From contig NZ_LT984804.1 of NCBI RefSeq assembly GCF_900250115.1, positions 2,061,301-2,125,300 on the forward strand: a stretch of DNA of 64,000 bases, written 5' to 3'. Both the position numbers and the translations under genes were made by a program. The notes under the pieces were generated by a model. That model did no database searches. It had not been told where the DNA came from and was given only the letters and a program-made list of their open reading frames with translations. The DNA is from Cupriavidus taiwanensis. Lineage in GTDB: Bacteria; Pseudomonadota; Gammaproteobacteria; Burkholderiales; Burkholderiaceae. Shown in pieces: positions 1 to 64,000 of this stretch. Every line of letters starts with the position of its first letter. Position 1 is the first letter of the stretch.

Positions 1-1
1 C

Positions 2-1240
2 GAGAGCGCGCGCCCGTTCCGCCGCTCGCCGCTGTATGCGCAGCTGCGCGATGCCGGCGCCAATTTCGGCAGCAAGATGGGCTGGGAGCGGCCCAACTTC
101 TTCGCGCCGCCGGGCACATCGCCGCGGCTCGCGCCGCAGATCGAATACGCCTTCGGCCAGCAGAACTGGCTGCCGTGGAGCGGCGCCGAGCACCGTGCCT
201 GCCGCGACGGTGTGGCGCTGTTCGACATGAGCTCGTTCTCCAAGTACCTGGTCAAGGGCGCCGATGCCGAGGCGGTGCTGCAGTACGTGATGAGCAACGA
301 CGTGGCGGTGCCGCCCGGGCAGAGCGTCTACACCGCGATGCTCAACGAGCGCGGCACCTATGAGTCCGACCTGACCGTGACGCGGCTGGCGCACGACCAG
401 TACCTGGTGGTGACCGGGTCGGCGCAGACCACGCGCGACTTCAGCTATATCGAGCGGCTGATCCCCGGCGACAAGCGCTGCGTGATCGTCGACGTCACCG
501 GCCAGTACGCGGTGCTGGCGGTGATGGGACCGCGCTCGCGCGAGCTGCTGCAGCAGGTGTCGCGCGCGGATTTCTCCAATGAGGGCTTCCCCTTCGGCAG
601 TTCGCGCGAGATCGACCTCGGCTACGCCACCGTGCGCGCGACGCGGCTGACCTATGTGGGCGAACTGGGCTGGGAACTGTACGTACCCGTCGAATTCGCG
701 GTGGGCGTGTACGAGACCCTGCATGAGGCCGGCCGCACGCTCGGCCTGGTCAACGCCGGATACTACGCGATCGAGTCGCTGCGGCTGGAAAAGGGCTACC
801 GCGCCTGGGGCCGCGAGCTGTCGCCGTCGGTCAACCCGTTCGAGGCCGGACTGTCGTTCGCCTGCAAGCTGGCCAGCGGCATCGATTTCCGCGGGCGTGA
901 AGCGCTGCTGCGGCTGCGCCAGGCGGGCGCGCCCGCGCGGCGCATGGTGGTGGTGACGGTCGATGGCGCCAGCGACGCCATGCTGTGGGGCGGCGAGGCC
1001 GTGCTGCGCACCGGCCCCGACGGCAGCGTGCGCGCGGTGGGATCGCTCAGCTCCGCCGCGTTCGGCCATACGCTGGGCTGCCCGGTCGGCATGGCCTTGC
1101 TGGCGCGCGCGGACGGGCCGGCCGATGCGGCGTGGCTGGAAGCCGGCAGCTACCGGGTCGACCTGGCCGGCGCCCTGCTGCCCGCGCGCGTGCATCTGCG
1201 CGCGCCCTACGATCCGGCCTCGGCACGGCCCAGGGCTTGA
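2..1240 (+). CDS. Dimethylglycine/sarcosine dehydrogenase-like protein, C-terminal GcvT part (5' end outside window)
   Basis: The reading frame is open from base 2, so the gene begins before the window. What is visible is the C-terminal half of a flavin-dependent demethylating dehydrogenase: the motif GWERPNFF near the left edge is typical of the junction between the FAD oxidoreductase part and the folate-binding aminomethyltransferase (GcvT) part in dimethylglycine and sarcosine dehydrogenases. The following roughly 380 residues keep the GcvT pattern (FDMSSFSKYLVKG, GELGWELYVP, ESLRLEKGYRAWGREL). Such enzymes oxidise N-methyl groups and hand the one-carbon unit to tetrahydrofolate. A stand-alone GcvT-like protein is the alternative, but the frame open to the window edge argues against it. 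Confidence 0.85.
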   Translation, partial: ESARPFRRSPLYAQLRDAGANFGSKMGWERPNFFAPPGTSPRLAPQIEYAFGQQNWLPWSGAEHRACRDGVALFDMSSFSKYLVKGADAEAVLQYVMSNDVAVPPGQSVYTAMLNERGTYESDLTVTRLAHDQYLVVTGSAQTTRDFSYIERLIPGDKRCVIVDVTGQYAVLAVMGPRSRELLQQVSRADFSNEGFPFGSSREIDLGYATVRATRLTYVGELGWELYVPVEFAVGVYETLHEAGRTLGLVNAGYYAIESLRLEKGYRAWGRELSPSVNPFEAGLSFACKLASGIDFRGREALLRLRQAGAPARRMVVVTVDGASDAMLWGGEAVLRTGPDGSVRAVGSLSSAAFGHTLGCPVGMALLARADGPADAAWLEAGSYRVDLAGALLPARVHLRAPYDPASARPRA

Positions 1241-1302
1241 ACGGAAAGCCTGCGGGAAATATTCGCGCCGGCTGATAACCACTATTCCACGCCCCGCTCC
1301 GG

Positions 1303-1440
1303 TTTGCTCCCGTCTCCCGCTTGCGGGAGACGGGCCGGGGGAGAGGGCAGGCGCTGGCATACCGACGCGCTTCACTTCGTGGACGCTCTGGCCCTTCCCC
1401 CCTCTCCCACTGCGCGGGAGAGGGGAGCGCTTGCGAGGGG
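1303..1440. repeat. Intergenic palindromic repeat, copy A
   Basis: This block opens with TTTGCTCCC and a perfect 10-base palindrome (CGTCTCCCGC, TT, GCGGGAGACG). It continues through a core containing CTTCACTTCGTGGA and ends in a second GC-rich hairpin arm (CTCTCCCACTGCGCGGGAGAG). A related block with the same order of elements lies at about 16852-16990. The arrangement resembles the small non-coding REP/MITE-like repeats of Burkholderiaceae. No coding role is seen; transcription termination or RNA processing is possible. Confidence 0.65.
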
Positions 1441-1586
1441 TGGTGGCAAGCGCCAATCCTGTCGCACATCAGCGCATCCAACCAAGTGCTCCAATCTGGG
1501 ACACCCGCTGTCACGCGCTGGCACACCTGGCCCGATTGCGCGACCGGATCCTCGGTTTTTCCCCGCTGTTACGCCCCCTCCCGTCC

Positions 1587-1602
1587 CGGCACACCTCTTG
1601 CG
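1587..1602 (+). promoter_or_regulatory. Candidate sigma-54 (-24/-12) promoter for the acoD-like gene
   Basis: The sequence CGGCACACCTCTTGCG matches the sigma-54 pattern TGGCACG-N4-TTGC at most positions. The GG (1588-1589) and GC (1600-1601) have the required ten bases between them. It lies about 70 bases upstream of the ATG at 1669. AcoR-type activation of acetoin/acetaldehyde dehydrogenase genes by sigma-54 is known in Cupriavidus. Placement is by eye and no activator site was established. Confidence 0.45.
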
Positions 1603-1668
1603 ATCTGCTCCCGTGCGCACGGCCCCGGCCGTGACGACACCACACAGATCACTCGAACGGAGCGAGAC

Positions 1669-3189
<1,521 letters not shown>

Positions 3190-3191
3190 CC

Positions 3192-3593
3192 ATGGCAGAC
3201 CCGGGCTCCGCGCCGGCCGCGCCAGCGGTCGAGCGCGTGGTGGCAACGCCGGCCGCGCTGGCGCTGATCGCCGAGCTGGCCGCGCGGCACGGCCCGCTGA
3301 TGTTCCACCAGTCGGGCGGCTGCTGCGACGGCAGCGCGCCGATGTGCTATCCCGCCGGCGAATTGCTGGTGGGCCCGGGCGATGTCTGCCTGGGCCGGAT
3401 CGGCGGCGCCGCGTTCTACATGACGCGCGCGCAGTTCGAGTACTGGCGCCACACCCGGCTGGTGATCGACGTGGTGCCGGGCGCGGGCGGGATGTTTTCG
3501 CTGGAGGGGCGCACGGGCAAACGGTTCCTGACGCGCTCCGAGCTGTTCAGCGACGCAGAGGCGGCATGGCTGGCGGCGCAGCCGGAACCGTAA
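3192..3593 (+). CDS. DUF779 domain protein
   Basis: This 133-residue protein begins two bases after the acoD stop and is surely co-transcribed with it. It carries the DUF779 signature: HQSGGCCDGSAPMC near residue 40, a cysteine cluster suggestive of metal binding, and the following FYMTRAQFEYWRHT. DUF779 genes are repeatedly found next to acoD/exaC-type aldehyde dehydrogenases. A role as accessory or maturation protein is inferred from that linkage; the molecular function is not established. No signal peptide or membrane segment is seen. Confidence 0.88.
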   Translation: MADPGSAPAAPAVERVVATPAALALIAELAARHGPLMFHQSGGCCDGSAPMCYPAGELLVGPGDVCLGRIGGAAFYMTRAQFEYWRHTRLVIDVVPGAGGMFSLEGRTGKRFLTRSELFSDAEAAWLAAQPEP

Positions 3594-3667
3594 TGCCGTA
3601 ATGCCTGGGTGCCGCATGGCGTGATGGCGTGCGGGGCGGTGGGTGCCCGCGCGCCATCCCCTGCGGC

Positions 3668-3910
3668 TCAGCGTTTCTCGTCGAGCAGGTCGTTCAGGAT
3701 CTCGTCGAAGGTCGCCTGGGCGTCCTCCAGCGCCTGCAGTGCCGCGTCGAAGGTCTGCAGCGCCAGTTTCGACGGCTTGCCGCTGCCCTGCGGCGGATAG
3801 TGGGCCTGCAGCGCCGTGAAGGCGACCTGCACCTGCCGCGTGGCCGCAACCACGCGCTCCATGGCCTGCGCCTCTTCGGCGCGGTATTGCTCGTGCTTCT
3901 GTTCGCTCAT
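3668..3910 (-). CDS. Small hypothetical protein (80 aa), predicted helical
   Basis: The predicted product is 80 residues, acidic and alanine/glutamine-rich, starting MSEQKHEQYRAEE and ending LNDLLDEKR. The composition and the regular spacing of Leu, Ala and Phe (ALQTFDAALQALEDAQATF) suggest one or two long helices, possibly a coiled coil. There is no signal peptide and no recognised domain. It lies alone between the DUF779 gene (convergent) and the hydrolase gene (divergent). It looks coding because its sequence is balanced and soluble, unlike the arginine-rich antisense frames nearby. Function unknown. Confidence 0.65.
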   Translation of the reverse strand: MSEQKHEQYRAEEAQAMERVVAATRQVQVAFTALQAHYPPQGSGKPSKLALQTFDAALQALEDAQATFDEILNDLLDEKR

Positions 3911-4099
3911 GCCGGTTGGCTCCCTGAAGGCGCGTCGTCTCGGTGGGTGCGCGCGCCCGAATGAGGCATATCGTACAAGAACTGCGCCGCCCGGCTTGCG
4001 CCGCGGCCACGCCGCCGGCAAAAATAAGGTAGGCTGCGCGGCTGGGCGGCAAGGCCGGCGCACACGCGCCACGCCTGGCCGCGGCCACTGACGAATGCC

Positions 4100-5062
4100 A
4101 TGCCATTGACCACCCGCCGCGCGCTGGCGGCCGCGCTGATGACCGCCAGCGGCTTCGCCTGCTACTGGACCTACCTGACCCTGAACCAGGACCGGCTGCT
4201 GTTCGACGCGCGCCGGCGCCCGCCGCGCGACCTGCCCGACGGCATCATCGGCTATTCGCACCGGATTACCGGCGGCGTGGTGCGCGGCTACATCTACCAT
4301 GCGCCCGGCGACACCGTGCGCGACCTGCTGTTCTACCTGCCGGGCCGCGGCGAAGATGTGCTGGAAACGCTGCAATACGCGCGCTGGCTGCCCGCCGGCA
4401 TGGGCTTCGCCACCTACGATTACCGCGGCCTGGGCCATTCCGACGGGCGCCCGTCCGAGAGCGCCGCGGTGGCCGACGCCAGCCAGTTCCTGCTGCATGT
4501 GCGACGCGTGTTCCCCGACACCCGCGTGCACGTGGTGGGGCGCAGCCTGGGCACCGGCGTGGCGATCCAGCTGGCCGAGCTGCAGGAGTTCGAGAGCCTG
4601 CAGCTGATCACCCCTTACGACTCGCTGCTCGAGCTGGTGCGCAAGCGCTTTCCGCTGGTGCCGCTGCGCCAGCTGATGCGCCACCACTTCGACTCGATCT
4701 CGCATTGCAAAAAGGTCGTTCAAAGCACCAAGGTGCTGCTGGCAGCCACCGACGAAGTGGTGCCGCACGCGTGCTCGGAACGGCTGATGGCTGCCTGGCC
4801 CGGCCCGGTGGCGCTGCAGACCGTGCCTGACACCGATCACTTCACCATCATCGAGCGCGAGCAAACCTGGTTGTCGCTGTGCGAATTCGCGCGCCAGCAC
4901 AGCCAGGCGCACCTGCGCGCGGCCGCGGTCCAGGCCGCGCCCGCGCCGGCGGAGCCTGCGCCACCGGCCCAGCCGGCGCCGCGGACCGCGCCGGCGGCGC
5001 CCCCGCCGCCGGTCGACCATGACGAACTGGGCAATCCGCTGCCGCTGGCGGCCAACCGCTGA
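4100..5062 (+). CDS. Alpha/beta hydrolase, membrane-anchored
   Basis: The 320-residue product begins with a hydrophobic N-terminal stretch (about residues 8-26) that could anchor it in the inner membrane or export it. The hydrolase core shows the strand-turn-helix motif DYRGLGHSDGRPSES, the nucleophile elbow GRSLG (the serine), and a late TDEVVP and DTDHF that place the acid and histidine of the triad. This is the S33/BAAT-like hydrolase group. The last 45 residues are a proline/alanine-rich tail unlike the catalytic domain, perhaps a flexible linker to the cell wall. Substrate unknown. The PBP1A gene follows closely on the same strand. Confidence 0.8.
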   Translation: MPLTTRRALAAALMTASGFACYWTYLTLNQDRLLFDARRRPPRDLPDGIIGYSHRITGGVVRGYIYHAPGDTVRDLLFYLPGRGEDVLETLQYARWLPAGMGFATYDYRGLGHSDGRPSESAAVADASQFLLHVRRVFPDTRVHVVGRSLGTGVAIQLAELQEFESLQLITPYDSLLELVRKRFPLVPLRQLMRHHFDSISHCKKVVQSTKVLLAATDEVVPHACSERLMAAWPGPVALQTVPDTDHFTIIEREQTWLSLCEFARQHSQAHLRAAAVQAAPAPAEPAPPAQPAPRTAPAAPPPPVDHDELGNPLPLAANR

Positions 5063-5094
5063 TCCGGCCGGTGGCAGCGGTTAAAATGCGGCCC

Positions 5095-7221
5095 ATGAAA
5101 AAATTCGCAGTCAAGGCAGGTGGCGCCGCGCTGGCGCTGGCTGCCGCCGGTGCCTTGCTGGCCGGTTTTGCCGCCGTGGTCAGCCTGCGGCAGCTTCCCC
5201 CCGTCGATGCGCTGCGCGACTACCGGCCCGATGTGCCGCTGCGCATCTACACCAGCGACCACGTCCAGATCGGCGAGTTCGGCAGCGAGCACCGCGAGTT
5301 CATTCCCTTCGAGCAGATCCCTGGACCAATGGTGCAGGCACTGCTCGCGGCCGAGGACGACCAGTTCTACCAGCACCAGGGCATCGACCTCGCCGGCTTG
5401 TTCCGCGCCGCCCTGGCCAACCTTGGCCAGGGCTACGCCCAGGGGGCGTCCACCATCACCATGCAGGTGGCGCGCGCGTTCTACCTGTCGCGCGAGAAAA
5501 CGCTGGCGCGCAAGTGGTATGAGATGCTGCTGGCCTGGCGCATCGACCACGCGCTGCCCAAGGACCGCATCCTCGAGCTGTACATGAACCAGGTCTACCT
5601 GGGCGAGCATGCCTATGGCTTCGGCAGCGCCGCGCACGCGTACTTCGGCAAGCCGCTGGCGTCGCTGTCGCTGGCCGAGACCGCGATGCTGGCGGGCCTG
5701 CCGAAGGCGCCTTCGACGATCAACCCGGTGGTCAATTTCGCACGCGCCAAGCGGCGCCAGGAGTATGTGCTGGGGCGCATGCTGGCGCTGGGCATGATCA
5801 GCCAGGACGATTACCGCGAGGCCCGCGCCGCGCGCCTGGCGATCAGCGACGACAGCCCCGGCAGCTTTGCCGGCCACGCCGGGTACGTGGCCGAACTGGC
5901 GCGCCAGCTGGCGCGCGAGCGCTTCGGCGAAGAGGCCTACACGCGCGGCCTGAACATCTACACCACGGTATCGTCGGTGCGCCAGACCCTGGCGCATGAC
6001 GCCGTGCATGGCGGGCTGGAGCGCTACGCGCGCCGCCACCGCAAGTTCGTCAAGGACCTGTCGCAAGGGCCGCAGGCCGCGCTGGTCTCGCTCGACCCCG
6101 GCACCGGCGCGATCGAGGCCATGGTCGGCGGCGCCGATTTCGCCGCCAGCCGCTTCAACCACGCCACCCAGGCGCTGCGCCAGCCGGGCTCGACCTTCAA
6201 GCCCTTCATCTATGCCGCCGCGCTGGAGCGCGGCGTGTCGCCCGGCACGCTGATCAACGACGCGCCGCTGCCGAATGGTTCGCGCTGGCAGCCAGGCAAC
6301 GACGACGGGCGCTTTGTCGGCCCCATCAGCGTGCGCCAGGCGCTGGCCGAATCGCGCAACCTGCCGGCGATCCGCACGCTGCAGGCGATCGGCATCCCCT
6401 ATGCGGTGGAATTCGCCAGCCGCTTCGGCTTCTCGCCCAGGCGGCTGCCGCGCTACCTGCCGCTGGCGCTGGGCACCGGCACCACCTCGCCGCTGCGCCT
6501 GGCCGCGGCCTATGGCGTGTTCGCCAACGGCGGCCACCGCGTCGAGCCCTACCTGATCGAGCGCATCACCGACAGCGACGGCAACGTGCTGTTCAGCGCC
6601 GGCCAGGACGCGCAGGAGCGGCCGGCGCCGCCGCCCGTGATCAGCGCGCGCAACGCCTTCGTCATGGACAGCCTGCTGCGCAGCGTGGTCGAGGCCGGCA
6701 CCGGCGCCGGCGTGCGCCGCTACCTGCGCCGCGACGACCTGGCCGGCAAGACCGGCACCACCAACGACTCGGTCGACGGCTGGTTCGCCGGCTATGCCGG
6801 CGGCGTGGTCACGGTGGCGTGGATGGGCTATGACGACAACCGCAGCCTGGGCGAGCATGAGTTCGGCGCGACCACCGCGCTGCCGGTGTGGGCCGCCTAC
6901 ATGGAGGGGCGCCTGGCCGGCGTGCCGGAGGCCGACGTGCAGGCGCCCGCCGACGTGGTGCAGGCGGGCGGCGACTGGATGTACGCCGAGCATGCCGATG
7001 GCAGCCATGGCATCGCCTCGATCGGCTTCCCGCCGCCGGCGCCGGCCGCGGCGCCGGCCACCACGCCAGCCACCACGCCAGCCACCACGCCGGCCGGTCC
7101 GCAGCCGACCGATCCGGTCGCCAGCAACCTCGGCAGCTCCGCGCCGGCCGCTCCCACCCCCGTCACCAGCGCGGCCCCAGCCGCCGCCACGCCGGCAGCG
7201 CCGGCCGAACACCCGCTGTAG
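5095..7221 (+). CDS. mrcA: Penicillin-binding protein 1A (class A, bifunctional)
   Basis: The protein (708 residues from the ATG at 5095) polymerises and cross-links peptidoglycan in the periplasm while anchored by an N-terminal membrane helix (residues 9-30). The transglycosylase domain shows the catalytic glutamate E87 in LLAAEDDQFYQHQGID and QGASTITMQ. The transpeptidase domain shows STFK (366-369), SRN (about 420) and KTGTT (552-556). The C-terminus after the catalytic domain is an Ala/Pro/Thr tail with a 12-base repeat (7057-7092). In-frame upstream starts exist at 5071 (GTG) and 5086 (ATG); the basic MKKF start before the membrane helix was preferred. It is short for PBP1A but has all catalytic motifs, so a 1B/1C-like paralogue is possible. 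Confidence 0.9.
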   Translation: MKKFAVKAGGAALALAAAGALLAGFAAVVSLRQLPPVDALRDYRPDVPLRIYTSDHVQIGEFGSEHREFIPFEQIPGPMVQALLAAEDDQFYQHQGIDLAGLFRAALANLGQGYAQGASTITMQVARAFYLSREKTLARKWYEMLLAWRIDHALPKDRILELYMNQVYLGEHAYGFGSAAHAYFGKPLASLSLAETAMLAGLPKAPSTINPVVNFARAKRRQEYVLGRMLALGMISQDDYREARAARLAISDDSPGSFAGHAGYVAELARQLARERFGEEAYTRGLNIYTTVSSVRQTLAHDAVHGGLERYARRHRKFVKDLSQGPQAALVSLDPGTGAIEAMVGGADFAASRFNHATQALRQPGSTFKPFIYAAALERGVSPGTLINDAPLPNGSRWQPGNDDGRFVGPISVRQALAESRNLPAIRTLQAIGIPYAVEFASRFGFSPRRLPRYLPLALGTGTTSPLRLAAAYGVFANGGHRVEPYLIERITDSDGNVLFSAGQDAQERPAPPPVISARNAFVMDSLLRSVVEAGTGAGVRRYLRRDDLAGKTGTTNDSVDGWFAGYAGGVVTVAWMGYDDNRSLGEHEFGATTALPVWAAYMEGRLAGVPEADVQAPADVVQAGGDWMYAEHADGSHGIASIGFPPPAPAAAPATTPATTPATTPAGPQPTDPVASNLGSSAPAAPTPVTSAAPAAATPAAPAEHPL
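7057..7092 (+). repeat. 12-base tandem repeat inside the PBP tail
   Basis: The unit GCCACCACGCCA occurs three times in a row (last copy ends in G), coding ATTPATTPATTP. It lies in the low-complexity C-terminal tail of the PBP. Slippage here would change tail length in steps of four residues without breaking the frame. Confidence 0.85.
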
Positions 7222-7255
7222 ACTTGCCGCTTTCCCGCCTTCCCTTCCGAAACCG

Positions 7256-8509
7256 ATGTCCAGCCACAGCCCACTGCTGATCTGGTCGGTCGCCGCGCTG
7301 ACTACCGCCGGCGTGCTGTTCCGCCCCTTCCGCCTGCCTGAAGCCTTCTGGGCCGCCGGCGGCGCCGTGCTGCTGTGCGCCACCGGCCTGATGGCGCTGC
7401 CCGAGGCCTTCGCCGCGGTGCTGCGCGGCTACGACGTGTACCTGTTCCTGGCCGGCATGATGCTGATCTCGGAACTGGCCCGCAAGACCGGCCTGTTCGA
7501 CCACGTTGCGGCGCTTGCCGTGCGGCAGGCGCGCGGCTCGGCGCCGCGGCTGTTTCTGCTGGTGTACGGCTTCGGCACGCTGGTGACGGCGTTCATGTCC
7601 AACGACGCCACCGCCGTGGTGCTGACGCCGGCGGTGCTGGCCGCCACCCGCGCCGCGCGGGTGCGCCATCCGCTGCCCTACCTGTACGCCTGCGCCTTTA
7701 TCGCCAACGCCGCCAGCTTCGTGCTGCCGATCTCCAACCCGGCCAACCTGGTGATCTTCGGCGAGCGCATGCCGCCGCTGGCCGGCTGGCTGGCCAGCTT
7801 CGCGCTGCCGTCGCTGGCCGCGATCGTGGCCACGCTGGCGGCGTTGTGGTGGACCCAGCGCGCGGCGCTGGCCGATCCCATCGCCCATGACGTGCCGGTG
7901 CCGCCGCTGTCGCGCCAGGCGTGGATGAGCGCGCTGGGCATCGTGCTGACCGGGCTGGTGCTGCTGGTGGCCTCGCTGCGCGGCAACGCGCTGGGCTGGC
8001 CCAGCTGCGCCGCGGGCGTGGCCACGCTGCTGCTGGTCTGCGCTACCCGGCGCGAACTGCTGTGGCCGACGCTGCGCGAGGTCTCGTGGAGCGTGCTGCC
8101 GATGGTGGCGGGCCTGTTCGTACTGGTGGCGGCGCTGGAGCAGACCGTGGTGATCCGCCAGCTGGCCGACGCGGTCGCGGCCGCCTCGCGCGACGGCGGC
8201 GCACTGGCGCTGCTGGGCGTGGGCGCGGTCGTTGCGCTGGCCGGCAATGTCGTCAACAACCTGCCGGCCGGACTGATCTCGGCTTCGGCGCTGGCCGCCG
8301 GGCAGGCCTCGCACGCGGTCAGCGGCGCGGTGCTGGTCGGCATCGACCTTGGCCCCAACCTGTCGGTCACCGGCTCGCTCGCCACGCTGCTGTGGCTCAC
8401 GGCGCTGCGGCGCGAGGGGCATATGGTCAGCGCCGGCCAGTTCCTGCGCGTGGGTGCCGTGGTGATGCCGGCGGCCATGCTGCCGGCACTGGCGCTGCTG
8501 ATGCTCTAG
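7256..8509 (+). CDS. ArsB/CitT-superfamily inner-membrane transporter
   Basis: This 417-residue protein is almost wholly hydrophobic with about eleven membrane segments. Motifs typical of the ArsB/SLC13 ion transporter group are present: FMSNDATAVVLTPAV, LPISNPANLVIF in the first half, and GNVVNNLPAGLIS and GPNLSVTGSLATLLW in the second, the two inverted halves of the fold. ArsB exports arsenite; related proteins move dicarboxylates or other anions. No arsR or arsC gene is near, so the substrate is open and the name ArsB-like is as far as the sequence goes. It starts 34 bases after the PBP gene, with no sign of functional linkage. Confidence 0.85.
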   Translation: MSSHSPLLIWSVAALTTAGVLFRPFRLPEAFWAAGGAVLLCATGLMALPEAFAAVLRGYDVYLFLAGMMLISELARKTGLFDHVAALAVRQARGSAPRLFLLVYGFGTLVTAFMSNDATAVVLTPAVLAATRAARVRHPLPYLYACAFIANAASFVLPISNPANLVIFGERMPPLAGWLASFALPSLAAIVATLAALWWTQRAALADPIAHDVPVPPLSRQAWMSALGIVLTGLVLLVASLRGNALGWPSCAAGVATLLLVCATRRELLWPTLREVSWSVLPMVAGLFVLVAALEQTVVIRQLADAVAAASRDGGALALLGVGAVVALAGNVVNNLPAGLISASALAAGQASHAVSGAVLVGIDLGPNLSVTGSLATLLWLTALRREGHMVSAGQFLRVGAVVMPAAMLPALALLML

Positions 8510-9007
8510 GCGCCGGCCTCAGCGGCTGGCGGGCAGCTGCGCCGCGGGGCTGCGCGCTGCCGGCGCCAAGGGCCGGCGCAGGCCGGCCGCGCCGTGGCGC
8601 ACGGCACTGGCATGGTGTTCCGCCACGCCGGCCTCCACCGGCGTGGCCGGCACCGGCACTGTCACCACATGGAGCAACATCAGGCTGCTGCACGGAAAGG
8701 CGATCGGCATGATGAGGTGGATCCCGACAAAGCGTCAGGCCGCGCTTGGCCGCGGCCGGGTGCCGGCAGCCTGCGACGGGCTGCCTGGGTGTTGTGCGGA
8801 CATTATGTGGGCTTGTCGACGCCGTGCGTTGCGGGCTTGGGCGATGTCACGAACTCTTCATGGAAAGCGCCTCGGTTGTGGCGTATCCGGCCCACCACGA
8901 CGTCGTTTTGCAGACACCGCGCAGGTTGTGAGGCCAGGGCATCTGCCATATAGTGAATCCGGCACACCCCCGCTGCGCAGCCATTCACGCCACCACCACC
9001 CCCATCC
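8510..9007. other. Intergenic region upstream of folE
   Basis: No gene can be supported with confidence in these 498 bases. A 63-codon minus-strand frame (8519-8710) starts with ATG and has a hydrophobic N-terminal third, but it has no clear ribosome site and no recognisable family. Plus-strand frames here are arginine/histidine-rich shadows. The right end is the upstream region of folE. Confidence 0.5.
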
Positions 9008-9766
9008 ATGACCAGCAAGGACGCAGCGCACCGCGCACAGGACAGCAACGCCGGCGAAGTCGCTGGCGAAAGGGCCGGCCATCCGGGCGCCAGCGTCTCG
9101 GCCCGCATCCGCGCGCGGCTGGAGGCCGCGCACGAGCGCTTCCACGCCAACGACAATATCGCCCGCTATATCGAGCCAGGTGAAATGGAGCAGCTTCAGG
9201 CCGAGGTCCAGGCCCGGCTGCACGACGTGCTGCGGGCGCTGGTGATCGACGTCGACAACGACCACAACACCCAGGAAACCGCGCGCCGCGTGGCCAAGAT
9301 GTACCTGAAGGAAATCTTCGCCGGCCGCTATGCCAAGCCCCCGCCGGTGACGGAATTCCCCAACGTCGGCCAGCTCAACGAACTGATGATCGTGGGCCCG
9401 CTGCGCGTGCGCAGCGCCTGTTCGCACCACCTGTGCCCCATCATCGGCAAGTTGTGGATCGGGGTGATGCCGAACCAGCATTCCAACCTGATCGGGCTGT
9501 CCAAGTACGCGCGGCTGGCCGAATGGATCATGTGCCGTCCGCAGATCCAGGAAGAGGCGGTGGCGCAGGTGGCCGACCTGCTGCAGGAGAAGATGAGCCC
9601 GGACGGACTCGCCATCGTGATGGAGGCCGAGCACTTCTGCATGCACTGGCGCGGCGTGCGCGACACCGACGCCAAGATGACCAACAGCGTGATGCGCGGC
9701 TCGTTCCTGAAGGACGACAGCCTGCGCCGAGAATTCCTCACGCTGCTGAACCATAACCGCGGCTAG
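9008..9766 (+). CDS. folE: GTP cyclohydrolase I (FolE), divergent type
   Basis: The 252-residue protein belongs to the FolE family, which converts GTP to 7,8-dihydroneopterin triphosphate for folate and pterin synthesis. The zinc/active-site motif is CSHHLCPIIGKLWIGV instead of the common CEHH form, and the second cysteine site is HFCMHWRGV. The core ETARRVAKMYLKEIF and VGLSK-like LIGLSKYARL are conserved. The first 60 residues are a hydrophilic extension rich in Ala, Arg and Gly. This is a divergent FolE and could be a second, specialised copy in the genome. It is followed after 38 bases by a BLUF photoreceptor gene on the same strand, a suggestive pair. Confidence 0.88.
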   Translation: MTSKDAAHRAQDSNAGEVAGERAGHPGASVSARIRARLEAAHERFHANDNIARYIEPGEMEQLQAEVQARLHDVLRALVIDVDNDHNTQETARRVAKMYLKEIFAGRYAKPPPVTEFPNVGQLNELMIVGPLRVRSACSHHLCPIIGKLWIGVMPNQHSNLIGLSKYARLAEWIMCRPQIQEEAVAQVADLLQEKMSPDGLAIVMEAEHFCMHWRGVRDTDAKMTNSVMRGSFLKDDSLRREFLTLLNHNRG

Positions 9767-9804
9767 CGGCCCGGGCCCTGCCGCCACCACCGAGCGCCAC
9801 GACC

Positions 9805-10248
9805 ATGCTTGTCCGCCTGCTCTATGCCAGCCGTGCCCGCCAGGCCATCGATGCCGCCCTGCTCGATGCCATCCTCGCCGCCAGCCTGGAACGCAATCCG
9901 CGCCACGGCATCACCGGGGTGCTGTGCCATGGCAACGGCATCTTCCTCCAGGCGCTGGAAGGCGACCGGCAGGAGGTATCGCAGCTGTACCAGTCGATCG
10001 CGCGCGATCCGCGCCACCACGACGTGACCCTGCTGCATTTCGAGGAAACCTGCACGCGCGACTTTGCCGGCTGGGCGATGGGGCAGGTCAATGCGGCGCG
10101 GCTCAATCCCGCCACCCTGCTCAAGTTCTCCGCGCGCGCCGAGCTCGATCCCTACCGCACCGGCGGCGCGGCCTCGCTGGCGCTGCTCAAGGAACTGATC
10201 GCCGGCGCGTCGGTGGTGTCGCGCACCGGCGAGCGTGGCAGGCACTGA
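9805..10248 (+). CDS. BLUF-domain blue-light photoreceptor (stand-alone)
   Basis: The 147-residue protein is a single BLUF domain, which binds FAD and senses blue light. The signalling residues are visible: Y7 in LLYASRA, N31 in ERNPRHGITGVL, Q49 in IFLQALEGD and W90/M92 in FAGWAM. No output domain is attached; the C-terminal 45 residues are a short cap as in small BLUF proteins of the BlrB/PixD type. It should act by binding a partner. It follows folE by 38 bases and probably shares its transcript. The downstream gene is convergent. Confidence 0.9.
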   Translation: MLVRLLYASRARQAIDAALLDAILAASLERNPRHGITGVLCHGNGIFLQALEGDRQEVSQLYQSIARDPRHHDVTLLHFEETCTRDFAGWAMGQVNAARLNPATLLKFSARAELDPYRTGGAASLALLKELIAGASVVSRTGERGRH

Positions 10249-10266
10249 GCCGCGCCGGTCCCGCCG

Positions 10267-10521
10267 CTAGACCGTGACCGGCCCGTACAGGCCGCACTCC
10301 AGGTCGCTCTCGAACTCCTCCATCCATGCCGTTCCGGCACCGGCTTCATAGACGCTGGTCTTGTCGGTGCCGACGCGGCGAACGCTGACGCGCCGCGCGC
10401 CGGCGTCATCGCCCTCGTCGCTGATGTCGAACATCTCCGCCGCCAGCCCGACATGCCTGCACGCGTCCACGACCTGCTGCTGCTCGTCGGCGGGAAATTC
10501 AGTGAACGGTCTCGTTGCCAT
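10267..10521 (-). CDS. Small hypothetical protein (84 aa)
   Basis: The predicted 84-residue soluble protein starts at the ATG at 10521, which is preceded by a strong GGAGG seven bases upstream; the longer frame would need a TTG. The sequence (FTEFPADEQQQVVDACRHVG, SVRRVGTDKTSVYEAG, EEFESDLECGLYG) looks like a folded acidic protein. No signal peptide or membrane helix is seen and I do not recognise the family. The gene is convergent with the BLUF gene, with an 18-base gap. Confidence 0.7.
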   Translation of the reverse strand: MATRPFTEFPADEQQQVVDACRHVGLAAEMFDISDEGDDAGARRVSVRRVGTDKTSVYEAGAGTAWMEEFESDLECGLYGPVTV

Positions 10522-10665
10522 GGCATCCTCCGTCAAGGTTGAGATCGCCGCTTGCGCGCAGCGCGAACGCGCGTGGCACCGCAGGCGCCACGCATGAAGC
10601 AGGACACGCGCCGGCAGCCGGCCGGCGGCGCGTCCGCACCCTACTGGGATCTTGTTGTTCGAGAC

Positions 10666-10830
10666 TCAGCTCTTGCGCTGGGTCACCGCCACGAACGGCG
10701 CCGGTGCGTGCTGCACGGACTGGCTGCCGCAATTCGGGCACGGTGGATGGGCAGAGGCATGTTCCGCGAGATGTTCGGTTTTTTCGAACACATGGCCGCA
10801 CTTCTCGCAGCGGTATTGATAGACGGGCAT
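10666..10830 (-). CDS. FmdB-type zinc-ribbon protein
   Basis: This 54-residue protein begins MPVYQYRCEKCGHVFEKTEH and has two CxxC pairs (C8/C11 and C31/C34). That is the FmdB/regulatory zinc-ribbon family pattern, in which the N-terminal PVYQYRC is nearly invariant. The C-terminal 20 residues are a flexible tail. The family was first linked to formamidase regulation in methylotrophs, but most members have no defined role. It stands 145 bases upstream (minus strand) of the 84-aa gene and may be co-transcribed with it. Confidence 0.88.
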   Translation of the reverse strand: MPVYQYRCEKCGHVFEKTEHLAEHASAHPPCPNCGSQSVQHAPAPFVAVTQRKS

Positions 10831-11238
10831 GGCATTCCCCCACGCGGTGCACACGCCGCGGGGCGCGTGTCAGCTTCATTCTAGGACAGCGGTCCGCGCC
10901 GCCAAGCGCCAAAATTCCGCTCCGCCGGGACACGGCCCGCGATGTCGCCACCGCGGCACTTTGCCGTGCATTGATCTCCCGCAATGGCTGTATCGCAAGA
11001 CAAGTGCGGGAATGCTGCGCAAACCCGGGCCAAGCCGGCGTGGCCCGCCGCTTATCTTGCAGAGATGTCATTGCATTGGCCGGAAGCGGTCATCGGCGCG
11101 ATCGGCGCGACATCCGTGAACTAGCGGAATTCCGATTCAGCGAGGCGGGGAATCTGGCCAGAATCCGAGTCTTGTGATGACGCCACCGCACCGCGACACC
11201 GGCCGAAACCCGGTTGCCGTCTCACCCGGAGATTGCCC
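10831..11238. other. Intergenic region before the two-component genes
   Basis: These 408 bases separate the divergent zinc-ribbon and response-regulator genes. I see no supported gene; the region must carry both promoters. It is slightly less GC-rich near its right end. No clear operator was identified. Confidence 0.55.
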
Positions 11239-11886
11239 ATGAACGACCAAGTCCTGCGCGTTGCCCTGGCCGACGACCACCCGCTGGTGGTGGCCGCGCT
11301 GCGCGACTGCCTGCAGCGCAGCGCGCGCGTACAGATCAGTGCCGAATGCCGCAACGGCACCGAGCTGCTCGGCATGCTGGCGCGGCACCCGGCCGATATC
11401 GCCATCACCGATTTCTGCATGGGTCTCGGCGATGCCTCGCTGGACGGCTTCAACCTGCTCAGCCGGCTGGCGCGGCGCCATCCGGCGACGCGGGTGGTGG
11501 TGATCAGCGCCCGCTCCAATGCCGCCATCGTCCGCCGTGCCATCAAGCTGGGCGTGCGCGGCTTCGTCAGCAAGGAGGATCCGCTCGAGGAAGTGGTGCG
11601 CGCGTGCGCCCACGCTGCCTTCGGCAGGGGCTGCTTCTGCTCGCCCGCGGTGCACGCGGTGCTGCAGCGCGCGGCGCTGCCCGGCACGCCCGCGCGCGAG
11701 CCGACGCAGCGCGAGCTCGAGGTCATCCGGCTCTATGCGCAGGGCGCGCAGCTGACCGAGATCGCCGCCAAGCTGGGCCGCTCGGTCAGCACCATCTCCA
11801 GCCAGAAGACCGTGGCCATGCGCAAGCTGGGCGTGCAGACCAATACCGGCCTGATCCGCTACGCCTATGAAAGCGGGTTGATCTGA
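11239..11886 (+). CDS. LuxR/NarL-type response regulator (BvgA/EvgA-like)
   Basis: The 215-residue regulator has an N-terminal receiver with acidic pocket D12-D13 (LADDHPLV), phosphoacceptor D58 (AITDFCMG) and a conserved lysine in FVSKEDPLEE. A C-terminal NarL/LuxR helix-turn-helix follows (about 155-210, TQRELEVIRLYAQGAQLTEIA and STISSQKTVAMRKLGV). The ATG at 11239 has CCGGAG upstream; the longer frame would use TTG. The hybrid kinase gene starts 12 bases after the stop, so the two form a phosphorelay operon like BvgA/BvgS or RcsB/RcsC. Target genes are unknown. Confidence 0.9.
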   Translation: MNDQVLRVALADDHPLVVAALRDCLQRSARVQISAECRNGTELLGMLARHPADIAITDFCMGLGDASLDGFNLLSRLARRHPATRVVVISARSNAAIVRRAIKLGVRGFVSKEDPLEEVVRACAHAAFGRGCFCSPAVHAVLQRAALPGTPAREPTQRELEVIRLYAQGAQLTEIAAKLGRSVSTISSQKTVAMRKLGVQTNTGLIRYAYESGLI

Positions 11887-11898
11887 CCGCCCCGGGCC

Positions 11899-14800
11899 AT
11901 GCAGCAAGACCCCGACCGCACCCGCGACACCCTCGCCAGCACCTTCGACGCGCTGGCCGACCAGGCCCGCCGGCAGCAACACCTGTACTCGGTGACCATC
12001 GCGGCGCTGATCGCCATCGTGCTGTGCTCAGGCACGCTGCTGGCCGGGCTGGCGGCGGAACAGCACCTGGACTATCGGCGCAGCCAGGTCGCGCATTACG
12101 TCAGCACGGTGTCGCAGCGCCTGCATAACGAAGCTTCGTTCGTGCGCCGCTCCGCGCTGAGCATCCGCTACCATCTGCGCGCCGCGGTCGCGCCCCCGTC
12201 GCGCGACCCTGACGTCGAGGCCTTGCGCCGCACCGGCGCCGCCGCCGTCCATGTCGAGGCCGTACGCAAGGACTACCATGTGCTGGCTACCGACGCCACG
12301 CGCCAGGCCTGGGGCGCGAGCCTGCCGACGGAGTTCGCGCGGCTGCGGCAGATTGCGCTGGCCGCGGTGGCCACGCAGCAGGCCTTCGACCTCGACCATG
12401 GCGCCTACGCGGTCTCGCTGGACCAGGACAGCGCGGTCGTGATCCGCCAGCACGAGGCCGGCGCGCGCGCGCAGCTGACCCGTGCGCTGCTGGACCGCAC
12501 CGGCCACGCCGTGCCCGCGCGCGACCAGCCCGTCTGGCTGGGGCCGTTGCCCGACCCCGTGGACGACAGCCCGATCATGGTCCTGGCCGGCGCCGCCTAT
12601 GCCGGCGACTCACCCGCCATGCTGGTGGCCGCCTGCGTGCCGGTGCGGGCGTTCCTGGCCGGACTGACGCCGCCGCAGGACCACGCCGGGCTGGCGCTGC
12701 TCAATGATGATGACCGCCTGATCGACGCGTGGCCGCATGCCGGCACGCTCACCTCGGCCAGCGCCCGCGACCTCGTCGCGCGGGTGCGCGGCCTGCCGCA
12801 CCATGCGCTGCGCCTGACGCGCTCCGGCGTGGTGCTGGTGCAGCCGTTGCAGCCCGGCTTTGGCCTGCTGGTCTACCACCTGCCATACCGGCTGCTGGGC
12901 AAGGCGCTGGCGGCCGAACTGGCGGTGCTCGGCGCCGCCATGCTGCTGCTCACCGGTGCCATCGTGCTCGCGGCGCGTTACTGGAGCCGGCACCTGCTGC
13001 GGCGCTCGCATGCCGAGGCCCGGCGCGCGCTGGAAAGCGAGCTGATGAACCAGGTGCTGGTCAGTGCCACGCCGGTCGGCCTGTGCATCGTGCGCCAGCA
13101 CGACTACGCCGTGCTGGCCTGCAATCCGCTGGCAGCATCGCTGCTGCCGGCACAGCCGCACCAGCCGCTGCCTGCCGCCGTGGCCGGGGCACTGGCCCGG
13201 CAGCCTTGCGGCGCCGGTGGCGGACCCCCATCCGTCTGCAGCGTCACCGTCGCGGCCCCGGAGCTGCCCGTCCCGGCCGAAGCGGCACCGCGCTTCCTGC
13301 AGCTTACCTATGCCCCGGCGCGCTACCGCGACGAAGCCGTGCTGTTCTGCGCGGTGCTGGACTGCACCGCGCAAGAGGCGCTGCAGCAGCAACTGCGCTC
13401 GGCCCAGCAGGCCACCGAAGCGCTGTTGCGCGTGCGCTCGACCTTCTTCGCCGCGATGAGCCACGAGATCCGCACGCCGCTGAACGCGCTGCTGGGCAAC
13501 CTGGAACTGCTGGCGCGCAGTGGCGGCATGGAGCCGCACGCGGCGCGGCTGCGCGCGCTCGAGACCGCCGCCGGCTCGCTGCGCCGCATCGTCAACGATG
13601 TGCTGGACTTCTCCAAGATCGACGCGGGCCAGCTGACGCTGGTCAATGCGCCGTTCCGTCCCGTCGAGGCGCTGGAGAGCCTGGCGCTGGCCTTTGCGCC
13701 CATGGTAGCGGGCCGCCCGCTGCGCTTCGGCCTGCAGCTGTCGCCGACGCTGGACACGGAAGTCGTGGGCGATCGCACGCGGCTGGTGCAGGTCTTCAAC
13801 AACCTGCTGAACAACGCCTTCAAGTTCACCGCCAGCGGCCGCATCACGCTGAGCGGCGAGCTGCAGGCCGATGCGCATGGCATGCAGCGGCTGGTCTGCA
13901 GCGTCAGCGATTCCGGCATCGGCATGGCGCCGGCGCTGGCGGCGCGCGTGTTCCAGCCGTTCGTGCAGGGCGATGCCGCTGCCGCCAGCCGCTATGGTGG
14001 CACCGGGCTGGGGCTGTCGATCTGCGCCAGGCTGTGCGAACTGATGGGCGGCAGCATCGCCGTGAACAGCGTGCCGGAGGTGGGCAGTGCGTTCACGGTG
14101 TCGGTGCCGCTGGCGCGGGCCGATGCCGGGCCGCACGCGCCCGCGGCCGCCAGCGTGGCGCACAGCGGCCAGGTGCTGGTGCTGGCGCAGGACGAACGCG
14201 CCGGCGCGTCGATCGAGGCATGGCTCGAGACCGCGGGCTGGCACACCGAGGCGGTGGCCTCCATCGCCGCGGCGCAGGAAAGCGTGCAGCGCCACGCGCC
14301 CGCTGCCGTGGTTGCGACCGAAGACTTTGCGCCAGCCGCGCTGGATGCGCTGCGCCAGTCCGCGCCGCTGGTGTGGCTGAGCGCCGACGGCCCGCACCGC
14401 CCGCGCCAGCGCGGCCCCGGCATGGTGGAGGCCTCGGCGTTCAGCCATCGCGCGCTGCTCGATGCCGTGGCGGCCGCCACCGGCGCGACGCAGCCGGCGG
14501 CGCGGCCCATGCCCGCGTCAACACCGCCGCCACTGCCCGCGCCCGCCGCGGCGCCCCTGACCATCCTTGTGGCCGAGGACAACCCGCTGAACCAGTCGCT
14601 GGTCGCCGAGCAGCTGCACGCAATCGGCTGCCACCCGATCGTCACGGGCAGCGGCAGGCAGGCACTCGCGGTGCTGGAGCACACCCGCGTCGACGCACTG
14701 CTGACCGACCTGCATATGCCCGAAATGGACGGCCACGCATTGCTGCACGCCGTGCAGGCGAAGTATCCGGGCCTGCCGGTGGTCGCCTTCAGCGCGGTGG

Positions 14801-15276
14801 CATGCAGCGATCCCGGACACGACTGGCGCCTGCGCGGCTTCTCCGGCTACCTGGCCAAGCCGGCCTCGCTGCAGGAGCTGGACGCCTGCCTGCGCGGGCT
14901 GCCTAGCGCCGCCACCGATGCCGCCACCGATGCCACCACCGATGCCGGCGCCCGCGCGCAAGCGCGCGACCCGGCCAGCGCGGCGCTGGCCCCGCGCCGC
15001 CGCTATGAAGACATGCTGCGCCGGCAGCTGCAGCAAGACCTGCCGGCGCTGGCCCGCATCCTCGCGCAGCAGGACCTGGCCGGCCTGCGCCACTGGGTGC
15101 ATGCCGCGGCGGGCGCCTTCATGATCGTGCGGCGCCAGTCCATCGTCAGGGAATGCCGGGACCTGGAGGCACTGTGCGAGGCGGCCCCCGGCTGGGCCCC
15201 GGCCATGGCCGAAGCGGCAGACACCCTGTACAAGCGGCTGCAACGCTACGCGCTGGGCGCCGCGGCGGGGCCCTAG
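11899..15276 (+). CDS. Hybrid sensor histidine kinase with receiver and Hpt domains
   Basis: This 1125-residue inner-membrane kinase has a membrane helix near residues 30-52, a long periplasmic sensor region, a second helix near 335-360, and a PAS-like segment. The HisKA domain has H522 in MSHEIRTPLN. The ATPase domain has NNLLNNAFKFT, SDSGIGM and GGTGLGLSI. A degenerate receiver-like segment (about 750-860) lacks the phosphoacceptor aspartate. A true receiver follows with D937 in LLTDLHMPEMDGH, and a C-terminal Hpt with H1068 in HWVHAAAGAF. This is the BvgS/RcsC phosphorelay layout, though the periplasmic part is not the Venus-flytrap type of BvgS. A 12-base repeat lies in the linker before the Hpt. 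The stimulus is unknown. Confidence 0.9.
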   Translation: MQQDPDRTRDTLASTFDALADQARRQQHLYSVTIAALIAIVLCSGTLLAGLAAEQHLDYRRSQVAHYVSTVSQRLHNEASFVRRSALSIRYHLRAAVAPPSRDPDVEALRRTGAAAVHVEAVRKDYHVLATDATRQAWGASLPTEFARLRQIALAAVATQQAFDLDHGAYAVSLDQDSAVVIRQHEAGARAQLTRALLDRTGHAVPARDQPVWLGPLPDPVDDSPIMVLAGAAYAGDSPAMLVAACVPVRAFLAGLTPPQDHAGLALLNDDDRLIDAWPHAGTLTSASARDLVARVRGLPHHALRLTRSGVVLVQPLQPGFGLLVYHLPYRLLGKALAAELAVLGAAMLLLTGAIVLAARYWSRHLLRRSHAEARRALESELMNQVLVSATPVGLCIVRQHDYAVLACNPLAASLLPAQPHQPLPAAVAGALARQPCGAGGGPPSVCSVTVAAPELPVPAEAAPRFLQLTYAPARYRDEAVLFCAVLDCTAQEALQQQLRSAQQATEALLRVRSTFFAAMSHEIRTPLNALLGNLELLARSGGMEPHAARLRALETAAGSLRRIVNDVLDFSKIDAGQLTLVNAPFRPVEALESLALAFAPMVAGRPLRFGLQLSPTLDTEVVGDRTRLVQVFNNLLNNAFKFTASGRITLSGELQADAHGMQRLVCSVSDSGIGMAPALAARVFQPFVQGDAAAASRYGGTGLGLSICARLCELMGGSIAVNSVPEVGSAFTVSVPLARADAGPHAPAAASVAHSGQVLVLAQDERAGASIEAWLETAGWHTEAVASIAAAQESVQRHAPAAVVATEDFAPAALDALRQSAPLVWLSADGPHRPRQRGPGMVEASAFSHRALLDAVAAATGATQPAARPMPASTPPPLPAPAAAPLTILVAEDNPLNQSLVAEQLHAIGCHPIVTGSGRQALAVLEHTRVDALLTDLHMPEMDGHALLHAVQAKYPGLPVVAFSAVACSDPGHDWRLRGFSGYLAKPASLQELDACLRGLPSAATDAATDATTDAGARAQARDPASAALAPRRRYEDMLRRQLQQDLPALARILAQQDLAGLRHWVHAAAGAFMIVRRQSIVRECRDLEALCEAAPGWAPAMAEAADTLYKRLQRYALGAAAGP
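14908..14943 (+). repeat. 12-base tandem repeat in the kinase linker
   Basis: The unit GCCGCCACCGAT is present three times (third copy GCCACCACCGAT) and codes AATDAATDATTD between the receiver and Hpt domains. It is a likely slippage site that changes linker length without frameshift. Confidence 0.8.
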
Positions 15277-15402
15277 CAGCACCGCATTACCACAATTGGC
15301 GGATTTGCGAGCAGCCCGACGCGCGACCATAATGGCAACGCCGCGCCGTGGCCCGCCTGGCCGATCCGACCCGGGCGCGCCATTGTCTCCAATGTCTCCC
15401 TC

Positions 15403-16794
15403 ATGCCGCCAGAACAAGGCCTGCCCCAGCCCCAGCGCACCTGGGCCATCCTTACCGTTTTCTTCGGCCTGATCATGGCCGTGCTGGACGGCTCGATCGC
15501 CAATATCGCGCTGCCCTCGATCTCGCGCGAACTGCATGCCGATCCCGCCAGCACCATCTGGGTCGTCAACGCCTACCAGCTGACGGTGACCGTATGCCTG
15601 CTGCCGCTGTCGTCGCTGGGAGACATCCTGGGCTACAAGCGGGTCTACCGCGCGGGGCTCGCGACCTTCCTGGTGGGGTCGCTGCTGTGCGCGCTGTCGG
15701 TCAACCTGCCGATGCTGGTGGCCGCGCGCGTGCTGCAGGGCATCGGCGGCGCCGGCATCATGAGCGTCAACACCGCGCTGGTGCGCTTTATCTACCCGCC
15801 CACGCGCCTGGGCCGTGGCATCGGCCTCAATGCTCTGGTGGTGGGCGTGACCATCGCCGTGGGGCCGTCGCTGGGGGCGCTGATCCTGGCGGTGGCGAGC
15901 TGGCCGTGGCTGTTCGCGGTCAATGTGCCGGTGGCGATCGCCGCGCTGGCCCTGAGCCGCACCGCGCTGCCGCACACGCCGCCGCAGCCGCGCGGTTTCG
16001 ACTACCCCAGTGCGCTGCTGTCGGCGCTGGTGTTCGGCATGTTTATCCTGAGCGTCGACGGCCTCGGCCAACCCGGCTGGCGCCTGGCCGGCTGCGCCGG
16101 CGTGGCGCTCGCGTTCGGGCTGGGCTGGCTGCTGGTGCGGCGCCAGCGCGGCCGCGCCGCGCCGCTGGTGCCGGTCGACCTGTTCGCCAGCCGCGCGTTT
16201 GCGCTTGCGGTGGGGACTTCGTTCTGCTCGTTCATGACGCAGATGCTGTCCTTTATCGCGCTGCCGTTCTTTCTCGAATACCAGCTCGGCCGCTCGCTGC
16301 GGGAGACCGGCCTGCTGATCACGCCGTGGCCGCTGATGGTGGCGGTAATGGCGGCGGTCTCGGGCCGGCTGTCGGACCGTTATCCGGCCAGCATCCTCGC
16401 CGGCATCGGGCTGGCCATGCTGGGGGGCGGACTGATCGGCCTGGCCACGCTGGGCCCCGACGCCGGCGGCTTCGACATCGCATGGCGCATGGCCATGTGC
16501 GGCACCGGCTTCGGCTTGTTCCAGTCCCCCAACAACCGCGCCATGATCGGCGCCACCCCGCCCGAACGCAGCGGCGGCGCCAGCGGCGCGCAGGCGACCA
16601 CGCGGCTGCTGGGGCAGACCACCGGCACGGCACTGGTGGCGCTGCTGTTCAGCCTGTCGCCGGCGGGCGCGGCGCGGATTGCGTTGTACGTGGCGGCGGG
16701 CGTGGCGGCGGTGGGCGCGATGATCAGCCTGAGCCGCTTGCGCGATGCCGGTGGCGAGACAGTGGGGCGGGGGGCGGTGGAGCCGGATGCGTAG
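15403..16794 (+). CDS. MFS transporter, DHA2 (EmrB/QacA) family
   Basis: The 463-residue protein is a 14-segment major facilitator. Diagnostic motifs are LDGSIANIALPSI in segment 1, QLTVTVCLLPLSSLGDILGYKR (motif A region), RVLQGIGGAGIMSVN, and LMVAVMAAVSGRLSDRYP. This family exports drugs, dyes and other hydrophobic compounds with proton exchange. The start at 15403 precedes the first helix directly. There is no adjacent EmrA-like periplasmic adaptor or TetR regulator in the window, so it probably works alone. The intergenic repeat copy B follows the gene. Confidence 0.9.
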   Translation: MPPEQGLPQPQRTWAILTVFFGLIMAVLDGSIANIALPSISRELHADPASTIWVVNAYQLTVTVCLLPLSSLGDILGYKRVYRAGLATFLVGSLLCALSVNLPMLVAARVLQGIGGAGIMSVNTALVRFIYPPTRLGRGIGLNALVVGVTIAVGPSLGALILAVASWPWLFAVNVPVAIAALALSRTALPHTPPQPRGFDYPSALLSALVFGMFILSVDGLGQPGWRLAGCAGVALAFGLGWLLVRRQRGRAAPLVPVDLFASRAFALAVGTSFCSFMTQMLSFIALPFFLEYQLGRSLRETGLLITPWPLMVAVMAAVSGRLSDRYPASILAGIGLAMLGGGLIGLATLGPDAGGFDIAWRMAMCGTGFGLFQSPNNRAMIGATPPERSGGASGAQATTRLLGQTTGTALVALLFSLSPAGAARIALYVAAGVAAVGAMISLSRLRDAGGETVGRGAVEPDA

Positions 16795-16851
16795 CGTCCT
16801 GGTAGCCGGGTGACGGGGCACCCACACCACCGACTGTGCCGATACCGCTTG

Positions 16852-16990
16852 TTTGCTCCCCTCTTCCGCTTGCGGGCGAGGGGCCGGGGGTGAGGGCAGG
16901 CGCGTGCGATAGCGACAGCCTTCACTTCGTGGATGCTCCCGCCCTCACCCCAACCCTCTCCCGCAAGCGGGAGAGGGAGTACGCAAGCGG
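16852..16990. repeat. Intergenic palindromic repeat, copy B
   Basis: This block repeats copy A (1303-1440): TTTGCTCCC start, hairpin arm around CGCTTGCGGG, the core CTTCACTTCGTGGATGCTC, and a terminal perfect palindrome CTCTCCCGC-AA-GCGGGAGAG. It lies between the convergent MFS and Bug genes, where it could act as a bidirectional terminator. Confidence 0.65.
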
Positions 16991-17018
16991 CAGTTTGGAA
17001 GGCCGGTGGTAAATGGGG

Positions 17019-17996
17019 TTACTCCGCCTTCGCCCCCGACTCCTTCACCACCCTCGCCCACTTGGCGATTTCCTGGCGCTGGTATGCGGCCAGCTTTTCC
17101 GGCGTGCCCAGCACCGGATCCAGTCCCAGCGTCTTCAACTTCGCCTGCACCTCGGGCAGCGTGAAGATGCGGTTGAGCTCGGCATTCAGTTTGGCCACCA
17201 CCTCCTTCGGCGTGTTCGCCGGCGCGAACACCGCGAACCATGAATCCGCCTCGAAGCCGGGCAAGCCCTGCTCGGCCAGCGTGGGGATATCGGGCGCCGA
17301 CGCCGAGCGCCTGGCGCTGGTGATGCCCAGCGCGCGCAGCTTGCCTTCGCGCACCACCGGCAGGGCCGACGGCAGGTTGTCGAACATCATGGTGATATGG
17401 CCGCCGAGCAGGTCGGGGATGGCCATGGCGCGGCCCTTGTACGGGACATGCGTGATCTTGACGCCCGCCATCGCATTGAACATTTCCCCGGCCACATGCG
17501 GCGAGGTGCCGATGCCCGGCGTGCCGAAGGTCAGTCCGCCCGGCTTGGCCTTGGCCAGCGCGATCAGCTCCGCCACGTTCTTCGCCGGCACGCCGGGGTT
17601 GACCACCAGCACGTTGGGCGTCGAGGCGATCAGGATCACCGGCGCGAAGTCCTTGACCATGTCGTACGGCATCTTGCTGTACAGCGCGCCGTTGATCGAA
17701 TGCGTGCCGACGGTGCCGAGCGCCAGCGTATGGCCGTCGGCGGGCGCGTGCGCCACCGCCTCGGCGCCGATATTGCCGCCTGCGCCGGGCTTGTTGTCGA
17801 CCACCACCGGCTGGCCCCAGGCGGGCGAGATCTTCTCCGAGACGATGCGCGCCAGCGTGTCGGGCGCGCCGCCGGTGGGAAAGCCGACCACGATGCGGAT
17901 GGGCTTGGCGGGATAGCCCTGTGCCTGCGCGGCGACGGGGCCGGCAAGGAAGGATGCGGCAAGCACTGCCGCCGCGGCAACGGTACCGAAACGCAT
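17019..17996 (-). CDS. Bug/TctC-family tripartite tricarboxylate transporter binding protein
   Basis: The 325-residue periplasmic protein starts MRFGTVAAAAVLAASFLAG with a Sec signal peptide cleaved after AAQAQG. It carries the Bug family signature YPAKPIRIVVGFPTGGAPD and GAGGNIGAEAVA. A strong CGGAGGAG lies just upstream of the ATG at 17996; the longer frame lacks this. Bug proteins bind carboxylates or aromatic acids and are hugely expanded in Burkholderiales, usually without a linked TctA/TctB transporter, as here. The SDR and IclR genes on the same strand upstream suggest one unit for catabolism of a hydroxy or carboxylic acid (inference). Confidence 0.92.
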   Translation of the reverse strand: MRFGTVAAAAVLAASFLAGPVAAQAQGYPAKPIRIVVGFPTGGAPDTLARIVSEKISPAWGQPVVVDNKPGAGGNIGAEAVAHAPADGHTLALGTVGTHSINGALYSKMPYDMVKDFAPVILIASTPNVLVVNPGVPAKNVAELIALAKAKPGGLTFGTPGIGTSPHVAGEMFNAMAGVKITHVPYKGRAMAIPDLLGGHITMMFDNLPSALPVVREGKLRALGITSARRSASAPDIPTLAEQGLPGFEADSWFAVFAPANTPKEVVAKLNAELNRIFTLPEVQAKLKTLGLDPVLGTPEKLAAYQRQEIAKWARVVKESGAKAE

Positions 17997-18091
17997 GGGA
18001 TGCTCCTCCGGTTGCGCACGGCTGCGTGGCCGCGCGCATTGTGAAGGCGGCGGCAATGCCGCCGCCGGAACCTGCCAGGCTGCCCGCCGCT

Positions 18092-18904
18092 TCAGACCGC
18101 GATGCCGCCGAACTCCTGCATCACCTTGTCGTGCAGGCGGCGCATGCCGCGCAGCCAGCGGTCGTAGTCCTGGCCCTTGCGGCGATAGTACTCAAGCACT
18201 TCGGGGTGCGGCAAGATCAGGAAGCGCTCGTCGGCCACGCCCTCCAGCGTCACCGCCGCGACATGCCCGGCGGTGACCGAGCCTTCCTGCAGGAAGCCCT
18301 TGCGCTCGCCGTTCTCGCCGAACAGCATATTGGTCTGCACGCCCTGCGGGCAGATGCAGCTGACCTTGATGCCGCGCTCGCCGTAGGTGATCGACAGCCA
18401 CTCGGCAAAGCCGATGGCGGCATGCTTGGTCACCGCGTAAGGCGCCGAGCCGATCTGCGACAGCAGGCCCGCCGCCGACACCGTGTTGACGAAGTAGCCG
18501 TCGCCGCGCTCCAGCATCTGCGGCAGCACCGCCTTGGCCGCATGGATGTGCGCCATCACGTTGATGTCCCAGATGCGCTGCCACTCGCCGGCGCTGGCGT
18601 CGAGGCCCTTGCGCAGGATGATGCCGGCGTTGGAACAAAAGATGTCGACCTGGCCGAAGCGCTGGGTGGCCAGGTCGGCCAGCCCCTGCACCGCGGCCGC
18701 GTCGGCCACGTCGACCGGCTGGGTAAACACCTGGCAAGCGCGCGCCGCCGCCTGGACCTCGGCCGCCACCGCGGCGGCGCCGGCCGCGTTCAGGTCAGCC
18801 ACGGCCACGCCGCGCGCGCCGGCCTGGGCAAAGGCCAGTGCCAGCGCGCGGCCGATGCCGGTAGCGGCGCCGGTCACCACGACGGTCTTGTTGCGTACTT
18901 CCAT
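18092..18904 (-). CDS. Short-chain dehydrogenase/reductase
   Basis: The 270-residue SDR has the NAD(P) motif TGAATGIGRAL near residue 11, the NAG motif (CSNAGIILRKG), and the catalytic YxxxK (YAVTKHA) preceded by the serine in NTVSAAG. The aspartate in VAVADLN after the second strand suggests NAD preference. The ATG at 18904 follows a GAGGAGACC ribosome site. It lies between the IclR regulator gene and the Bug gene, all on the minus strand; the 95-base gap to Bug permits one transcript. Substrate unknown. Confidence 0.9.
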   Translation of the reverse strand: MEVRNKTVVVTGAATGIGRALALAFAQAGARGVAVADLNAAGAAAVAAEVQAAARACQVFTQPVDVADAAAVQGLADLATQRFGQVDIFCSNAGIILRKGLDASAGEWQRIWDINVMAHIHAAKAVLPQMLERGDGYFVNTVSAAGLLSQIGSAPYAVTKHAAIGFAEWLSITYGERGIKVSCICPQGVQTNMLFGENGERKGFLQEGSVTAGHVAAVTLEGVADERFLILPHPEVLEYYRRKGQDYDRWLRGMRRLHDKVMQEFGGIAV

Positions 18905-18953
18905 GGATGGTCTCCTCGTTGAATTCGAATGCCGGCGTCTGCGGCCGGATGCA

Positions 18954-19901
18954 TCAGGCCCGCTTCGCCGCGCCGGGTTCGGGTTCCGGCTGCGCCGAGG
19001 CAAAGCGCGCGCTCGCGCGCGCGCCGCCAGGCTGCCACAGCCGCGCCTGAAGGGTCTGCGCCAGCTCGCGCACGCGCGGGCCCAGGTTGGCTTCCAGGAT
19101 TTCCGGCGACAGCCGCGCCGCGGCGCCGCCGATATTCAGCGCCAGCACCTCGCTGCTGCCCGCCAGCCGCAGCGGCGCGGCGGCGCCGCTGACAGTGCGG
19201 TCCCATTCCGCATGCGCCACGCAGAAGCCGCGCCGCGCATGGTCGCGCAGCGCGCGCTCCACGCCCGCGCGCACCGCCGGCCAGCGCGCGCCATAGTGGC
19301 GCGCCAGCTCCGCCAGCGCGGCCTCGCGATGATCCGCATCCAGGCCCGCCAGCCACGCGCGCCCGATCGCCGAGGTGGCCATCGGCAGGCGTGCGCCCGG
19401 CGCCAGCCGGATCACCAGCGCGCCGCGCGGCTGGCAGCTTTCCAGATAGACCATGGCATGGCGGTCAGGCATCGCCAGCGCCACCGTGCAATCGGTCGCG
19501 AACGCCAGCGACTGCATCAGCGGCTGCGCGATCTCGCGGATGCCAGCGCCACCGACGTAGCGGTGCCCCAGCACCATCGCGCCCTGCCCCAGCCGGTATT
19601 TCTCGGTCGCCGCGATATAGGTCAGGTAGCCCAGCGTGGCCAGCGTATAGGTCAGCCGCGACACCGTCGGACGCGGAATGCCCGTGCGCCGCGACAGCTC
19701 GGCATTGCCCAGGTAATCGTCCTGCGGCCCGAACGCGCGCAGCAGCTCCATGCCGCGCGCCAGCGCCGTGACGAAATTGCGGTCATCGGCGCAGCCATTG
19801 CCCGCCGGCACGTCGGCCGGCACCGGCAGGTGCGCGGCATCGGGCGGCGGCGTGGGAATGGTGGTGGTGCGTTTCATGGGCAGCGGTCCGGACAGGCCCA
19901 T
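18954..19901 (-). CDS. IclR-family transcriptional regulator
   Basis: The product (315 residues from the ATG at 19901, or 307 from a second ATG at 19877) has an N-terminal winged helix-turn-helix (NFVTALARGMELLRAFG, LSRRTGIPRPTVSRLTYTL). The IclR effector domain follows (DCTVALAMPDRHAMVYLES, TSAIGRAWLAGL). Neither start has a strong ribosome site. IclR regulators usually control the adjacent catabolic genes and respond to the pathway substrate, so control of the downstream SDR and Bug genes is likely. The C-terminal 25 residues are a low-complexity tail. Confidence 0.9.
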   Translation of the reverse strand: MGLSGPLPMKRTTTIPTPPPDAAHLPVPADVPAGNGCADDRNFVTALARGMELLRAFGPQDDYLGNAELSRRTGIPRPTVSRLTYTLATLGYLTYIAATEKYRLGQGAMVLGHRYVGGAGIREIAQPLMQSLAFATDCTVALAMPDRHAMVYLESCQPRGALVIRLAPGARLPMATSAIGRAWLAGLDADHREAALAELARHYGARWPAVRAGVERALRDHARRGFCVAHAEWDRTVSGAAAPLRLAGSSEVLALNIGGAAARLSPEILEANLGPRVRELAQTLQARLWQPGGARASARFASAQPEPEPGAAKRA

Positions 19902-20464
19902 TAGATTGCAGCAAACGCGGCTGCCGGAGGGGCGCTATGTAGGGAAAGCATGTGCCATAGAAACGGTGTTCATGGAGACCGTGCGGGTCCCAGCAGCGTT
20001 CCTGCGCCCGCGTCTACCAGGACCAATCTGTGCCAGTTCGGCCCGAAATCAAGCTCTCGACGCGGCCGCCAGACAAAGTGCGGAGAGCAGAATTTCATAC
20101 CCAGTGCGTCCTCTCATCTCTCCCGACTTTGCTTTCCGGCCGCGATAATATTCAGTGGATAGCCGCGGTAGGTAATTGGCTTGCGCAACACGTGGTTGCC
20201 GTCCGTTGAATGGAATTTTAAACAACGCCAAAGAAAGGTCTGCACTCACCTGATACGACCAATCAGGCGCAAGTCCGGCGACGCCAGCCACGCGCGGATT
20301 CAAGATTTCTTGCTGATTTTCCCACTCAATTCAGCACCATTGACTAGAGCGCTGCCGATACGATGGCGAGCATACCCAAGCGAAGACCCCACGCAGCTAT
20401 TTCTCCGTCATCACGCGCGCCGAGCCCGCCAAAGGCAATACCGCAGCACAAAACTCGCCAGAGC
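19902..20464. other. Intergenic region between divergent iclR-type and alanine racemase genes
   Basis: These 563 bases are clearly lower in GC than the flanking genes and contain no supported gene. The frame that runs into alr from 20363 has no ribosome site and an Arg/Pro-rich N-terminus and was not taken as the start. The drop in GC marks the left edge of the catabolic island. Confidence 0.55.
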
Positions 20465-21565
20465 ATGCCTCGCCCCATTTCCGTGACCATCCACCTGTCG
20501 GCGCTCGCCAGCAACCTCGCCGTGGCGCGTCGCGCCGCACCCGCATCGAAAGTGTGGGCCGTGGTAAAAGCCAATGCCTACGGCCACGGCATTGCCCGGG
20601 TCTACCCTGCGCTGGCCGAAGCCGACGGTTGCGCCCTGCTGGACCTGAACGAGGCAGCATTGCTGCGGGATCTGGGCTGGCGCAAGCCCATCTTGCTGCT
20701 GGAAGGATTCTTCGATGAAAGCGATATTCCGCTTCTGTCGTCATTGCGGCTGAGCACCGCGGTACATTGCGAAGACCAGTTGCGCATGCTGGAGCTTGCC
20801 TCGCGTCGCGCACAACTGCCTGCACAGTCGCTCGATGTCTGCCTGAAGCTGAATTCGGGCATGAACCGGCTTGGCTTTTGCCCGAGCGACTACCGGGCGG
20901 CCTGGCAACGGCTGCGCAACATTGCCGCAGTGAAGTCGGTTACCCACGCCACCCATTTCTCGGATGCGGACGCGCCGACGGGGACCGCCGCGCAGCTGGC
21001 GGCTTTCCGCGCCGCTACGTTGGGCTTGCCCGGCGAGATATCGGTGGCGAACTCCGCAGCAACGTTGTGGCATGCGGATTGCCACGCCGACTGGGTACGC
21101 GCCGGGATTCTGCTATATGGGGCGTCGCCTTCGGGCCGGCCAGAGGACATAGCGGGCTCCAGCTTGCAGGCGGCGCAGACGCTGGCGAGCAAGATACTGG
21201 CCGTACAGGAGATTCAGCCGGGGCATTCGGTGGGCTACGGCTCGCACTATGTGGCGTCGCGTCGCCAACGCATTGGCATTGTGGCGTGCGGCTACGCGGA
21301 CGGTTACCCGCGCACGAGTTCGTCGCATAGCGGTCACTTTGCCCCGGTGCGCGTTGGCACGCGCCTGACTCGCACGGTGGGCCGCATCTCCATGGATATG
21401 CTTGCGGTTGACCTCACCGACTGTCCCGAGGCCACTATCGGCACCCCGGTCGAGTTATGGGGCCGGCACGTGCCCATCGACAGCGTCGCGGCGGCCGCGG
21501 GGACCATCGGCTATGAGCTGATGTGCGCGGTGGCACCTCGGGTACCGGTCGAAGTGGCCAACTGA
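20465..21565 (+). CDS. alr: Alanine racemase (DadX/Alr type)
   Basis: The 366-residue PLP enzyme interconverts L- and D-alanine and possibly other amino acids. The PLP lysine lies in [10 protein letters not shown] (about residue 34), and the C-terminal domain has [27 protein letters not shown] split by the usual spacing, with GRISMDML close behind. ATG 20465 gives the standard family N-terminus ([15 protein letters not shown]). The gene is convergent with an Lrp-type regulator, as catabolic dadX genes often are near Lrp homologues. With the oxidases of the island it could feed D-amino acid breakdown (inference); cell-wall supply is the alternative. Confidence 0.92.
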
Positions 21566-21674
21566 CCTTGCTTCCATGCGGTTTTTTTTCTGATTTCTGC
21601 GTGGCCGCTCGGCGTGCAAGGGGCGACGGGCGCGCGTGCATAGCGCGCACTCGCCTCCTGCAACCTGATACCGC

Positions 21675-22166
21675 TCAAGCGGAAGAGAACAGCTTTTCGA
21701 TCGGATAGTGGGTCTTGACGAAAGGAGACTTGATCACGATGAAGCTGAAGTACTTCTCGATCCCGATATTCCGTTCGAGCAGGCTTTCCATCAGTTCCTG
21801 GTAGTGGCTGACGCCACGGGTGATGAACTTCAGCAGGTAATCGTAGCCGCCGCTGACCAGGTGGCATTCGATGATCTCGTCCACGGCGCTCACTGCCCTC
21901 TCGAAGCGCACGAAATCCTCGCGATGGTGGTCTTCCAGCGTGACCTCGGTAAATACGGTGAGAATGTCGCCGAGTTTTTCCAGGCGAATATCGGCGCTGT
22001 ATCCGCCGATATAACCTGCCTGCTCGAGCCGCTTGACGCGAATCAGGCAAGGGCTTGCCGAAAGACCCACTGAATCGGCAAGGTCCACGTTCGTCATCCG
22101 GCCGTTTCTTTGCAGTTGGGCGAGAATCCGAAGGTCAAGGCGATCGAGTTTGATTGGCGCTGACAT
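21675..22166 (-). CDS. Lrp/AsnC-family regulator 1
   Basis: The 163-residue protein has the Lrp winged helix-turn-helix (LDRLDLRILAQLQRNGR, VGLSASPCLIRVKRLEQAGY) and the RAM ligand-binding domain (TEVTLEDHHREDFVRFE, VSGGYDYLLKFI). It is close to regulator 2 at 31577. The gene is divergent from the first permease gene, and the 401-base gap between them is the probable operator region. Lrp proteins of this group sense amino acids and activate the adjacent transport and breakdown genes. Confidence 0.92.
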   Translation of the reverse strand: MSAPIKLDRLDLRILAQLQRNGRMTNVDLADSVGLSASPCLIRVKRLEQAGYIGGYSADIRLEKLGDILTVFTEVTLEDHHREDFVRFERAVSAVDEIIECHLVSGGYDYLLKFITRGVSHYQELMESLLERNIGIEKYFSFIVIKSPFVKTHYPIEKLFSSA

Positions 22167-22567
22167 GGTCCTTCAAGCCTGGAATGACTGCATCACATTG
22201 TCCCGCTCCGATCCGGAGAGGGCAATCAGGGCGCGCCCGGACGATGCACAAGCGAGGGTATTCCCCAGGATTGCTGCAGTGCACAGGCACCCATAGCGTG
22301 CACATGGCATGCAATGCCGAACCATGCACCCGAAACCGCAGCTTTCACTGCCATCGTCCCCAATACCCCGCAAATTCGTCGGAGACACATGCTTCAATAC
22401 CCAGAAGGCGGAGATGGGTTGACTTGAGCAGCCGTGCGAGGGCTCGATCGCCGCTGGCAAACCAAGCGCATCCCAGCGCCTTGCACCGATGGTGCGCGCC
22501 CGCAAACCGCCAGGGCAGGCTGGCAGACACGGTCCGGCAGGCCGACTCGCCCCACAAGGAGACCTTC
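22167..22567. other. Divergent regulatory region between lrp 1 and the first ABC operon
   Basis: No gene is supported in these 401 bases. The right end carries the ribosome site AAGGAGACC before the permease ATG. The region is unrelated in sequence to the upstream region of the second permease copy (37289 onward), so the two copies are under different control. No Lrp consensus was identified by eye. Confidence 0.6.
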
Positions 22568-23524
22568 ATGAACCTGTTCATCTTGCGTCTGCTGGCGCGG
22601 CGTGTCGGACTGGCGCTGATCTCATTGCTGGCCGTCTCGGCCATCGTCTTCGCGATCACGGCGGTACTGCCCGGCGACGCCGCCCAGGAACAGCTCGGGC
22701 AGGACGCGACCCCGGAAGCCCTGGCCGCGCTGCGCAGCCAGATGGGCCTGGACGTGCCGGCGCCGGTACGCTACGCCCACTGGCTGCGCGGCCTGCTGAC
22801 CGGCGATGCCGGCGAGTCCCTGGCTACCCACATGCCGGTGTCGGAGGCCGTCGGCAGCCGGCTGCCCAATTCGCTGCTGTTGGCGGGCCTGACCGCGCTG
22901 ATTTCGGTGCCGGTGGCGCTGGGCCTCGGCATCCTCGCGGCGGTCTACCGCGGCACCTGGTTCGACCGCGGCGTCAGCCTCGGCGCGGTGGCAGTAGTCT
23001 CCGTGCCCGAATTCCTGGTCGCCACGCTGGCGGTGTTGCTGTTCGCGGTCCAGCTGCGCTGGCTGCCCGCGCTGGCCTATGTCGGCAACGACGAGTCCTG
23101 GGACAAGGTGCTGCGTTCGCTGGCCATGCCGGTGCTGACGCTGTGCTGCGTGATCGTGGCGCAGATGCTGCGCATGACGCGCGCCGCGGTGATCGACCAG
23201 CTGCAGGCGCCCTACATCGAGATGGTGCGGCTCAAGGGTGCTTCCGCGACCCGCCTGGTGCTGTTCCACGCGCTGCCCAACGCCATCGGCCCGATCGCCA
23301 ATGCCGTGGCGCTGAGCCTGTCCTACCTGCTGGGCGGCGTCATCATCATCGAGACCATCTTCAACTACCCGGGCATCGCCAAGCTGATGGTCGACAGTGT
23401 CGCCCAGCGCGACATGCCCGTGGTCCAGGTGTGCGCCATGATTTTCTGCGCCACCTACCTGACCCTCGTCACGCTTGCCGATGTGTGCGGCATCGTTGCC
23501 AACCCGCGTCTGCGTTACCGCTGA
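22568..23524 (+). CDS. Dipeptide/opine-type ABC transporter permease, DppB-like (copy 1)
   Basis: The 318-residue inner-membrane protein has six predicted helices, the first at residues 10-32, and the DppB/OppB pattern with the EAA loop (YIEMVRLKGASATRLVLFHALPNA) facing the ATPase. It is the first gene of the plus-strand arm of a large inverted duplication; the copy at 36332-37288 has the same length and differs only in the first ten codons and a few bases. No binding-protein gene accompanies this copy. ATG 22568 follows AAGGAGACC by a standard spacer. Confidence 0.93.
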   Translation: MNLFILRLLARRVGLALISLLAVSAIVFAITAVLPGDAAQEQLGQDATPEALAALRSQMGLDVPAPVRYAHWLRGLLTGDAGESLATHMPVSEAVGSRLPNSLLLAGLTALISVPVALGLGILAAVYRGTWFDRGVSLGAVAVVSVPEFLVATLAVLLFAVQLRWLPALAYVGNDESWDKVLRSLAMPVLTLCCVIVAQMLRMTRAAVIDQLQAPYIEMVRLKGASATRLVLFHALPNAIGPIANAVALSLSYLLGGVIIIETIFNYPGIAKLMVDSVAQRDMPVVQVCAMIFCATYLTLVTLADVCGIVANPRLRYR

Positions 23525-26068
23525 TGCCCTGAACGCCATGCAGGAGCCGCGCCCCGTGTCCACCACCACCAACACCACCCCGCTCGCCAGTGCCACCGGG
23601 GTCTCCCCGGCTGCGCCCGGCACTACCGATAAAAGCGGTGGCCGCCCGCGACGTCCCCGGTTAGGCATTAGCGGCTGGATCGGCTGCGTCATTCTTCTGG
23701 GCTGGCTGGTCGCCGCTATCTTCGGGCCGCTCCTGATCAACCCTGATGCAGCGGCCTCGGGCGAACTCCAGGTCTTCGCGCCGGTCAGCGCCCAGCACTG
23801 GCTCGGCACCGACTACATGGGCCGCGACATGCTCGCGCGCGTGCTGCTCGGCGCGCGCTACACCGTCTGCCTGGCGCTGGTCTCGACCCTGTGCGCCAGC
23901 GGCATCGGCATCACGCTGGCGCTGCTTGCCACCGTCAGCGGCCGCTGGATCGATGCCTGCCTGAGCCGCGGCCTCGATACGCTCACCGCGATCCCGAGCA
24001 AGATGTTCGCGCTGATCATGGTCGCCGCCTTCGGCTCCTCGGTGTGGATGCTCACCATCACCGCGGCCATCATCTACGTTCCCGGCGCGTATCGCATCGC
24101 GCGCTCGCTGGCGGTCAACATCAACGCGATGGACTACGTGACCGTCGCCCGCACGCGCGGCGAGGGCACCGCCTACATCATGCGCCAGGAGATCCTGCCC
24201 AATATCGTCGGCCCGATGCTGGCCGACCTGGGGCTGCGCTTCGTCTACGTCGTGCTGCTGCTCGCCAGCCTCAGCTTCCTCGGCCTGGGCATCCAGCCGC
24301 CCGAGGCCGACTGGGGTTCGCTGGTGCGCGAGAACATCGGCGCCCTCTCCGAGGGCAGCATGGCCGTGGTGGCGCCGGCGCTGGCCATCGCCAGCCTGAC
24401 CATGGCGGTCAACCTGGTCATCGACAATCTGCCGGGCCGCTCGGCACGTGGGAGGAAATAATGGGCACGTCCGTAACAGTCAGCAATCTGCGCATCACCG
24501 CCGGCGCGGCGACCCTGGTCGACGGCGTCGACTTCGAGATCGAGCCGGGCAAGGTGCTGGCCCTGATCGGCGAATCCGGCTCGGGCAAGACCACCACCGC
24601 GCTCGCCCTGATGGGCTTTGCGCGCGACGGCTGCGAGATCGCCGGCAGCATCCGGGTGGGCGCCACCGACGTGCTGCGCCTGCCGCCGGGCGAGCAGCGC
24701 CGGCTGCGCGGGCGCAATATCACGTATATCGCGCAAAGCGCCGCGGCCTCGTTCAACCCGTCGCGCACCATCATGGACCAGGTGGTCGAGCCGGCGCTGA
24801 TCCACCGCCTGATGGAGCGCAAGGCGGCCGAGCGCAAGGCGATCGCGCTGTTCCGTGAACTGGCGCTGCCCAATCCCGAGTCCATCGGCCAGCGCTATCC
24901 CCACCAGGTGTCCGGTGGCCAACTGCAGCGCCTGATGGCGGCCATGGCGCTGATCACCGATCCCGACCTGGTGATCCTGGACGAGCCGACCACGGCACTG
25001 GACGTGACCACGCAGGTCGAAGTGTTGCGCGTGTTCCGCCGCGCGGTGCGCGAGCGCCGCACCACCGCGGTCTATGTCAGCCACGACCTGGCCGTGGTGG
25101 CCCAGGTGGCCGACCATATCCTGGTGCTGCGCGATGGCAAGATGCGCGAGCTGGGCGAGACCGACCAGATCCTGTACCAGCCGGCCGACGACTACACCCG
25201 CTGCCTGCTGGCCGCGGCGCGCCCGGCCGAGCGTCCCGGCGCGCCGGTGGACCCGGACAAGAGCCCGCTGCTGCTCGAGGTGCGCGACCTGTCGGCCGGC
25301 TACGGCCCGCTCGATGCGCACGGGCAGCCCGCGGCGAAGATCCTGGAGGGGGTCGACCTGAAGCTGTACCGGGGCCAGGCCATCGGCGTGATCGGCGAGT
25401 CGGGCTCCGGCAAGACCACGCTGGCGCGGGCCGTCGCCGGGCTGGTGGCGCCGTGCCGCGGCAGCATCGCCTTCAACGGCCGCCCGCTGAAGCCGAGCGT
25501 GGCCGAGCGCAGCCGCGACGAGCTGCGCCGCATCCAGATCGTGTTCCAGATGGCCGATACCGCGCTCAATCCCGCGCGCACCATCCACGAGATCCTGGCC
25601 CGCCCGCTGCAGTTCTATCACGGCCTGCGCGGCGAAGCGCTGCGCGCGCGGATCCGCCAGCTGCTGGACCTGGTGCGGCTGCCGGCGGGCGTGGCGCAAC
25701 GCACACCGGGCGGCCTCTCCGGCGGGCAGAAGCAGCGGGTGAACCTGGCCCGCGCGCTTGCCGCCGAGCCCGAGCTGATCCTGTGCGACGAGATCACCTC
25801 GGCGCTGGACACCGTGGTCGGCGCCGCCATCCTCGACCTGATGGCCGAGCTGCGCAAGGAACTGGGGGTCTCGTACCTCTTCATCAGCCACGACCTGCAC
25901 ACCGTGCGCGCGATCTGCGACGAGATCGTGGTGATGCAGCACGGCCGCAAGCTGACCCAGGTCGCGCACGCGGACTATGACCGGGGCCCGCATCATCCTT
26001 ACTACGCCCTGCTGGCACGCTCGGTACCCGAACTGCGCCGCGGCTGGATCGATGAAGTCGACGTGCAT
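22598..26068 (+). repeat. Long inverted repeat, left arm (ABC transporter copy 1)
   Basis: From codon 11 of the first permease to six codons after the ATPase motif GWIDEVDVH, this stretch is nearly identical to the reverse complement of 33811-37258. I see only scattered substitutions, apart from one divergent stretch at about 23513-23680. The arms point toward each other and flank about 7.7 kb of unique DNA. Homologous recombination between them would invert the core. Confidence 0.9.
23538..24461 (+). CDS. Dipeptide/opine-type ABC transporter permease, DppC-like (copy 1)
   Basis: The 307-residue permease has a hydrophilic, Thr/Pro-rich N-terminal tail (about 45 residues), then six helices and the DppC-type EAA loop (MDYVTVARTRGEGTAYIMRQEILPN). 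It contains LGTDYMGRDMLARVLLGAR, common to this family. The tail differs from that of copy 2, whereas the membrane part is virtually the same. The stop codon overlaps the ATPase start (TAATG). The ATG at 23538 was chosen; the earlier in-frame ATG lies inside the upstream gene. Confidence 0.92.
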   Translation: MQEPRPVSTTTNTTPLASATGVSPAAPGTTDKSGGRPRRPRLGISGWIGCVILLGWLVAAIFGPLLINPDAAASGELQVFAPVSAQHWLGTDYMGRDMLARVLLGARYTVCLALVSTLCASGIGITLALLATVSGRWIDACLSRGLDTLTAIPSKMFALIMVAAFGSSVWMLTITAAIIYVPGAYRIARSLAVNINAMDYVTVARTRGEGTAYIMRQEILPNIVGPMLADLGLRFVYVVLLLASLSFLGLGIQPPEADWGSLVRENIGALSEGSMAVVAPALAIASLTMAVNLVIDNLPGRSARGRK

Positions 26069-26101
26069 ATCGACGGCGCCGTTGCCACGGAGCCGGCTTG
26101 A
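24461..26101 (+). CDS. ABC transporter ATP-binding protein, fused DppD-DppF type (copy 1)
   Basis: This 546-residue cytoplasmic protein carries two ATPase domains in one chain. The first has Walker A GESGSGKTTT (about 36-45), signature VSGGQLQRL and Walker B VILDEPTTALD. The second has GESGSGKTTL (about 313), LSGGQKQRV and Walker B LILCDEITSALD, where EI replaces the usual EP. Together they would power the two permeases. The final 12 residues (HIDGAVATEPA) differ from copy 2, because the duplication ends at base 26068. Start overlaps the permease stop. Confidence 0.93.
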   Translation: MGTSVTVSNLRITAGAATLVDGVDFEIEPGKVLALIGESGSGKTTTALALMGFARDGCEIAGSIRVGATDVLRLPPGEQRRLRGRNITYIAQSAAASFNPSRTIMDQVVEPALIHRLMERKAAERKAIALFRELALPNPESIGQRYPHQVSGGQLQRLMAAMALITDPDLVILDEPTTALDVTTQVEVLRVFRRAVRERRTTAVYVSHDLAVVAQVADHILVLRDGKMRELGETDQILYQPADDYTRCLLAAARPAERPGAPVDPDKSPLLLEVRDLSAGYGPLDAHGQPAAKILEGVDLKLYRGQAIGVIGESGSGKTTLARAVAGLVAPCRGSIAFNGRPLKPSVAERSRDELRRIQIVFQMADTALNPARTIHEILARPLQFYHGLRGEALRARIRQLLDLVRLPAGVAQRTPGGLSGGQKQRVNLARALAAEPELILCDEITSALDTVVGAAILDLMAELRKELGVSYLFISHDLHTVRAICDEIVVMQHGRKLTQVAHADYDRGPHHPYYALLARSVPELRRGWIDEVDVHIDGAVATEPA

Positions 26102-26194
26102 CGCATCCGGCGCTGCACGACAGTCGGGCATGTAATCCGCTCGCGAAACGCTACCCCGCGGTGGTCTCGGCCCGCCTGTGAGTAAAAGGTCGCG

Positions 26195-27472
26195 CTAATG
26201 CCGCCAGTCCTGCCATCGGTAGTACGCTCCAACGATCGGCAGGAACCATGGCTTACCGAAATGGCCGGGGATGGCTGGCCAATCCAGCTCTCGCCAGGGA
26301 TTGCACTCCGGGCGGCCTGCCATCACATCGGCCATGACCTGTCCCATATGTACCGACATCTGCACGCCATGTCCGCTGTAGCCGACCGAGTAATACAGCC
26401 CGTCATGCTGCCCTGCGCGCGGCAGCCGGTCCGCGGTCATGTCGACCAGCCCGCCCCAGCAGTAGTCGATGCGTACGCCCCGCAACTCCGGAAAGATGAC
26501 TTCCATCGCTGCCTGAAGGATACGGCCGCTCTTCTCGTCCGAGCGCGGATTCGACATCGCAAACCGTGCGCGTCCGCCAAACAGCAAACGGTTGTCGGGC
26601 GAGACGCGGAAGTAATTGCCGATGTGTTTCGAAGTCGTGTAACCACGGCGGTGCGGTAGCAGGCGATCGAGCAAGGCCTGGTCCAGTGGCTCCGTGCCGA
26701 TGATGAAACTGCCCACGGATATCATGCGCCGCCGCAAGAACGAGAACGGTCCGGTGCCAGAGTTCCCCGTCGCCAGCAGCACTTGCTTCGCTTCGATCTG
26801 GCCGCGTGGACTGCTCAGGCGAAACGTACCGTCGGCCCGCCGCTCCATTTTCGTGACCGGCGCGCGCTCGTAGATACGCGCACCGTTGCGTGCCGCGGCT
26901 TCGGCAAGCCCGACGCCGAACTTGCCCATGTGCATTTGGGCGCTGGTTTTCTGCAGCAGTCCACCAAAAAAGCTGTCAGAACGGACTTCGTCCTGCAATT
27001 GGGACCGCGGCACCATCTCGACATGCGGATCGACCTCCCGGCGCAACACATCGCAGGCGCGTGCGAGCTTGTCGTAGTGCTCAGGCTTCGCCGCCAGCTT
27101 CAGCTTGCCGGCGCGCACAAAGTCACAAGCGATATCCTCTCTGGCAATCACCATCTCGACGGTGTCGACAGCGGCGTCATAGGCCTGGTAAAACGCCCGG
27201 GCCCTGTCCACGCCAATCCGCTGGGCCAGCGACGCGAAGTCATGCGCGAGGCCGCTGTTGCAATGCCCGCCGTTGCGGCCAGACGCCTCGCCCACCACGC
27301 GGCCCGCCTCCAGCACGGTGACCGACGCCCCCCGCCTGGCGAGCGCCAGCGCGGCGGATAACCCGGTAAAACCCGCCCCGATTACCACGACGTCCGCGCG
27401 TCCCATGACGGGTCCTTGCGCCCCACCGACAAAGGCGGGTGCGGTATCGAGCCAATAGGATTCCAGTTTCAT
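26195..27472 (-). CDS. FAD-dependent amine/amino-acid oxidoreductase, PuuB/OrdL-like
   Basis: The 425-residue flavoprotein has the FAD Rossmann motif VVIGAGFTGLSAALALARRG (about 29-48) and GEASGRNGGHCNSG, which is typical of the gamma-glutamylputrescine oxidase/OrdL group of the DAO family. The C-terminal motif YYSVGYSGHGVQMS is the second FAD contact. It would oxidise a primary or secondary amine, releasing an aldehyde or keto acid and reducing oxygen or an acceptor. A HAD-family gene lies 45 bases upstream on the same strand, so the two form a transcript. The gene lies in the core between the inverted arms, convergent with the copy 1 ATPase. Confidence 0.88.
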   Translation of the reverse strand: MKLESYWLDTAPAFVGGAQGPVMGRADVVVIGAGFTGLSAALALARRGASVTVLEAGRVVGEASGRNGGHCNSGLAHDFASLAQRIGVDRARAFYQAYDAAVDTVEMVIAREDIACDFVRAGKLKLAAKPEHYDKLARACDVLRREVDPHVEMVPRSQLQDEVRSDSFFGGLLQKTSAQMHMGKFGVGLAEAAARNGARIYERAPVTKMERRADGTFRLSSPRGQIEAKQVLLATGNSGTGPFSFLRRRMISVGSFIIGTEPLDQALLDRLLPHRRGYTTSKHIGNYFRVSPDNRLLFGGRARFAMSNPRSDEKSGRILQAAMEVIFPELRGVRIDYCWGGLVDMTADRLPRAGQHDGLYYSVGYSGHGVQMSVHMGQVMADVMAGRPECNPWRELDWPAIPGHFGKPWFLPIVGAYYRWQDWRH

Positions 27473-27517
27473 CTCGGGCTCCTGTCCTGGTGGCTTTCCG
27501 GGTGCACGCGCTACTCC

Positions 27518-28192
27518 TTACAGGCCCACGAGTGCCGGCAGACCGCTCAGGTCCTTGATTTCGTGGCAACCCCACACCGACCAGCTCGGCTCGTGGCCAC
27601 GCGCGACGAAGGCCTTGTTCTTGATGCCGACATCGTCCGCCGACAAATGGTCGTAGCGCATGCTGGACGAAACGTGAAGCACGTCGTCGGGGGTGCATTC
27701 CAGCTGCTCGATCATGTACTCGAAAGCCCTCAGACGCGGCTTGTAGGCACCCGCCTGCTGTGCGGTATACACGCGGTGGAAAGGTGCGCCCAGCTTTTCG
27801 ACACTGTACGGGATCTGCACGTCCATGGCGTTCGAAAAGATCACCAGCTGGTATTCCTTGGCCAGGCGTGCCAGCGCGTCCGGCACATCCTTGTGGGGCT
27901 GCCAGGTCGGCACGGCGTTGTAGAACTTCAGGCCTTCGTTGTCGCGGTACTCGATACCCCAGCGGCGGCAAAGGCGCTCCACCGAATTGCACAGCAACTC
28001 GTCATACGGACGCCAGTCGCCCATCACCTCATCCAGGCGATAGCGCGCGAAGTCAGTCGTGAACTGCTGCATATTCTCCGGCGCGATGCGGTCGGCAAAA
28101 AGCTCGCGTGCCAGATCCGCCATCTGGAAGTTGATCAGGGTGCCGTAGCAATCGAAGGAGATGTACTTGGGTCGCAGGGTGGTGGCGCTCAT
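27518..28192 (-). CDS. HAD-superfamily hydrolase, haloacid-dehalogenase type II-like (paralogue 1)
   Basis: The 224-residue protein has the HAD nucleophile motif FDCYGTLINF (D14), the second motif VIFSNAM and the lysine motif YKPRLRAFEY. Overall it matches type II 2-haloacid dehalogenases, but the segment HVSSSMRYDH stands where true dehalogenases have SSNAWDA, and the tyrosine after the lysine motif is Phe. Residues assigned to halide/substrate handling therefore appear changed. A role other than dehalogenation is likely. It is paired with the oxidase gene downstream and has a close paralogue at 53664-54329. Confidence 0.82.
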   Translation of the reverse strand: MSATTLRPKYISFDCYGTLINFQMADLARELFADRIAPENMQQFTTDFARYRLDEVMGDWRPYDELLCNSVERLCRRWGIEYRDNEGLKFYNAVPTWQPHKDVPDALARLAKEYQLVIFSNAMDVQIPYSVEKLGAPFHRVYTAQQAGAYKPRLRAFEYMIEQLECTPDDVLHVSSSMRYDHLSADDVGIKNKAFVARGHEPSWSVWGCHEIKDLSGLPALVGL

Positions 28193-28802
28193 GTTTCAGG
28201 ATTCCATTCAGGTTGATTCGTGCCTCGCTATGTGCAAAGCTCGCTCGGCGGCTCGCTACCGGACGTAATTTCATGCGCGCTGGCGGCATATACCGGACCG
28301 TCGCCTCCTGGAAACCATTAAATCATGTGGGGCCGGTATGGATGTCTCGTTGTCATGCCGCCCGGCCACATTATTCTTCGATTTAAAACCATCGCACAGC
28401 ACGAGTTGCTGCGACCAGGAATCGCCCGTGTCGGCCCGTTCCATGCAAGTGGAATGATGGGGTCACAGCGTACGGTGAGGCACGCTTGCGGCGGCAGAAA
28501 TCCGGACACTGATGGCAGCTTGTCTGCAGGGCCGACACCGCTGCGCGGTCGTGACGCCATCGCGCGCGGGTAGCCGGGCAGGGATTCGACAGAAGCACGA
28601 TCTGCGGTCGGCCTGCCCGCAGACAGCACAACCTTCGGTTTGCCCCCGCCCTGCGCATCATCGTGTGGAATTGCATGGATCGGTCGAAACCCCCTCGAAG
28701 CTATGGCAACATTGTTCTTAACTACAGAGGCCTCGAACACAATCCCGCACGCTGTCAACGCAGAACTGGTTGCGGCGGCAGGCCAGGCAGATGAGGTAAA
28801 GC
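28193..28802. other. Intergenic region between divergent HAD and GNAT genes
   Basis: These 610 bases hold no gene I can support. Minus- and plus-strand frames of up to 146 codons exist, but they lack ribosome sites and family features. The GC content is lower than in the flanking genes. It must contain promoters for both the HAD-oxidase unit and the GNAT gene. Confidence 0.55.
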
Positions 28803-29666
28803 ATGAAAGATCCGAATGGGAGCGGCACCGTCCACTTTCGCAGCATGAAGCCGGAAGACCTGCCGGACGTGCATAAGCTGTCCCTGGCCACGTTGTGGCC
28901 GCACCGCCTCGAGGACTGGAAGTTCATCCTCGAGATCGGCGAGGGGATCGTCGCGGAAGACGGGACGGGCATTATCGGCACGGTGATGTACTGGTTCCAT
29001 GGCATGGACTACGCATGGCTGGGCATGACCATCGTCTCACCGGACCATCGCCATCAAGGACTCGGGCGCGATCTCGTCTCCCGGGCGCTGGTAGCAACCG
29101 GAGACCGAACAGTCCTGCTCCATACTACTGCGGATGGCGTACCGTTGTTCGAGAGCTTCGGCTTCCGGCCAACCGGCTGGGTACACCGGCACCAGGGCAG
29201 TGTCTTTCACTATCCGTTCGTGCCACTCAGTGCAGGCGAGCGCATCCGGCCCGTCAGCCCGCGGGACGAAGCCGCGCTAGCGGAGATGGCGAGCCGCTCC
29301 AGCGGCATGCCGCGCGCCACGGTGATCAAGCATTTGCTGACGGTCGCCGATATCGTCGCCATTGACCGGTACGGCGAATTGATTGCCTTCGCGGCACTGC
29401 GCAAGTTCGGCCACGGTTTCGTCATCGGGCCGGTGATCGCGCCCGATGTCGACCGCGCCAAGGCCTTGATCGCCCATTGGGCAGGCTCGCGTGCGGGCTC
29501 ATTCGTGCGTGCCGACGTTCCCGAAACCAGCGGCTTGAGTTCCTGGCTTACCGACATGGGCCTGGTGCAGGTCGATGAAACGGTGCAGGCAATGGCGCGT
29601 GGCAAACCGCCGCTGCCAGATGCTTCGATCACCCGGTTCGCTTTGCTCAGCCAGTCGTTAGGCTAG
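28803..29666 (+). CDS. Tandem-GNAT N-acetyltransferase (paralogue 1)
   Basis: The 287-residue protein has an N-terminal GNAT domain with the acetyl-CoA loop VSPDHRHQGLGRDLV (R/Q-x-x-G-x-G/A pattern) near residue 85. A second GNAT-like half (about 145-285) includes the segment DVDRAKALIAHWAGSRAGSF. This double-GNAT form with DUF4081-like C-terminal half matches the paralogue at 41874-42731. It probably acetylates or senses an amine or amino acid of the pathway. It stands alone on the plus strand; a hairpin follows the stop codon directly. Confidence 0.83.
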   Translation: MKDPNGSGTVHFRSMKPEDLPDVHKLSLATLWPHRLEDWKFILEIGEGIVAEDGTGIIGTVMYWFHGMDYAWLGMTIVSPDHRHQGLGRDLVSRALVATGDRTVLLHTTADGVPLFESFGFRPTGWVHRHQGSVFHYPFVPLSAGERIRPVSPRDEAALAEMASRSSGMPRATVIKHLLTVADIVAIDRYGELIAFAALRKFGHGFVIGPVIAPDVDRAKALIAHWAGSRAGSFVRADVPETSGLSSWLTDMGLVQVDETVQAMARGKPPLPDASITRFALLSQSLG

Positions 29667-29684
29667 GCGCTGCCCGAGCAGCGC
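29667..29684 (+). terminator. Possible terminator after the GNAT gene
   Basis: A perfect seven-base stem GCGCTGC with loop CCGA and GCAGCGC begins at the base after the stop codon. There is only a weak pyrimidine tail (TCCCCCT), so a true intrinsic terminator is uncertain. Confidence 0.4.
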
Positions 29685-30106
29685 TCCCCCTGCAGTTACA
29701 ACAGCAGCCGCATGGCACCTCCCACTGGCGTGCCCGTGCGGGAGCCTGGCGTCATGCATCGCAAGGTTCGCGTACTGCCGACGCATGCCAGGCAGCGGAT
29801 ATCACATCCGATGCAAGCCAACCCCGGCTGACGAAAATGGCACCAAAGCCGTATCGCCAATTCGCTCGCTTTTCCCATCGGGATTGAGGCAAGTGGCGCT
29901 CGCTGCAGGATGCCAGCGGCATCGCAGCATAACGTGTTGAAAACCACGCGAAATTGCGGTTTCGCATGAGTTGGGAAGCCAGGTCCGATAGTTAATGCTA
30001 CGCATCCGTGCCTAGAATGACTTGGCGTTCGTTCCCCGTGCACGACTCGGTTGACCACGATCGGTCTTGCCTGGCTGTGCAAGTTAGCCTTCCATATGGA
30101 TTCCTC
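29685..30106. other. Intergenic region upstream of the aminotransferase gene
   Basis: No gene is supported in these 422 bases. The region is AT-richer than its surroundings toward the right end and should hold the promoter of the aminotransferase-lrp pair. The frame open from 30008 is not a plausible N-terminus. Confidence 0.5.
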
Positions 30107-31489
30107 ATGCAAATCGATTCCCTGATCGCATTAGACCGCGAACACCTGATTCACCCCCTGGTCAACTACCGCGCCCACGAACAACGTGGCGTCACCATTC
30201 TCGAATCAGGGCACGGCGCCTACTTGAAGGATGCACAAGGCAATGAGCTGCTCGATGCCTTCTCCGGCCTCTGGTGCGTCAACGTAGGCTATGGCCAGCA
30301 GAGCATTGTCCAGGCCGCCGCGGAGCAGATGGCCAAGCTGCCTTATGCCACCGGCTATTTCCACTTCGGCTCCGAGCCGGCGATCCGGCTTGCGGCACGC
30401 CTGGTCGAATTGGCGCCGCCCTCGCTTCGGCACGTGTACTTCACGCTCGGCGGTTCGGATGCGGACGATTCAGCGATCCGCTTCATTACGCACTACTTCA
30501 ATTCGACAGGCCGGCCGCAGAAAAAGCAGTTCATTTCGCTCGAGCGTGGCTATCATGGTTCGTCGTCGCAAGGATCTGGGCTGACAGCGCTTTCGGTATT
30601 CCACAACAATTTCGATGTGCCGTTGCGCAACCAGCACAAGATTCCCTCGCCCTATCCTTACCGCAATCCTGTGGGCCCGGATCCGGAAGCCATCATCCGT
30701 GCGTCGGTGGAAGCCTTGCGATCCAAGGTGCGGGAACTGGGCGCGGACAATGTCGCCGCCTTCTTCTGCGAACCGATCCAGGGCTCCGGTGGCGTCATCG
30801 TTCCGCCCAAGGGCTGGCTCAAGGCAATGCGCATCGCGTGCCGCGAGTTGGGAATCCTGTTCGTCGTTGACGAGGTCATCACCGCGTTCGGCCGCACCGG
30901 TCCGATGTTCGCGTGCGAAGCCGAAGGCGTCGAGCCGGACCTGATGACGATTGCGAAGGGCTTGACCGCCGCTTACGCGCCGATGGGCGCGGTACTGATG
31001 TCGGATGAAGTGTACGCAGGCATCGCGGACGGTATGGCCAGCGGCGTTCCGGTGGGCCACGGCTATACCTATTCTGCACACCCTGTCAGCGCTGCCATCG
31101 GCCTGGAAGTGCTCCGGCTATACACGGAGGGCGGGCTGATCGCTAACGGTATTGCGCAAGCCCCGCACTTCGAGGAAGGCCTGCGCAGCCTGCTCAGCCA
31201 CCCGCTGGTTGGCGAGGCGCGCAGCCGCGGGCTGCTCGGCGCGCTGGAACTGGTCAGTGACAAGTCCAGCAAAGAGCGCTTCAGCCCCTCGCTGAAGCTT
31301 CACGAGCGCATCACCGAGGTCGCCTACCGCAACAAAGTGGTATTCCGCGCCTTCGGCGACAACATCCTCGGCTTCGCGCCGGCGCTCTGCTATACCGCGG
31401 CCGATTTCGAGCTGCTGTTCGCCCGTTTGAAAAAGACGCTGGATGAAGTGCTGGCCCAACCCGAAGTCCGGGCGGCCGTCAAGCAGTAA
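30107..31489 (+). CDS. Class III omega-aminotransferase (PLP)
   Basis: The 460-residue PLP enzyme shows the class III layout: LLDAFSGLWCVNVGYGQ at the N-terminus, GGSDADDSAIRF, SLERGYHGSSS, LFVVDEVITAFGRTG and the PLP lysine in MTIAKGLTAAYAPMGAV. It resembles putrescine- or beta-alanine-pyruvate transaminases (SpuC group) that release an aldehyde from an omega-amino group. The usual GSEANDSA motif reads GSDADDSA here. An Lrp regulator gene follows 87 bases later, and the GabD-like dehydrogenase gene is convergent beyond it. The aldehyde would be passed to GabD (inference). Confidence 0.92.
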   Translation: MQIDSLIALDREHLIHPLVNYRAHEQRGVTILESGHGAYLKDAQGNELLDAFSGLWCVNVGYGQQSIVQAAAEQMAKLPYATGYFHFGSEPAIRLAARLVELAPPSLRHVYFTLGGSDADDSAIRFITHYFNSTGRPQKKQFISLERGYHGSSSQGSGLTALSVFHNNFDVPLRNQHKIPSPYPYRNPVGPDPEAIIRASVEALRSKVRELGADNVAAFFCEPIQGSGGVIVPPKGWLKAMRIACRELGILFVVDEVITAFGRTGPMFACEAEGVEPDLMTIAKGLTAAYAPMGAVLMSDEVYAGIADGMASGVPVGHGYTYSAHPVSAAIGLEVLRLYTEGGLIANGIAQAPHFEEGLRSLLSHPLVGEARSRGLLGALELVSDKSSKERFSPSLKLHERITEVAYRNKVVFRAFGDNILGFAPALCYTAADFELLFARLKKTLDEVLAQPEVRAAVKQ

Positions 31490-31576
31490 GTCTATTTGCG
31501 CCAATGTCCCCGTAGTGTCAACGCGGGGAATAGTCCTGCTAACGTACCTGAATGACGAGACTGGCGGAGGATCGCG

Positions 31577-32071
31577 ATGTTTGACACGCCTAAACTGGAT
31601 CGGATCGACATCTCTATCCTCAGCCATCTGCAACGTAACGGCCGTACCACCAACGTGGACCTGGCCGATGCGGTCGGGCTCTCGCCCAGCCCGTGCCTGA
31701 TCCGCGTAAAGCGCCTGGAGAAAGCGGGCTACATCGGTGGATATGGCGCCCAACTCCGGCTGGAAAAACTGGGAAACATGCAGATCGTGTTTACCCAGGT
31801 AACACTATCCGATCACCGTCGCGAGGACTTCGCCAAATTCGAGGCTACGATTCGAGACATTGACGAGATCGTCGAATGCCACCTGGTGAGCGGCGGCTTC
31901 GATTACATGCTGAAGTTCGTGACATGCGGCGTGGCGCACTACCAGAGCATTGTCGAGGATGTGCTCAGGCAGAACGTCAATATCGAGAAATACTTCAGTT
32001 ATATCGTGATCAAGTCGTCGTTCGTCAAAGGCTATTATCCGATCACCAAGCTGCTTGCCGGACACGAATAG
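31577..32071 (+). CDS. Lrp/AsnC-family regulator 2
   Basis: The 164-residue regulator has the same domains as regulator 1 at 21675: helix-turn-helix (LDRIDISILSHLQRNGR, VGLSPSPCLIRVKRLEKAGY) and RAM domain (TQVTLSDHRREDFAKFE, VSGGFDYMLKFV). More than half of the residues are the same in both by eye, especially in the recognition helix. GGAGGATCGCG precedes the ATG. It follows the aminotransferase gene and is convergent with gabD. Both Lrp proteins may bind the same operators. Confidence 0.92.
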   Translation: MFDTPKLDRIDISILSHLQRNGRTTNVDLADAVGLSPSPCLIRVKRLEKAGYIGGYGAQLRLEKLGNMQIVFTQVTLSDHRREDFAKFEATIRDIDEIVECHLVSGGFDYMLKFVTCGVAHYQSIVEDVLRQNVNIEKYFSYIVIKSSFVKGYYPITKLLAGHE

Positions 32072-32213
32072 CCGGCCGCTCGACTCGCCCTATCCGGCCT
32101 TACCTCGCCATGCCGGCCTGTCACGTTTTTCGACGACGAGCGCCGCGGGTCGTGTAATGCCTTCCCCCTTCTCTCCAGCCTTGGCAAATCGCCTGCTTGC
32201 CGCCGTCCAAGGC

Positions 32214-32237
32214 AAAACGGCCGGCTTGCGCCGGCCG
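32214..32237 (-). terminator. Intrinsic terminator of the gabD operon
   Basis: Read on the minus strand, the stem CGGCCGGC, loop GCAA, stem GCCGGCCG is followed by TTTT. It lies 23 bases after the gabD stop and would end the long minus-strand transporter operon. Confidence 0.7.
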
Positions 32238-32259
32238 CCCTGGTAACAGAGGCAGCGCC

Positions 32260-33741
32260 TCAGTCCAGCTGGCCCTGGCACACGTACTTGATGTGCATGT
32301 ACTCGTCCATGCCATGGCGAGACCCCTCGCGCCCATAGCCCGAGTCTTTCACCCCGCCGAACGGCGCCGCTTCCGCTGCCAGCGCGCCTTCGTTGATCCC
32401 GACAATGCCTGACTCGAGCGCATCGGCAAGGCGCCAGATCCGCCTCACGTCATTCGAGTAAAAATATGCCGCCAGGCCGAATGGTGTCGCATTGGCTGCC
32501 GCAACCACGTCGGCTTCTGTACTGAAGCGCGTCACCGGTGCGACCGGGCCAAAGGTCTCTTCATAAGAGCACTGCATGGAGGCATCGGCATCCACCAGCA
32601 CGGTCGGGGCATAGTAGTTGGGACCCGGGCATTCGGCGTTGCGGATGCGTTTTCCACCCACGACAACGCGGGCGCCGCGGCTGACGGCTTCCTGCACGTG
32701 CCGCTCGATTTTCTCGACCGCGCGTGCATTGATCATGGGGCCGATCTGCGCCGCGGGATTGGTGGCAGGCCCTACGACCAGCGCTCCGACGCGGGCTGCG
32801 AGCTTGTCGACGAAGGCGTCATGCACCTTGTCCTGGACATAGATCCGGTTCGGGCAAACGCAGGTCTGCCCGCCGTTGCGGAACTTGGCAGCCATCAGGC
32901 CCTCGACGGCGGCGTCGAGATCGGCATCATCGAAGACGATGAACGGCGCATTGCCCCCGAGTTCAAGCGACAGCTTCTTGAGCGTATCGGCGGAGCGGCG
33001 CGCCAGGTGCTTGCCAACCGGGGTCGAGCCCGTAAAGGTGATCTTGCGCACCCGGGCATCGTCCAGCCAGACATCGACCACTTCGGCCGCCCGCTCGCGC
33101 GAGGCCGTGACGATGTTCAGCACCCCTGGCGGCACGCCCGCCTCTTCCGCGAGCCGTACCAGCGCCAGTGAGGTCAGCGGCGTATCCTCGGCCGGCTTGC
33201 AGACCACCGTGCAGCCTGCCGCCAGCGCCGGGGCAATCTTGCGTGCGATCATCGCAGCGGGGAAGTTCCAGGGGGTGATGGCGGCGATGACCCCGACCGG
33301 TTCACGCAGTGCCAGCATGCGGCGGCCCGGAACCGGTGCGGCAATCACATCGCCGTCCGCGCGCGTGGCCTCTTCGGCAAACCATTCGACATAGCTGGCG
33401 GCGTACAGGACCTCGCCTTTGCCCTCCGCCAGGGGCTTGCCCTGCTCGCGCGAGATCAGGCTGCCAAGGTCTTCGAGGTGGCTGACGATCAGGTCATTCC
33501 AGCGCTTGATGATCTGAGCGCGTTGCTTGGCCGGGGTCTTGCGCCAGGCGGGAAATGCGGCATGGGCGACGTCGACGGCGAGCCGGGCCTCGGCGGCGCC
33601 GCTGTCCGGTACGGATGCGAAGACCTCATCGGTGGCAGGATCCGACACGTCAAGTGTTCGCTGGTCCGCACCGCTACACCATTCGCCGCCGATATAGTTG
33701 CGGCCGGGAAGCAGACTCTGTTTCTGGAGGGGAAGAGGCAT
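32260..33741 (-). CDS. gabD: NAD(P)-dependent succinate-semialdehyde dehydrogenase-like
   Basis: The 493-residue ALDH has the catalytic cysteine in NGGQTCVCPNR and glutamate in LELGGNAPF, the GabD-type motif ITPWNFPAAMIARK with the substrate-side Arg/Lys, and the C-terminal FGGVKDSGYGREGS. These features match GabD more than betaine or aliphatic ALDHs. ATG 33741 gives the family N-terminus; the open frame beyond it overlaps the ATPase. The gene follows the copy 2 ATPase by 25 bases and is the last member of the minus-strand operon. Product would be succinate or a related dicarboxylate. Confidence 0.9.
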   Translation of the reverse strand: MPLPLQKQSLLPGRNYIGGEWCSGADQRTLDVSDPATDEVFASVPDSGAAEARLAVDVAHAAFPAWRKTPAKQRAQIIKRWNDLIVSHLEDLGSLISREQGKPLAEGKGEVLYAASYVEWFAEEATRADGDVIAAPVPGRRMLALREPVGVIAAITPWNFPAAMIARKIAPALAAGCTVVCKPAEDTPLTSLALVRLAEEAGVPPGVLNIVTASRERAAEVVDVWLDDARVRKITFTGSTPVGKHLARRSADTLKKLSLELGGNAPFIVFDDADLDAAVEGLMAAKFRNGGQTCVCPNRIYVQDKVHDAFVDKLAARVGALVVGPATNPAAQIGPMINARAVEKIERHVQEAVSRGARVVVGGKRIRNAECPGPNYYAPTVLVDADASMQCSYEETFGPVAPVTRFSTEADVVAAANATPFGLAAYFYSNDVRRIWRLADALESGIVGINEGALAAEAAPFGGVKDSGYGREGSRHGMDEYMHIKYVCQGQLD

Positions 33742-33766
33742 TGGAAAAATCTCCTTGATAACGGCG

Positions 33767-35419
33767 TTAGATTGCGGTGCTGGCAACGCCAGCGGGCTTG
33801 GCTTTTCTTCCATGCACGTCGACTTCATCGATCCAGCCGCGGCGCAGCTCGGGTACCGAGCGCGCCAGCAGGGCGTAGTAAGGATGATGCGGGCCCCGGT
33901 CATAGTCCGCGTGCGCGACCTGGGTCAGCTTGCGGCCGTGCTGCATCACCACGATCTCGTCGCAGATCGCGCGCACGGTGTGCAGGTCGTGGCTGATGAA
34001 GAGGTACGAGACCCCCAGTTCCTTGCGCAGCTCGGCCATCAGGTCGAGGATGGCGGCGCCGACCACGGTGTCCAGCGCCGAGGTGATCTCGTCGCACAGG
34101 ATCAGCTCGGGCTCGGCGGCAAGCGCGCGGGCCAGGTTCACCCGCTGCTTCTGCCCGCCGGAGAGGCCGCCCGGCGTGCGCTGCGCCACGCCCGCCGGCA
34201 GCCGCACCAGGTCCAGCAGCTGGCGGATCCGCGCGCGCAGCGCTTCGCCGCGCAGGCCGTGATAGAACTGCAGCGGGCGGGCCAGGATCTCGTGGATGGT
34301 GCGCGCGGGATTGAGCGCGGTATCGGCCATCTGGAACACGATCTGGATGCGGCGCAGCTCGTCGCGGCTGCGCTCGGCCACGCTCGGCTTCAGCGCGCGG
34401 CCGTTGAAGGCGATGCTGCCGCGGCACGGCGCCACCAGCCCGGCGACGGCCCGCGCCAGCGTGGTCTTGCCGGAGCCCGACTCGCCGATCACGCCGATGG
34501 CCTGGCCCCGGTACAGCTTCAGGTCGACCCCCTCCAGGATCTTCGCCGCGGGCTGCCCGTGCGCATCGAGCGGGCCGTAGCCGGCCGACAGGTCGCGCAC
34601 CTCGAGCAGCAGCGGGCTCTTGTCCGGGTCCACCGGCGCGCCGGGGCGCTCGGCCGGGCGCGCCGCGGCCAGCAGGCAGCGGGTGTAGTCGTCGGCCGGC
34701 TGGTACAGGATCTGGTCGGTCTCGCCCAGCTCGCGCATCTTGCCATCGCGCAGCACCAGGATATGGTCGGCCACCTGGGCCACCACGGCCAGGTCGTGGC
34801 TGACATAGACCGCGGTGGTGCGGCGCTCGCGCACCGCGCGGCGGAACACGCGCAGCACTTCGACCTGCGTGGTCACGTCCAGTGCCGTGGTCGGCTCGTC
34901 CAGGATCACCAGGTCGGGATCGGTGATCAGCGCCATGGCCGCCATCAGGCGCTGTAGCTGCCCACCGGACACCTGGTGGGGATAGCGCTGGCCGATGGAC
35001 TCGGGATTGGGCAGCGCCAGTTCACGGAACAGCGCGATCGCCTTGCGCTCGGCCGCCTTGCGCTCCATCAGGCGGTGGATCAGCGCCGGCTCGACCACCT
35101 GGTCCATGATGGTGCGCGACGGGTTGAACGAGGCCGCGGCGCTTTGCGCGATATACGTGATGTTGCGCCCGCGCAGCCGGCGCTGCTCGCCCGGCGGCAG
35201 GCGCAGCACGTCGGTGGCGCCCACCCGGATGCTGCCGGCGATCTCGCAGCCGTCGCGCGCAAAGCCCATCAGGGCGAGCGCGGTGGTGGTCTTGCCCGAG
35301 CCGGATTCGCCGATCAGGGCCAGCACCTTGCCCGGCTCGATCTCGAAGTCGACGCCGTCGACCAGGGTCGCCGCGCCGGCGGTGATGCGCAGATTGCTGA
35401 CTGTTACGGACGTGCCCAT
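33767..35419 (-). CDS. ABC transporter ATP-binding protein, fused DppD-DppF type (copy 2)
   Basis: The 550-residue protein is nearly the same as copy 1 (24461-26101), with both ATPase domains and all motifs intact. The visible amino-acid differences are one Pro-to-Ala change (GRALKPS) and a new C-terminus (HGRKAKPAGVASTAI) created where the duplication ends at 33811. Silent changes are few and scattered. Its start overlaps the DppC-like stop codon by one base, as in copy 1. The gabD-like gene follows. Confidence 0.93.
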   Translation of the reverse strand: MGTSVTVSNLRITAGAATLVDGVDFEIEPGKVLALIGESGSGKTTTALALMGFARDGCEIAGSIRVGATDVLRLPPGEQRRLRGRNITYIAQSAAASFNPSRTIMDQVVEPALIHRLMERKAAERKAIALFRELALPNPESIGQRYPHQVSGGQLQRLMAAMALITDPDLVILDEPTTALDVTTQVEVLRVFRRAVRERRTTAVYVSHDLAVVAQVADHILVLRDGKMRELGETDQILYQPADDYTRCLLAAARPAERPGAPVDPDKSPLLLEVRDLSAGYGPLDAHGQPAAKILEGVDLKLYRGQAIGVIGESGSGKTTLARAVAGLVAPCRGSIAFNGRALKPSVAERSRDELRRIQIVFQMADTALNPARTIHEILARPLQFYHGLRGEALRARIRQLLDLVRLPAGVAQRTPGGLSGGQKQRVNLARALAAEPELILCDEITSALDTVVGAAILDLMAELRKELGVSYLFISHDLHTVRAICDEIVVMQHGRKLTQVAHADYDRGPHHPYYALLARSVPELRRGWIDEVDVHGRKAKPAGVASTAI

Positions 35420-37258
35420 TATTTCCTCCCACGTGCCGAGCGGCCCGGCAGATTGTCGATGACCAGGTTGACCGCCATGGTCAGGCTGGCGATGGCCAGC
35501 GCCGGCGCCACCACGGCCATGCTGCCCTCGGAGAGGGCGCCGATGTTCTCGCGCACCAGCGAACCCCAGTCGGCCTCGGGCGGCTGGATGCCCAGGCCGA
35601 GGAAGCTGAGGCTGGCGAGCAGCAGCACGACGTAGACGAAGCGCAGCCCCAGGTCGGCCAGCATCGGGCCGACGATATTGGGCAGGATCTCCTGGCGCAT
35701 GATGTAGGCGGTGCCCTCGCCGCGCGTGCGGGCGACGGTCACGTAGTCCATCGCGTTGATGTTGACCGCCAGCGAGCGCGCGATGCGATACGCGCCGGGA
35801 ACGTAGATGATGGCCGCGGTGATGGTGAGCATCCACACCGAGGAGCCGAAGGCGGCGACCATGATCAGCGCGAACATCTTGCTCGGGATCGCGGTGAGCG
35901 TATCGAGGCCGCGGCTCAGGCAGGCATCGATCCAGCGGCCGCTGACGGTGGCAAGCAGCGCGAGCGTGATGCCGATGCCGCTGGCGCACAGGGTCGAGAC
36001 CAACGCCAGGCAGACGGTGTAGCGCGCGCCGAGCAGCACGCGCGCAAGCATGTCGCGGCCCATGTAGTCGGTGCCGAGCCAGTGCTGGGCGCTGACCGGC
36101 GCGAAGACCTGGAGTTCGCCCGAGGCCGCTGCATCAGGGTTGATCAGGAGCGGCCCGAAGATAGCGGCGACCAGCCAGCCCAGAAGAATGACGCAGCCGA
36201 TCCAGCCGGTGAGGCCTAAGCGGGGCAGGCGCGGGTGGCGACGGCGCGTTGCGGCTGTGCCGAGGGTGACCGGCGCTTGTGTGTTGGAAGTTGGGGACAT
36301 GAATTGCGGCTCCTGCTTGGCGTTCAAGGCATCAGCGGTGGCGCAGACGCGGGTTGGCAACGATGCCGCACACATCGGCAAGCGTGACGAGGGTCAGGTA
36401 GGTGGCGCAGAAAATCATGGCGCACACCTGGACCACGGGCATGTCGCGCTGGGCGACACTGTCGACCATCAGCTTGGCGATGCCCGGGTAGTTGAAGATG
36501 GTCTCGATGATGATGACGCCGCCCAGCAGGTAGGACAGGCTCAGCGCCACGGCATTGGCGATCGGGCCGATGGCGTTGGGCAGCGCGTGGAACAGCACCA
36601 GGCGGGTCGCGGAAGCACCCTTGAGCCGCACCATCTCGATGTAGGGCGCCTGCAGCTGGTCGATCACCGCGGCGCGCGTCATGCGCAGCATCTGCGCCAC
36701 GATCACGCAGCACAGCGTCAGCACCGGCATGGCCAGCGAACGCAGCACCTTGTCCCAGGACTCGTCGTTGCCGACATAGGCCAGCGCGGGCAGCCAGCGC
36801 AGCTGGACCGCGAACAGCAACACCGCCAGCGTGGCGACCAGGAATTCGGGCACGGAGACTACTGCCACCGCGCCGAGGCTGACGCCGCGGTCGAACCAGG
36901 TGCCGCGATAGACCGCCGCGAGGATGCCGAGGCCCAGCGCCACCGGCACCGAAATCAGCGCGGTCAGGCCCGCCAGCAGCAGCGAATTGGGCAGCCGGCT
37001 GCCGACGGCCTCCGACACCGGCATGTGGGTAGCCAGGGACTCGCCGGCATCGCCGGTCAGCAGGCCGCGCAGCCAGTGGGCGTAGCGTACCGGCGCCGGC
37101 ACGTCCAGGCCCATCTGGCTGCGCAGCGCGGCCAGGGCTTCCGGGGTCGCGTCCTGCCCGAGCTGTTCCTGGGCGGCGTCGCCGGGCAGTACCGCCGTGA
37201 TCGCGAAGACGATGGCCGAGACGGCCAGCAATGAGATCAGCGCCAGTCCGACACGCCG
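33811..37258 (-). repeat. Long inverted repeat, right arm (ABC transporter copy 2)
   Basis: This is the reverse-complement partner of 22598-26068. It includes the ATPase up to GWIDEVDVH, the DppC-like gene and all but the first ten codons of the DppB-like gene. The two arms differ by about 23 bases in length because of the divergent DppC N-terminus. Confidence 0.9.
35419..36300 (-). CDS. Dipeptide/opine-type ABC transporter permease, DppC-like (copy 2)
   Basis: The 293-residue permease has the same membrane core as copy 1 (GWIGCVILLGWLVAAIFGPL onward) but a different and shorter N-terminal tail starting MSPTSNTQAPVTLG, with basic residues just before helix 1. The EAA loop is unchanged. ATG 36300 was chosen over an upstream in-frame ATG that lies inside the DppB gene. 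It overlaps the ATPase start by one base. Confidence 0.92.
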   Translation of the reverse strand: MSPTSNTQAPVTLGTAATRRRHPRLPRLGLTGWIGCVILLGWLVAAIFGPLLINPDAAASGELQVFAPVSAQHWLGTDYMGRDMLARVLLGARYTVCLALVSTLCASGIGITLALLATVSGRWIDACLSRGLDTLTAIPSKMFALIMVAAFGSSVWMLTITAAIIYVPGAYRIARSLAVNINAMDYVTVARTRGEGTAYIMRQEILPNIVGPMLADLGLRFVYVVLLLASLSFLGLGIQPPEADWGSLVRENIGALSEGSMAVVAPALAIASLTMAVNLVIDNLPGRSARGRK

Positions 37259-37288
37259 GACCAGCAGACGAAATATAAACGGGTTCAT
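36332..37288 (-). CDS. Dipeptide/opine-type ABC transporter permease, DppB-like (copy 2)
   Basis: This 318-residue permease matches copy 1 except near the N-terminus (MNPFIFRLLVRR here, MNLFILRLLARR there) and at the penultimate codon region. AAAAGGAGACCC precedes the ATG at 37288. It follows the family 5 binding protein gene by 379 bases on the same strand. The complete set binding protein-permeases-ATPase in this operon suggests it is the original and the plus-strand arm is the derived copy (inference). Confidence 0.93.
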   Translation of the reverse strand: MNPFIFRLLVRRVGLALISLLAVSAIVFAITAVLPGDAAQEQLGQDATPEALAALRSQMGLDVPAPVRYAHWLRGLLTGDAGESLATHMPVSEAVGSRLPNSLLLAGLTALISVPVALGLGILAAVYRGTWFDRGVSLGAVAVVSVPEFLVATLAVLLFAVQLRWLPALAYVGNDESWDKVLRSLAMPVLTLCCVIVAQMLRMTRAAVIDQLQAPYIEMVRLKGASATRLVLFHALPNAIGPIANAVALSLSYLLGGVIIIETIFNYPGIAKLMVDSVAQRDMPVVQVCAMIFCATYLTLVTLADVCGIVANPRLRHR

Positions 37289-37667
37289 GAGGGTCTCCTT
37301 TTCTAGTTGATCAATCGGGCCGTGATTTCCGAGGTCCGGCGCGTGGTCCGCCCCATCGGGTCGTTCACGGCATCCCGGACCGGTCCGTCCCGCCAGCACG
37401 CGAGCGGACCACTGCCAGGATCGGCATTCTTCAGATGGCCAATGGATGTATCCGAATCCATACCGGTAGTTGCACGCCGGCAAGCTGGACGCGGCAGGTG
37501 GCGACGGGCTGGTTCCAGCCGCGTCGCCCGGGGGGGAAAATCTATACCTGGCTTGAATCTGCTTCAGAAAATCTCGCGTGTTGGGGTCTTGACTCCGAGC
37601 GCTGAGGCGCGGCCGCAGGCGAAAACAGGGTCGGTGTCTGGAACGCGGCCATTCCAGCTTCCTCTGG
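37289..37667. other. Intergenic gap between binding protein and permease genes
   Basis: These 379 bases hold no supported gene. The gap is large for an operon, so a promoter, processing site or attenuating hairpin between the highly expressed binding protein and the permeases is possible. I could not place a definite hairpin. Confidence 0.5.
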
Positions 37668-39287
37668 TCAAGCGTCGAGCCAGACGTGCTCGGCAAACGC
37701 ATAGCCCATCAGACCGCCCAGCGGGATGGGCGACAAGCCCTTGAGCTTCGTTGAATGCGCATCGATGCTGGACAGGAACAAGGGGATACCGATGCCCGCC
37801 TCCGCATGAATCATGGTTTGCATATCGGCATACAACTGCTTGCGTTTGGCGAAGTCAGTCTCGGCGCGCGCACCGAGCAACAGCTGGTCGAACCGCGGGT
37901 TCTTCCAGCGCGACTCGTTCCAGGGCGCGTCGGACTTGAAGAACTGCGTGAGGATCGTATCGGCGCTGGGTCGCGGATTCACATTGCCGAAGCCGACAGG
38001 GCTGTTGAGCCAGTGGTTCGACCAGTAGCCATCGGCCGGCATGCGCTTGATGTCGAGTTCCAGGCCAACGCGCTGGGCCGCCTGCTGCAGCATCAGCGCC
38101 ATCTCGACCGAGTACAGCGCCGCCGGCGACGTCACCACCGGCACCTTGCCAGTCACGCCGGCCTTGCGCAGATGGAACTTCGCCTTCTCCGGATCGAACG
38201 GCCGTTGCGGCAGTTCCTTGAAATAGAAGCGGTTGGTGGGATCGATGGGCTGGTCGTTGCCAATGACGGCATTGCCGAGTGCGATCGCCTGTTTCATCTG
38301 CTCCCGGTCCAGCAGATACTTCATCCCCATGATGAAGTCCGGGTTCGTGCCGGGACCCACGTCCTTGCGCAGGATCAGGTCGGTATATTGGCCCGACCTG
38401 GTGATCATCAGCCCGTAGCCAGGAGTACCCTTGATGCGGGCCACGGCACGCGGGTTCACCATGGCGACCAGATCCATTTCGCCCGACAGCAGCGCATTGA
38501 CTCGCGCGCTTTCGTCGGTGATGCCAACGAACTCGATCTCGTCGAGGTACGGCTTGCCTGGCTTCCAGTACGCCTCGTTGCGCACGGCAACGGTGCGCAC
38601 GCCGGGGCGGAACTCCTTGATCTTGTAAGGTCCGGTACCGATGCCCGCGCTGAAGTCGGTGGTGCCGTCCTTGACGATCTGGAAATGAGAGGTCCCCAGG
38701 ATCACCGGGAGATCGGCATTCGGCTGGGTCAACACCATCGTGACCTCGCCCGGACCGGTAGCCTTGACGCTCTCGATCTGCTCGGCCAGCACCTTGCCCT
38801 TGGAGGCGGTGGCCGGGTCCTTGTGGCGCATCACCGAGTACACCACATCCGCGGGCGACAACGCCTTGCCGTCATGGAACGTTACGCCCTTGCGCAACGC
38901 AAATACCCAAGTCTTTGCATCGGTGGTGTTGAAGGACTCCGCCAGCGCGGGGCGCGGCGTCAGGCTGGCATCGAGCGAGGTCAGCCCGTTGTAGACCATG
39001 TTGCAGCGCACATAGTCATTCTGGTTCGCCTGCTTGGCAGGATCCAGCGTATCGGACGCGGATGCCGTGCCAGCGGCCACACGGATGCGTCCGCCGCGCC
39101 GGGGTGTCTGCGCATGAGCCTCGAGCGCCTGGCCGGCCAGGCTACCGGCCAGCGTGGCTTGCATCCCGCCCGCCAGCAGCATCTTCAGCACATCGCGCCG
39201 GGTGGCGCCGCGCTTGAGTCCATCCAGGATACGAAGGCTTTCACCGGGACCGACAAGGCTAGCGAACTCGTTACAGCGATCCTTCAT
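37668..39287 (-). CDS. Family 5 extracellular solute-binding protein (dipeptide/opine type), paralogue 1
   Basis: The 539-residue periplasmic receptor has an N-terminal segment TRRDVLKMLLAGG followed by a hydrophobic stretch and AHAQ, consistent with Tat-type or Sec export. It continues with the SBP_bac_5 pattern: TLDPAKQANQNDYVRCNMVYNGL, LRKGVTFHDGKALSPADVVYS, GIGTGPYKIKEF and RNEAYWKPGKPYLDEIEF read in overlapping short pieces. Family members bind di- and oligopeptides, opines or nickel. GTACTCC read in reverse gives an AGGAGTACG ribosome site. The paralogue at 51893-53512 has exactly the same length. Confidence 0.93.
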   Translation of the reverse strand: MKDRCNEFASLVGPGESLRILDGLKRGATRRDVLKMLLAGGMQATLAGSLAGQALEAHAQTPRRGGRIRVAAGTASASDTLDPAKQANQNDYVRCNMVYNGLTSLDASLTPRPALAESFNTTDAKTWVFALRKGVTFHDGKALSPADVVYSVMRHKDPATASKGKVLAEQIESVKATGPGEVTMVLTQPNADLPVILGTSHFQIVKDGTTDFSAGIGTGPYKIKEFRPGVRTVAVRNEAYWKPGKPYLDEIEFVGITDESARVNALLSGEMDLVAMVNPRAVARIKGTPGYGLMITRSGQYTDLILRKDVGPGTNPDFIMGMKYLLDREQMKQAIALGNAVIGNDQPIDPTNRFYFKELPQRPFDPEKAKFHLRKAGVTGKVPVVTSPAALYSVEMALMLQQAAQRVGLELDIKRMPADGYWSNHWLNSPVGFGNVNPRPSADTILTQFFKSDAPWNESRWKNPRFDQLLLGARAETDFAKRKQLYADMQTMIHAEAGIGIPLFLSSIDAHSTKLKGLSPIPLGGLMGYAFAEHVWLDA

Positions 39288-39437
39288 GGTCGTACTCCTG
39301 GTTTGGTGGGCAGGCCCAAGCAAAAGCGTTGATGTGCGGCGATTTAAGCATGCGTCCCCACGCCATTTATCGGGAAATGGGCGATTACGACGCGTAAAAG
39401 ATGCGGTTTTCAAAAGCCCGGACGGCAGTTCCTGCGG

Positions 39438-40934
39438 TCAGGGATGGTTGTCGTTATCCCTTGCGGCAAAATCGATCAGCACGCTCTTGAAGCGCAGGTT
39501 TGCCTCCACCGCCTGGCGCCCGAGATCCTTGCCGATGCCAGATTGGTGATAGCCGCCGGTCGGGATCACAAAGTCCGCACTGCGCCCATAGCGATTGATC
39601 CATACCGTGCCCGCTGAAATGCCGCGCATCGCGCGCAGCGCGCGGCCGATATCGGCGGTGTGAACGCCGGCGGCGAGGCCATAGTGCTCGTGCGCGGCAA
39701 GCGCCAGACCCTCCTCTTCATCCTCGAAGGTTTGCACTGTCAGCACCGGGCCGAAGATTTCTTCCCGCACCGCAGGATTGTCCGCGCTTACGCCCTGGAT
39801 CAGCGTAGGCTGGAAGAACGCGCCGCCCGGACCGCCGTCAACGAGGCCACCGCCGCAGCGCAGTTCCGCGCCGTTGCCGCGCGCGCGCTCCACGATGTCG
39901 AGGATGCGCGACGCCTGCACCGCCGAAACAATCGGCGCCAGCGTGGTGGCATCATCCCAGGTCGCACCGGGCAGCAGCCCGGAGAAGCGCGCCACGATGC
40001 GCTCGACCAGCGCCTCGGCGATGCCGCGTTGCACAATCAGCCGCGAGCCGGCCACGCATACCTGTCCTGCATTGCCGGTGATGGCGCCGGCAATGATGCC
40101 CGCAAGCCGGTCAAGATCCGGTGCATCATCGAATACAAGCTGAGGGCTTTTGCCGCCCAGCTCCAGCGTCACCGGCTTCGGCCCCTGCGACGCGCAAGCC
40201 GCCATGATCGCGGCGCCCGTGCGCGTCGATCCCGTGAAGGTCATTTTCGAGATCAGCGGGTGGCGCGTCAGCGCATCGCCCGTCGTTGCCCCGTCACCCT
40301 GCACCACGTTGAACAGGCCGGGCGGCAGGCCGGCTTCGATGGCCAGCTGAGCCAGGCGCACCGCGGAGAACGGCGTCAGTTCGGAGGGCTTCAGCACCAC
40401 GGCGTTGCCCGCGGCAAGCGCGGCACCAACCTTCCAGGACACCATCACCAGCGGGAAATTCCAGGGCGTGATCGCGCCCACCACGCCATACGGCTCGGCT
40501 ACCACCATGCCAAGGTGATCGTGGCGCGTAGCCGCCACCTCGCCGCCCAGCTTGTCGGCATACTCGGCGAAGAACCGCAGTCCCTCCGCCGTGAACGGTA
40601 CATCCCATGCGGTAGCATCGCGCACCGGCCGGGTCGAGCACACCGCTTCGAGCGGCGCGAGGCCACCCACGTCCGCTTCGATCAGGTCCGCCCATCGGCG
40701 CAGCACGCGGGCCCGCTCGCGCGGCGCGCGGCGCGCCCAGTCGCTGGTACGCCAGGTCTTCCACGCGTCCCGTACGGCTGCATCGACCGCCGCGGCGTCG
40801 GCCAACGGAAGCTCGGCATGCACCTGGCTATCGGAGGGACGCCGCACGGCAATACGGCCGGCATCAGGCACGAACTGTCCACCAATGAAATGGCCGGTGG
40901 ATACGGCGATAGTGTGGGGGTCAAAGACTTGCAC
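39438..40934 (-). CDS. NAD-dependent aldehyde dehydrogenase (betaine/gamma-aminobutyraldehyde type)
   Basis: The 498-residue ALDH has the nucleophile cysteine in NAGQVCVAGSR, the glutamate in [23 protein letters not shown], and a C-terminal GYHQSGIGKDLGRQAVEANL. It is closest in feel to the PuuC/betaine aldehyde dehydrogenase branch. The apparent start is GTG at 40934 without a strong ribosome site; no nearby ATG fits the family N-terminus. The binding protein gene follows 150 bases downstream, so this is probably the first gene of the ALDH-SBP-permease-ATPase-gabD unit. Confidence 0.88.
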   Translation of the reverse strand: MQVFDPHTIAVSTGHFIGGQFVPDAGRIAVRRPSDSQVHAELPLADAAAVDAAVRDAWKTWRTSDWARRAPRERARVLRRWADLIEADVGGLAPLEAVCSTRPVRDATAWDVPFTAEGLRFFAEYADKLGGEVAATRHDHLGMVVAEPYGVVGAITPWNFPLVMVSWKVGAALAAGNAVVLKPSELTPFSAVRLAQLAIEAGLPPGLFNVVQGDGATTGDALTRHPLISKMTFTGSTRTGAAIMAACASQGPKPVTLELGGKSPQLVFDDAPDLDRLAGIIAGAITGNAGQVCVAGSRLIVQRGIAEALVERIVARFSGLLPGATWDDATTLAPIVSAVQASRILDIVERARGNGAELRCGGGLVDGGPGGAFFQPTLIQGVSADNPAVREEIFGPVLTVQTFEDEEEGLALAAHEHYGLAAGVHTADIGRALRAMRGISAGTVWINRYGRSADFVIPTGGYHQSGIGKDLGRQAVEANLRFKSVLIDFAARDNDNHP

Positions 40935-41086
40935 GGAATGACGGGCGCTTCAGTCGCGCCAAAGGTGTGTTGATGCCTTCCATGCTAGACAAGAATGCCC
41001 AAGATTTATCTCGCTTAAGGACGGTGCTTCCGCATCGAATTGCAAAACTGGCACCTCTCGCAACCGAATCTTCCGAGTTAAGGAGA

Positions 41087-41106
41087 AACCCCAACGCATT
41101 GGGGTT
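41087..41106. other. Perfect palindrome (hairpin)
   Basis: AACCCCAA, loop CGCA, TTGGGGTT forms an eight-base perfect stem. On the minus strand it is followed by TTTCTCC, so it could be a second, weaker terminator below the cupin pseudogene. An operator site is the alternative. Confidence 0.5.
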
Positions 41107-41171
41107 CCCCGGCACGATTGCCCCGCCGAGTTGCACCAGCACAATGCTGGCCAGCGAGTTCCGTCTTGTCC

Positions 41172-41202
41172 AAAAAAAAACCGCGGGCATCGCTGCCTGC
41201 GG
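41172..41202 (-). terminator. Intrinsic terminator downstream of the cupin pseudogene
   Basis: On the minus strand a nine-base stem CCGCAGGCA/TGCCCGCGG (one mismatch) with loop GCGA is followed by nine T residues. It lies 55 bases after the stop codon of the broken cupin gene and matches an intact terminator left behind by it. Confidence 0.75.
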
Positions 41203-41256
41203 GCAAGGCTTCACAAGGAAGCGGAGACCACCGAAGTACCCCGGCAATCCTCCCGC

Positions 41257-41560
41257 CTACGCCGGCCGGAACATTGCATAAACCTTGGCCGCGTGCTCGC
41301 GGCCTTCCTGACTGCATTGCGCGTGCTGCTCGACCAGAAACATGTCGCCTTGCGAGAACGTCCGCGCCGGCCCGTCTCGTCTTCAAACGTCACGCTGCCG
41401 GCAAGCAGGTATATCAGCTCACTTGATCTCGTGATTCGTGAGGAATACGCTGCAATGGCGTGGCTCCCGCAATCCCTTGACAAGAAGACATGGATTCGCG
41501 CAGGCGCTGCCCGCGCTGATGGAGAATTACAGCACCATCGCACCTGCGGCATATCGTGTT
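41257..41560 (-). pseudogene. Cupin-domain pseudogene with two frameshifts
   Basis: No single frame is open, but three adjoining minus-strand frames read in order GATPLQRIPHESRDQ, then SELIYLLAGSVTFEDETGR, then ARTFSQGDMFLVEQHAQ followed by REHAAKVYAMFRPA and a stop at 41257. The order and spacing match the C-terminal cupin of the gene at 43402-44121 (DSTPYHRVVRPHRLNEFMHL, GTGDALFVPHGAPIGW, AKFYVVQSVQA). Two frame changes separate the pieces, and the N-terminal half is not recognisable. The gene is decayed; its terminator at 41172-41202 survives. Confidence 0.7.
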
Positions 41561-41873
41561 CAGGCAGCCCGCAAACCTACAAACCGTGGCATTTGGACTC
41601 TGAATCAGCATGAATTGCTGCGGGCGGCACCAAGTCCTGCCGCGCAGGCGCCGGCCGACCCCGCATGCGGGCGCCAGGCAGCGGATTCGCAAACCGATGG
41701 CAGCGGCATGGTCTTAGCAATGGATGCGGTCTGATGCCAGCTTCACGGCATAAGCTCCGCATCTCGCAGCGGAGGTCGAGGTGATTATGTGGAATCGTAT
41801 TTCCCCCCTTCGTTTCCCCGTGAAACGCATACCGACTGTGGCAAGATGAATTTCGTAATTAAAGGAAGACGCC
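41561..41873. other. Intergenic remainder before GNAT paralogue 2
   Basis: No gene is supported. The stretch is between the decayed cupin gene and the GNAT gene; it may include unrecognisable 5' parts of the former. AAAGGAAG lies just before the GNAT ATG. Confidence 0.45.
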
Positions 41874-42731
41874 ATGCCAAGCCACGACAACAAGGATTCA
41901 GTGACCTACCGTGCCATGTCCGAACAGGACGTGCCTGCTGCCTATGCCTTGTCGCAGGCGCTGCGCTGGCCCCATCGGGCAGAAGACTGGCAATTCGTGC
42001 TGCGCCTGGGGACAGGCTTCGTCGCTGAAGACGCCGGCACGGTAATCGGCACCGCGCTATGCTGGAAGCAGGGACAGCAGGCATCGCTGGGAATGATCAT
42101 TGTGTCGTCGGAACATCAGGGCAAAGGCATTGGCAAGGCGTTGATGCGCCTTGTGCTGGAAGTGTTGGGGGATCGCACCACGCTGCTCAATGCAACCCCT
42201 GCCGGGCAGCCCCTGTATGAACGCCTGGGCTTTGTTGCGACTGGCACCATCCACCAGCATCAGGGAACGATGAACACCGTCGGCCCGGTTGCACTGGCTG
42301 CGGAAGAACGGCTCCGCCCGCTCGAGCCAGGCGATATAGAAGCCGTGACGGAACTCGCAAGTCGCGCTACCGGCGTGTACCGTGGCGAGCTGCTGAAGGC
42401 ACTGATTCCCATTGCCGAAGCTGTGGTACTGGAACGCAATGGCGAGGTGGTCGGCTTCTCGGTCTTGCGCCGGTTCGGCCGAGGCCATGTTATCGGCCCG
42501 GTGGTGGCCTCCGACAGCGAGCGCGCCAAGGCCTTGATCGCCCACTGGGGAAGTACCTGCGCCGGCTCCTTCGTGCGCGTGGATGTCACCGGAACCAGCG
42601 GGCTGCAGGACTGGCTCCCGCAGGCAGGATTGACTCAGGTGGATACCGCGGTGGCGATGGCGCGCAATGGCGTGCCGCAAGCCGACACCGCACTGCACCA
42701 GTTTGCCCTGATCAACCAGGCGCTTTGCTGA
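41874..42731 (+). CDS. Tandem-GNAT N-acetyltransferase (paralogue 2)
   Basis: The 285-residue protein has the same two-domain plan as 28803-29666. The acetyl-CoA loop is SSEHQGKGIGKALM (about residue 80), and the second half contains DSERAKALIAHWGSTCAGSF. Shared stretches such as RAKALIAHW and GxVIGPV show common descent. AAAGGAAG precedes the ATG. It stands alone between two decayed genes. Its substrate is unknown; acetylation of an amine intermediate or a sensing role are both possible. Confidence 0.83.
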   Translation: MPSHDNKDSVTYRAMSEQDVPAAYALSQALRWPHRAEDWQFVLRLGTGFVAEDAGTVIGTALCWKQGQQASLGMIIVSSEHQGKGIGKALMRLVLEVLGDRTTLLNATPAGQPLYERLGFVATGTIHQHQGTMNTVGPVALAAEERLRPLEPGDIEAVTELASRATGVYRGELLKALIPIAEAVVLERNGEVVGFSVLRRFGRGHVIGPVVASDSERAKALIAHWGSTCAGSFVRVDVTGTSGLQDWLPQAGLTQVDTAVAMARNGVPQADTALHQFALINQALC

Positions 42732-43178
42732 ACCCTCCTGCTTGATGAAAGGTGCGAGGCGTCGAGCTTGCGCCTCGCCGCCTGATCAGAACCACCGCGT
42801 CAATGCGGTCTCCGGCGCTGTTCATTACGTATCATGCTCGCACCGTAGATTTCTACACGCGGTTGCGGGCCTGCTACTACCCCACTTGTTCAGTGAAGTG
42901 CGCTTCGGCCCCCGTGACTTCGCCGCCCAGCCGCACTTCAGCCCGTCAGCGCGATCAGCGCAGACATCTGTGGCTCAAAATCTGTGGCTCAAAATGCCGG
43001 AACTGGTGCTGATGGGCGTCCTGGCCTTTGTGCCGGGCGCGGCAGCAACCGGTCGACTGCGTCCGATGTGAAGCCCTCAGACCAATGCACGACCGCAGGA
43101 TCTGCTGATAGCAACTCGCACAACGGCAGCCTGCTTTGCACGAGACCCTGATTACAGCACCGGCGCGAGGGGCACGCA
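42732..43178. other. Intergenic region with no intact gene
   Basis: These 447 bases contain no supported CDS. A direct repeat of TCTGTGGCTCAAAA occurs twice in tandem around 42968-42995. The right side runs into the aldehyde dehydrogenase remnant, so part of the region may be unrecognisable remains of that gene. Confidence 0.5.
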
Positions 43179-43331
43179 GCTTATGCTTTTGGACATGCAA
43201 AGGCCCGACCTCGGCTCTATCCGGCATGGATCCCCGATGCGCCCTTTGGCGGATACAAGCCGTCGGGAGATGGCCGCGAATACGGAATTGAAGGTCTCGA
43301 GGAGTATTTTGCAACCAAAGCAATTCTTGGT
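43179..43331 (+). pseudogene. Aldehyde dehydrogenase remnant (C-terminal end only)
   Basis: In the frame starting at 43179 the sequence reads YPAWIPDAPFGGYKPSGDGR then EYGIEGLEEYFATKAILG, the exact C-terminal signature of NAD-dependent aldehyde dehydrogenases (APFGGYKxSGxGREYG...GLEEFxxTKAI). Nothing upstream resembles the catalytic domain, and the frame runs on past the normal end into the cupin gene's leader. This is the tail of a gene whose body was deleted. Confidence 0.75.
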
Positions 43332-43401
43332 TCCAGGAGGCCACGGCACCCAGTGCCGATTGAGGTTTCAGCAAGACAACGCGCAACGCGCAGGAGCAAT
43401 C

Positions 43402-44121
43402 ATGACCGTGGCCCTAGTGCTGCATCGCGCCGATGGCGCGCCCGTTTCAACCGAATTCCGCAGGGCGGCCTTCGGCAATGACGACCCCTTTGCGCGACAG
43501 CGCGAAATCGCATGGGAAGGACCCGACTCCATGATCGCTGGCCGGGCCAGCTTCATTGGCGAGCTCGATGTCGCGAGCTTCCCTCACATCGAAACCATCG
43601 TCGTGGTGGAAGGAGAGCTGACGCTGACTGAAGCAGGAGCGGCCCCGCTGGTCCTGGGTCCGCAAGCGGGCGCTGTCATCGGATGCGGCACGGCGCTGCG
43701 CATCCAGGCCGGATCCCGCGTGCGGTTTTCCTTTTGCGCAGCCGCTTGCGACAAGCCGACGAAGCGCGGCCTCATCCCGCTTCGCGCCAACGCCGACTTC
43801 AGGCCGTCCAAAGCCCCGCCGAAGGAGACGCTGCTCGGCCCCACCCCGGACTGCCGCAGCGACAATGTCTTCGCAGAGGAGGGCGCGCAGTACCTCGCGG
43901 GCACCTGGGACTCAACACCTTACCACCGCGTCGTCCGTCCGCATCGCCTCAACGAATTCATGCATCTGCTGGCCGGCAGCGTGCGGTTCGCAGCCCCCGA
44001 TGGCAGCGTGCTTTCAGTGGGCACCGGAGATGCGCTGTTCGTGCCCCACGGCGCACCGATCGGGTGGGAAAGCAGCGATCGCGTGGCGAAATTCTACGTA
44101 GTTCAAAGCGTCCAGGCTTGA
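43402..44121 (+). CDS. Bicupin protein (cupin_3/DUF861-like)
   Basis: The 239-residue protein has two cupin halves: about 30-105 (FPHIETIVVVEGELTLTEAG, GTALRIQAG) and about 155-239 (GTWDSTPYHRVVRP, EFMHLLAGSVRFAAPDG, GTGDALFVPHGAPIGWES). Such EutQ/DUF861-like bicupins are often small-molecule isomerases or sensors in amine and ureide pathways. The ATG at 43402 with CAGGAGCAATC upstream was chosen; the longer frame from 43183 overlaps the aldehyde dehydrogenase remnant in another frame. A DadA-like oxidase gene follows after 20 bases. Confidence 0.85.
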   Translation: MTVALVLHRADGAPVSTEFRRAAFGNDDPFARQREIAWEGPDSMIAGRASFIGELDVASFPHIETIVVVEGELTLTEAGAAPLVLGPQAGAVIGCGTALRIQAGSRVRFSFCAAACDKPTKRGLIPLRANADFRPSKAPPKETLLGPTPDCRSDNVFAEEGAQYLAGTWDSTPYHRVVRPHRLNEFMHLLAGSVRFAAPDGSVLSVGTGDALFVPHGAPIGWESSDRVAKFYVVQSVQA

Positions 44122-44141
44122 ATCGACAAGCGAGATCCATT

Positions 44142-45467
44142 ATGTCCCCTCCGCTGCACCATATCCAAACTTCGCCCACGCTGCCGGCGTCGGCTGATGT
44201 GGTCGTGATCGGCGGCGGCATCATTGGCGTCTTTACCGCCTACTACCTGGCCAAGCGCGGCGTTTCGGTCGCCTTGGTGGAGAAGGGGAGGATTGGCGCC
44301 GAGCAATCGAGCCGCAACTGGGGCTGGTGCCGGCAGCAGAACCGCGATGCTCGCGAACTTCCGCTAGCGAGCAAGAGCCTTGATCTCTGGGAACGCTTTG
44401 CCGCAGAAAGCGGGGAAGACACGGGCTTCCATCGCTGCGGGCTCTTGTATCTCAGTAACGACGAGGCCGAACTATCCCGTTGGTCCAGTTGGGGCGATTT
44501 TGCAAAGACCGCTGGAGTGTTAACCCATATGCTCAATAGTCGGCAAGCCGCCCAGCGGGGGCAGGCGACCGGGCGCGCCTGGAAAGGCGGCGTCTTCTCG
44601 CCCAGCGATGGCACCGCCGATCCTGGCAAGGCTGCGCCGGCCGTGGCAGCTGCGCTCATCAAGCTCGGTGGCAGCGTTCACCAAAATTGCGCTGCCCGCG
44701 GCATCGAGACGGAAGGCGGACGAGTCAGCGGGGTCATCACGGAAGCCGGGGTCATCAAGAGCAGGACGGCGGTGCTGGCCGGTGGCGCCTGGGCGTCCGC
44801 GTTCTGCCGCCAGCTCGGCATCCGTTTTCCCCAGGCCTCGATTCGTCAATCCATCCTGAGCGTTTCCCCTGTCGAGCATCGCTTGCCGGATGCCCTGTTT
44901 ACGGCAGGCGTGTCCATTACGCGCCGCAGCGACGGACGCTACGCACTGGCCATCAGCGGCCGCGCACGCGTGGACGTGACGCCACAGTTCTTGCGATTCG
45001 CCCCACAGTTCGTGCCCATGTTCGCTAAGCGCTGGCGCAGCCTTCTTCCCGGAGGCCTGGAAGGCATTCGTGGTGGGCACGAAACGCTGAAGCGGTGGCG
45101 GCTCGATGCCCCGACCCCAATGGAGCGAGTGCGCATCCTGGATCCGAAGCCCGATCTGGCGACGGTCAGGGAGACCCACCGTCGCGCCCTCGAACTCCTG
45201 CCTGCACTGCGCGAAACAAGGATCACGGACGCCTGGGCCGGCTTTGTCGACAGCACGCCGGATGGTGTTCCCGGCATCGGCGCAGTGCCGTCCATACCGG
45301 GTTTCATCCTGGCTGCGGGCTTTTCTGGACACGGCTTTGGCATCGGCCCTGGCGCCGGCCACCTTATCGCGGACCTTGCCACCGGTGCCGAACCGATCGT
45401 GGATCCCATACCGTACCGGCCTGGTCGGTTCAGCGGCTCGGCATGGGGCAAGGTCGCCGACTTCTAG
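44142..45467 (+). CDS. FAD-dependent amino-acid oxidoreductase, DadA/SoxB-like
   Basis: The 441-residue flavoprotein shows the DAO-family motif VVVIGGGIIGVFTAYYLAKRG (about 20-40), SSRNWGWCRQQNRD, and the C-terminal ILAAGFSGHGFGIGPGAG. RNWGWCRQQ is typical of a subgroup near D-amino acid dehydrogenase and sarcosine oxidase. It would oxidise a D- or N-alkyl amino acid. It starts 20 bases after the bicupin gene, forming a clear two-gene unit that continues into the chimeric ORF and racemase-like gene. Confidence 0.87.
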   Translation: MSPPLHHIQTSPTLPASADVVVIGGGIIGVFTAYYLAKRGVSVALVEKGRIGAEQSSRNWGWCRQQNRDARELPLASKSLDLWERFAAESGEDTGFHRCGLLYLSNDEAELSRWSSWGDFAKTAGVLTHMLNSRQAAQRGQATGRAWKGGVFSPSDGTADPGKAAPAVAAALIKLGGSVHQNCAARGIETEGGRVSGVITEAGVIKSRTAVLAGGAWASAFCRQLGIRFPQASIRQSILSVSPVEHRLPDALFTAGVSITRRSDGRYALAISGRARVDVTPQFLRFAPQFVPMFAKRWRSLLPGGLEGIRGGHETLKRWRLDAPTPMERVRILDPKPDLATVRETHRRALELLPALRETRITDAWAGFVDSTPDGVPGIGAVPSIPGFILAAGFSGHGFGIGPGAGHLIADLATGAEPIVDPIPYRPGRFSGSAWGKVADF

Positions 45468-45541
45468 ACCAGGTCCGTCTCTGCAACGCGCCGAACCCCG
45501 ATTCAGCCCGTCAGCCCACCTACGCCGACCAGGAGAGATCC

Positions 45542-45838
45542 ATGAATGACTCTAAGCGGGCACCAAAGGCATACAGGTTGCCGAGCGATGTGATCGTGAT
45601 TGGCGGCGGCTTGGTCGGCTCGGCAGTGGCCTATGGGCTGTGCCAGCTCGGCGATCCCACCCATCTCCTCTGCTGCCTGGTCGCATACAACGTCGTGTTC
45701 ATGCATGAAGGCAAGGTGTGCGAACAGGGAACACCGGCGGAACTGTTCGACGCGCCGAAGACGCCGCCGCTGCATCGTGCCGCCGCCGGGATTCCGCTGC
45801 GCGCGGAAGTCGACGCATGGCTCGCGCAGCACTGCTGA
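45542..45838 (+). pseudogene. Chimeric ORF: oxidoreductase start joined to ABC ATPase end
   Basis: This 98-codon frame has a good ribosome site (AGGAGAGATCC) and ATG. Residues about 15-38 are the FAD-binding start of a DAO-type oxidoreductase (PSDVIVIGGGLVGSAVAYGL). From about residue 45 the sequence is the C-terminus of a polar amino-acid ABC ATPase (VVFMHEGKVCEQGTPAELF, then DAPKTPPL), lacking every ATPase catalytic motif. The two halves belong to unrelated proteins, so a deletion fused the beginning of one gene to the end of another in frame. No function is expected. Confidence 0.78.
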
Positions 45839-45867
45839 TCTCTCCATTGACAACCCGAAGGGCTTCC

Positions 45868-46530
45868 ATGATCCGGCGCATTGCCTTTATCCATACGGTC
45901 GCGATGCTGGTCGAGCGTTTCCGTCCGCGCTTCCAGTCGGAATTGCCAGACGCAGACTGCTTTCACATGCTGGACGAAAGTGTCCTGCAGGACCTGATCC
46001 GGCAAGGTCCTTCAAGCGGCATCACGCGCCGCATCGCCACACTCTCACAAGCGGCGGCCGATGCGGGGGCCGATCTGATCGTTTTCACATGCTCGTCAAC
46101 CTCGCCGGCCATCGATACCGCGCGCCAGACGGTGAGTGTGCCGATCCTCAAGATCGACGATCCCCTCTACGCCCGCGTGGCAAGCGCGCCAGGCCGCGTC
46201 GGTCTGATCTGCACGACCCCGTCGACGGTCGCACCGAGCCGTGCACTGCTGACTGCGCACGCGCAGGGCGCCGGCCGCGATATCCCAGCGGAGAGCCTCC
46301 TGTGCGCGGCGGCATTCGACGCCTTGGCCAGTGGCAGGCGTGACCTGCACGATCGCCTCGTGTGCAAGGCTGCCACAGAGTTGGCGCCACGCGTCGATCG
46401 CATCGTCCTAGCGCAAGCCTCGTTGGCGCACTTGAGCGAACCGCTCGCCGAGCAACTGGGGCTGCCGGTGTTCGCGAGCCCGGAACTGTTGGTGCAGGAG
46501 GTGGTCGCCCGGGTGCGGGATTCTGCCTGA
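45868..46530 (+). CDS. Asp/Glu/hydantoin racemase-like protein
   Basis: The 220-residue protein belongs to the Asp/Glu racemase superfamily. The first catalytic cysteine region is IVFTCSSTSPAID (about residue 75), followed by PILKIDDPLYARVA and GLICTTPSTVAPS. Where the second catalytic cysteine of classical racemases is expected, it has VLAQASLAHL, with Ala/Ser in place of Cys. It may therefore be a one-cysteine subfamily (isomerase or decarboxylase-like) and not a true racemase. It follows the chimeric ORF by 29 bases and probably shares the bicupin-oxidase transcript. Confidence 0.82.
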   Translation: MIRRIAFIHTVAMLVERFRPRFQSELPDADCFHMLDESVLQDLIRQGPSSGITRRIATLSQAAADAGADLIVFTCSSTSPAIDTARQTVSVPILKIDDPLYARVASAPGRVGLICTTPSTVAPSRALLTAHAQGAGRDIPAESLLCAAAFDALASGRRDLHDRLVCKAATELAPRVDRIVLAQASLAHLSEPLAEQLGLPVFASPELLVQEVVARVRDSA

Positions 46531-46849
46531 TGCTTCTGTCATGGCGTGCATGGGCGTCGTTCAGCCCGATCCCGCCAGGTATCGAGGTCGGGGGCCAGGA
46601 TAGCGAGGTGCTGGTCTGGGATGGCATTCACAGGGAATGGCCCCCATATTGACGGTCACCTCGCTGACTTCTTCCCCGCGGCAAGTGCGAGAGTGAACCG
46701 ATCTGCAGTTTCCAGTTCGGCGTCCGCGGAAGTTGCACGGCAGTCCAGCTAGGTCCGGATTTCCAGTCCAGGAAAAGCGCACGTAGTCCAGCTGATTCCG
46801 GTTTCCTGCAACAGCAGCGCTGCCCTGCCCCGCTCCGCCATGCGCACTC
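46531..46849. other. Intergenic region between convergent genes
   Basis: No gene is supported in these 319 bases between the racemase-like gene (plus) and the small hypothetical gene (minus). No clear terminator was found. Remnants of deleted genes may lie here but could not be recognised. Confidence 0.5.
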
Positions 46850-47173
46850 TCATTGCCGGTCCGGCGCGAACTCGGAGGCAAAAACGGGCGCTTCCTCCAT
46901 GCGGTAACGCCCATCTTGGCTCACGTAGTACATGGCGCCGCGGCCCCGGCGCGCAAACGTCACGCAGCAGGAATGTTCAAAGCGTCCGAAGCGGGTGATG
47001 CCGATCCCCGGCGCATCGCGCCACTCCCATACGCGCTGTTCCTCGATGCAATCGAGGACGCGATGCTGCGTTTTTGGATGCATGGATGAATTGAGCATCA
47101 TGCTGACATAGCCAAAGTCACCCAGCGCGGGATAGCGTTCCCGCATGGCCGCCCAACGTTGCTTAGGAGACAT
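46850..47173 (-). CDS. Hypothetical protein (107 aa)
   Basis: The 107-residue soluble protein begins MSPKQRWAAMRERYPALGDFGY and has a GGGAGAG ribosome site. It contains aromatic-rich segments (RVWEWRDAPGIGITRFGRFE, AMYYVSQDGRYRMEE), two adjacent cysteines (HSCCVTF) and no signal peptide or membrane helix. I do not recognise the family. It looks like a real gene from composition and start context. It lies between the island and the acs region, alone on the minus strand. Confidence 0.6.
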   Translation of the reverse strand: MSPKQRWAAMRERYPALGDFGYVSMMLNSSMHPKTQHRVLDCIEEQRVWEWRDAPGIGITRFGRFEHSCCVTFARRGRGAMYYVSQDGRYRMEEAPVFASEFAPDRQ

Positions 47174-47420
47174 TGGCGCTCTCCCTGTGCTGCGTGGTCT
47201 TGTTCGTCTGCTGCATTGCTTCTGCCTTTAGGTCACCGTTCCAGTGCCCGTCTTTGGTCCTTTCGCACATACCTGTGGCTTGACGACGTTCGCCGTCCGT
47301 TTCCCTATCGCTTCGTGTGGCCGCCGCTGAATTGACCGGCAGCCGCGCGCACCTCGCTTGTGGTGCGCAACGGCGTTGCGCACCTCGCTTGTGGTGCGCA
47401 ACGCCGGTCGGCGGCCGGGC
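47174..47420. other. Intergenic region downstream of acs
   Basis: This gap holds a 31-base tandem repeat and a large hairpin just after the acs stop, plus the promoter region of the 107-aa gene. No CDS is supported. Confidence 0.55.
47347..47406. repeat. 31-base tandem repeat with a perfect 14-base stem
   Basis: The segment GCGCACCTCGCTTGTGGTGC and its continuation occur twice with a period of 31 bases (47347 and 47378). The second unit forms the perfect stem CGGCGTTGCGCACC / GGTGCGCAACGCCG (47371-47384, 47393-47406) with loop TCGCTTGT. It starts 14 bases beyond the acs stop codon and may end or stabilise the acs transcript. Without a T-run, it is not a standard intrinsic terminator. Confidence 0.75.
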
Positions 47421-49403
<1,983 letters not shown>

Positions 49404-49547
49404 GGCTATGTCTTTGAGCGAATGGAAGGCTGTCAGCTGATGAAGATGGCGTGCCGATCAGTCAGCGCGCTGTTTGTGCTGACGGATCGAGGCCTACCCC
49501 GGGGGATTCCGCTTGCCCCCGGGGGTCGGCGCGAATGGGATGTGCGT

Positions 49548-50663
49548 TCAGAACTTGTGGCGAATGCCGACGATCGCGCCAAACTGGTTGGCACCCGGGC
49601 GAACCGCTTCGCTTCTTGCACCGAGCTGGTCATTGAAGCCGACCACACCGAGGCTGGATTTGCCGCGGTTCAGCGAGTACGCAACCGAGGTGTAGATATC
49701 GGTGCGCTTCGACAGCGTATAGTCGACCAGCGCGACCAACAGCCACGGATTCCCGGCATTCCCCTCACGCAGGTTCTGGTAATACGCCGAGCCGGTCACC
49801 GACAGGGCAGGCAATACCTGGTAGCCAACACCGAACCAGCCGAGGTTCGACACCGTGTTCGCCACGGCAACGCCAGGCAACGTGGCACCGTTGAATGCAT
49901 GCGCGTAGCGATAGCCTGCGTAGAGCTTGGCCGGACCGAGTGTATAGGTGCCGGCCACGGCGGCCCGCCGAATCAGGCTATCGGTCGAAAGCGCGGTGGG
50001 GGCGGACCGGTTAGACTGGTCGTAAATGGCGCCGAGCGAGAACGGGCCGCCGTCATAGCTGAGCGCCAGCGAGTACGAACGTCCATTGGTGAAATTGCCT
50101 GCGACTTCCTGGTTGTTGCTGTTGAGGCTGTACAGGGCCGTCACGCTCAGTCCGCCGAACTTGCCCATATATTTCGCGGAGTTGTCGGCGCGCGCTCCGC
50201 CCATGTACGGATCCTGCGCGCCGGAGGAATAGCGGGCCGCGATGGCCATCGGGTCATAGTAGACGCCGAAGTCAAAGAACGGGGTCGTGTGCCGGCCCAG
50301 CGTCAGCTGGCCCCATTGGCTCTTCAGGCCAACATAGGCGCCCCGTCCGAACAGACGGCCGCCTTGTCCCGACGTGCCGTTATCAAGGTTGAACCCGCTT
50401 TCGAGCAGGAAGACGCCGCTCATTCCCCCTCCCAGGTCTTCCACGCCGCGCAAGCCCCACCGCGATCCGGACTGGTTTCCCGACTGCATGGCCCAGAGAT
50501 TGTGGCTCTGCGCGCCGGCCGGCACGGTGCCGGTCGAAGCCACGGCGTGGTTGAGATACTCGATACCCACATCGGCAACCCCGTACAGCGTCACGCTGGA
50601 TTGCGCGTATGCGCCGGACCCAGCCAGCAAGGCGGCCGACATGGCCAGGAGCTTCAATTTCAT
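49548..50663 (-). CDS. Gram-negative outer-membrane porin (Burkholderiales trimeric type)
   Basis: The 371-residue protein has a signal peptide (MKLKLLAMSAALLAGSGAYA, cleaved before QSSVTLYG). It then has the porin_4 pattern SSVTLYGVADVGIEY, SGNQSGSRWGLRGVEDLGGG and FGRGAYVGLKSQWGQLTLGR, ending in IRHKF with the terminal phenylalanine needed for outer-membrane assembly. It should let small hydrophilic or anionic solutes pass. GAGGAAACG lies before the ATG. Its place between the reductase and acs genes suggests specific uptake for the pathway. Confidence 0.93.
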   Translation of the reverse strand: MKLKLLAMSAALLAGSGAYAQSSVTLYGVADVGIEYLNHAVASTGTVPAGAQSHNLWAMQSGNQSGSRWGLRGVEDLGGGMSGVFLLESGFNLDNGTSGQGGRLFGRGAYVGLKSQWGQLTLGRHTTPFFDFGVYYDPMAIAARYSSGAQDPYMGGARADNSAKYMGKFGGLSVTALYSLNSNNQEVAGNFTNGRSYSLALSYDGGPFSLGAIYDQSNRSAPTALSTDSLIRRAAVAGTYTLGPAKLYAGYRYAHAFNGATLPGVAVANTVSNLGWFGVGYQVLPALSVTGSAYYQNLREGNAGNPWLLVALVDYTLSKRTDIYTSVAYSLNRGKSSLGVVGFNDQLGARSEAVRPGANQFGAIVGIRHKF

Positions 50664-50884
50664 GAAATCGTTTCCTCGAATGATGGCAAGCAGATTGTTT
50701 GCCTTTCCTGGAATGGCTCGGCAAATTCCGCTTTGCTTTTTTTTTAACGCCCGCGAACACGCAACGATCCTGCTGTTGCAAATCTATCCATAGCTATTCT
50801 TTTGGCTTCCGCCAGGCCACACCGCGGAATTCTTTGATGCTGTGGGTGAGCTGAGGCCGTGCTGACTATCCCGGCGCCGCAGTT

Positions 50885-51814
50885 TCAATACCCTCGCGCG
50901 CGGTCCACCAGCCCGATGAGCGGCTCGCCGTGCTCGAAGCGACGGATATTGTCGAGCGCGGCCATGGCGGCCGTATCCGGCCGCGTAACACTGGCAATAT
51001 GCGGCGTGATCCAGACCTTGGGGTGGGACCACAATGGGTGGTCGGCGGGCAGCGGCTCCGGGTGCGTCACGTCAAGAATCGCGTCGCCGAGCTGGCCTGT
51101 ATCGAGGGCCGCCATCAGATCGGCCGCGTTCAGGTGCTGCCCACGCCCGACATGCACCAGCCCGGCTCCGCGCGGCAACGCGTTGAACAGGCGGCTCCCC
51201 AGCATCCCGCGCGTTTCCTCGGTCAGCGGTAACAGGCAGACCAGGATGTCGGTGCGCGCCAGGAAAGCGTCGAGGGACTCGGCGCCAGCGAAGCACGTCA
51301 CGCCTTCGATGCTGCGCTGCGACCTGGCCCACCCCGCGCAATCGAATCCAAACAGCCGCAGGCGTTCCAGCAGCGCCTGCCCCAACGAGCCCAGACCCAG
51401 CACGCCAATGCGCCGCTCATGCGCGGCCCGGACCTGCAGCGGATGCCACAAGGCCTGTGCCTGTTGCCGGCGATACGCCGGCATATCCCGATGCAGTGCC
51501 AGGACCGAGAACACGGCGTACTCCACCATGCCGTCGACGATACCCGGCTCGATCATCCGCACCAGCGGCACCTCGGCAGGGATCGCGCTCAGGTCGAACT
51601 GGTCGATGCCGGCGCCTGTCGAAAACAGTACCCGCAGGTTCGGCAGGCGTCGCCCCAGGTCTTCCGGCGGAACCCAGGCCGCCAGGTATTTGACCTTTTC
51701 CGGATCGCCGATGTCCGGCCAGATGCGGAACTCGAGATCGGATCGCTCCCGCGCAAAGATCTCGGCCCACTGGCGGCCACGCACCGGATCGGCCTTGTAA
51801 AGAAATGTGCTCAA
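50885..51814 (-). CDS. D-2-hydroxyacid dehydrogenase, GhrA-like (glyoxylate/hydroxypyruvate reductase A)
   Basis: The 309-residue enzyme has the NAD(P) motif GVLGLGSLGQALLERLRLFG (about 137-156), the catalytic arginine in VHVGRGQHLN, glutamate in HPEPLPADHPLW and histidine in ITPHIAS. This is the GhrA branch of the D-2-hydroxyacid dehydrogenases. The only plausible start is TTG at 51814, with GAGGGGACGG upstream. It would reduce glyoxylate or another 2-keto acid. The gene lies between the SBP paralogue and the porin on the minus strand. Confidence 0.88.
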   Translation of the reverse strand: MSTFLYKADPVRGRQWAEIFARERSDLEFRIWPDIGDPEKVKYLAAWVPPEDLGRRLPNLRVLFSTGAGIDQFDLSAIPAEVPLVRMIEPGIVDGMVEYAVFSVLALHRDMPAYRRQQAQALWHPLQVRAAHERRIGVLGLGSLGQALLERLRLFGFDCAGWARSQRSIEGVTCFAGAESLDAFLARTDILVCLLPLTEETRGMLGSRLFNALPRGAGLVHVGRGQHLNAADLMAALDTGQLGDAILDVTHPEPLPADHPLWSHPKVWITPHIASVTRPDTAAMAALDNIRRFEHGEPLIGLVDRARGY

Positions 51815-51892
51815 GTATTCCGTCCCCTCTGTTCGATTGCCTTGTCGGCGCAGTGAAACGCGGGTGCCGGCAGCACCTCGCCCTCTGCCACA

Positions 51893-53512
51893 TCACGCGT
51901 CAAGCCAGACGTGCTCGGCAAACGAATAGCCCATCAGGCCGCCAAGCGGGATCGGCGACAAGCCCTTCAGTTTCGAGGAATGTGCATCGACGCTGGCCAG
52001 GAACAAGGGGATACCGATGCCCGCTTCGGCATGGATCATCGTCTGCATGTCGGCATACATCTGCTTGCGCTTTGCAAAATCCGTCTCAGCCCGCGCGGCG
52101 AGCAGCAGCTGGTCGAACTGGGGGTTCTTCCAGCGCGATTCGTTCCACGGTGCATCGGACTTGAAGAACTGCGTGAGAATGGTGTCGGCGCTGGGGCGCG
52201 GGTTCACGTTGCCAAATCCGACATGGCTGTTGAGCCAGTGGTTAGACCAGTAGCCGTCGGCAGGCATGCGCTTGATGTCTAGATCCAGCCCCGCACGCTG
52301 CGCGGTCTGCTGCAGCACCATCGCGATCTCCACCGAGTACAGGGCGGCCGGCGATGTCACCACGGGCACCTTGCCCGTCACGCCGGATTTGCGCAGATGG
52401 TACTTTGCCTTGTCCAGATCGAAGGCGCGCTGCGGCAGATCCTTGAAGTAGAACCGGTTGGTGGGATCGATCGGCTGGTCATTGCCGATGACGGCGTGAT
52501 CGAGCGCGATGGCCTTTTTCATCTGCTGGCGATCCAGCAGATACTTCATCGCCATCACGAAGTCGGGGTTCGCACCGGGGCCAACGTCCTTGCGCACGAC
52601 CAGGTCCGAGTACTGTCCGGATTGCGTGATCATCACCGAGTAGCCTGGCGTAGCCTTGATCCGGGCCACCGAGCGCGGATTGACCATGGCCACCAGATCC
52701 ATCCCGCCCGACAACAGCGCATTGATACGGGCACTGTCGTCGGCGATTCCCACCAGCTCGATCTCGTCGAGGTAGGGCTTGCCCGGCTTCCAATAGGCCT
52801 CGTTGCGCACCACCAGCGTGCGCACCCCAGGCTTGAATTCCTTGAGTTTGTATGGCCCGGTTCCGATGCCGGCAGAGAAGTCCGTGGTCCGGTCCTTGAC
52901 GATCTGGAAATGCGAAGTCCCCAGGATTGCCGGCAGATCGGCGTTGGGACTCGTCAATACCACCGTGACCTCGTTCGGCCCGGTGGCCTTCACGCTCTCG
53001 ATCTGCTCGGCCTGCACCTTGGCTTTGGAAGCAGTGCCTGGATCCTTATGGCGCATGAGCGAGTAGACCACGTCGGCCGGGGACAACGCCTTGCCGTCGT
53101 GGAAGGTCACGCCCTTGCGCAGCGTAAAGACCCACGTCTTCGCATCCGTCGTGTTGAACGACTCGGCCAGGGCGGCCCGTGGCGTCAGGCTGGCATCGAG
53201 CCAGGTCAGGCCGTTGTAGACCATGTTACAGCGCACATAGTCGTTCTGGTTAGACTGCTTGGCCGGGTCGAGCGTGTCGGATGCCGCTGCCGTGCCAACG
53301 GCCACGCGGAGCCGGCCGCCCTTCTTGGGCGTCTGCGCGTGGGCCGTGACGGCAGCGCCGGCCAGGCCCCCGGCGAGCGTGGCCTGCATGCCTCCCGCCA
53401 GCAACATCGCAAGAACGTCACGCCGAGTCGCGCCGCGCTTGAGCAGGTCCATCAGCCGAAGGCTATCGCCGGGACCGACAAGCTTCTCAAGCTCGTTGTG
53501 GCTATCGTTCAT
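51893..53512 (-). CDS. Family 5 extracellular solute-binding protein, paralogue 2 (orphan)
   Basis: The 539-residue protein is a close paralogue of 37668-39287: same length, the same leader RGATRRDVLAMLLAGGMQAT, and the same SBP_bac_5 blocks (YVRCNMVYNGLTWLD, GVTFHDGKALSPADVVYS, TGPYKLKEFKPG). No permease or ATPase gene adjoins it. It could hand ligand to one of the two nearly identical ABC transporters in the island. The HAD paralogue gene lies 151 bases upstream and the GhrA-like gene 78 bases downstream, all on the minus strand. Confidence 0.92.
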   Translation of the reverse strand: MNDSHNELEKLVGPGDSLRLMDLLKRGATRRDVLAMLLAGGMQATLAGGLAGAAVTAHAQTPKKGGRLRVAVGTAAASDTLDPAKQSNQNDYVRCNMVYNGLTWLDASLTPRAALAESFNTTDAKTWVFTLRKGVTFHDGKALSPADVVYSLMRHKDPGTASKAKVQAEQIESVKATGPNEVTVVLTSPNADLPAILGTSHFQIVKDRTTDFSAGIGTGPYKLKEFKPGVRTLVVRNEAYWKPGKPYLDEIELVGIADDSARINALLSGGMDLVAMVNPRSVARIKATPGYSVMITQSGQYSDLVVRKDVGPGANPDFVMAMKYLLDRQQMKKAIALDHAVIGNDQPIDPTNRFYFKDLPQRAFDLDKAKYHLRKSGVTGKVPVVTSPAALYSVEIAMVLQQTAQRAGLDLDIKRMPADGYWSNHWLNSHVGFGNVNPRPSADTILTQFFKSDAPWNESRWKNPQFDQLLLAARAETDFAKRKQMYADMQTMIHAEAGIGIPLFLASVDAHSSKLKGLSPIPLGGLMGYSFAEHVWLDA

Positions 53513-53663
53513 GGTTGTGCTCCTGATTGGTCTAATAAGAGAGAAACCGCTGCGGGGAAACAGCGACGGGCGAAACAGAATGCGCAGTGAAAGCAAGGCC
53601 CGGGCAAGCCGGTCCCTGAACGGCCCTTGAACCGAACATAGAGGCCGGCAGCGGGAAGGAACC

Positions 53664-54329
53664 TCAGAGACCCACTACGCCAGGCAGGCCAGCGATGTCC
53701 CGGATCTCGGTGTACTGGTACGCCGGGTTGCCAGGGCCATGGCCGCGGTTCACGAACACCTTGTGCACCACGCCAATGTCATGGGCCGACATCAGGTCGT
53801 AGCGCAGGCTCGACGACACATGCAGCACGTCCTCGGGATTGCAGCCGAGCGAGTCGAACATGTATTCGAAGGCCTTCAGGCGCGGCTTGTACGCCTGGGC
53901 CTGCTGCGCGGTGTAGACCCGGTGAAACGGTGCACCGAGCATGGCCACGTTCTTCTGGATCTGGGCGTCGGCGGCGTTCGACAGGATCACCAGCGGGATT
54001 TCCCTGGCCACTTTGGCCAGCCCCGCCGGCACATCGTCGTGCGGACCCCACGTCGGCACGGCATCGTAATACTGCTGGCCATCGCTATCCAGGTACTGGA
54101 TCTTCCACTTCTTGCACAGGCGGCGCACGGCATTTTTCAGCACCACTTCATAGGGTTGCCAGTCACCCAGTACCTCATCGAAGCGGAAGGCGCTGAAGTC
54201 AGAGATAAAGTGCTCCATGTGTTCCGTCGGAATCCGATCGGCAAACAGTTCGCGCGTCAGCTCTGCCATGCGGAAGCGCGTCAGCGTGCCATAGCAGTCG
54301 AAGGTGATGTATTTAGGGCGGAACGTCAT
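53664..54329 (-). CDS. HAD-superfamily hydrolase, haloacid-dehalogenase type II-like (paralogue 2)
   Basis: The 221-residue protein matches the HAD at 27518-28192 along its whole length: FDCYGTLTRF (D11), VILSNAA, YKPRLKAFEYMF and HVSSSLRYDL. It has the same changes from true haloacid dehalogenases, namely SSSLRYD where SSNAWDA is expected and Phe after the lysine motif. Shared changes in both copies point to one altered activity kept by selection. It heads the minus-strand run SBP-reductase-porin-acs. Confidence 0.83.
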   Translation of the reverse strand: MTFRPKYITFDCYGTLTRFRMAELTRELFADRIPTEHMEHFISDFSAFRFDEVLGDWQPYEVVLKNAVRRLCKKWKIQYLDSDGQQYYDAVPTWGPHDDVPAGLAKVAREIPLVILSNAADAQIQKNVAMLGAPFHRVYTAQQAQAYKPRLKAFEYMFDSLGCNPEDVLHVSSSLRYDLMSAHDIGVVHKVFVNRGHGPGNPAYQYTEIRDIAGLPGVVGL

Positions 54330-54960
54330 GGCGTCTGATCCTCAGTGGTGGGTTCCGGGGAACCTGCGTTTGGCCGCGCAGAAAAGGGGCTTGATTTCGA
54401 ATCGATTAAAGCACGCAGGCGCACGGCGTTTGTTGGGAAGATTGCGCATGGCGCGCGGCGAAACTGCGGTTTGTCGGCGGCTTGGCGGCATCTCATGCGG
54501 TATGCACCGACGGTGGGCGCCGAAGCGTCCGCAACACACCGCTAGCGCGCTGCAGCAAGCGCCGTCAGCACTGGTCCCCGCCGGTGCCTCCCGCGACTGG
54601 CAAGGCCCCTTCTCGCTTCCCGCAGGCGTCAGTGCGACCGCATCGCATAGCAAGCCCCGGGCTTGCGGACAACGAATCTTTCAGGCAGCGGAAGAGCCCT
54701 GGAAGAGCCCCGCGGCGACGGCCATGGATGCATCATGTCCGTGCGCCCTGCAACCCGGCGTGCTCGTGCGCCTGAGCAAGGCAAAGGACGCCGGCCGCGG
54801 CGGCCGTGCCGATCGCGCCGCATATATTGCTGCCGCCGCCTGCATAACAGCAGCACGCCCCGTCCCGCGCCCCCAATGCAGCACCATCCCGCGCCATAGC
54901 GCTCCTAAACTTCAGGAGATCGCTGTTCGACTGCCTTGCCATTCTTTCCGAGCCAACGCC
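54330..54960. other. Intergenic region between divergent HAD and HcnA-like genes
   Basis: No gene is supported in these 631 bases. The open frame leading into the HcnA-like gene has an improbable cysteine- and arginine-rich composition. The region must contain promoters for both transcription units. Confidence 0.55.
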
Positions 54961-55335
54961 ATGCCAGACCTTTCCCCACCACTGCCTGCGCGCTTTGTCC
55001 GGCTGGCGGAAACGGACCGCCTTTCCATCACGCTGCGCATCGACGGCGTCGCGGCCACCGCGCTGGCTGGCGACACGCTGCTGGTCGCCTTGCTCACCCA
55101 TGGCCGGCGCGTGCGCGACAGCGAGTTCGGCGACGGGCCGCGCGCCGGCTTCTGCCTGATGGGCGCCTGCCAGGACTGCTGGGTCTGGACCCCCGCCGGC
55201 GAGCGCCTGCGCGCCTGCTCCACCCCCGCCGAGGCCGGCATGGAGGTGCTGACACGCCCGCCCGCGCACCACTGGCCTGCGACGCCGGACCTGCAGGAAT
55301 CGCTCGCACGCCACCGCCAGGGAGCCGCCGCATGA
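54961..55335 (+). CDS. (2Fe-2S)-binding subunit, HcnA/opine-oxidase gamma type
   Basis: The 124-residue protein has the plant-type [2Fe-2S] cluster motif C-x4-C-x2-C in GFCLMGACQDCWVW and the fourth cysteine in RLRACSTPAEAG. It matches the small ferredoxin-like subunit of heterotrimeric flavin oxidases: hydrogen cyanide synthase HcnA, opine oxidase, and D-hydroxyproline dehydrogenase. It would carry electrons from the flavin subunits. The stop overlaps the start of the next gene (ATGA). Confidence 0.9.
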   Translation: MPDLSPPLPARFVRLAETDRLSITLRIDGVAATALAGDTLLVALLTHGRRVRDSEFGDGPRAGFCLMGACQDCWVWTPAGERLRACSTPAEAGMEVLTRPPAHHWPATPDLQESLARHRQGAAA

Positions 55336-56732
55336 ACGCGCCCGCACCCTTCCCGCGCATCGTCGTGGTGGGCACCGGCCCTGCCGGCGTGCGCGCGGCC
55401 CAGGCGCTGGTGCAGGCGGGGCTGCGCCCCACCGTGGTCGACGAAGGCCGGCGCGACGGCGGACAGATCTACCGCCGCCAGCCTGACGGCTTCAAGCGCT
55501 CCTACGCCAAGCTCTATGGCACCGAGGCGGCCAGGGCCCAGGCACTGCACCGCGACTTCGACGCGCTGCGCGCGCGCATCGACTATCACCCCGACACGCT
55601 GGCGTGGAACCTGACCGAGGGCGAGCTGCACGTGGTGCGCGACGCGCAGCCCCTGGCGCTGCCCTTCGATGCGCTGCTGGTGTGCTCGGGCGCCACCGAC
55701 CGGCTCATGCCGGTGCCGGGCTGGCACCGCGCCGGCTGCTACAGCCTGGGCGCCGCGCAGATCGCGCTCAAGGCGCAGGCCTGCGCCATCGGCTCCCAGG
55801 TGGTCTTCCTCGGCAGCGGGCCGCTGCTCTACCTGGTCGCGTCGCAGTACGTGCAGGCTGGCGCGCATGTGGTCGCGGTGCTCGACACCGCGCCGGCCAC
55901 CCGGTCATGGGCGGCCATCACCGGGCTGCTGGCGCGACCGCGGCTCGCGCTGCGCGGCCTCGGACTGATCCGCGCGCTCAGGGCCGCCGGCGTGCCGGTG
56001 CTGCAGGGCGTGACGCCGCTGGCCATCGATGGCACCGAGCAAGCGGGCGTACTGGGCGTCACCGTGCGCGATGCACGCGGCGGCACGCAGCGCTTCGCGT
56101 GCAATGCCGTGGGGCTGGGCTGGCACCTGCGCGCCGAGACGCAGCTGGCCGACCTCGCGCGCTGCGAGTTCGCCTTCGAACCCGTGAGCCGCCAGTGGCT
56201 GCCGCGCATCGACGTCGATGGCCGCAGCACCACCCGCGGCGTCTACCTGGCCGGCGATGGCGCGCGCATCCTGGGCGCCGATGGCGCCGAGGCCGCAGGC
56301 CGGCTCGCTGCGCTCGCAGCCCTGGCCGACCTCGGGCACGCGCGCGGCCGCGACCTCTATCGCAGCGAAGCCGCGGCGCTGCGCCGCACCCTCGCCAGGA
56401 TGGACCGCTTCCGCCAGGGCCTGGCACGCGCTTTCCCGTGGCCGCATGCGCAGGCCGCCGCACTGCCCGATAGCGCGGTGGTGTGCCGCTGCGAGGCGGT
56501 GACCGCGGGCGAGCTGCGCCGCTGCGTGACCGAATTCGACAGCCAGGAACTCAACCGGGCCAAGGCCTTCAGCCGCGTCGGCATGGGCCGCTGCCAGGGC
56601 CGCTTCTGCGGCCATGCCGCGGCCGAGATCGTGGCGCACACCTGCGGCATCCCGGTCGAGCAAGTCGGCCGCCTGCGCTCGCAGGCACCGGTCAAGCCGC
56701 TGATGATGAATACCCGCGAGGTGAAGGCATGA
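55332..56732 (+). CDS. FAD/NAD-binding oxidoreductase subunit, HcnB/opine-oxidase A type
   Basis: The 466-residue subunit has an N-terminal FAD motif (VVVGTGPAGVRAAQALVQAG, about 11-30), a second dinucleotide motif (VVFLGSGPLLYLVASQY, about 157) and GVYLAGDGARILGADGAEAAG. The C-terminal Bfd-like [2Fe-2S] site is CRCEAVTAGEL with GRCQGRFCG. This is the alpha subunit of the HcnABC/opine oxidase/D-hydroxyproline dehydrogenase group. Its gene overlaps both neighbours by four bases, so the three subunits are translationally coupled. Confidence 0.92.
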   Translation: MNAPAPFPRIVVVGTGPAGVRAAQALVQAGLRPTVVDEGRRDGGQIYRRQPDGFKRSYAKLYGTEAARAQALHRDFDALRARIDYHPDTLAWNLTEGELHVVRDAQPLALPFDALLVCSGATDRLMPVPGWHRAGCYSLGAAQIALKAQACAIGSQVVFLGSGPLLYLVASQYVQAGAHVVAVLDTAPATRSWAAITGLLARPRLALRGLGLIRALRAAGVPVLQGVTPLAIDGTEQAGVLGVTVRDARGGTQRFACNAVGLGWHLRAETQLADLARCEFAFEPVSRQWLPRIDVDGRSTTRGVYLAGDGARILGADGAEAAGRLAALAALADLGHARGRDLYRSEAAALRRTLARMDRFRQGLARAFPWPHAQAAALPDSAVVCRCEAVTAGELRRCVTEFDSQELNRAKAFSRVGMGRCQGRFCGHAAAEIVAHTCGIPVEQVGRLRSQAPVKPLMMNTREVKA

Positions 56733-57895
56733 GCAGCACGGCAACCCGCACCCGTGACGCCGACGTGCTGATCCTCGGCGGCGGCCTGATGGGCACCACT
56801 ACCGCTCTGTTCCTGCGCCAGCATGGCCTGTCCGCGGTGCTGCTCGAGCGCGAGCTGATCGGACGGCAGGCCAGCGGCACCAACTTCGGCAATGTACGCC
56901 GCCAGGGCCGCGCGCTGCACCAGATGCCGCTGGCCAACCGTGCGCGCGCCGTCTGGGGCCGCGTGAAGGAATTGCTGGGCGAGGACCTCGAGTTCGTCCC
57001 CTACGGCCATCTGCGCGTGTGCTACACCGAACAGCAGGCCGCCGTGCTCGAGCAGCATGCCCATGACGTGAAGCCGCTCGGGCTGGACCTGCAGCTCTAC
57101 ACCGCCGAACAGCTGCGCCAGCGCTGGGGCATCTTTGCGCCCGGCATCGTGGCGGGGTCCTATTCGCCGCAGGACGGCCATGCCAACCCGCGCCTGGCCG
57201 GCCCCGCCTTCGCACGCGCCGCGCGCCGCGCCGGCGCGCAGATTGTCGAGCATGCCGAGGTGATGCAGGTCGAGCACGACGGCGGAGGCTTCCTCGCCCA
57301 CACCGCCGACGGCCGGCGCTTCCGTGCGCCGCAGATGCTGGTCGCCTGCGGCGCATGGTCCAACCGCATGGCCAGCCAGTTCGGCGAAGCCGTGCCGATG
57401 GACGCACGCGGGCCGCAAATGGGCGTCACCGAGCCGCTGCCCTATGCCATCGGTCCCTCCATCGGCATCTCGTCGCCGATCGAGCTGGAGGGCCTGTACT
57501 TCCGCCAGATCGCGCGCGGCAACATCGTCTTCGGCGGCGGCCTCAAGGGGCCCGCGCTGATCGACCGCATCCGTGCCTACGTCAGGCCCGACAACGTTCT
57601 GCGCCAGCTGCGCGAACTGCGGCGTTTCGTGCCGGCGTTCGAGCATGTGCAACTGATTCGGGTGTGGAGCGGGATCGAAGGCTATACCGCCGACTTGCAG
57701 CCGGTGATCGGCCCGAGTACCAGGGTGCCCGGGCTGCATTACGCCTTTGGCTTCAACGGCGAAGGCTTCGCGATCAGCCCGGGCGTGGGCGAGACCATGG
57801 CCGAGCTGATCGCCACCGGCCGTACCTCGATCCCGCTCGAGCCGTATGCCATCGGCCGTTTTGCCGGCGCGCGGTCGCTTCAGGAAACCAGCTGA
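56729..57895 (+). CDS. FAD-dependent oxidoreductase catalytic subunit, HcnC/opine-oxidase B type
   Basis: The 388-residue DAO-family protein has the FAD motif VLILGGGLMGTTTALFLRQHG (about 13-33), GTNFGNVRRQGR, and the C-terminal YAFGFNGEGFAISPGVGE. As in HcnC, OoxB and LhpB it would be the substrate-oxidising subunit, acting on a D-amino acid, N-alkyl amino acid or opine. Which substrate cannot be decided: no hydroxyproline epimerase or cyanide gene context is present. The start overlaps the upstream stop (ATGA). Confidence 0.9.
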   Translation: MSSTATRTRDADVLILGGGLMGTTTALFLRQHGLSAVLLERELIGRQASGTNFGNVRRQGRALHQMPLANRARAVWGRVKELLGEDLEFVPYGHLRVCYTEQQAAVLEQHAHDVKPLGLDLQLYTAEQLRQRWGIFAPGIVAGSYSPQDGHANPRLAGPAFARAARRAGAQIVEHAEVMQVEHDGGGFLAHTADGRRFRAPQMLVACGAWSNRMASQFGEAVPMDARGPQMGVTEPLPYAIGPSIGISSPIELEGLYFRQIARGNIVFGGGLKGPALIDRIRAYVRPDNVLRQLRELRRFVPAFEHVQLIRVWSGIEGYTADLQPVIGPSTRVPGLHYAFGFNGEGFAISPGVGETMAELIATGRTSIPLEPYAIGRFAGARSLQETS

Positions 57896-57906
57896 CGCAC
57901 TATGCA

Positions 57907-57933
57907 TCGCCTGCGTCGCCTGCGTCGCCTGCG
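57907..57933. repeat. 9-base tandem repeat after the oxidase operon
   Basis: TCGCCTGCG occurs three times in direct succession just beyond the stop codon of the HcnC-like gene, followed by a partial unit. It is non-coding and short, likely a slippage product. Confidence 0.85.
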
Positions 57934-57980
57934 TCGCTCGTCGCAGCGGGCGACGTAGATGATTGCGAGGACGATAATGC

Positions 57981-58011
57981 AGGCGGAACCCACAGAATCC
58001 CGGTTCCGCCT
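57981..58011. terminator. Hairpin between convergent genes
   Basis: AGGCGGAACC and GGTTCCGCCT form a perfect ten-base stem with an eleven-base loop, followed on the plus strand by GAAAATTTA. It lies between the HcnC-like gene and the convergent cupin gene, suiting a bidirectional terminator. Confidence 0.65.
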
Positions 58012-58027
58012 GAAAATTTATCGAGCC

Positions 58028-58381
58028 TCAGTCCGACAGCACCACGAACACCTTGCGCAGCGTTTCTGTCACGTGCCACTCGCCGGTCGTGCTAGCGGAA
58101 AAGAAGAGCGTATCGCCTGCACGGATCTGCTGCGGCTGCCCATGCGTGGGCGTGAACGTGCAGGCGCCCGCGAGGATGTGCATGACCTCGGCATTGACGA
58201 TCTGGCGCTCGAACCGCCCCGGCGTGCATTCCCAGAGTCCGGCCTGGTTATCGCCGGCGCCGTCCAGATCGACGTCGATGCCGCTGAGCCGGGCCGGCGG
58301 CTGGGTGAGCGGGCGTGCAGGCGTGCCCTGCTGCGCGAAACCATCGACGGTGGCCGACTGGCGGATGATGGTGATAGGCAT
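58028..58381 (-). CDS. Small cupin-domain protein
   Basis: The 117-residue protein is a single cupin: GLWECTPGRFERQIVNAEVM, HILAGACTFTPTHG, IRAGDTLFFSASTTGEWHV. It is of the DUF861/EutQ-like type, as the bicupin at 43402 is. The usual metal-binding histidine pair is only partly visible. It is followed by the M20 hydrolase gene upstream on the same strand (35-base gap), so both may be one transcript. Function unknown; several proteins of this fold in the region suggest a shared pathway intermediate. Confidence 0.85.
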   Translation of the reverse strand: MPITIIRQSATVDGFAQQGTPARPLTQPPARLSGIDVDLDGAGDNQAGLWECTPGRFERQIVNAEVMHILAGACTFTPTHGQPQQIRAGDTLFFSASTTGEWHVTETLRKVFVVLSD

Positions 58382-58416
58382 GAGGATTCCAGGTCAGGTC
58401 AGGTCAGGGGAAAACA

Positions 58417-59598
58417 TTACGCGGCAACCAGCGCGCGCCGGGCGACCTCGCAGAACCAGCGCACCCCGAGGGCCAGCGCGTCGTCGTTGAAATCATAGCA
58501 AGGATGGTGCAGGGGTCGCTCGCCATCCGGACCCGGTTCGGCGCGGCCCTGACCCAGCCAGAGATAGGCGCCGGGCCTGCGCTGCAGCATGAAGGCGAAG
58601 TCCTCCGAGGTAAACGCGGCGCGCGGCGCCATCTGCGCCTGCAAGCCGACGGCACGTGCCGCATCCAGCGCCAGCGCTGCTTCGCCAGGGCTGTTTACCG
58701 TGGCGGGGTAATAGCGGTCGTAGTGCACTTCAACCTCGGTGCCGCTCGCCACCGCGACGCCTTGTGCCATCGCACGCAGCGCGGTCTCGATCCGGTCTTG
58801 CGACGCGGCATTGAAGCTGCGCACCGTGCCGGTAATCCGCACCTCGGCCGGTAACACGTTGTGGCTATGTCCACCTTCGATCCGCGTGACCGACAGCACG
58901 GCGGACTCAGCCGGATCGATGCGGCGCGCGACGATGGTGTGCAGTTGCGACACGAGGTGGCAGGCAGCAAGGATGGCGTCGGCGGTGTGGTGCGGCTGCG
59001 CCGCATGTCCCCCGCGCCCGCGCAGCACGATATCGAACCGGTCTGCTGCGGCCATGATCGCGCCGGGCAGCGTCTGCGCATGGCCGAGCGGCAAATCCGG
59101 CCAGTTGTGCAAGGCATAGACGCTGTCACAAGGAAAACGCTCGAACAGGCCATCGTCGATCATGCGGCGGGCACCGCCCTTGCCCTCTTCGGCAGGCTGG
59201 AAGATAAAGTGCACCGTGCCATCGATGCCGCTGCGCGCGAGCTGGCGCGCCGCACCCACCAGCATGCTGGTATGGCCGTCATGCCCGCAGCCGTGATGCT
59301 TGCCGGGCGTGCGGCTTGCATGCGCTACGCGGCCCAGCTCCACCATCGGCAGGGCATCCATGTCCGCGCGCAAGCCCACGCTGCGCGTGCCACGGCCGGC
59401 CCGCAGCGTGCCCACCACACCGGTGCCGCCAATGCCCTCGTGCACCTCGAGACCCAGCAGGCGCAGAGACTGCGCCACGATGCCGGCGGTACGGTGCTCC
59501 TCGTAAGCCAGCTCCGGATTGGCGTGCAGGTCGCGGCGCAGCGCCACGAGGTCCGGCAGCAGATCGGCTACCGGTTCGGTGATGCGTTGCCAGGTCAC
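58417..59598 (-). CDS. M20-family amidohydrolase (IAA-amino acid hydrolase/hippurate hydrolase type)
   Basis: The protein (393 residues from the GTG at 59598) has the M20D metal site GLRADMDALPM, HHGCGHDGHTSMLVG, QPAEEGKGGARRMIDDGLF and C-terminal HHPCYDFNDDAL. Members cleave N-acyl amino acids, releasing the free amino acid. The GTG start gives the usual N-terminus (LLPDLVALRRDLHANPEL); an ATG at 59742 would add 48 atypical residues. Deacylation fits an island with tandem GNAT proteins (inference). Zinc or manganese is expected at the site. Confidence 0.87.
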   Translation of the reverse strand: MTWQRITEPVADLLPDLVALRRDLHANPELAYEEHRTAGIVAQSLRLLGLEVHEGIGGTGVVGTLRAGRGTRSVGLRADMDALPMVELGRVAHASRTPGKHHGCGHDGHTSMLVGAARQLARSGIDGTVHFIFQPAEEGKGGARRMIDDGLFERFPCDSVYALHNWPDLPLGHAQTLPGAIMAAADRFDIVLRGRGGHAAQPHHTADAILAACHLVSQLHTIVARRIDPAESAVLSVTRIEGGHSHNVLPAEVRITGTVRSFNAASQDRIETALRAMAQGVAVASGTEVEVHYDRYYPATVNSPGEAALALDAARAVGLQAQMAPRAAFTSEDFAFMLQRRPGAYLWLGQGRAEPGPDGERPLHHPCYDFNDDALALGVRWFCEVARRALVAA

Positions 59599-60027
59599 GG
59601 GCAGGTCCCCGCTGTAGCGACATGTCTGGTCCCCGTAGAAAAGGGATTCAGAGGCAAGACTTCGTGACTGCGAAAGGCCATGGGCGCGATCCTGAGAGGG
59701 GTGCGGAACAGAGAGGAAGGGCAGCAGCAGGCAGTGCTGCATCGTTCCTAGATTAAGAGCAGTACCACCAACGATTGTGGCGATCGCGGGGGGGGCGTAC
59801 CGCAGTGAATTGCGTTCTGCTCCACCGCGCGAGCAGATTGTTGGGCTCCCGTGCCACTCTCGTGTCGATGCAGTGCCCGCTAGGTGGGCCGTGCTATATG
59901 GCCTTGCCCTCGCTAGCACGCAACCATCCGTGCCTGACGATTCCCACGCAAAAAATATGTTAATGAGAATTCCTCTCATTTGCGCCGCTACATTGTGGCG
60001 CCTCTTGCCTTTGCCTTTGTCTCGCTC
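59599..60027. other. Intergenic region with Fur-box-like palindrome
   Basis: This 429-base divergent region separates the hydrolase and TonB-receptor genes. It contains the palindrome at 59962-59980. Short frames exist, one beginning MLMRIPLICAATLW at 59957, but it terminates soon and is not in frame with the receptor. Confidence 0.6.
59962..59980 (+). promoter_or_regulatory. Candidate Fur box upstream of the TonB receptor
   Basis: AATGAGA-ATTCC-TCTCATT is an inverted repeat with seven-base arms and a five-base centre, embedded in AT-rich DNA within a GC-rich genome. It resembles a Fur box (alternating AATGAT-type half-sites). It lies 48 bases upstream of the ATG at 60028, suiting iron-dependent repression. 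Confidence 0.6.
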
Positions 60028-62151
60028 ATGCCAGCATTTCCCTCTCACGCCAGGCGCCTCGCCGGCCATGCCTGTCGCGCCAGCCTGATCCTGTTTCCTC
60101 TGTCCAATGCAGCGCTTGCCCAGGCGCAGGAGGTTGCAGCCTCGGCCCAACTTCCTGAAGTCCGCGTCAGCGCGAATGGCGGCACCGGCGGATACGTTGC
60201 TGCCGAGGCCAGCGGCGCAACCCGGACCGAAACGCCGCTGCGGGAAGTGCCGCAGTCAGTGCGCGTGGTCACGTCGGCACTGATCGACGACCTGGGCGCG
60301 ACGCGCCTTGCCGACACGGTGGACTATGTCAGCGGCGTGGCACGCCTCAACGACTTCGGGGGAACCTGGGACAACTATGCCATCCGTGGCTTCAGCAGCA
60401 CGGACATGGGATACCTGGTTAACGGCTTTCCCGGATCGCGCGGCTACAATCCGATGCGCGATGCCGCGACGGTGGAGCGCCTTGAATTCCTGAAAGGCCC
60501 TGCCGCGGCGTTGTACGGCAGTAGCGAACCGGGCGGCACCATCAACATCGTCACGAAGAAGCCTCGCTTCACACGGGCAACTTCAGCGGAACTCAGTGCC
60601 GGTACGCTTGGTTTCGCGCGTGCCACGGTGGACACCACCGGCCCCATCAACGACCAGCTGGCCTATCGTCTCAATGTCATGGCGGAGGATAGTGCCAGCC
60701 GAAGCTCGCTGATCGACGGCAGCAAGTATCTGGTTGCCCCCGCACTTGCCTGGGCGCCCGACGAGCGCACCCTGGTGCAGTACGAAGGGGAATTCATGCG
60801 CGTGCGCACGCCACTGGACCGCGGCCTCGTCAATGTGAATGGAGAGCTGCCCCTTCCCCGCGACCGCTACCTTCAGGAGCCGAACGACCCTAACCTTCAT
60901 CTTTCCAGCAACACGCATCAGTTGACGCTGGACCGCGATGTCGCCACCGGCTGGCGGGCCAGGCTGGGCGTCAGTTACAAGGAATCCGGCTTTGAAGGCT
61001 ATGCGGCGGAGTTCGGCAGCGTGCTGGCGGACGGTCGCACGCTCACACGACGCAACAGTTGGCGAACGCTGCCGTCACGCGACACGTCGGCCCACGCCGA
61101 GGTGGAAGGCAACTTCCATACGGGTGGACTGGCGCACCGGATGCTTGTTGGTGTCGAGGCTTCGCGCCTGTACATGGGGATGGACATCCTCTATTCGAGC
61201 CTGGCGGCAAACCCGTATGCGATCGATATCTACGAGCCGGTATACGGGCAAGCCAAACCACCGGTATCGCCAAGCATCTCGACACGCGAGCACCAGCGAA
61301 ACCTTGGCGCCTACCTTCAGGACGAAGTTTCGTTGAATGACCAATGGAAGCTGATGGCGGGCGTCCGGTTCGACAACTACCACCAATCGGTTGACAACCT
61401 GCTTACCGTGACATCGACCCGCCAGAGCCAGACTGCCGTGTCGCCCAGGATCGGCCTGACGTGGCTGCCCACGGCCCAACTCTCGGCATACCTGTCACTT
61501 GGCAAGTCGTTCCGCCCCAACAGCGGCGTGGACGAGGCAGGCAATGCGTTCGACCCCCAGCATGCGCGCGCCATCGAGGCGGGGCTGAAGTGGCAATCCG
61601 AAGACGCGCGTCTCGGTGCAACGTTCGCGGTCTTCGATATTCGCAAGAACAACGTCCTGACGCGCAGCCCCACCAACCCCAACTTCAACATCGCCGCCGG
61701 CGAAGCCACGAGCCGCGGGCTCGAGATCGACGCTTTCGGCCAGCTGGACCAGCACTGGCGCATCAGCAGCAGTTTTACCTTGATGAACGCAAAGGTCACC
61801 GAGGACAACGCCATCGCGCCCGGCACCCGCCTGACCAATATTCCCAAGGTCAGCGCGAGCGTGCTCGCGATTCGCGAAGACACCATGCCCGTCTTCGGCG
61901 GGCGGTACGGCATCGGCACCGGTATCGTCTATGTGGGATCGCGCTCCGGCAATGCCACCGACACGTATTCACTGCCGGCCTACGCCACCGTGAAGCTGGT
62001 CGCCTACTGGCAGATCGATCGCCGCACACGCGTCTTCCTGGACGTTCATAACGTGTTCGACAAGACCTACTATCCCGCGTCGTGGGGCAACCTCGCCGTC
62101 ACGCCGGGGCCGGGGCGGCAGTTTGTCGCCGGACTGCGATACCAGTTCTGA
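60028..62151 (+). CDS. TonB-dependent siderophore receptor
   Basis: The 707-residue outer-membrane receptor has a signal peptide ending near AALAQAQ, a plug domain (TPLREVPQSVRVVTSALIDD, YAIRGFSSTDMGYLVNGFPG, VERLEFLKGPAAALYGSSEPG, GTINIVTKKP) and a 22-strand barrel ending GPGRQFVAGLRYQF with the terminal Phe. This is the FpvA/FhuA-like ferric siderophore group. ATG 60028 leaves room for the Fur-type operator upstream; a TTG at 59980 in the same frame would start inside that operator. No siderophore synthesis genes are in the window, so it may take up a foreign siderophore. Confidence 0.92.
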   Translation: MPAFPSHARRLAGHACRASLILFPLSNAALAQAQEVAASAQLPEVRVSANGGTGGYVAAEASGATRTETPLREVPQSVRVVTSALIDDLGATRLADTVDYVSGVARLNDFGGTWDNYAIRGFSSTDMGYLVNGFPGSRGYNPMRDAATVERLEFLKGPAAALYGSSEPGGTINIVTKKPRFTRATSAELSAGTLGFARATVDTTGPINDQLAYRLNVMAEDSASRSSLIDGSKYLVAPALAWAPDERTLVQYEGEFMRVRTPLDRGLVNVNGELPLPRDRYLQEPNDPNLHLSSNTHQLTLDRDVATGWRARLGVSYKESGFEGYAAEFGSVLADGRTLTRRNSWRTLPSRDTSAHAEVEGNFHTGGLAHRMLVGVEASRLYMGMDILYSSLAANPYAIDIYEPVYGQAKPPVSPSISTREHQRNLGAYLQDEVSLNDQWKLMAGVRFDNYHQSVDNLLTVTSTRQSQTAVSPRIGLTWLPTAQLSAYLSLGKSFRPNSGVDEAGNAFDPQHARAIEAGLKWQSEDARLGATFAVFDIRKNNVLTRSPTNPNFNIAAGEATSRGLEIDAFGQLDQHWRISSSFTLMNAKVTEDNAIAPGTRLTNIPKVSASVLAIREDTMPVFGGRYGIGTGIVYVGSRSGNATDTYSLPAYATVKLVAYWQIDRRTRVFLDVHNVFDKTYYPASWGNLAVTPGPGRQFVAGLRYQF

Positions 62152-62370
62152 ATCCGCGCATGCGGCCCCACAGGGAAGCGCACGCCGCCCGGCATGCAAG
62201 CCCTGCCCACGCACAGCATGCCGGACACGACGACGAATAAAGGATTTCCTCCTGTCGCGCGGCAGGAATACGCAATGTGCCGCTGAAACACCGCTTCTAC
62301 AATAGCGGTCATTGGCGCGGCCCTGGCTCGGACCATGGCGCAGTCTCGCGTTATTTCACAGGAAATCGTC

Positions 62371-63480
62371 ATGACGACCCGGACTTTCAACATCGCGGTG
62401 ATCCCAGGGGATGGCATCGGCAAGGAGGTCATGCCGGAAGGCTTGCGCGTGCTCGGCGCCGCCGCGGGCCGCTTTGGTATCGGCCTGAATTTCACCCATA
62501 TCGAGTGGGCAAGTTGCGATTACTACGCAGCCACCGGCAAGATGATGCCGGACGACTGGAAGGCCCAATTGGCCGGCATGGACGCCATCTACTTCGGTGC
62601 CGTGGGGTGGCCCGATATCGTGCCGGACCATATCTCGCTGTGGGGTTCGCTGCTGAAGTTCCGCCGGGAGTTTGACCAGTACATCAACCTGCGCCCCGCA
62701 CGCCTGTTCGAAGGCGTGCCCTGCCCCCTGGCCGGCAAGAAACCAGGGGATATCGACACGATCATCGTGCGCGAGAATACCGAGGGCGAATACTCTTCGG
62801 TTGGTGGCGTGATGTACGAAGGCACGGAACGCGAAGTCGTCATGCAGCAAGCCGTGTTCTCGCGGCACGGCACGGACCGCGCGCTCCGATTCGCATTCGA
62901 TCTGGCGCGGCAGCGGCAGCGCAGGCACGTCACGGTTGCCACCAAGAGCAATGGCATTGCCATCAGCATGCCGTGGTGGGACCGCAGGGCGAACGATATC
63001 GCACAGGACTATCCGGAGGTCAGCTGGGAAAAGCAGCACATCGACATTCTGTGCGCCCGCTTCGTGCTGCAGCCGCAGCGCTTCGACGTGGTGGTGGCGT
63101 CCAATCTGTTTGGCGACATCCTGTCGGACCTTGGCCCCGCCTGCACCGGTACGCTGGGGCTGGCGCCTTCGGCCAACCTGAATCCGCAGCGCACATTCCC
63201 TTCGCTGTTCGAGCCGGTGCATGGCTCCGCGCCCGACATTTACGGCAAGAACATTGCCAACCCCATCGGCATGATCTGGTCAGGCGCCATGATGCTCGAT
63301 TTCCTCGATACCGATAACGACGCCGGAAGGAAAGCGCACGACGCGATTCTTGCCGCGATCGAGCACGTTTTGATCCACGGTCCGCGCACAGCCGATCTGG
63401 GCGGCAATGCCTCGACCACGGAAATGGGCGAAGCCATTGCCCACGCAGTGGAACGGATCAGTTTCGGCGAGCAAGCGTAG
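62371..63480 (+). CDS. ttuC: Tartrate dehydrogenase/D-malate dehydrogenase (decarboxylating)
   Basis: The 369-residue enzyme belongs to the isocitrate/isopropylmalate dehydrogenase family. It shows PGDGIGKEVMPEGLRVL, FGAVGWPDIVPDHISLWG, the substrate arginine in LRPARLFEG, IIVRENTEGEYSSVGG, and DVVVASNLFGDILSDLGPACTG. VREN-TEGEYS with GWPDIVPDHISLWG is the TtuC/DmlA type, which oxidises D-malate or tartrate with NAD and releases carbon dioxide. CAGGAAATCGTC precedes the ATG at 62371. It stands alone on the plus strand; no LysR regulator is in the window. Confidence 0.92.
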   Translation: MTTRTFNIAVIPGDGIGKEVMPEGLRVLGAAAGRFGIGLNFTHIEWASCDYYAATGKMMPDDWKAQLAGMDAIYFGAVGWPDIVPDHISLWGSLLKFRREFDQYINLRPARLFEGVPCPLAGKKPGDIDTIIVRENTEGEYSSVGGVMYEGTEREVVMQQAVFSRHGTDRALRFAFDLARQRQRRHVTVATKSNGIAISMPWWDRRANDIAQDYPEVSWEKQHIDILCARFVLQPQRFDVVVASNLFGDILSDLGPACTGTLGLAPSANLNPQRTFPSLFEPVHGSAPDIYGKNIANPIGMIWSGAMMLDFLDTDNDAGRKAHDAILAAIEHVLIHGPRTADLGGNASTTEMGEAIAHAVERISFGEQA

Positions 63481-63509
63481 CTGTCTGGCCGAGGGGGCTG
63501 GCGTAAGGC

Positions 63510-64000
63510 TCAGGACAGTTCTTCCTGCAACTGTCTAGCCTTATTCCAGTCCACGGAATTCATGTCTTCCGTGCAAAGACCATTCAAGCGCGCCAGCAAT
63601 CGACGCGCCGCATCGTCCTTGCCCTGGCGATGCCACAGGTCGGCCAGGCTCACCGCGCATCGGAACTCGATGGCGATGGCACCCGCGTGGCGGGCCAACT
63701 CCATCGCCTTGCCAAAGCATGCCTCGGCTTCAAGAGCGATTGCAGACGATCCTGCCTCTTCACACGACATCTGCAGCAGCACCTCGCCTTTGAGCCGGAT
63801 CAGCGCAGGCTCATCAAAGCGCTCGCCGGTGTTGTCCACCAGGGCCAGCGCTTCGCCCAACACGCGAAGCGCTGCGTCGCCATTTTCGGCACGCCGATAA
63901 GCATCCGCCAGCAATCCCAGCAGCGAAGGTCTTCCCAACACTGCGCCGGAGGCTTCGAGTCCGTCAAGGCCGCGGCGCATCTGCGCGATACTGTCTTCGG
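63510..64000 (-). CDS. C-terminal TPR region of a large ATPase/regulator (5' end outside window)
   Basis: The minus-strand frame is open to the window edge, so only the last 163 or so residues are visible. They form helical TPR-like repeats (LLGLLADAYRRAENGDAALRV, EAEACFGKAMELARHAGAIA, LADLWHRQGKDDAARRLLAR) and end DWNKARQLQEELS. This is the usual C-terminal tail of large predicted-ATPase regulators with adenylate-cyclase or winged-helix N-termini. The identity of the N-terminal domains cannot be told from this window. Confidence 0.75.
   Translation of the reverse strand, partial: EDSIAQMRRGLDGLEASGAVLGRPSLLGLLADAYRRAENGDAALRVLGEALALVDNTGERFDEPALIRLKGEVLLQMSCEEAGSSAIALEAEACFGKAMELARHAGAIAIEFRCAVSLADLWHRQGKDDAARRLLARLNGLCTEDMNSVDWNKARQLQEELS

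Follow-up and report, generated by a model that had tools for sequence, protein, structure and literature searches.

The locus analyzed here raises the question of how two copies of one transporter cassette came to be almost identical, and what their inverted arrangement means for the genes between them. The window, the whole stretch of 64,000 nucleotides that was analyzed, belongs to a 7.0-Mb genome of Cupriavidus taiwanensis in three contigs and lies on the 2.8-Mb contig. An earlier reading made from its letters alone (the sequence-only reading) had proposed either a reversible switch or a recent duplication.

Two near-identical cassettes in inverted orientation

A repeat search of the window revealed two inverted pairs (23607-26068 / 33812-36273 and 22556-23575 / 36281-37300). 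BLASTN, which provided the arm alignment called for by the sequence-only reading, gave a single pair (22556-26068 / 37300-33812) that is 97.67% identical across 3,513 alignment columns, the differences being 58 mismatches and 24 gap positions. The inverted repeat itself consists of 22598-26068 and the reverse complement of 33812-37258, placed tail to tail with a spacing of 7,743 bp. The near-identity of the inverted arms, their tail-to-tail orientation, and their gene content were borne out. The claim that the arms are almost the same over about 3.45 kb holds overall, except that a diverged patch (23515-23671) interrupts the similarity. The arms and their genes are listed below; the cassettes span 22568-26101 (plus strand, o1) and 33767-37288 (minus strand, o2).

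22556..26068, plus strand: arm 1 (copy o1), near-identical part 22598-26068 (repeat search, BLASTN)
22568..23524, plus strand: permease 1, copy o1 (BPD_transp_1; DppB/NikB type; domain and profile matches)
23538..24461, plus strand: permease 2, copy o1 (BPD_transp_1; DppC/NikC type; domain and profile matches)
24461..26101, plus strand: ATPase with two fused ABC domains, copy o1 (two ABC_tran matches; start taken from the translation)
33812..37300, minus strand: arm 2 (copy o2), near-identical part 33812-37258 (repeat search, BLASTN)
33767..35419, minus strand: ATPase with two fused ABC domains, copy o2 (C-terminal tail unlike that of o1)
35419..36300, minus strand: permease 2, copy o2 (start approximate)
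36332..37288, minus strand: permease 1, copy o2

With two permeases, two ABC domains, and an SBP_bac_5 protein, the cassette is predicted to encode a dipeptide/oligopeptide/nickel-type (family 5) ABC importer. The binding-protein gene adjoins o2 only and lies upstream of it. The two-domain ATPase scored above the NikD and NikE cut-offs, the score being summed over both domains, and both permeases and the binding protein scored below the cut-offs of the models listed.

A third close copy of the cassette was not found in the genome-wide search, in which 40 of 793 first-look candidates were scored; besides both arms, these gave just short fragments of 67-94% identity. The DNA outside and between the arms, described as unique in the sequence-only reading, is not quite so. 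It contains a diverged inverted pair formed by lrp1 and lrp2 (21690-22151 / 31592-32053, 72.6%), a direct pair of substrate-binding-protein genes (37668-39303 / 51893-53528, 82.5%), and a second direct pair formed by HAD genes (27606-28187 / 53752-54333, 71.5%).

Genes of the core and flanks

The genes between and beside the arms are as follows.

21675..22166, minus strand: lrp1, Lrp/AsnC regulator, divergent from o1 (domain match)
22255..22398, plus strand: upstream region of o1 (77.8% over 144 bp to the region upstream of an lrp1-linked binding-protein and transporter operon in genome G040)
26195..27472, minus strand: FAD-dependent oxidase (DAO; the PuuB-like oxidase of the sequence-only reading; best NCBIfam model L-pipecolate oxidase, below cut-off)
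27518..28192, minus strand: HAD (haloacid dehalogenase type II model, above cut-off)
28803..29666, plus strand: GNAT acetyltransferase (domain match)
30107..31489, plus strand: class III aminotransferase (start inferred from the match; scores above the PRK05965 cut-off)
31577..32071, plus strand: lrp2, Lrp/AsnC regulator (domain match)
32260..33741, minus strand: gabD, succinate-semialdehyde dehydrogenase, directly downstream of o2 (TIGR01780 above cut-off; start inferred)
37668..39413, minus strand: sbp1, SBP_bac_5 substrate-binding protein, upstream of o2 (Pfam match)
39438..40934, minus strand: aldehyde dehydrogenase, upstream of sbp1 (Pfam match)

Among the matches listed, at least three of the 60 genomes searched in the genus (G000, G010, and G039) had the near-whole core. 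A search of the family at E <= 1e-300 matched 7 of 150 genomes; among the matches listed at this threshold, from which G010 is absent, only G000 and G039 had the near-whole core. We also considered the core oxidase (puuB) and HAD (had1) genes as orthologs of the genes of the same two families next to the second cassette copy of relatives, and rejected this because quick trees (13 and 11 rows, respectively) separated them, with long flagged branches. Closer relatives of puuB and had1, with 79-80% protein identity, occur in another genus (G088) in an operon with a different transporter. Plasmid records held no near match to the arrangement, the best covering 24% of the query at 84.8%. No Rfam family reached gathering scores at 18000-45000, no tRNA was detected within the window, and consensus searches of 22100-22700 gave no promoter- or terminator-like sites.

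Mosaic structure of the arms

Aligned column by column, the arms are divided into the following segments.

22598..23514, plus strand: converted tract 1, arm 1 (permease 1), 2 mismatches in 917 bp against arm 2
23515..23671, plus strand: unconverted patch, arm 1, 40 mismatches and 24 gap positions in 157 columns
23672..26068, plus strand: converted tract 2, arm 1 (rest of permease 2 and fused ATPase), 14 mismatches in 2,397 against arm 2

The two tracts together contain 16 mismatches in 3,314 bp. The patch comprises the end of the permease 1 gene and the N-terminal tail of permease 2, and this tail was highly variable among the loci compared. At four-fold sites, o1 and o2 differ at 1 of 209 positions in permease 1 and 5 of 334 in the ATPase. 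Since synonymous sites of the tracts are almost without differences, the contrast between patch and tracts is not explicable by lack of constraint alone. A foreign origin of the o1 permease 2 tail was considered and set aside, as no source was traced by eye among the tails of other genera.

Comparison with sister genomes

The sister genomes G010 and G039 carry the same genes on contigs that are interrupted within the arms. Two G010 contigs end in the repeat, one with alr-lrp1-permease 1-permease 2 and the other with sbp1-permease 1-permease 2; the core is on a further contig of 9.2 kb, flanked by an ATPase end on either side. We therefore compared o1, o2, and both G010 copies as a quartet over 22556-23905; the bulk of permease 2 and the ATPase lies outside this comparison because the sister contigs end within the repeat. 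Among 62 informative sites, 28 grouped the copies by locus (4 in the 5' edge and 24 in the patch). The 33 sites that grouped them by species were confined to the tracts, and the last was a cross site. By segment, 24 of 24 sites in the patch grouped by locus. Grouping by species was found at 22 of 23 sites in tract 1 (the remaining one being the cross site) and at 11 of 11 in tract 2, the latter within its first 234 bases, the part comparable with the sister. With the cross site excluded, the 61 sites formed 4 runs, and none of 100,000 permutations gave as few.

The grouping of edge and patch sites by locus across species indicates that the duplication is older than the sister split, and the grouping of tract sites by species indicates homogenization after that split. 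Within this genome the paralogs o1 and o2 are closer to each other than to their orthologs, older unconverted segments persist, and the tracts have sharp borders, a pattern of concerted evolution. These results suggest that the arms are, very probably, old duplicates of one cassette that repeated interlocus gene conversion has kept near-identical; the duplicates look recent because gene conversion erases differences.

Permease 1 four-fold sites differ at 16 of 204 positions between o1 and G010 copy 1, and ATPase four-fold sites at 70 of 313 and 73 of 314 between o1 and the two copies of G020. If four-fold sites keep time, the last homogenization may, very roughly, have occurred at one-seventh of the age of the sister split, an estimate that sets 6 of 543 sites for o1 and o2 (permease 1 and ATPase) against the 16 of 204 for o1 and G010 copy 1 (permease 1). 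Homogenization is uneven among genomes. The G010 copies of permease 1 differ at 10 of 208 four-fold sites, not below the 9 of 208 between G010 copy 1 and G039 copy 1, and the two G033 copies differ at 6 of 201; by this measure homogenization is incomplete in G010 and, to a smaller degree, in G033. The clade of o1 and o2 in the tree of permease 1 had a support of 93/89, below the 95/80 mark.

Gene conversion arises when homologous recombination between the two copies ends without a crossover. RecA-dependent strand exchange would start in the alike coding parts and would halt at indels and unrelated flanks, where the copies no longer align. The outer edge and the patch at the permease 2 N-terminal tail have escaped homogenization. 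An event of this kind that ended in a crossover would, because the arms are inverted, turn the 7.7-kb core around; gabD would then change places between two operons, the one behind the aldehyde dehydrogenase gene and sbp1 and the one on the lrp1 side. The change of operon for gabD had been anticipated in the sequence-only reading, which had also placed the HAD-oxidase pair downstream of the copy 2 transporter after inversion. This second part was not upheld: the pair is convergent to the transporter in both core orientations, which leaves gabD as the only gene next to the arms that would change operon.

The doubled cassette in other Cupriavidus genomes

At E <= 1e-100, the cassette was found in 13 of 60 genomes of the genus, the window's own included. 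Two copies lie on one contig in G000, G019, G020, and G033, and junction contigs point to two copies in G010, G039, and G014; a single copy was found at this threshold in G004, G026, G032, G040, and G044. G041 showed a partial cassette match.

In G019, G020, and G033, which belong to the C. necator group, the pair occupies corresponding places and the copies are in direct orientation, with start positions 27.4, 31.3, and 34.9 kb apart, respectively. Identity between the arms was 99.32% within G019, 99.29% within G020, and 99.15% within G033, with differences clustered in the first and last 100 bp. Between genomes, it was 94.0-96.8% for G020 versus G033 and G019 (four pairs) and 88.3-88.6% for G020 versus the window copies. 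The direct-oriented, homogenized pairs of these three relatives suggest that concerted evolution of this transporter is a general phenomenon.

The part of G040 examined lacks a second cassette copy at the corresponding site. The second copy of the relatives includes a segment that is homologous to DNA upstream of the operon of the first copy, and it therefore looks like a copy of the operon minus the binding-protein gene. Two candidate markers of descent were tried and rejected. The short leader motif ahead of o2 permease 1 matches the second copies of G019, G020, and G033 (z of 12.2, 8.5, and 8.6, respectively) but also, less strongly, the single-copy genomes G032 and G026 (3.3 and 6.1), and is thus no proof that o2 descends from the relatives' second copy. 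The C-terminal tails of the ATPase evolve fast and are sometimes converted, as in G014.

Position of gabD and orientation of the core

In all eight other Cupriavidus loci that have lrp1 and the cassette on one contig (G004, G019, G020, G026, G032, G033, G040, and G044), gabD lies on the same strand behind the lrp1-linked copy. In the window it lies behind o2, the copy distant from lrp1; the junction of gabD with the transporter and its phylogeny are orthologous to those of gabD behind the relatives' lrp1-side copy. Copy o1 still has lrp1 beside it, together with part of the DNA that precedes the operon in the relatives, and on paper a flipped core restores their order of lrp1, transporter, and gabD. 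The position of gabD fits one past crossover, and duplication plus loss would explain it equally well.

According to the latter explanation, the transporter and gabD were duplicated together behind sbp1, and the original lrp1-side gabD was later lost without any flip. We consider this plausible, at somewhat below an even chance. The contiguous, orthologous transporter-gabD junction of o2 is consistent with it, and it needs the same number of events as duplication plus inversion. It also fits the ATPase tails slightly better, since the o1 tail resembles the lrp1-side tail of some relatives. On the other hand, no clear gabD remnant was found just downstream of o1 (159 bp here, 230 bp in G010), where a search gave short matches only, the best being 23 bp (E 0.002) in G010. 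In addition, lrp1, cassette, and gabD stay together in all 8 other resolved loci of the genus.

A reversible switch, in which crossover flips the core in living populations and gabD toggles between two operons, seems to us rather doubtful. The core is flanked by inverted repeats, as in invertible DNA, recombination between these arms has been recent on an evolutionary scale, and the displacement of gabD, with its orthologous junction, from the arrangement of the eight loci is what a flip would produce. However, the opposite orientation was seen in none of the genomes read, one per species, and it is not readable in G010 and G039 because both assemblies break inside the arms and leave the core on isolated contigs. 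The o1-side ATPase tail is closer than the o2-side tail to some of the relatives' gabD-linked copies, which a simple crossover does not predict, though tails can be converted, as noted for G014. No site-specific recombinase occurs among 20 window proteins scanned against Pfam, and a yeast analog kept its orientation over about 53,800 laboratory mitoses and 950 meioses (PMC9731477).

An assembly artefact, whether a spurious second copy or a misoriented core, is very improbable as a whole, even though the arms exceed short-read length. The copies differ in patch, edges, and flanks, and G010 has both 5' and both 3' flanks, as G039 has both 3' flanks and one 5' flank. The sister assemblies break at the arms, and the present genome is in only 3 contigs, that of the window measuring 2.8 Mb. 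Both transporter copies are accordingly taken as present, an artefact being unlikely as regards their existence and possible as regards core orientation.

Finally, copying of the second arm from the first shortly before now, within this species, is extremely unlikely: the tracts look young, with their few mismatches, but instead of uniform likeness with the copies sister throughout, the patch and 5' edge match the same locus in G010 rather than the other copy in their own genome, both 5' flanks are on separate G010 contigs, and both 3' flanks are on one contig in G010 and in G039. The recent duplication put forward in the sequence-only reading is refuted by these locus-specific segments, common to this genome and its sister species.

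Implications of concerted evolution at the locus

Under concerted evolution by gene conversion, the locus provides a clean natural case in which near-identity is misread as recent duplication. Old transporter duplicates would look young because conversion erases their differences species by species, sparing the edges and one short tail. This calls for caution in dating duplications or relying on short-read assemblies at such loci. The diagnostic patch, the edges, and the core junctions also make it a small marked system that would allow conversion and inversion events to be scored together. If the flip reading is true, gabD would alternate between an Lrp-linked operon and the aldehyde dehydrogenase-sbp operon.

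Comparison with known systems

Among the titles and abstract openings listed by searches of the open-licence literature on gene conversion, concerted evolution, and inversion in Cupriavidus, nothing concerned this locus. The gene families of the arms, core, and flanks are those of an operon found in Burkholderiales, in the order aldehyde dehydrogenase, HAD, oxidase, binding protein, permease, permease, ATPase, about 1 kb, and gabD, with divergent GNAT, aminotransferase, and lrp genes. Unlike this operon, the window has it in pieces, with the transporter doubled and inverted.

The tuf gene pair of Salmonella is a model of bacterial gene conversion, in which conversion is selected and its kinetics have been measured (PMC5485169); the present case differs in being a three-gene cassette with an internal unconverted patch, known from sequence only. 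In nontypeable H. influenzae, an inversion of about 400 kb between HMW1 and HMW2 occurred three times during persistence in one patient (PMC10127715). Its ends lie at two related loci, as those of an inversion at the present locus would, and it changes which of the two is expressed. The H. influenzae inversion sites lie in promoters, whereas the arms described here are coding genes, and no inversion was seen. In a Burkholderiaceae bacterium, fusion of chromosome and chromid across rRNA operons is reported, another outcome of repeat recombination (PMC8729776).

The closest published analog found appears to be the flip/flop region of Saccharomyces chromosome XIV (PMC9731477), both orientations of which occur in nature, with no change in the divisions counted above. 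In both cases, an inverted repeat of about 4 kb that bears genes, is homogenized within strains, and diverges between species flanks a multi-gene block, and the two agree in their patterns of concerted evolution. The yeast block measures 24 kb and is known in both orientations, in contrast to the bacterial block of 7.7 kb, read in one orientation. On a reading that we consider less likely than not, the locus would be a bacterial counterpart of flip/flop, in which the arms would be continually re-homogenized and the core would thereby stay able to flip, with one or more flips after this lineage separated from the C. necator group. The process itself, gene conversion between duplicates, is of a known kind in a new place.

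Binding-protein genes and cassette flanks

The window carries a pair of SBP_bac_5 binding-protein genes in direct orientation, with 82.5% DNA identity between them:

37668-39303, SBP_bac_5 binding-protein gene
51893-53528, SBP_bac_5 binding-protein gene

In a quick tree, each of these genes clustered with its own orthologue in the sister genome G010. By this grouping, the gene pair has not been homogenized in the way the transporter cassettes have.

In three relatives with a doubled cassette (G019, G020, and G033), the 80 bp located 5' of permease 1 in the second cassette copy resembled the degenerate 3' terminus of a gene for a binding protein. The intact end of such a gene, which precedes the first cassette copy in G020 and G033, served as the reference. 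This stretch upstream of the second copy is perhaps the scar of a lost binding-protein gene.

The sister genomes G010 and G039 harbored an additional gene of approximately 1.1 kb between the end of the arm 1-type ATPase and the oxidase gene:

L055 (sister-genome locus) 252-1400, FAD-dependent oxidoreductase-like gene

In the window, the two flanks of this gene are only 18 bp apart (26176-26194). It may have been either lost in the lineage of the window or gained in the sisters.

Operon organization in other bacteria

Many Burkholderiales loci among L079-L152 shared a recurrent operon, aldehyde dehydrogenase (aldh)-had-oxidase-binding protein (sbp)-permease-permease-ATPase-(about 1 kb)-gabD, adjoined in many of these loci by divergent GNAT, aminotransferase, and Lrp genes. 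The permease 2 match in L080, a contig of Variovorax sp. YR752, was split into several pieces starting near 947, 1267, and 1448, suggesting that the gene is frameshifted or misassembled.

The oxidase and HAD of the core have close relatives (protein identity 79-80%) in G088, a genome of another genus (G088:C1, L160-L162). There these relatives sit within an intact aldh-had-oxidase-sbp-transporter operon, the ATPase of which is a different one (63% identical). The left half of the window's core resembles an operon of this kind that has been truncated.
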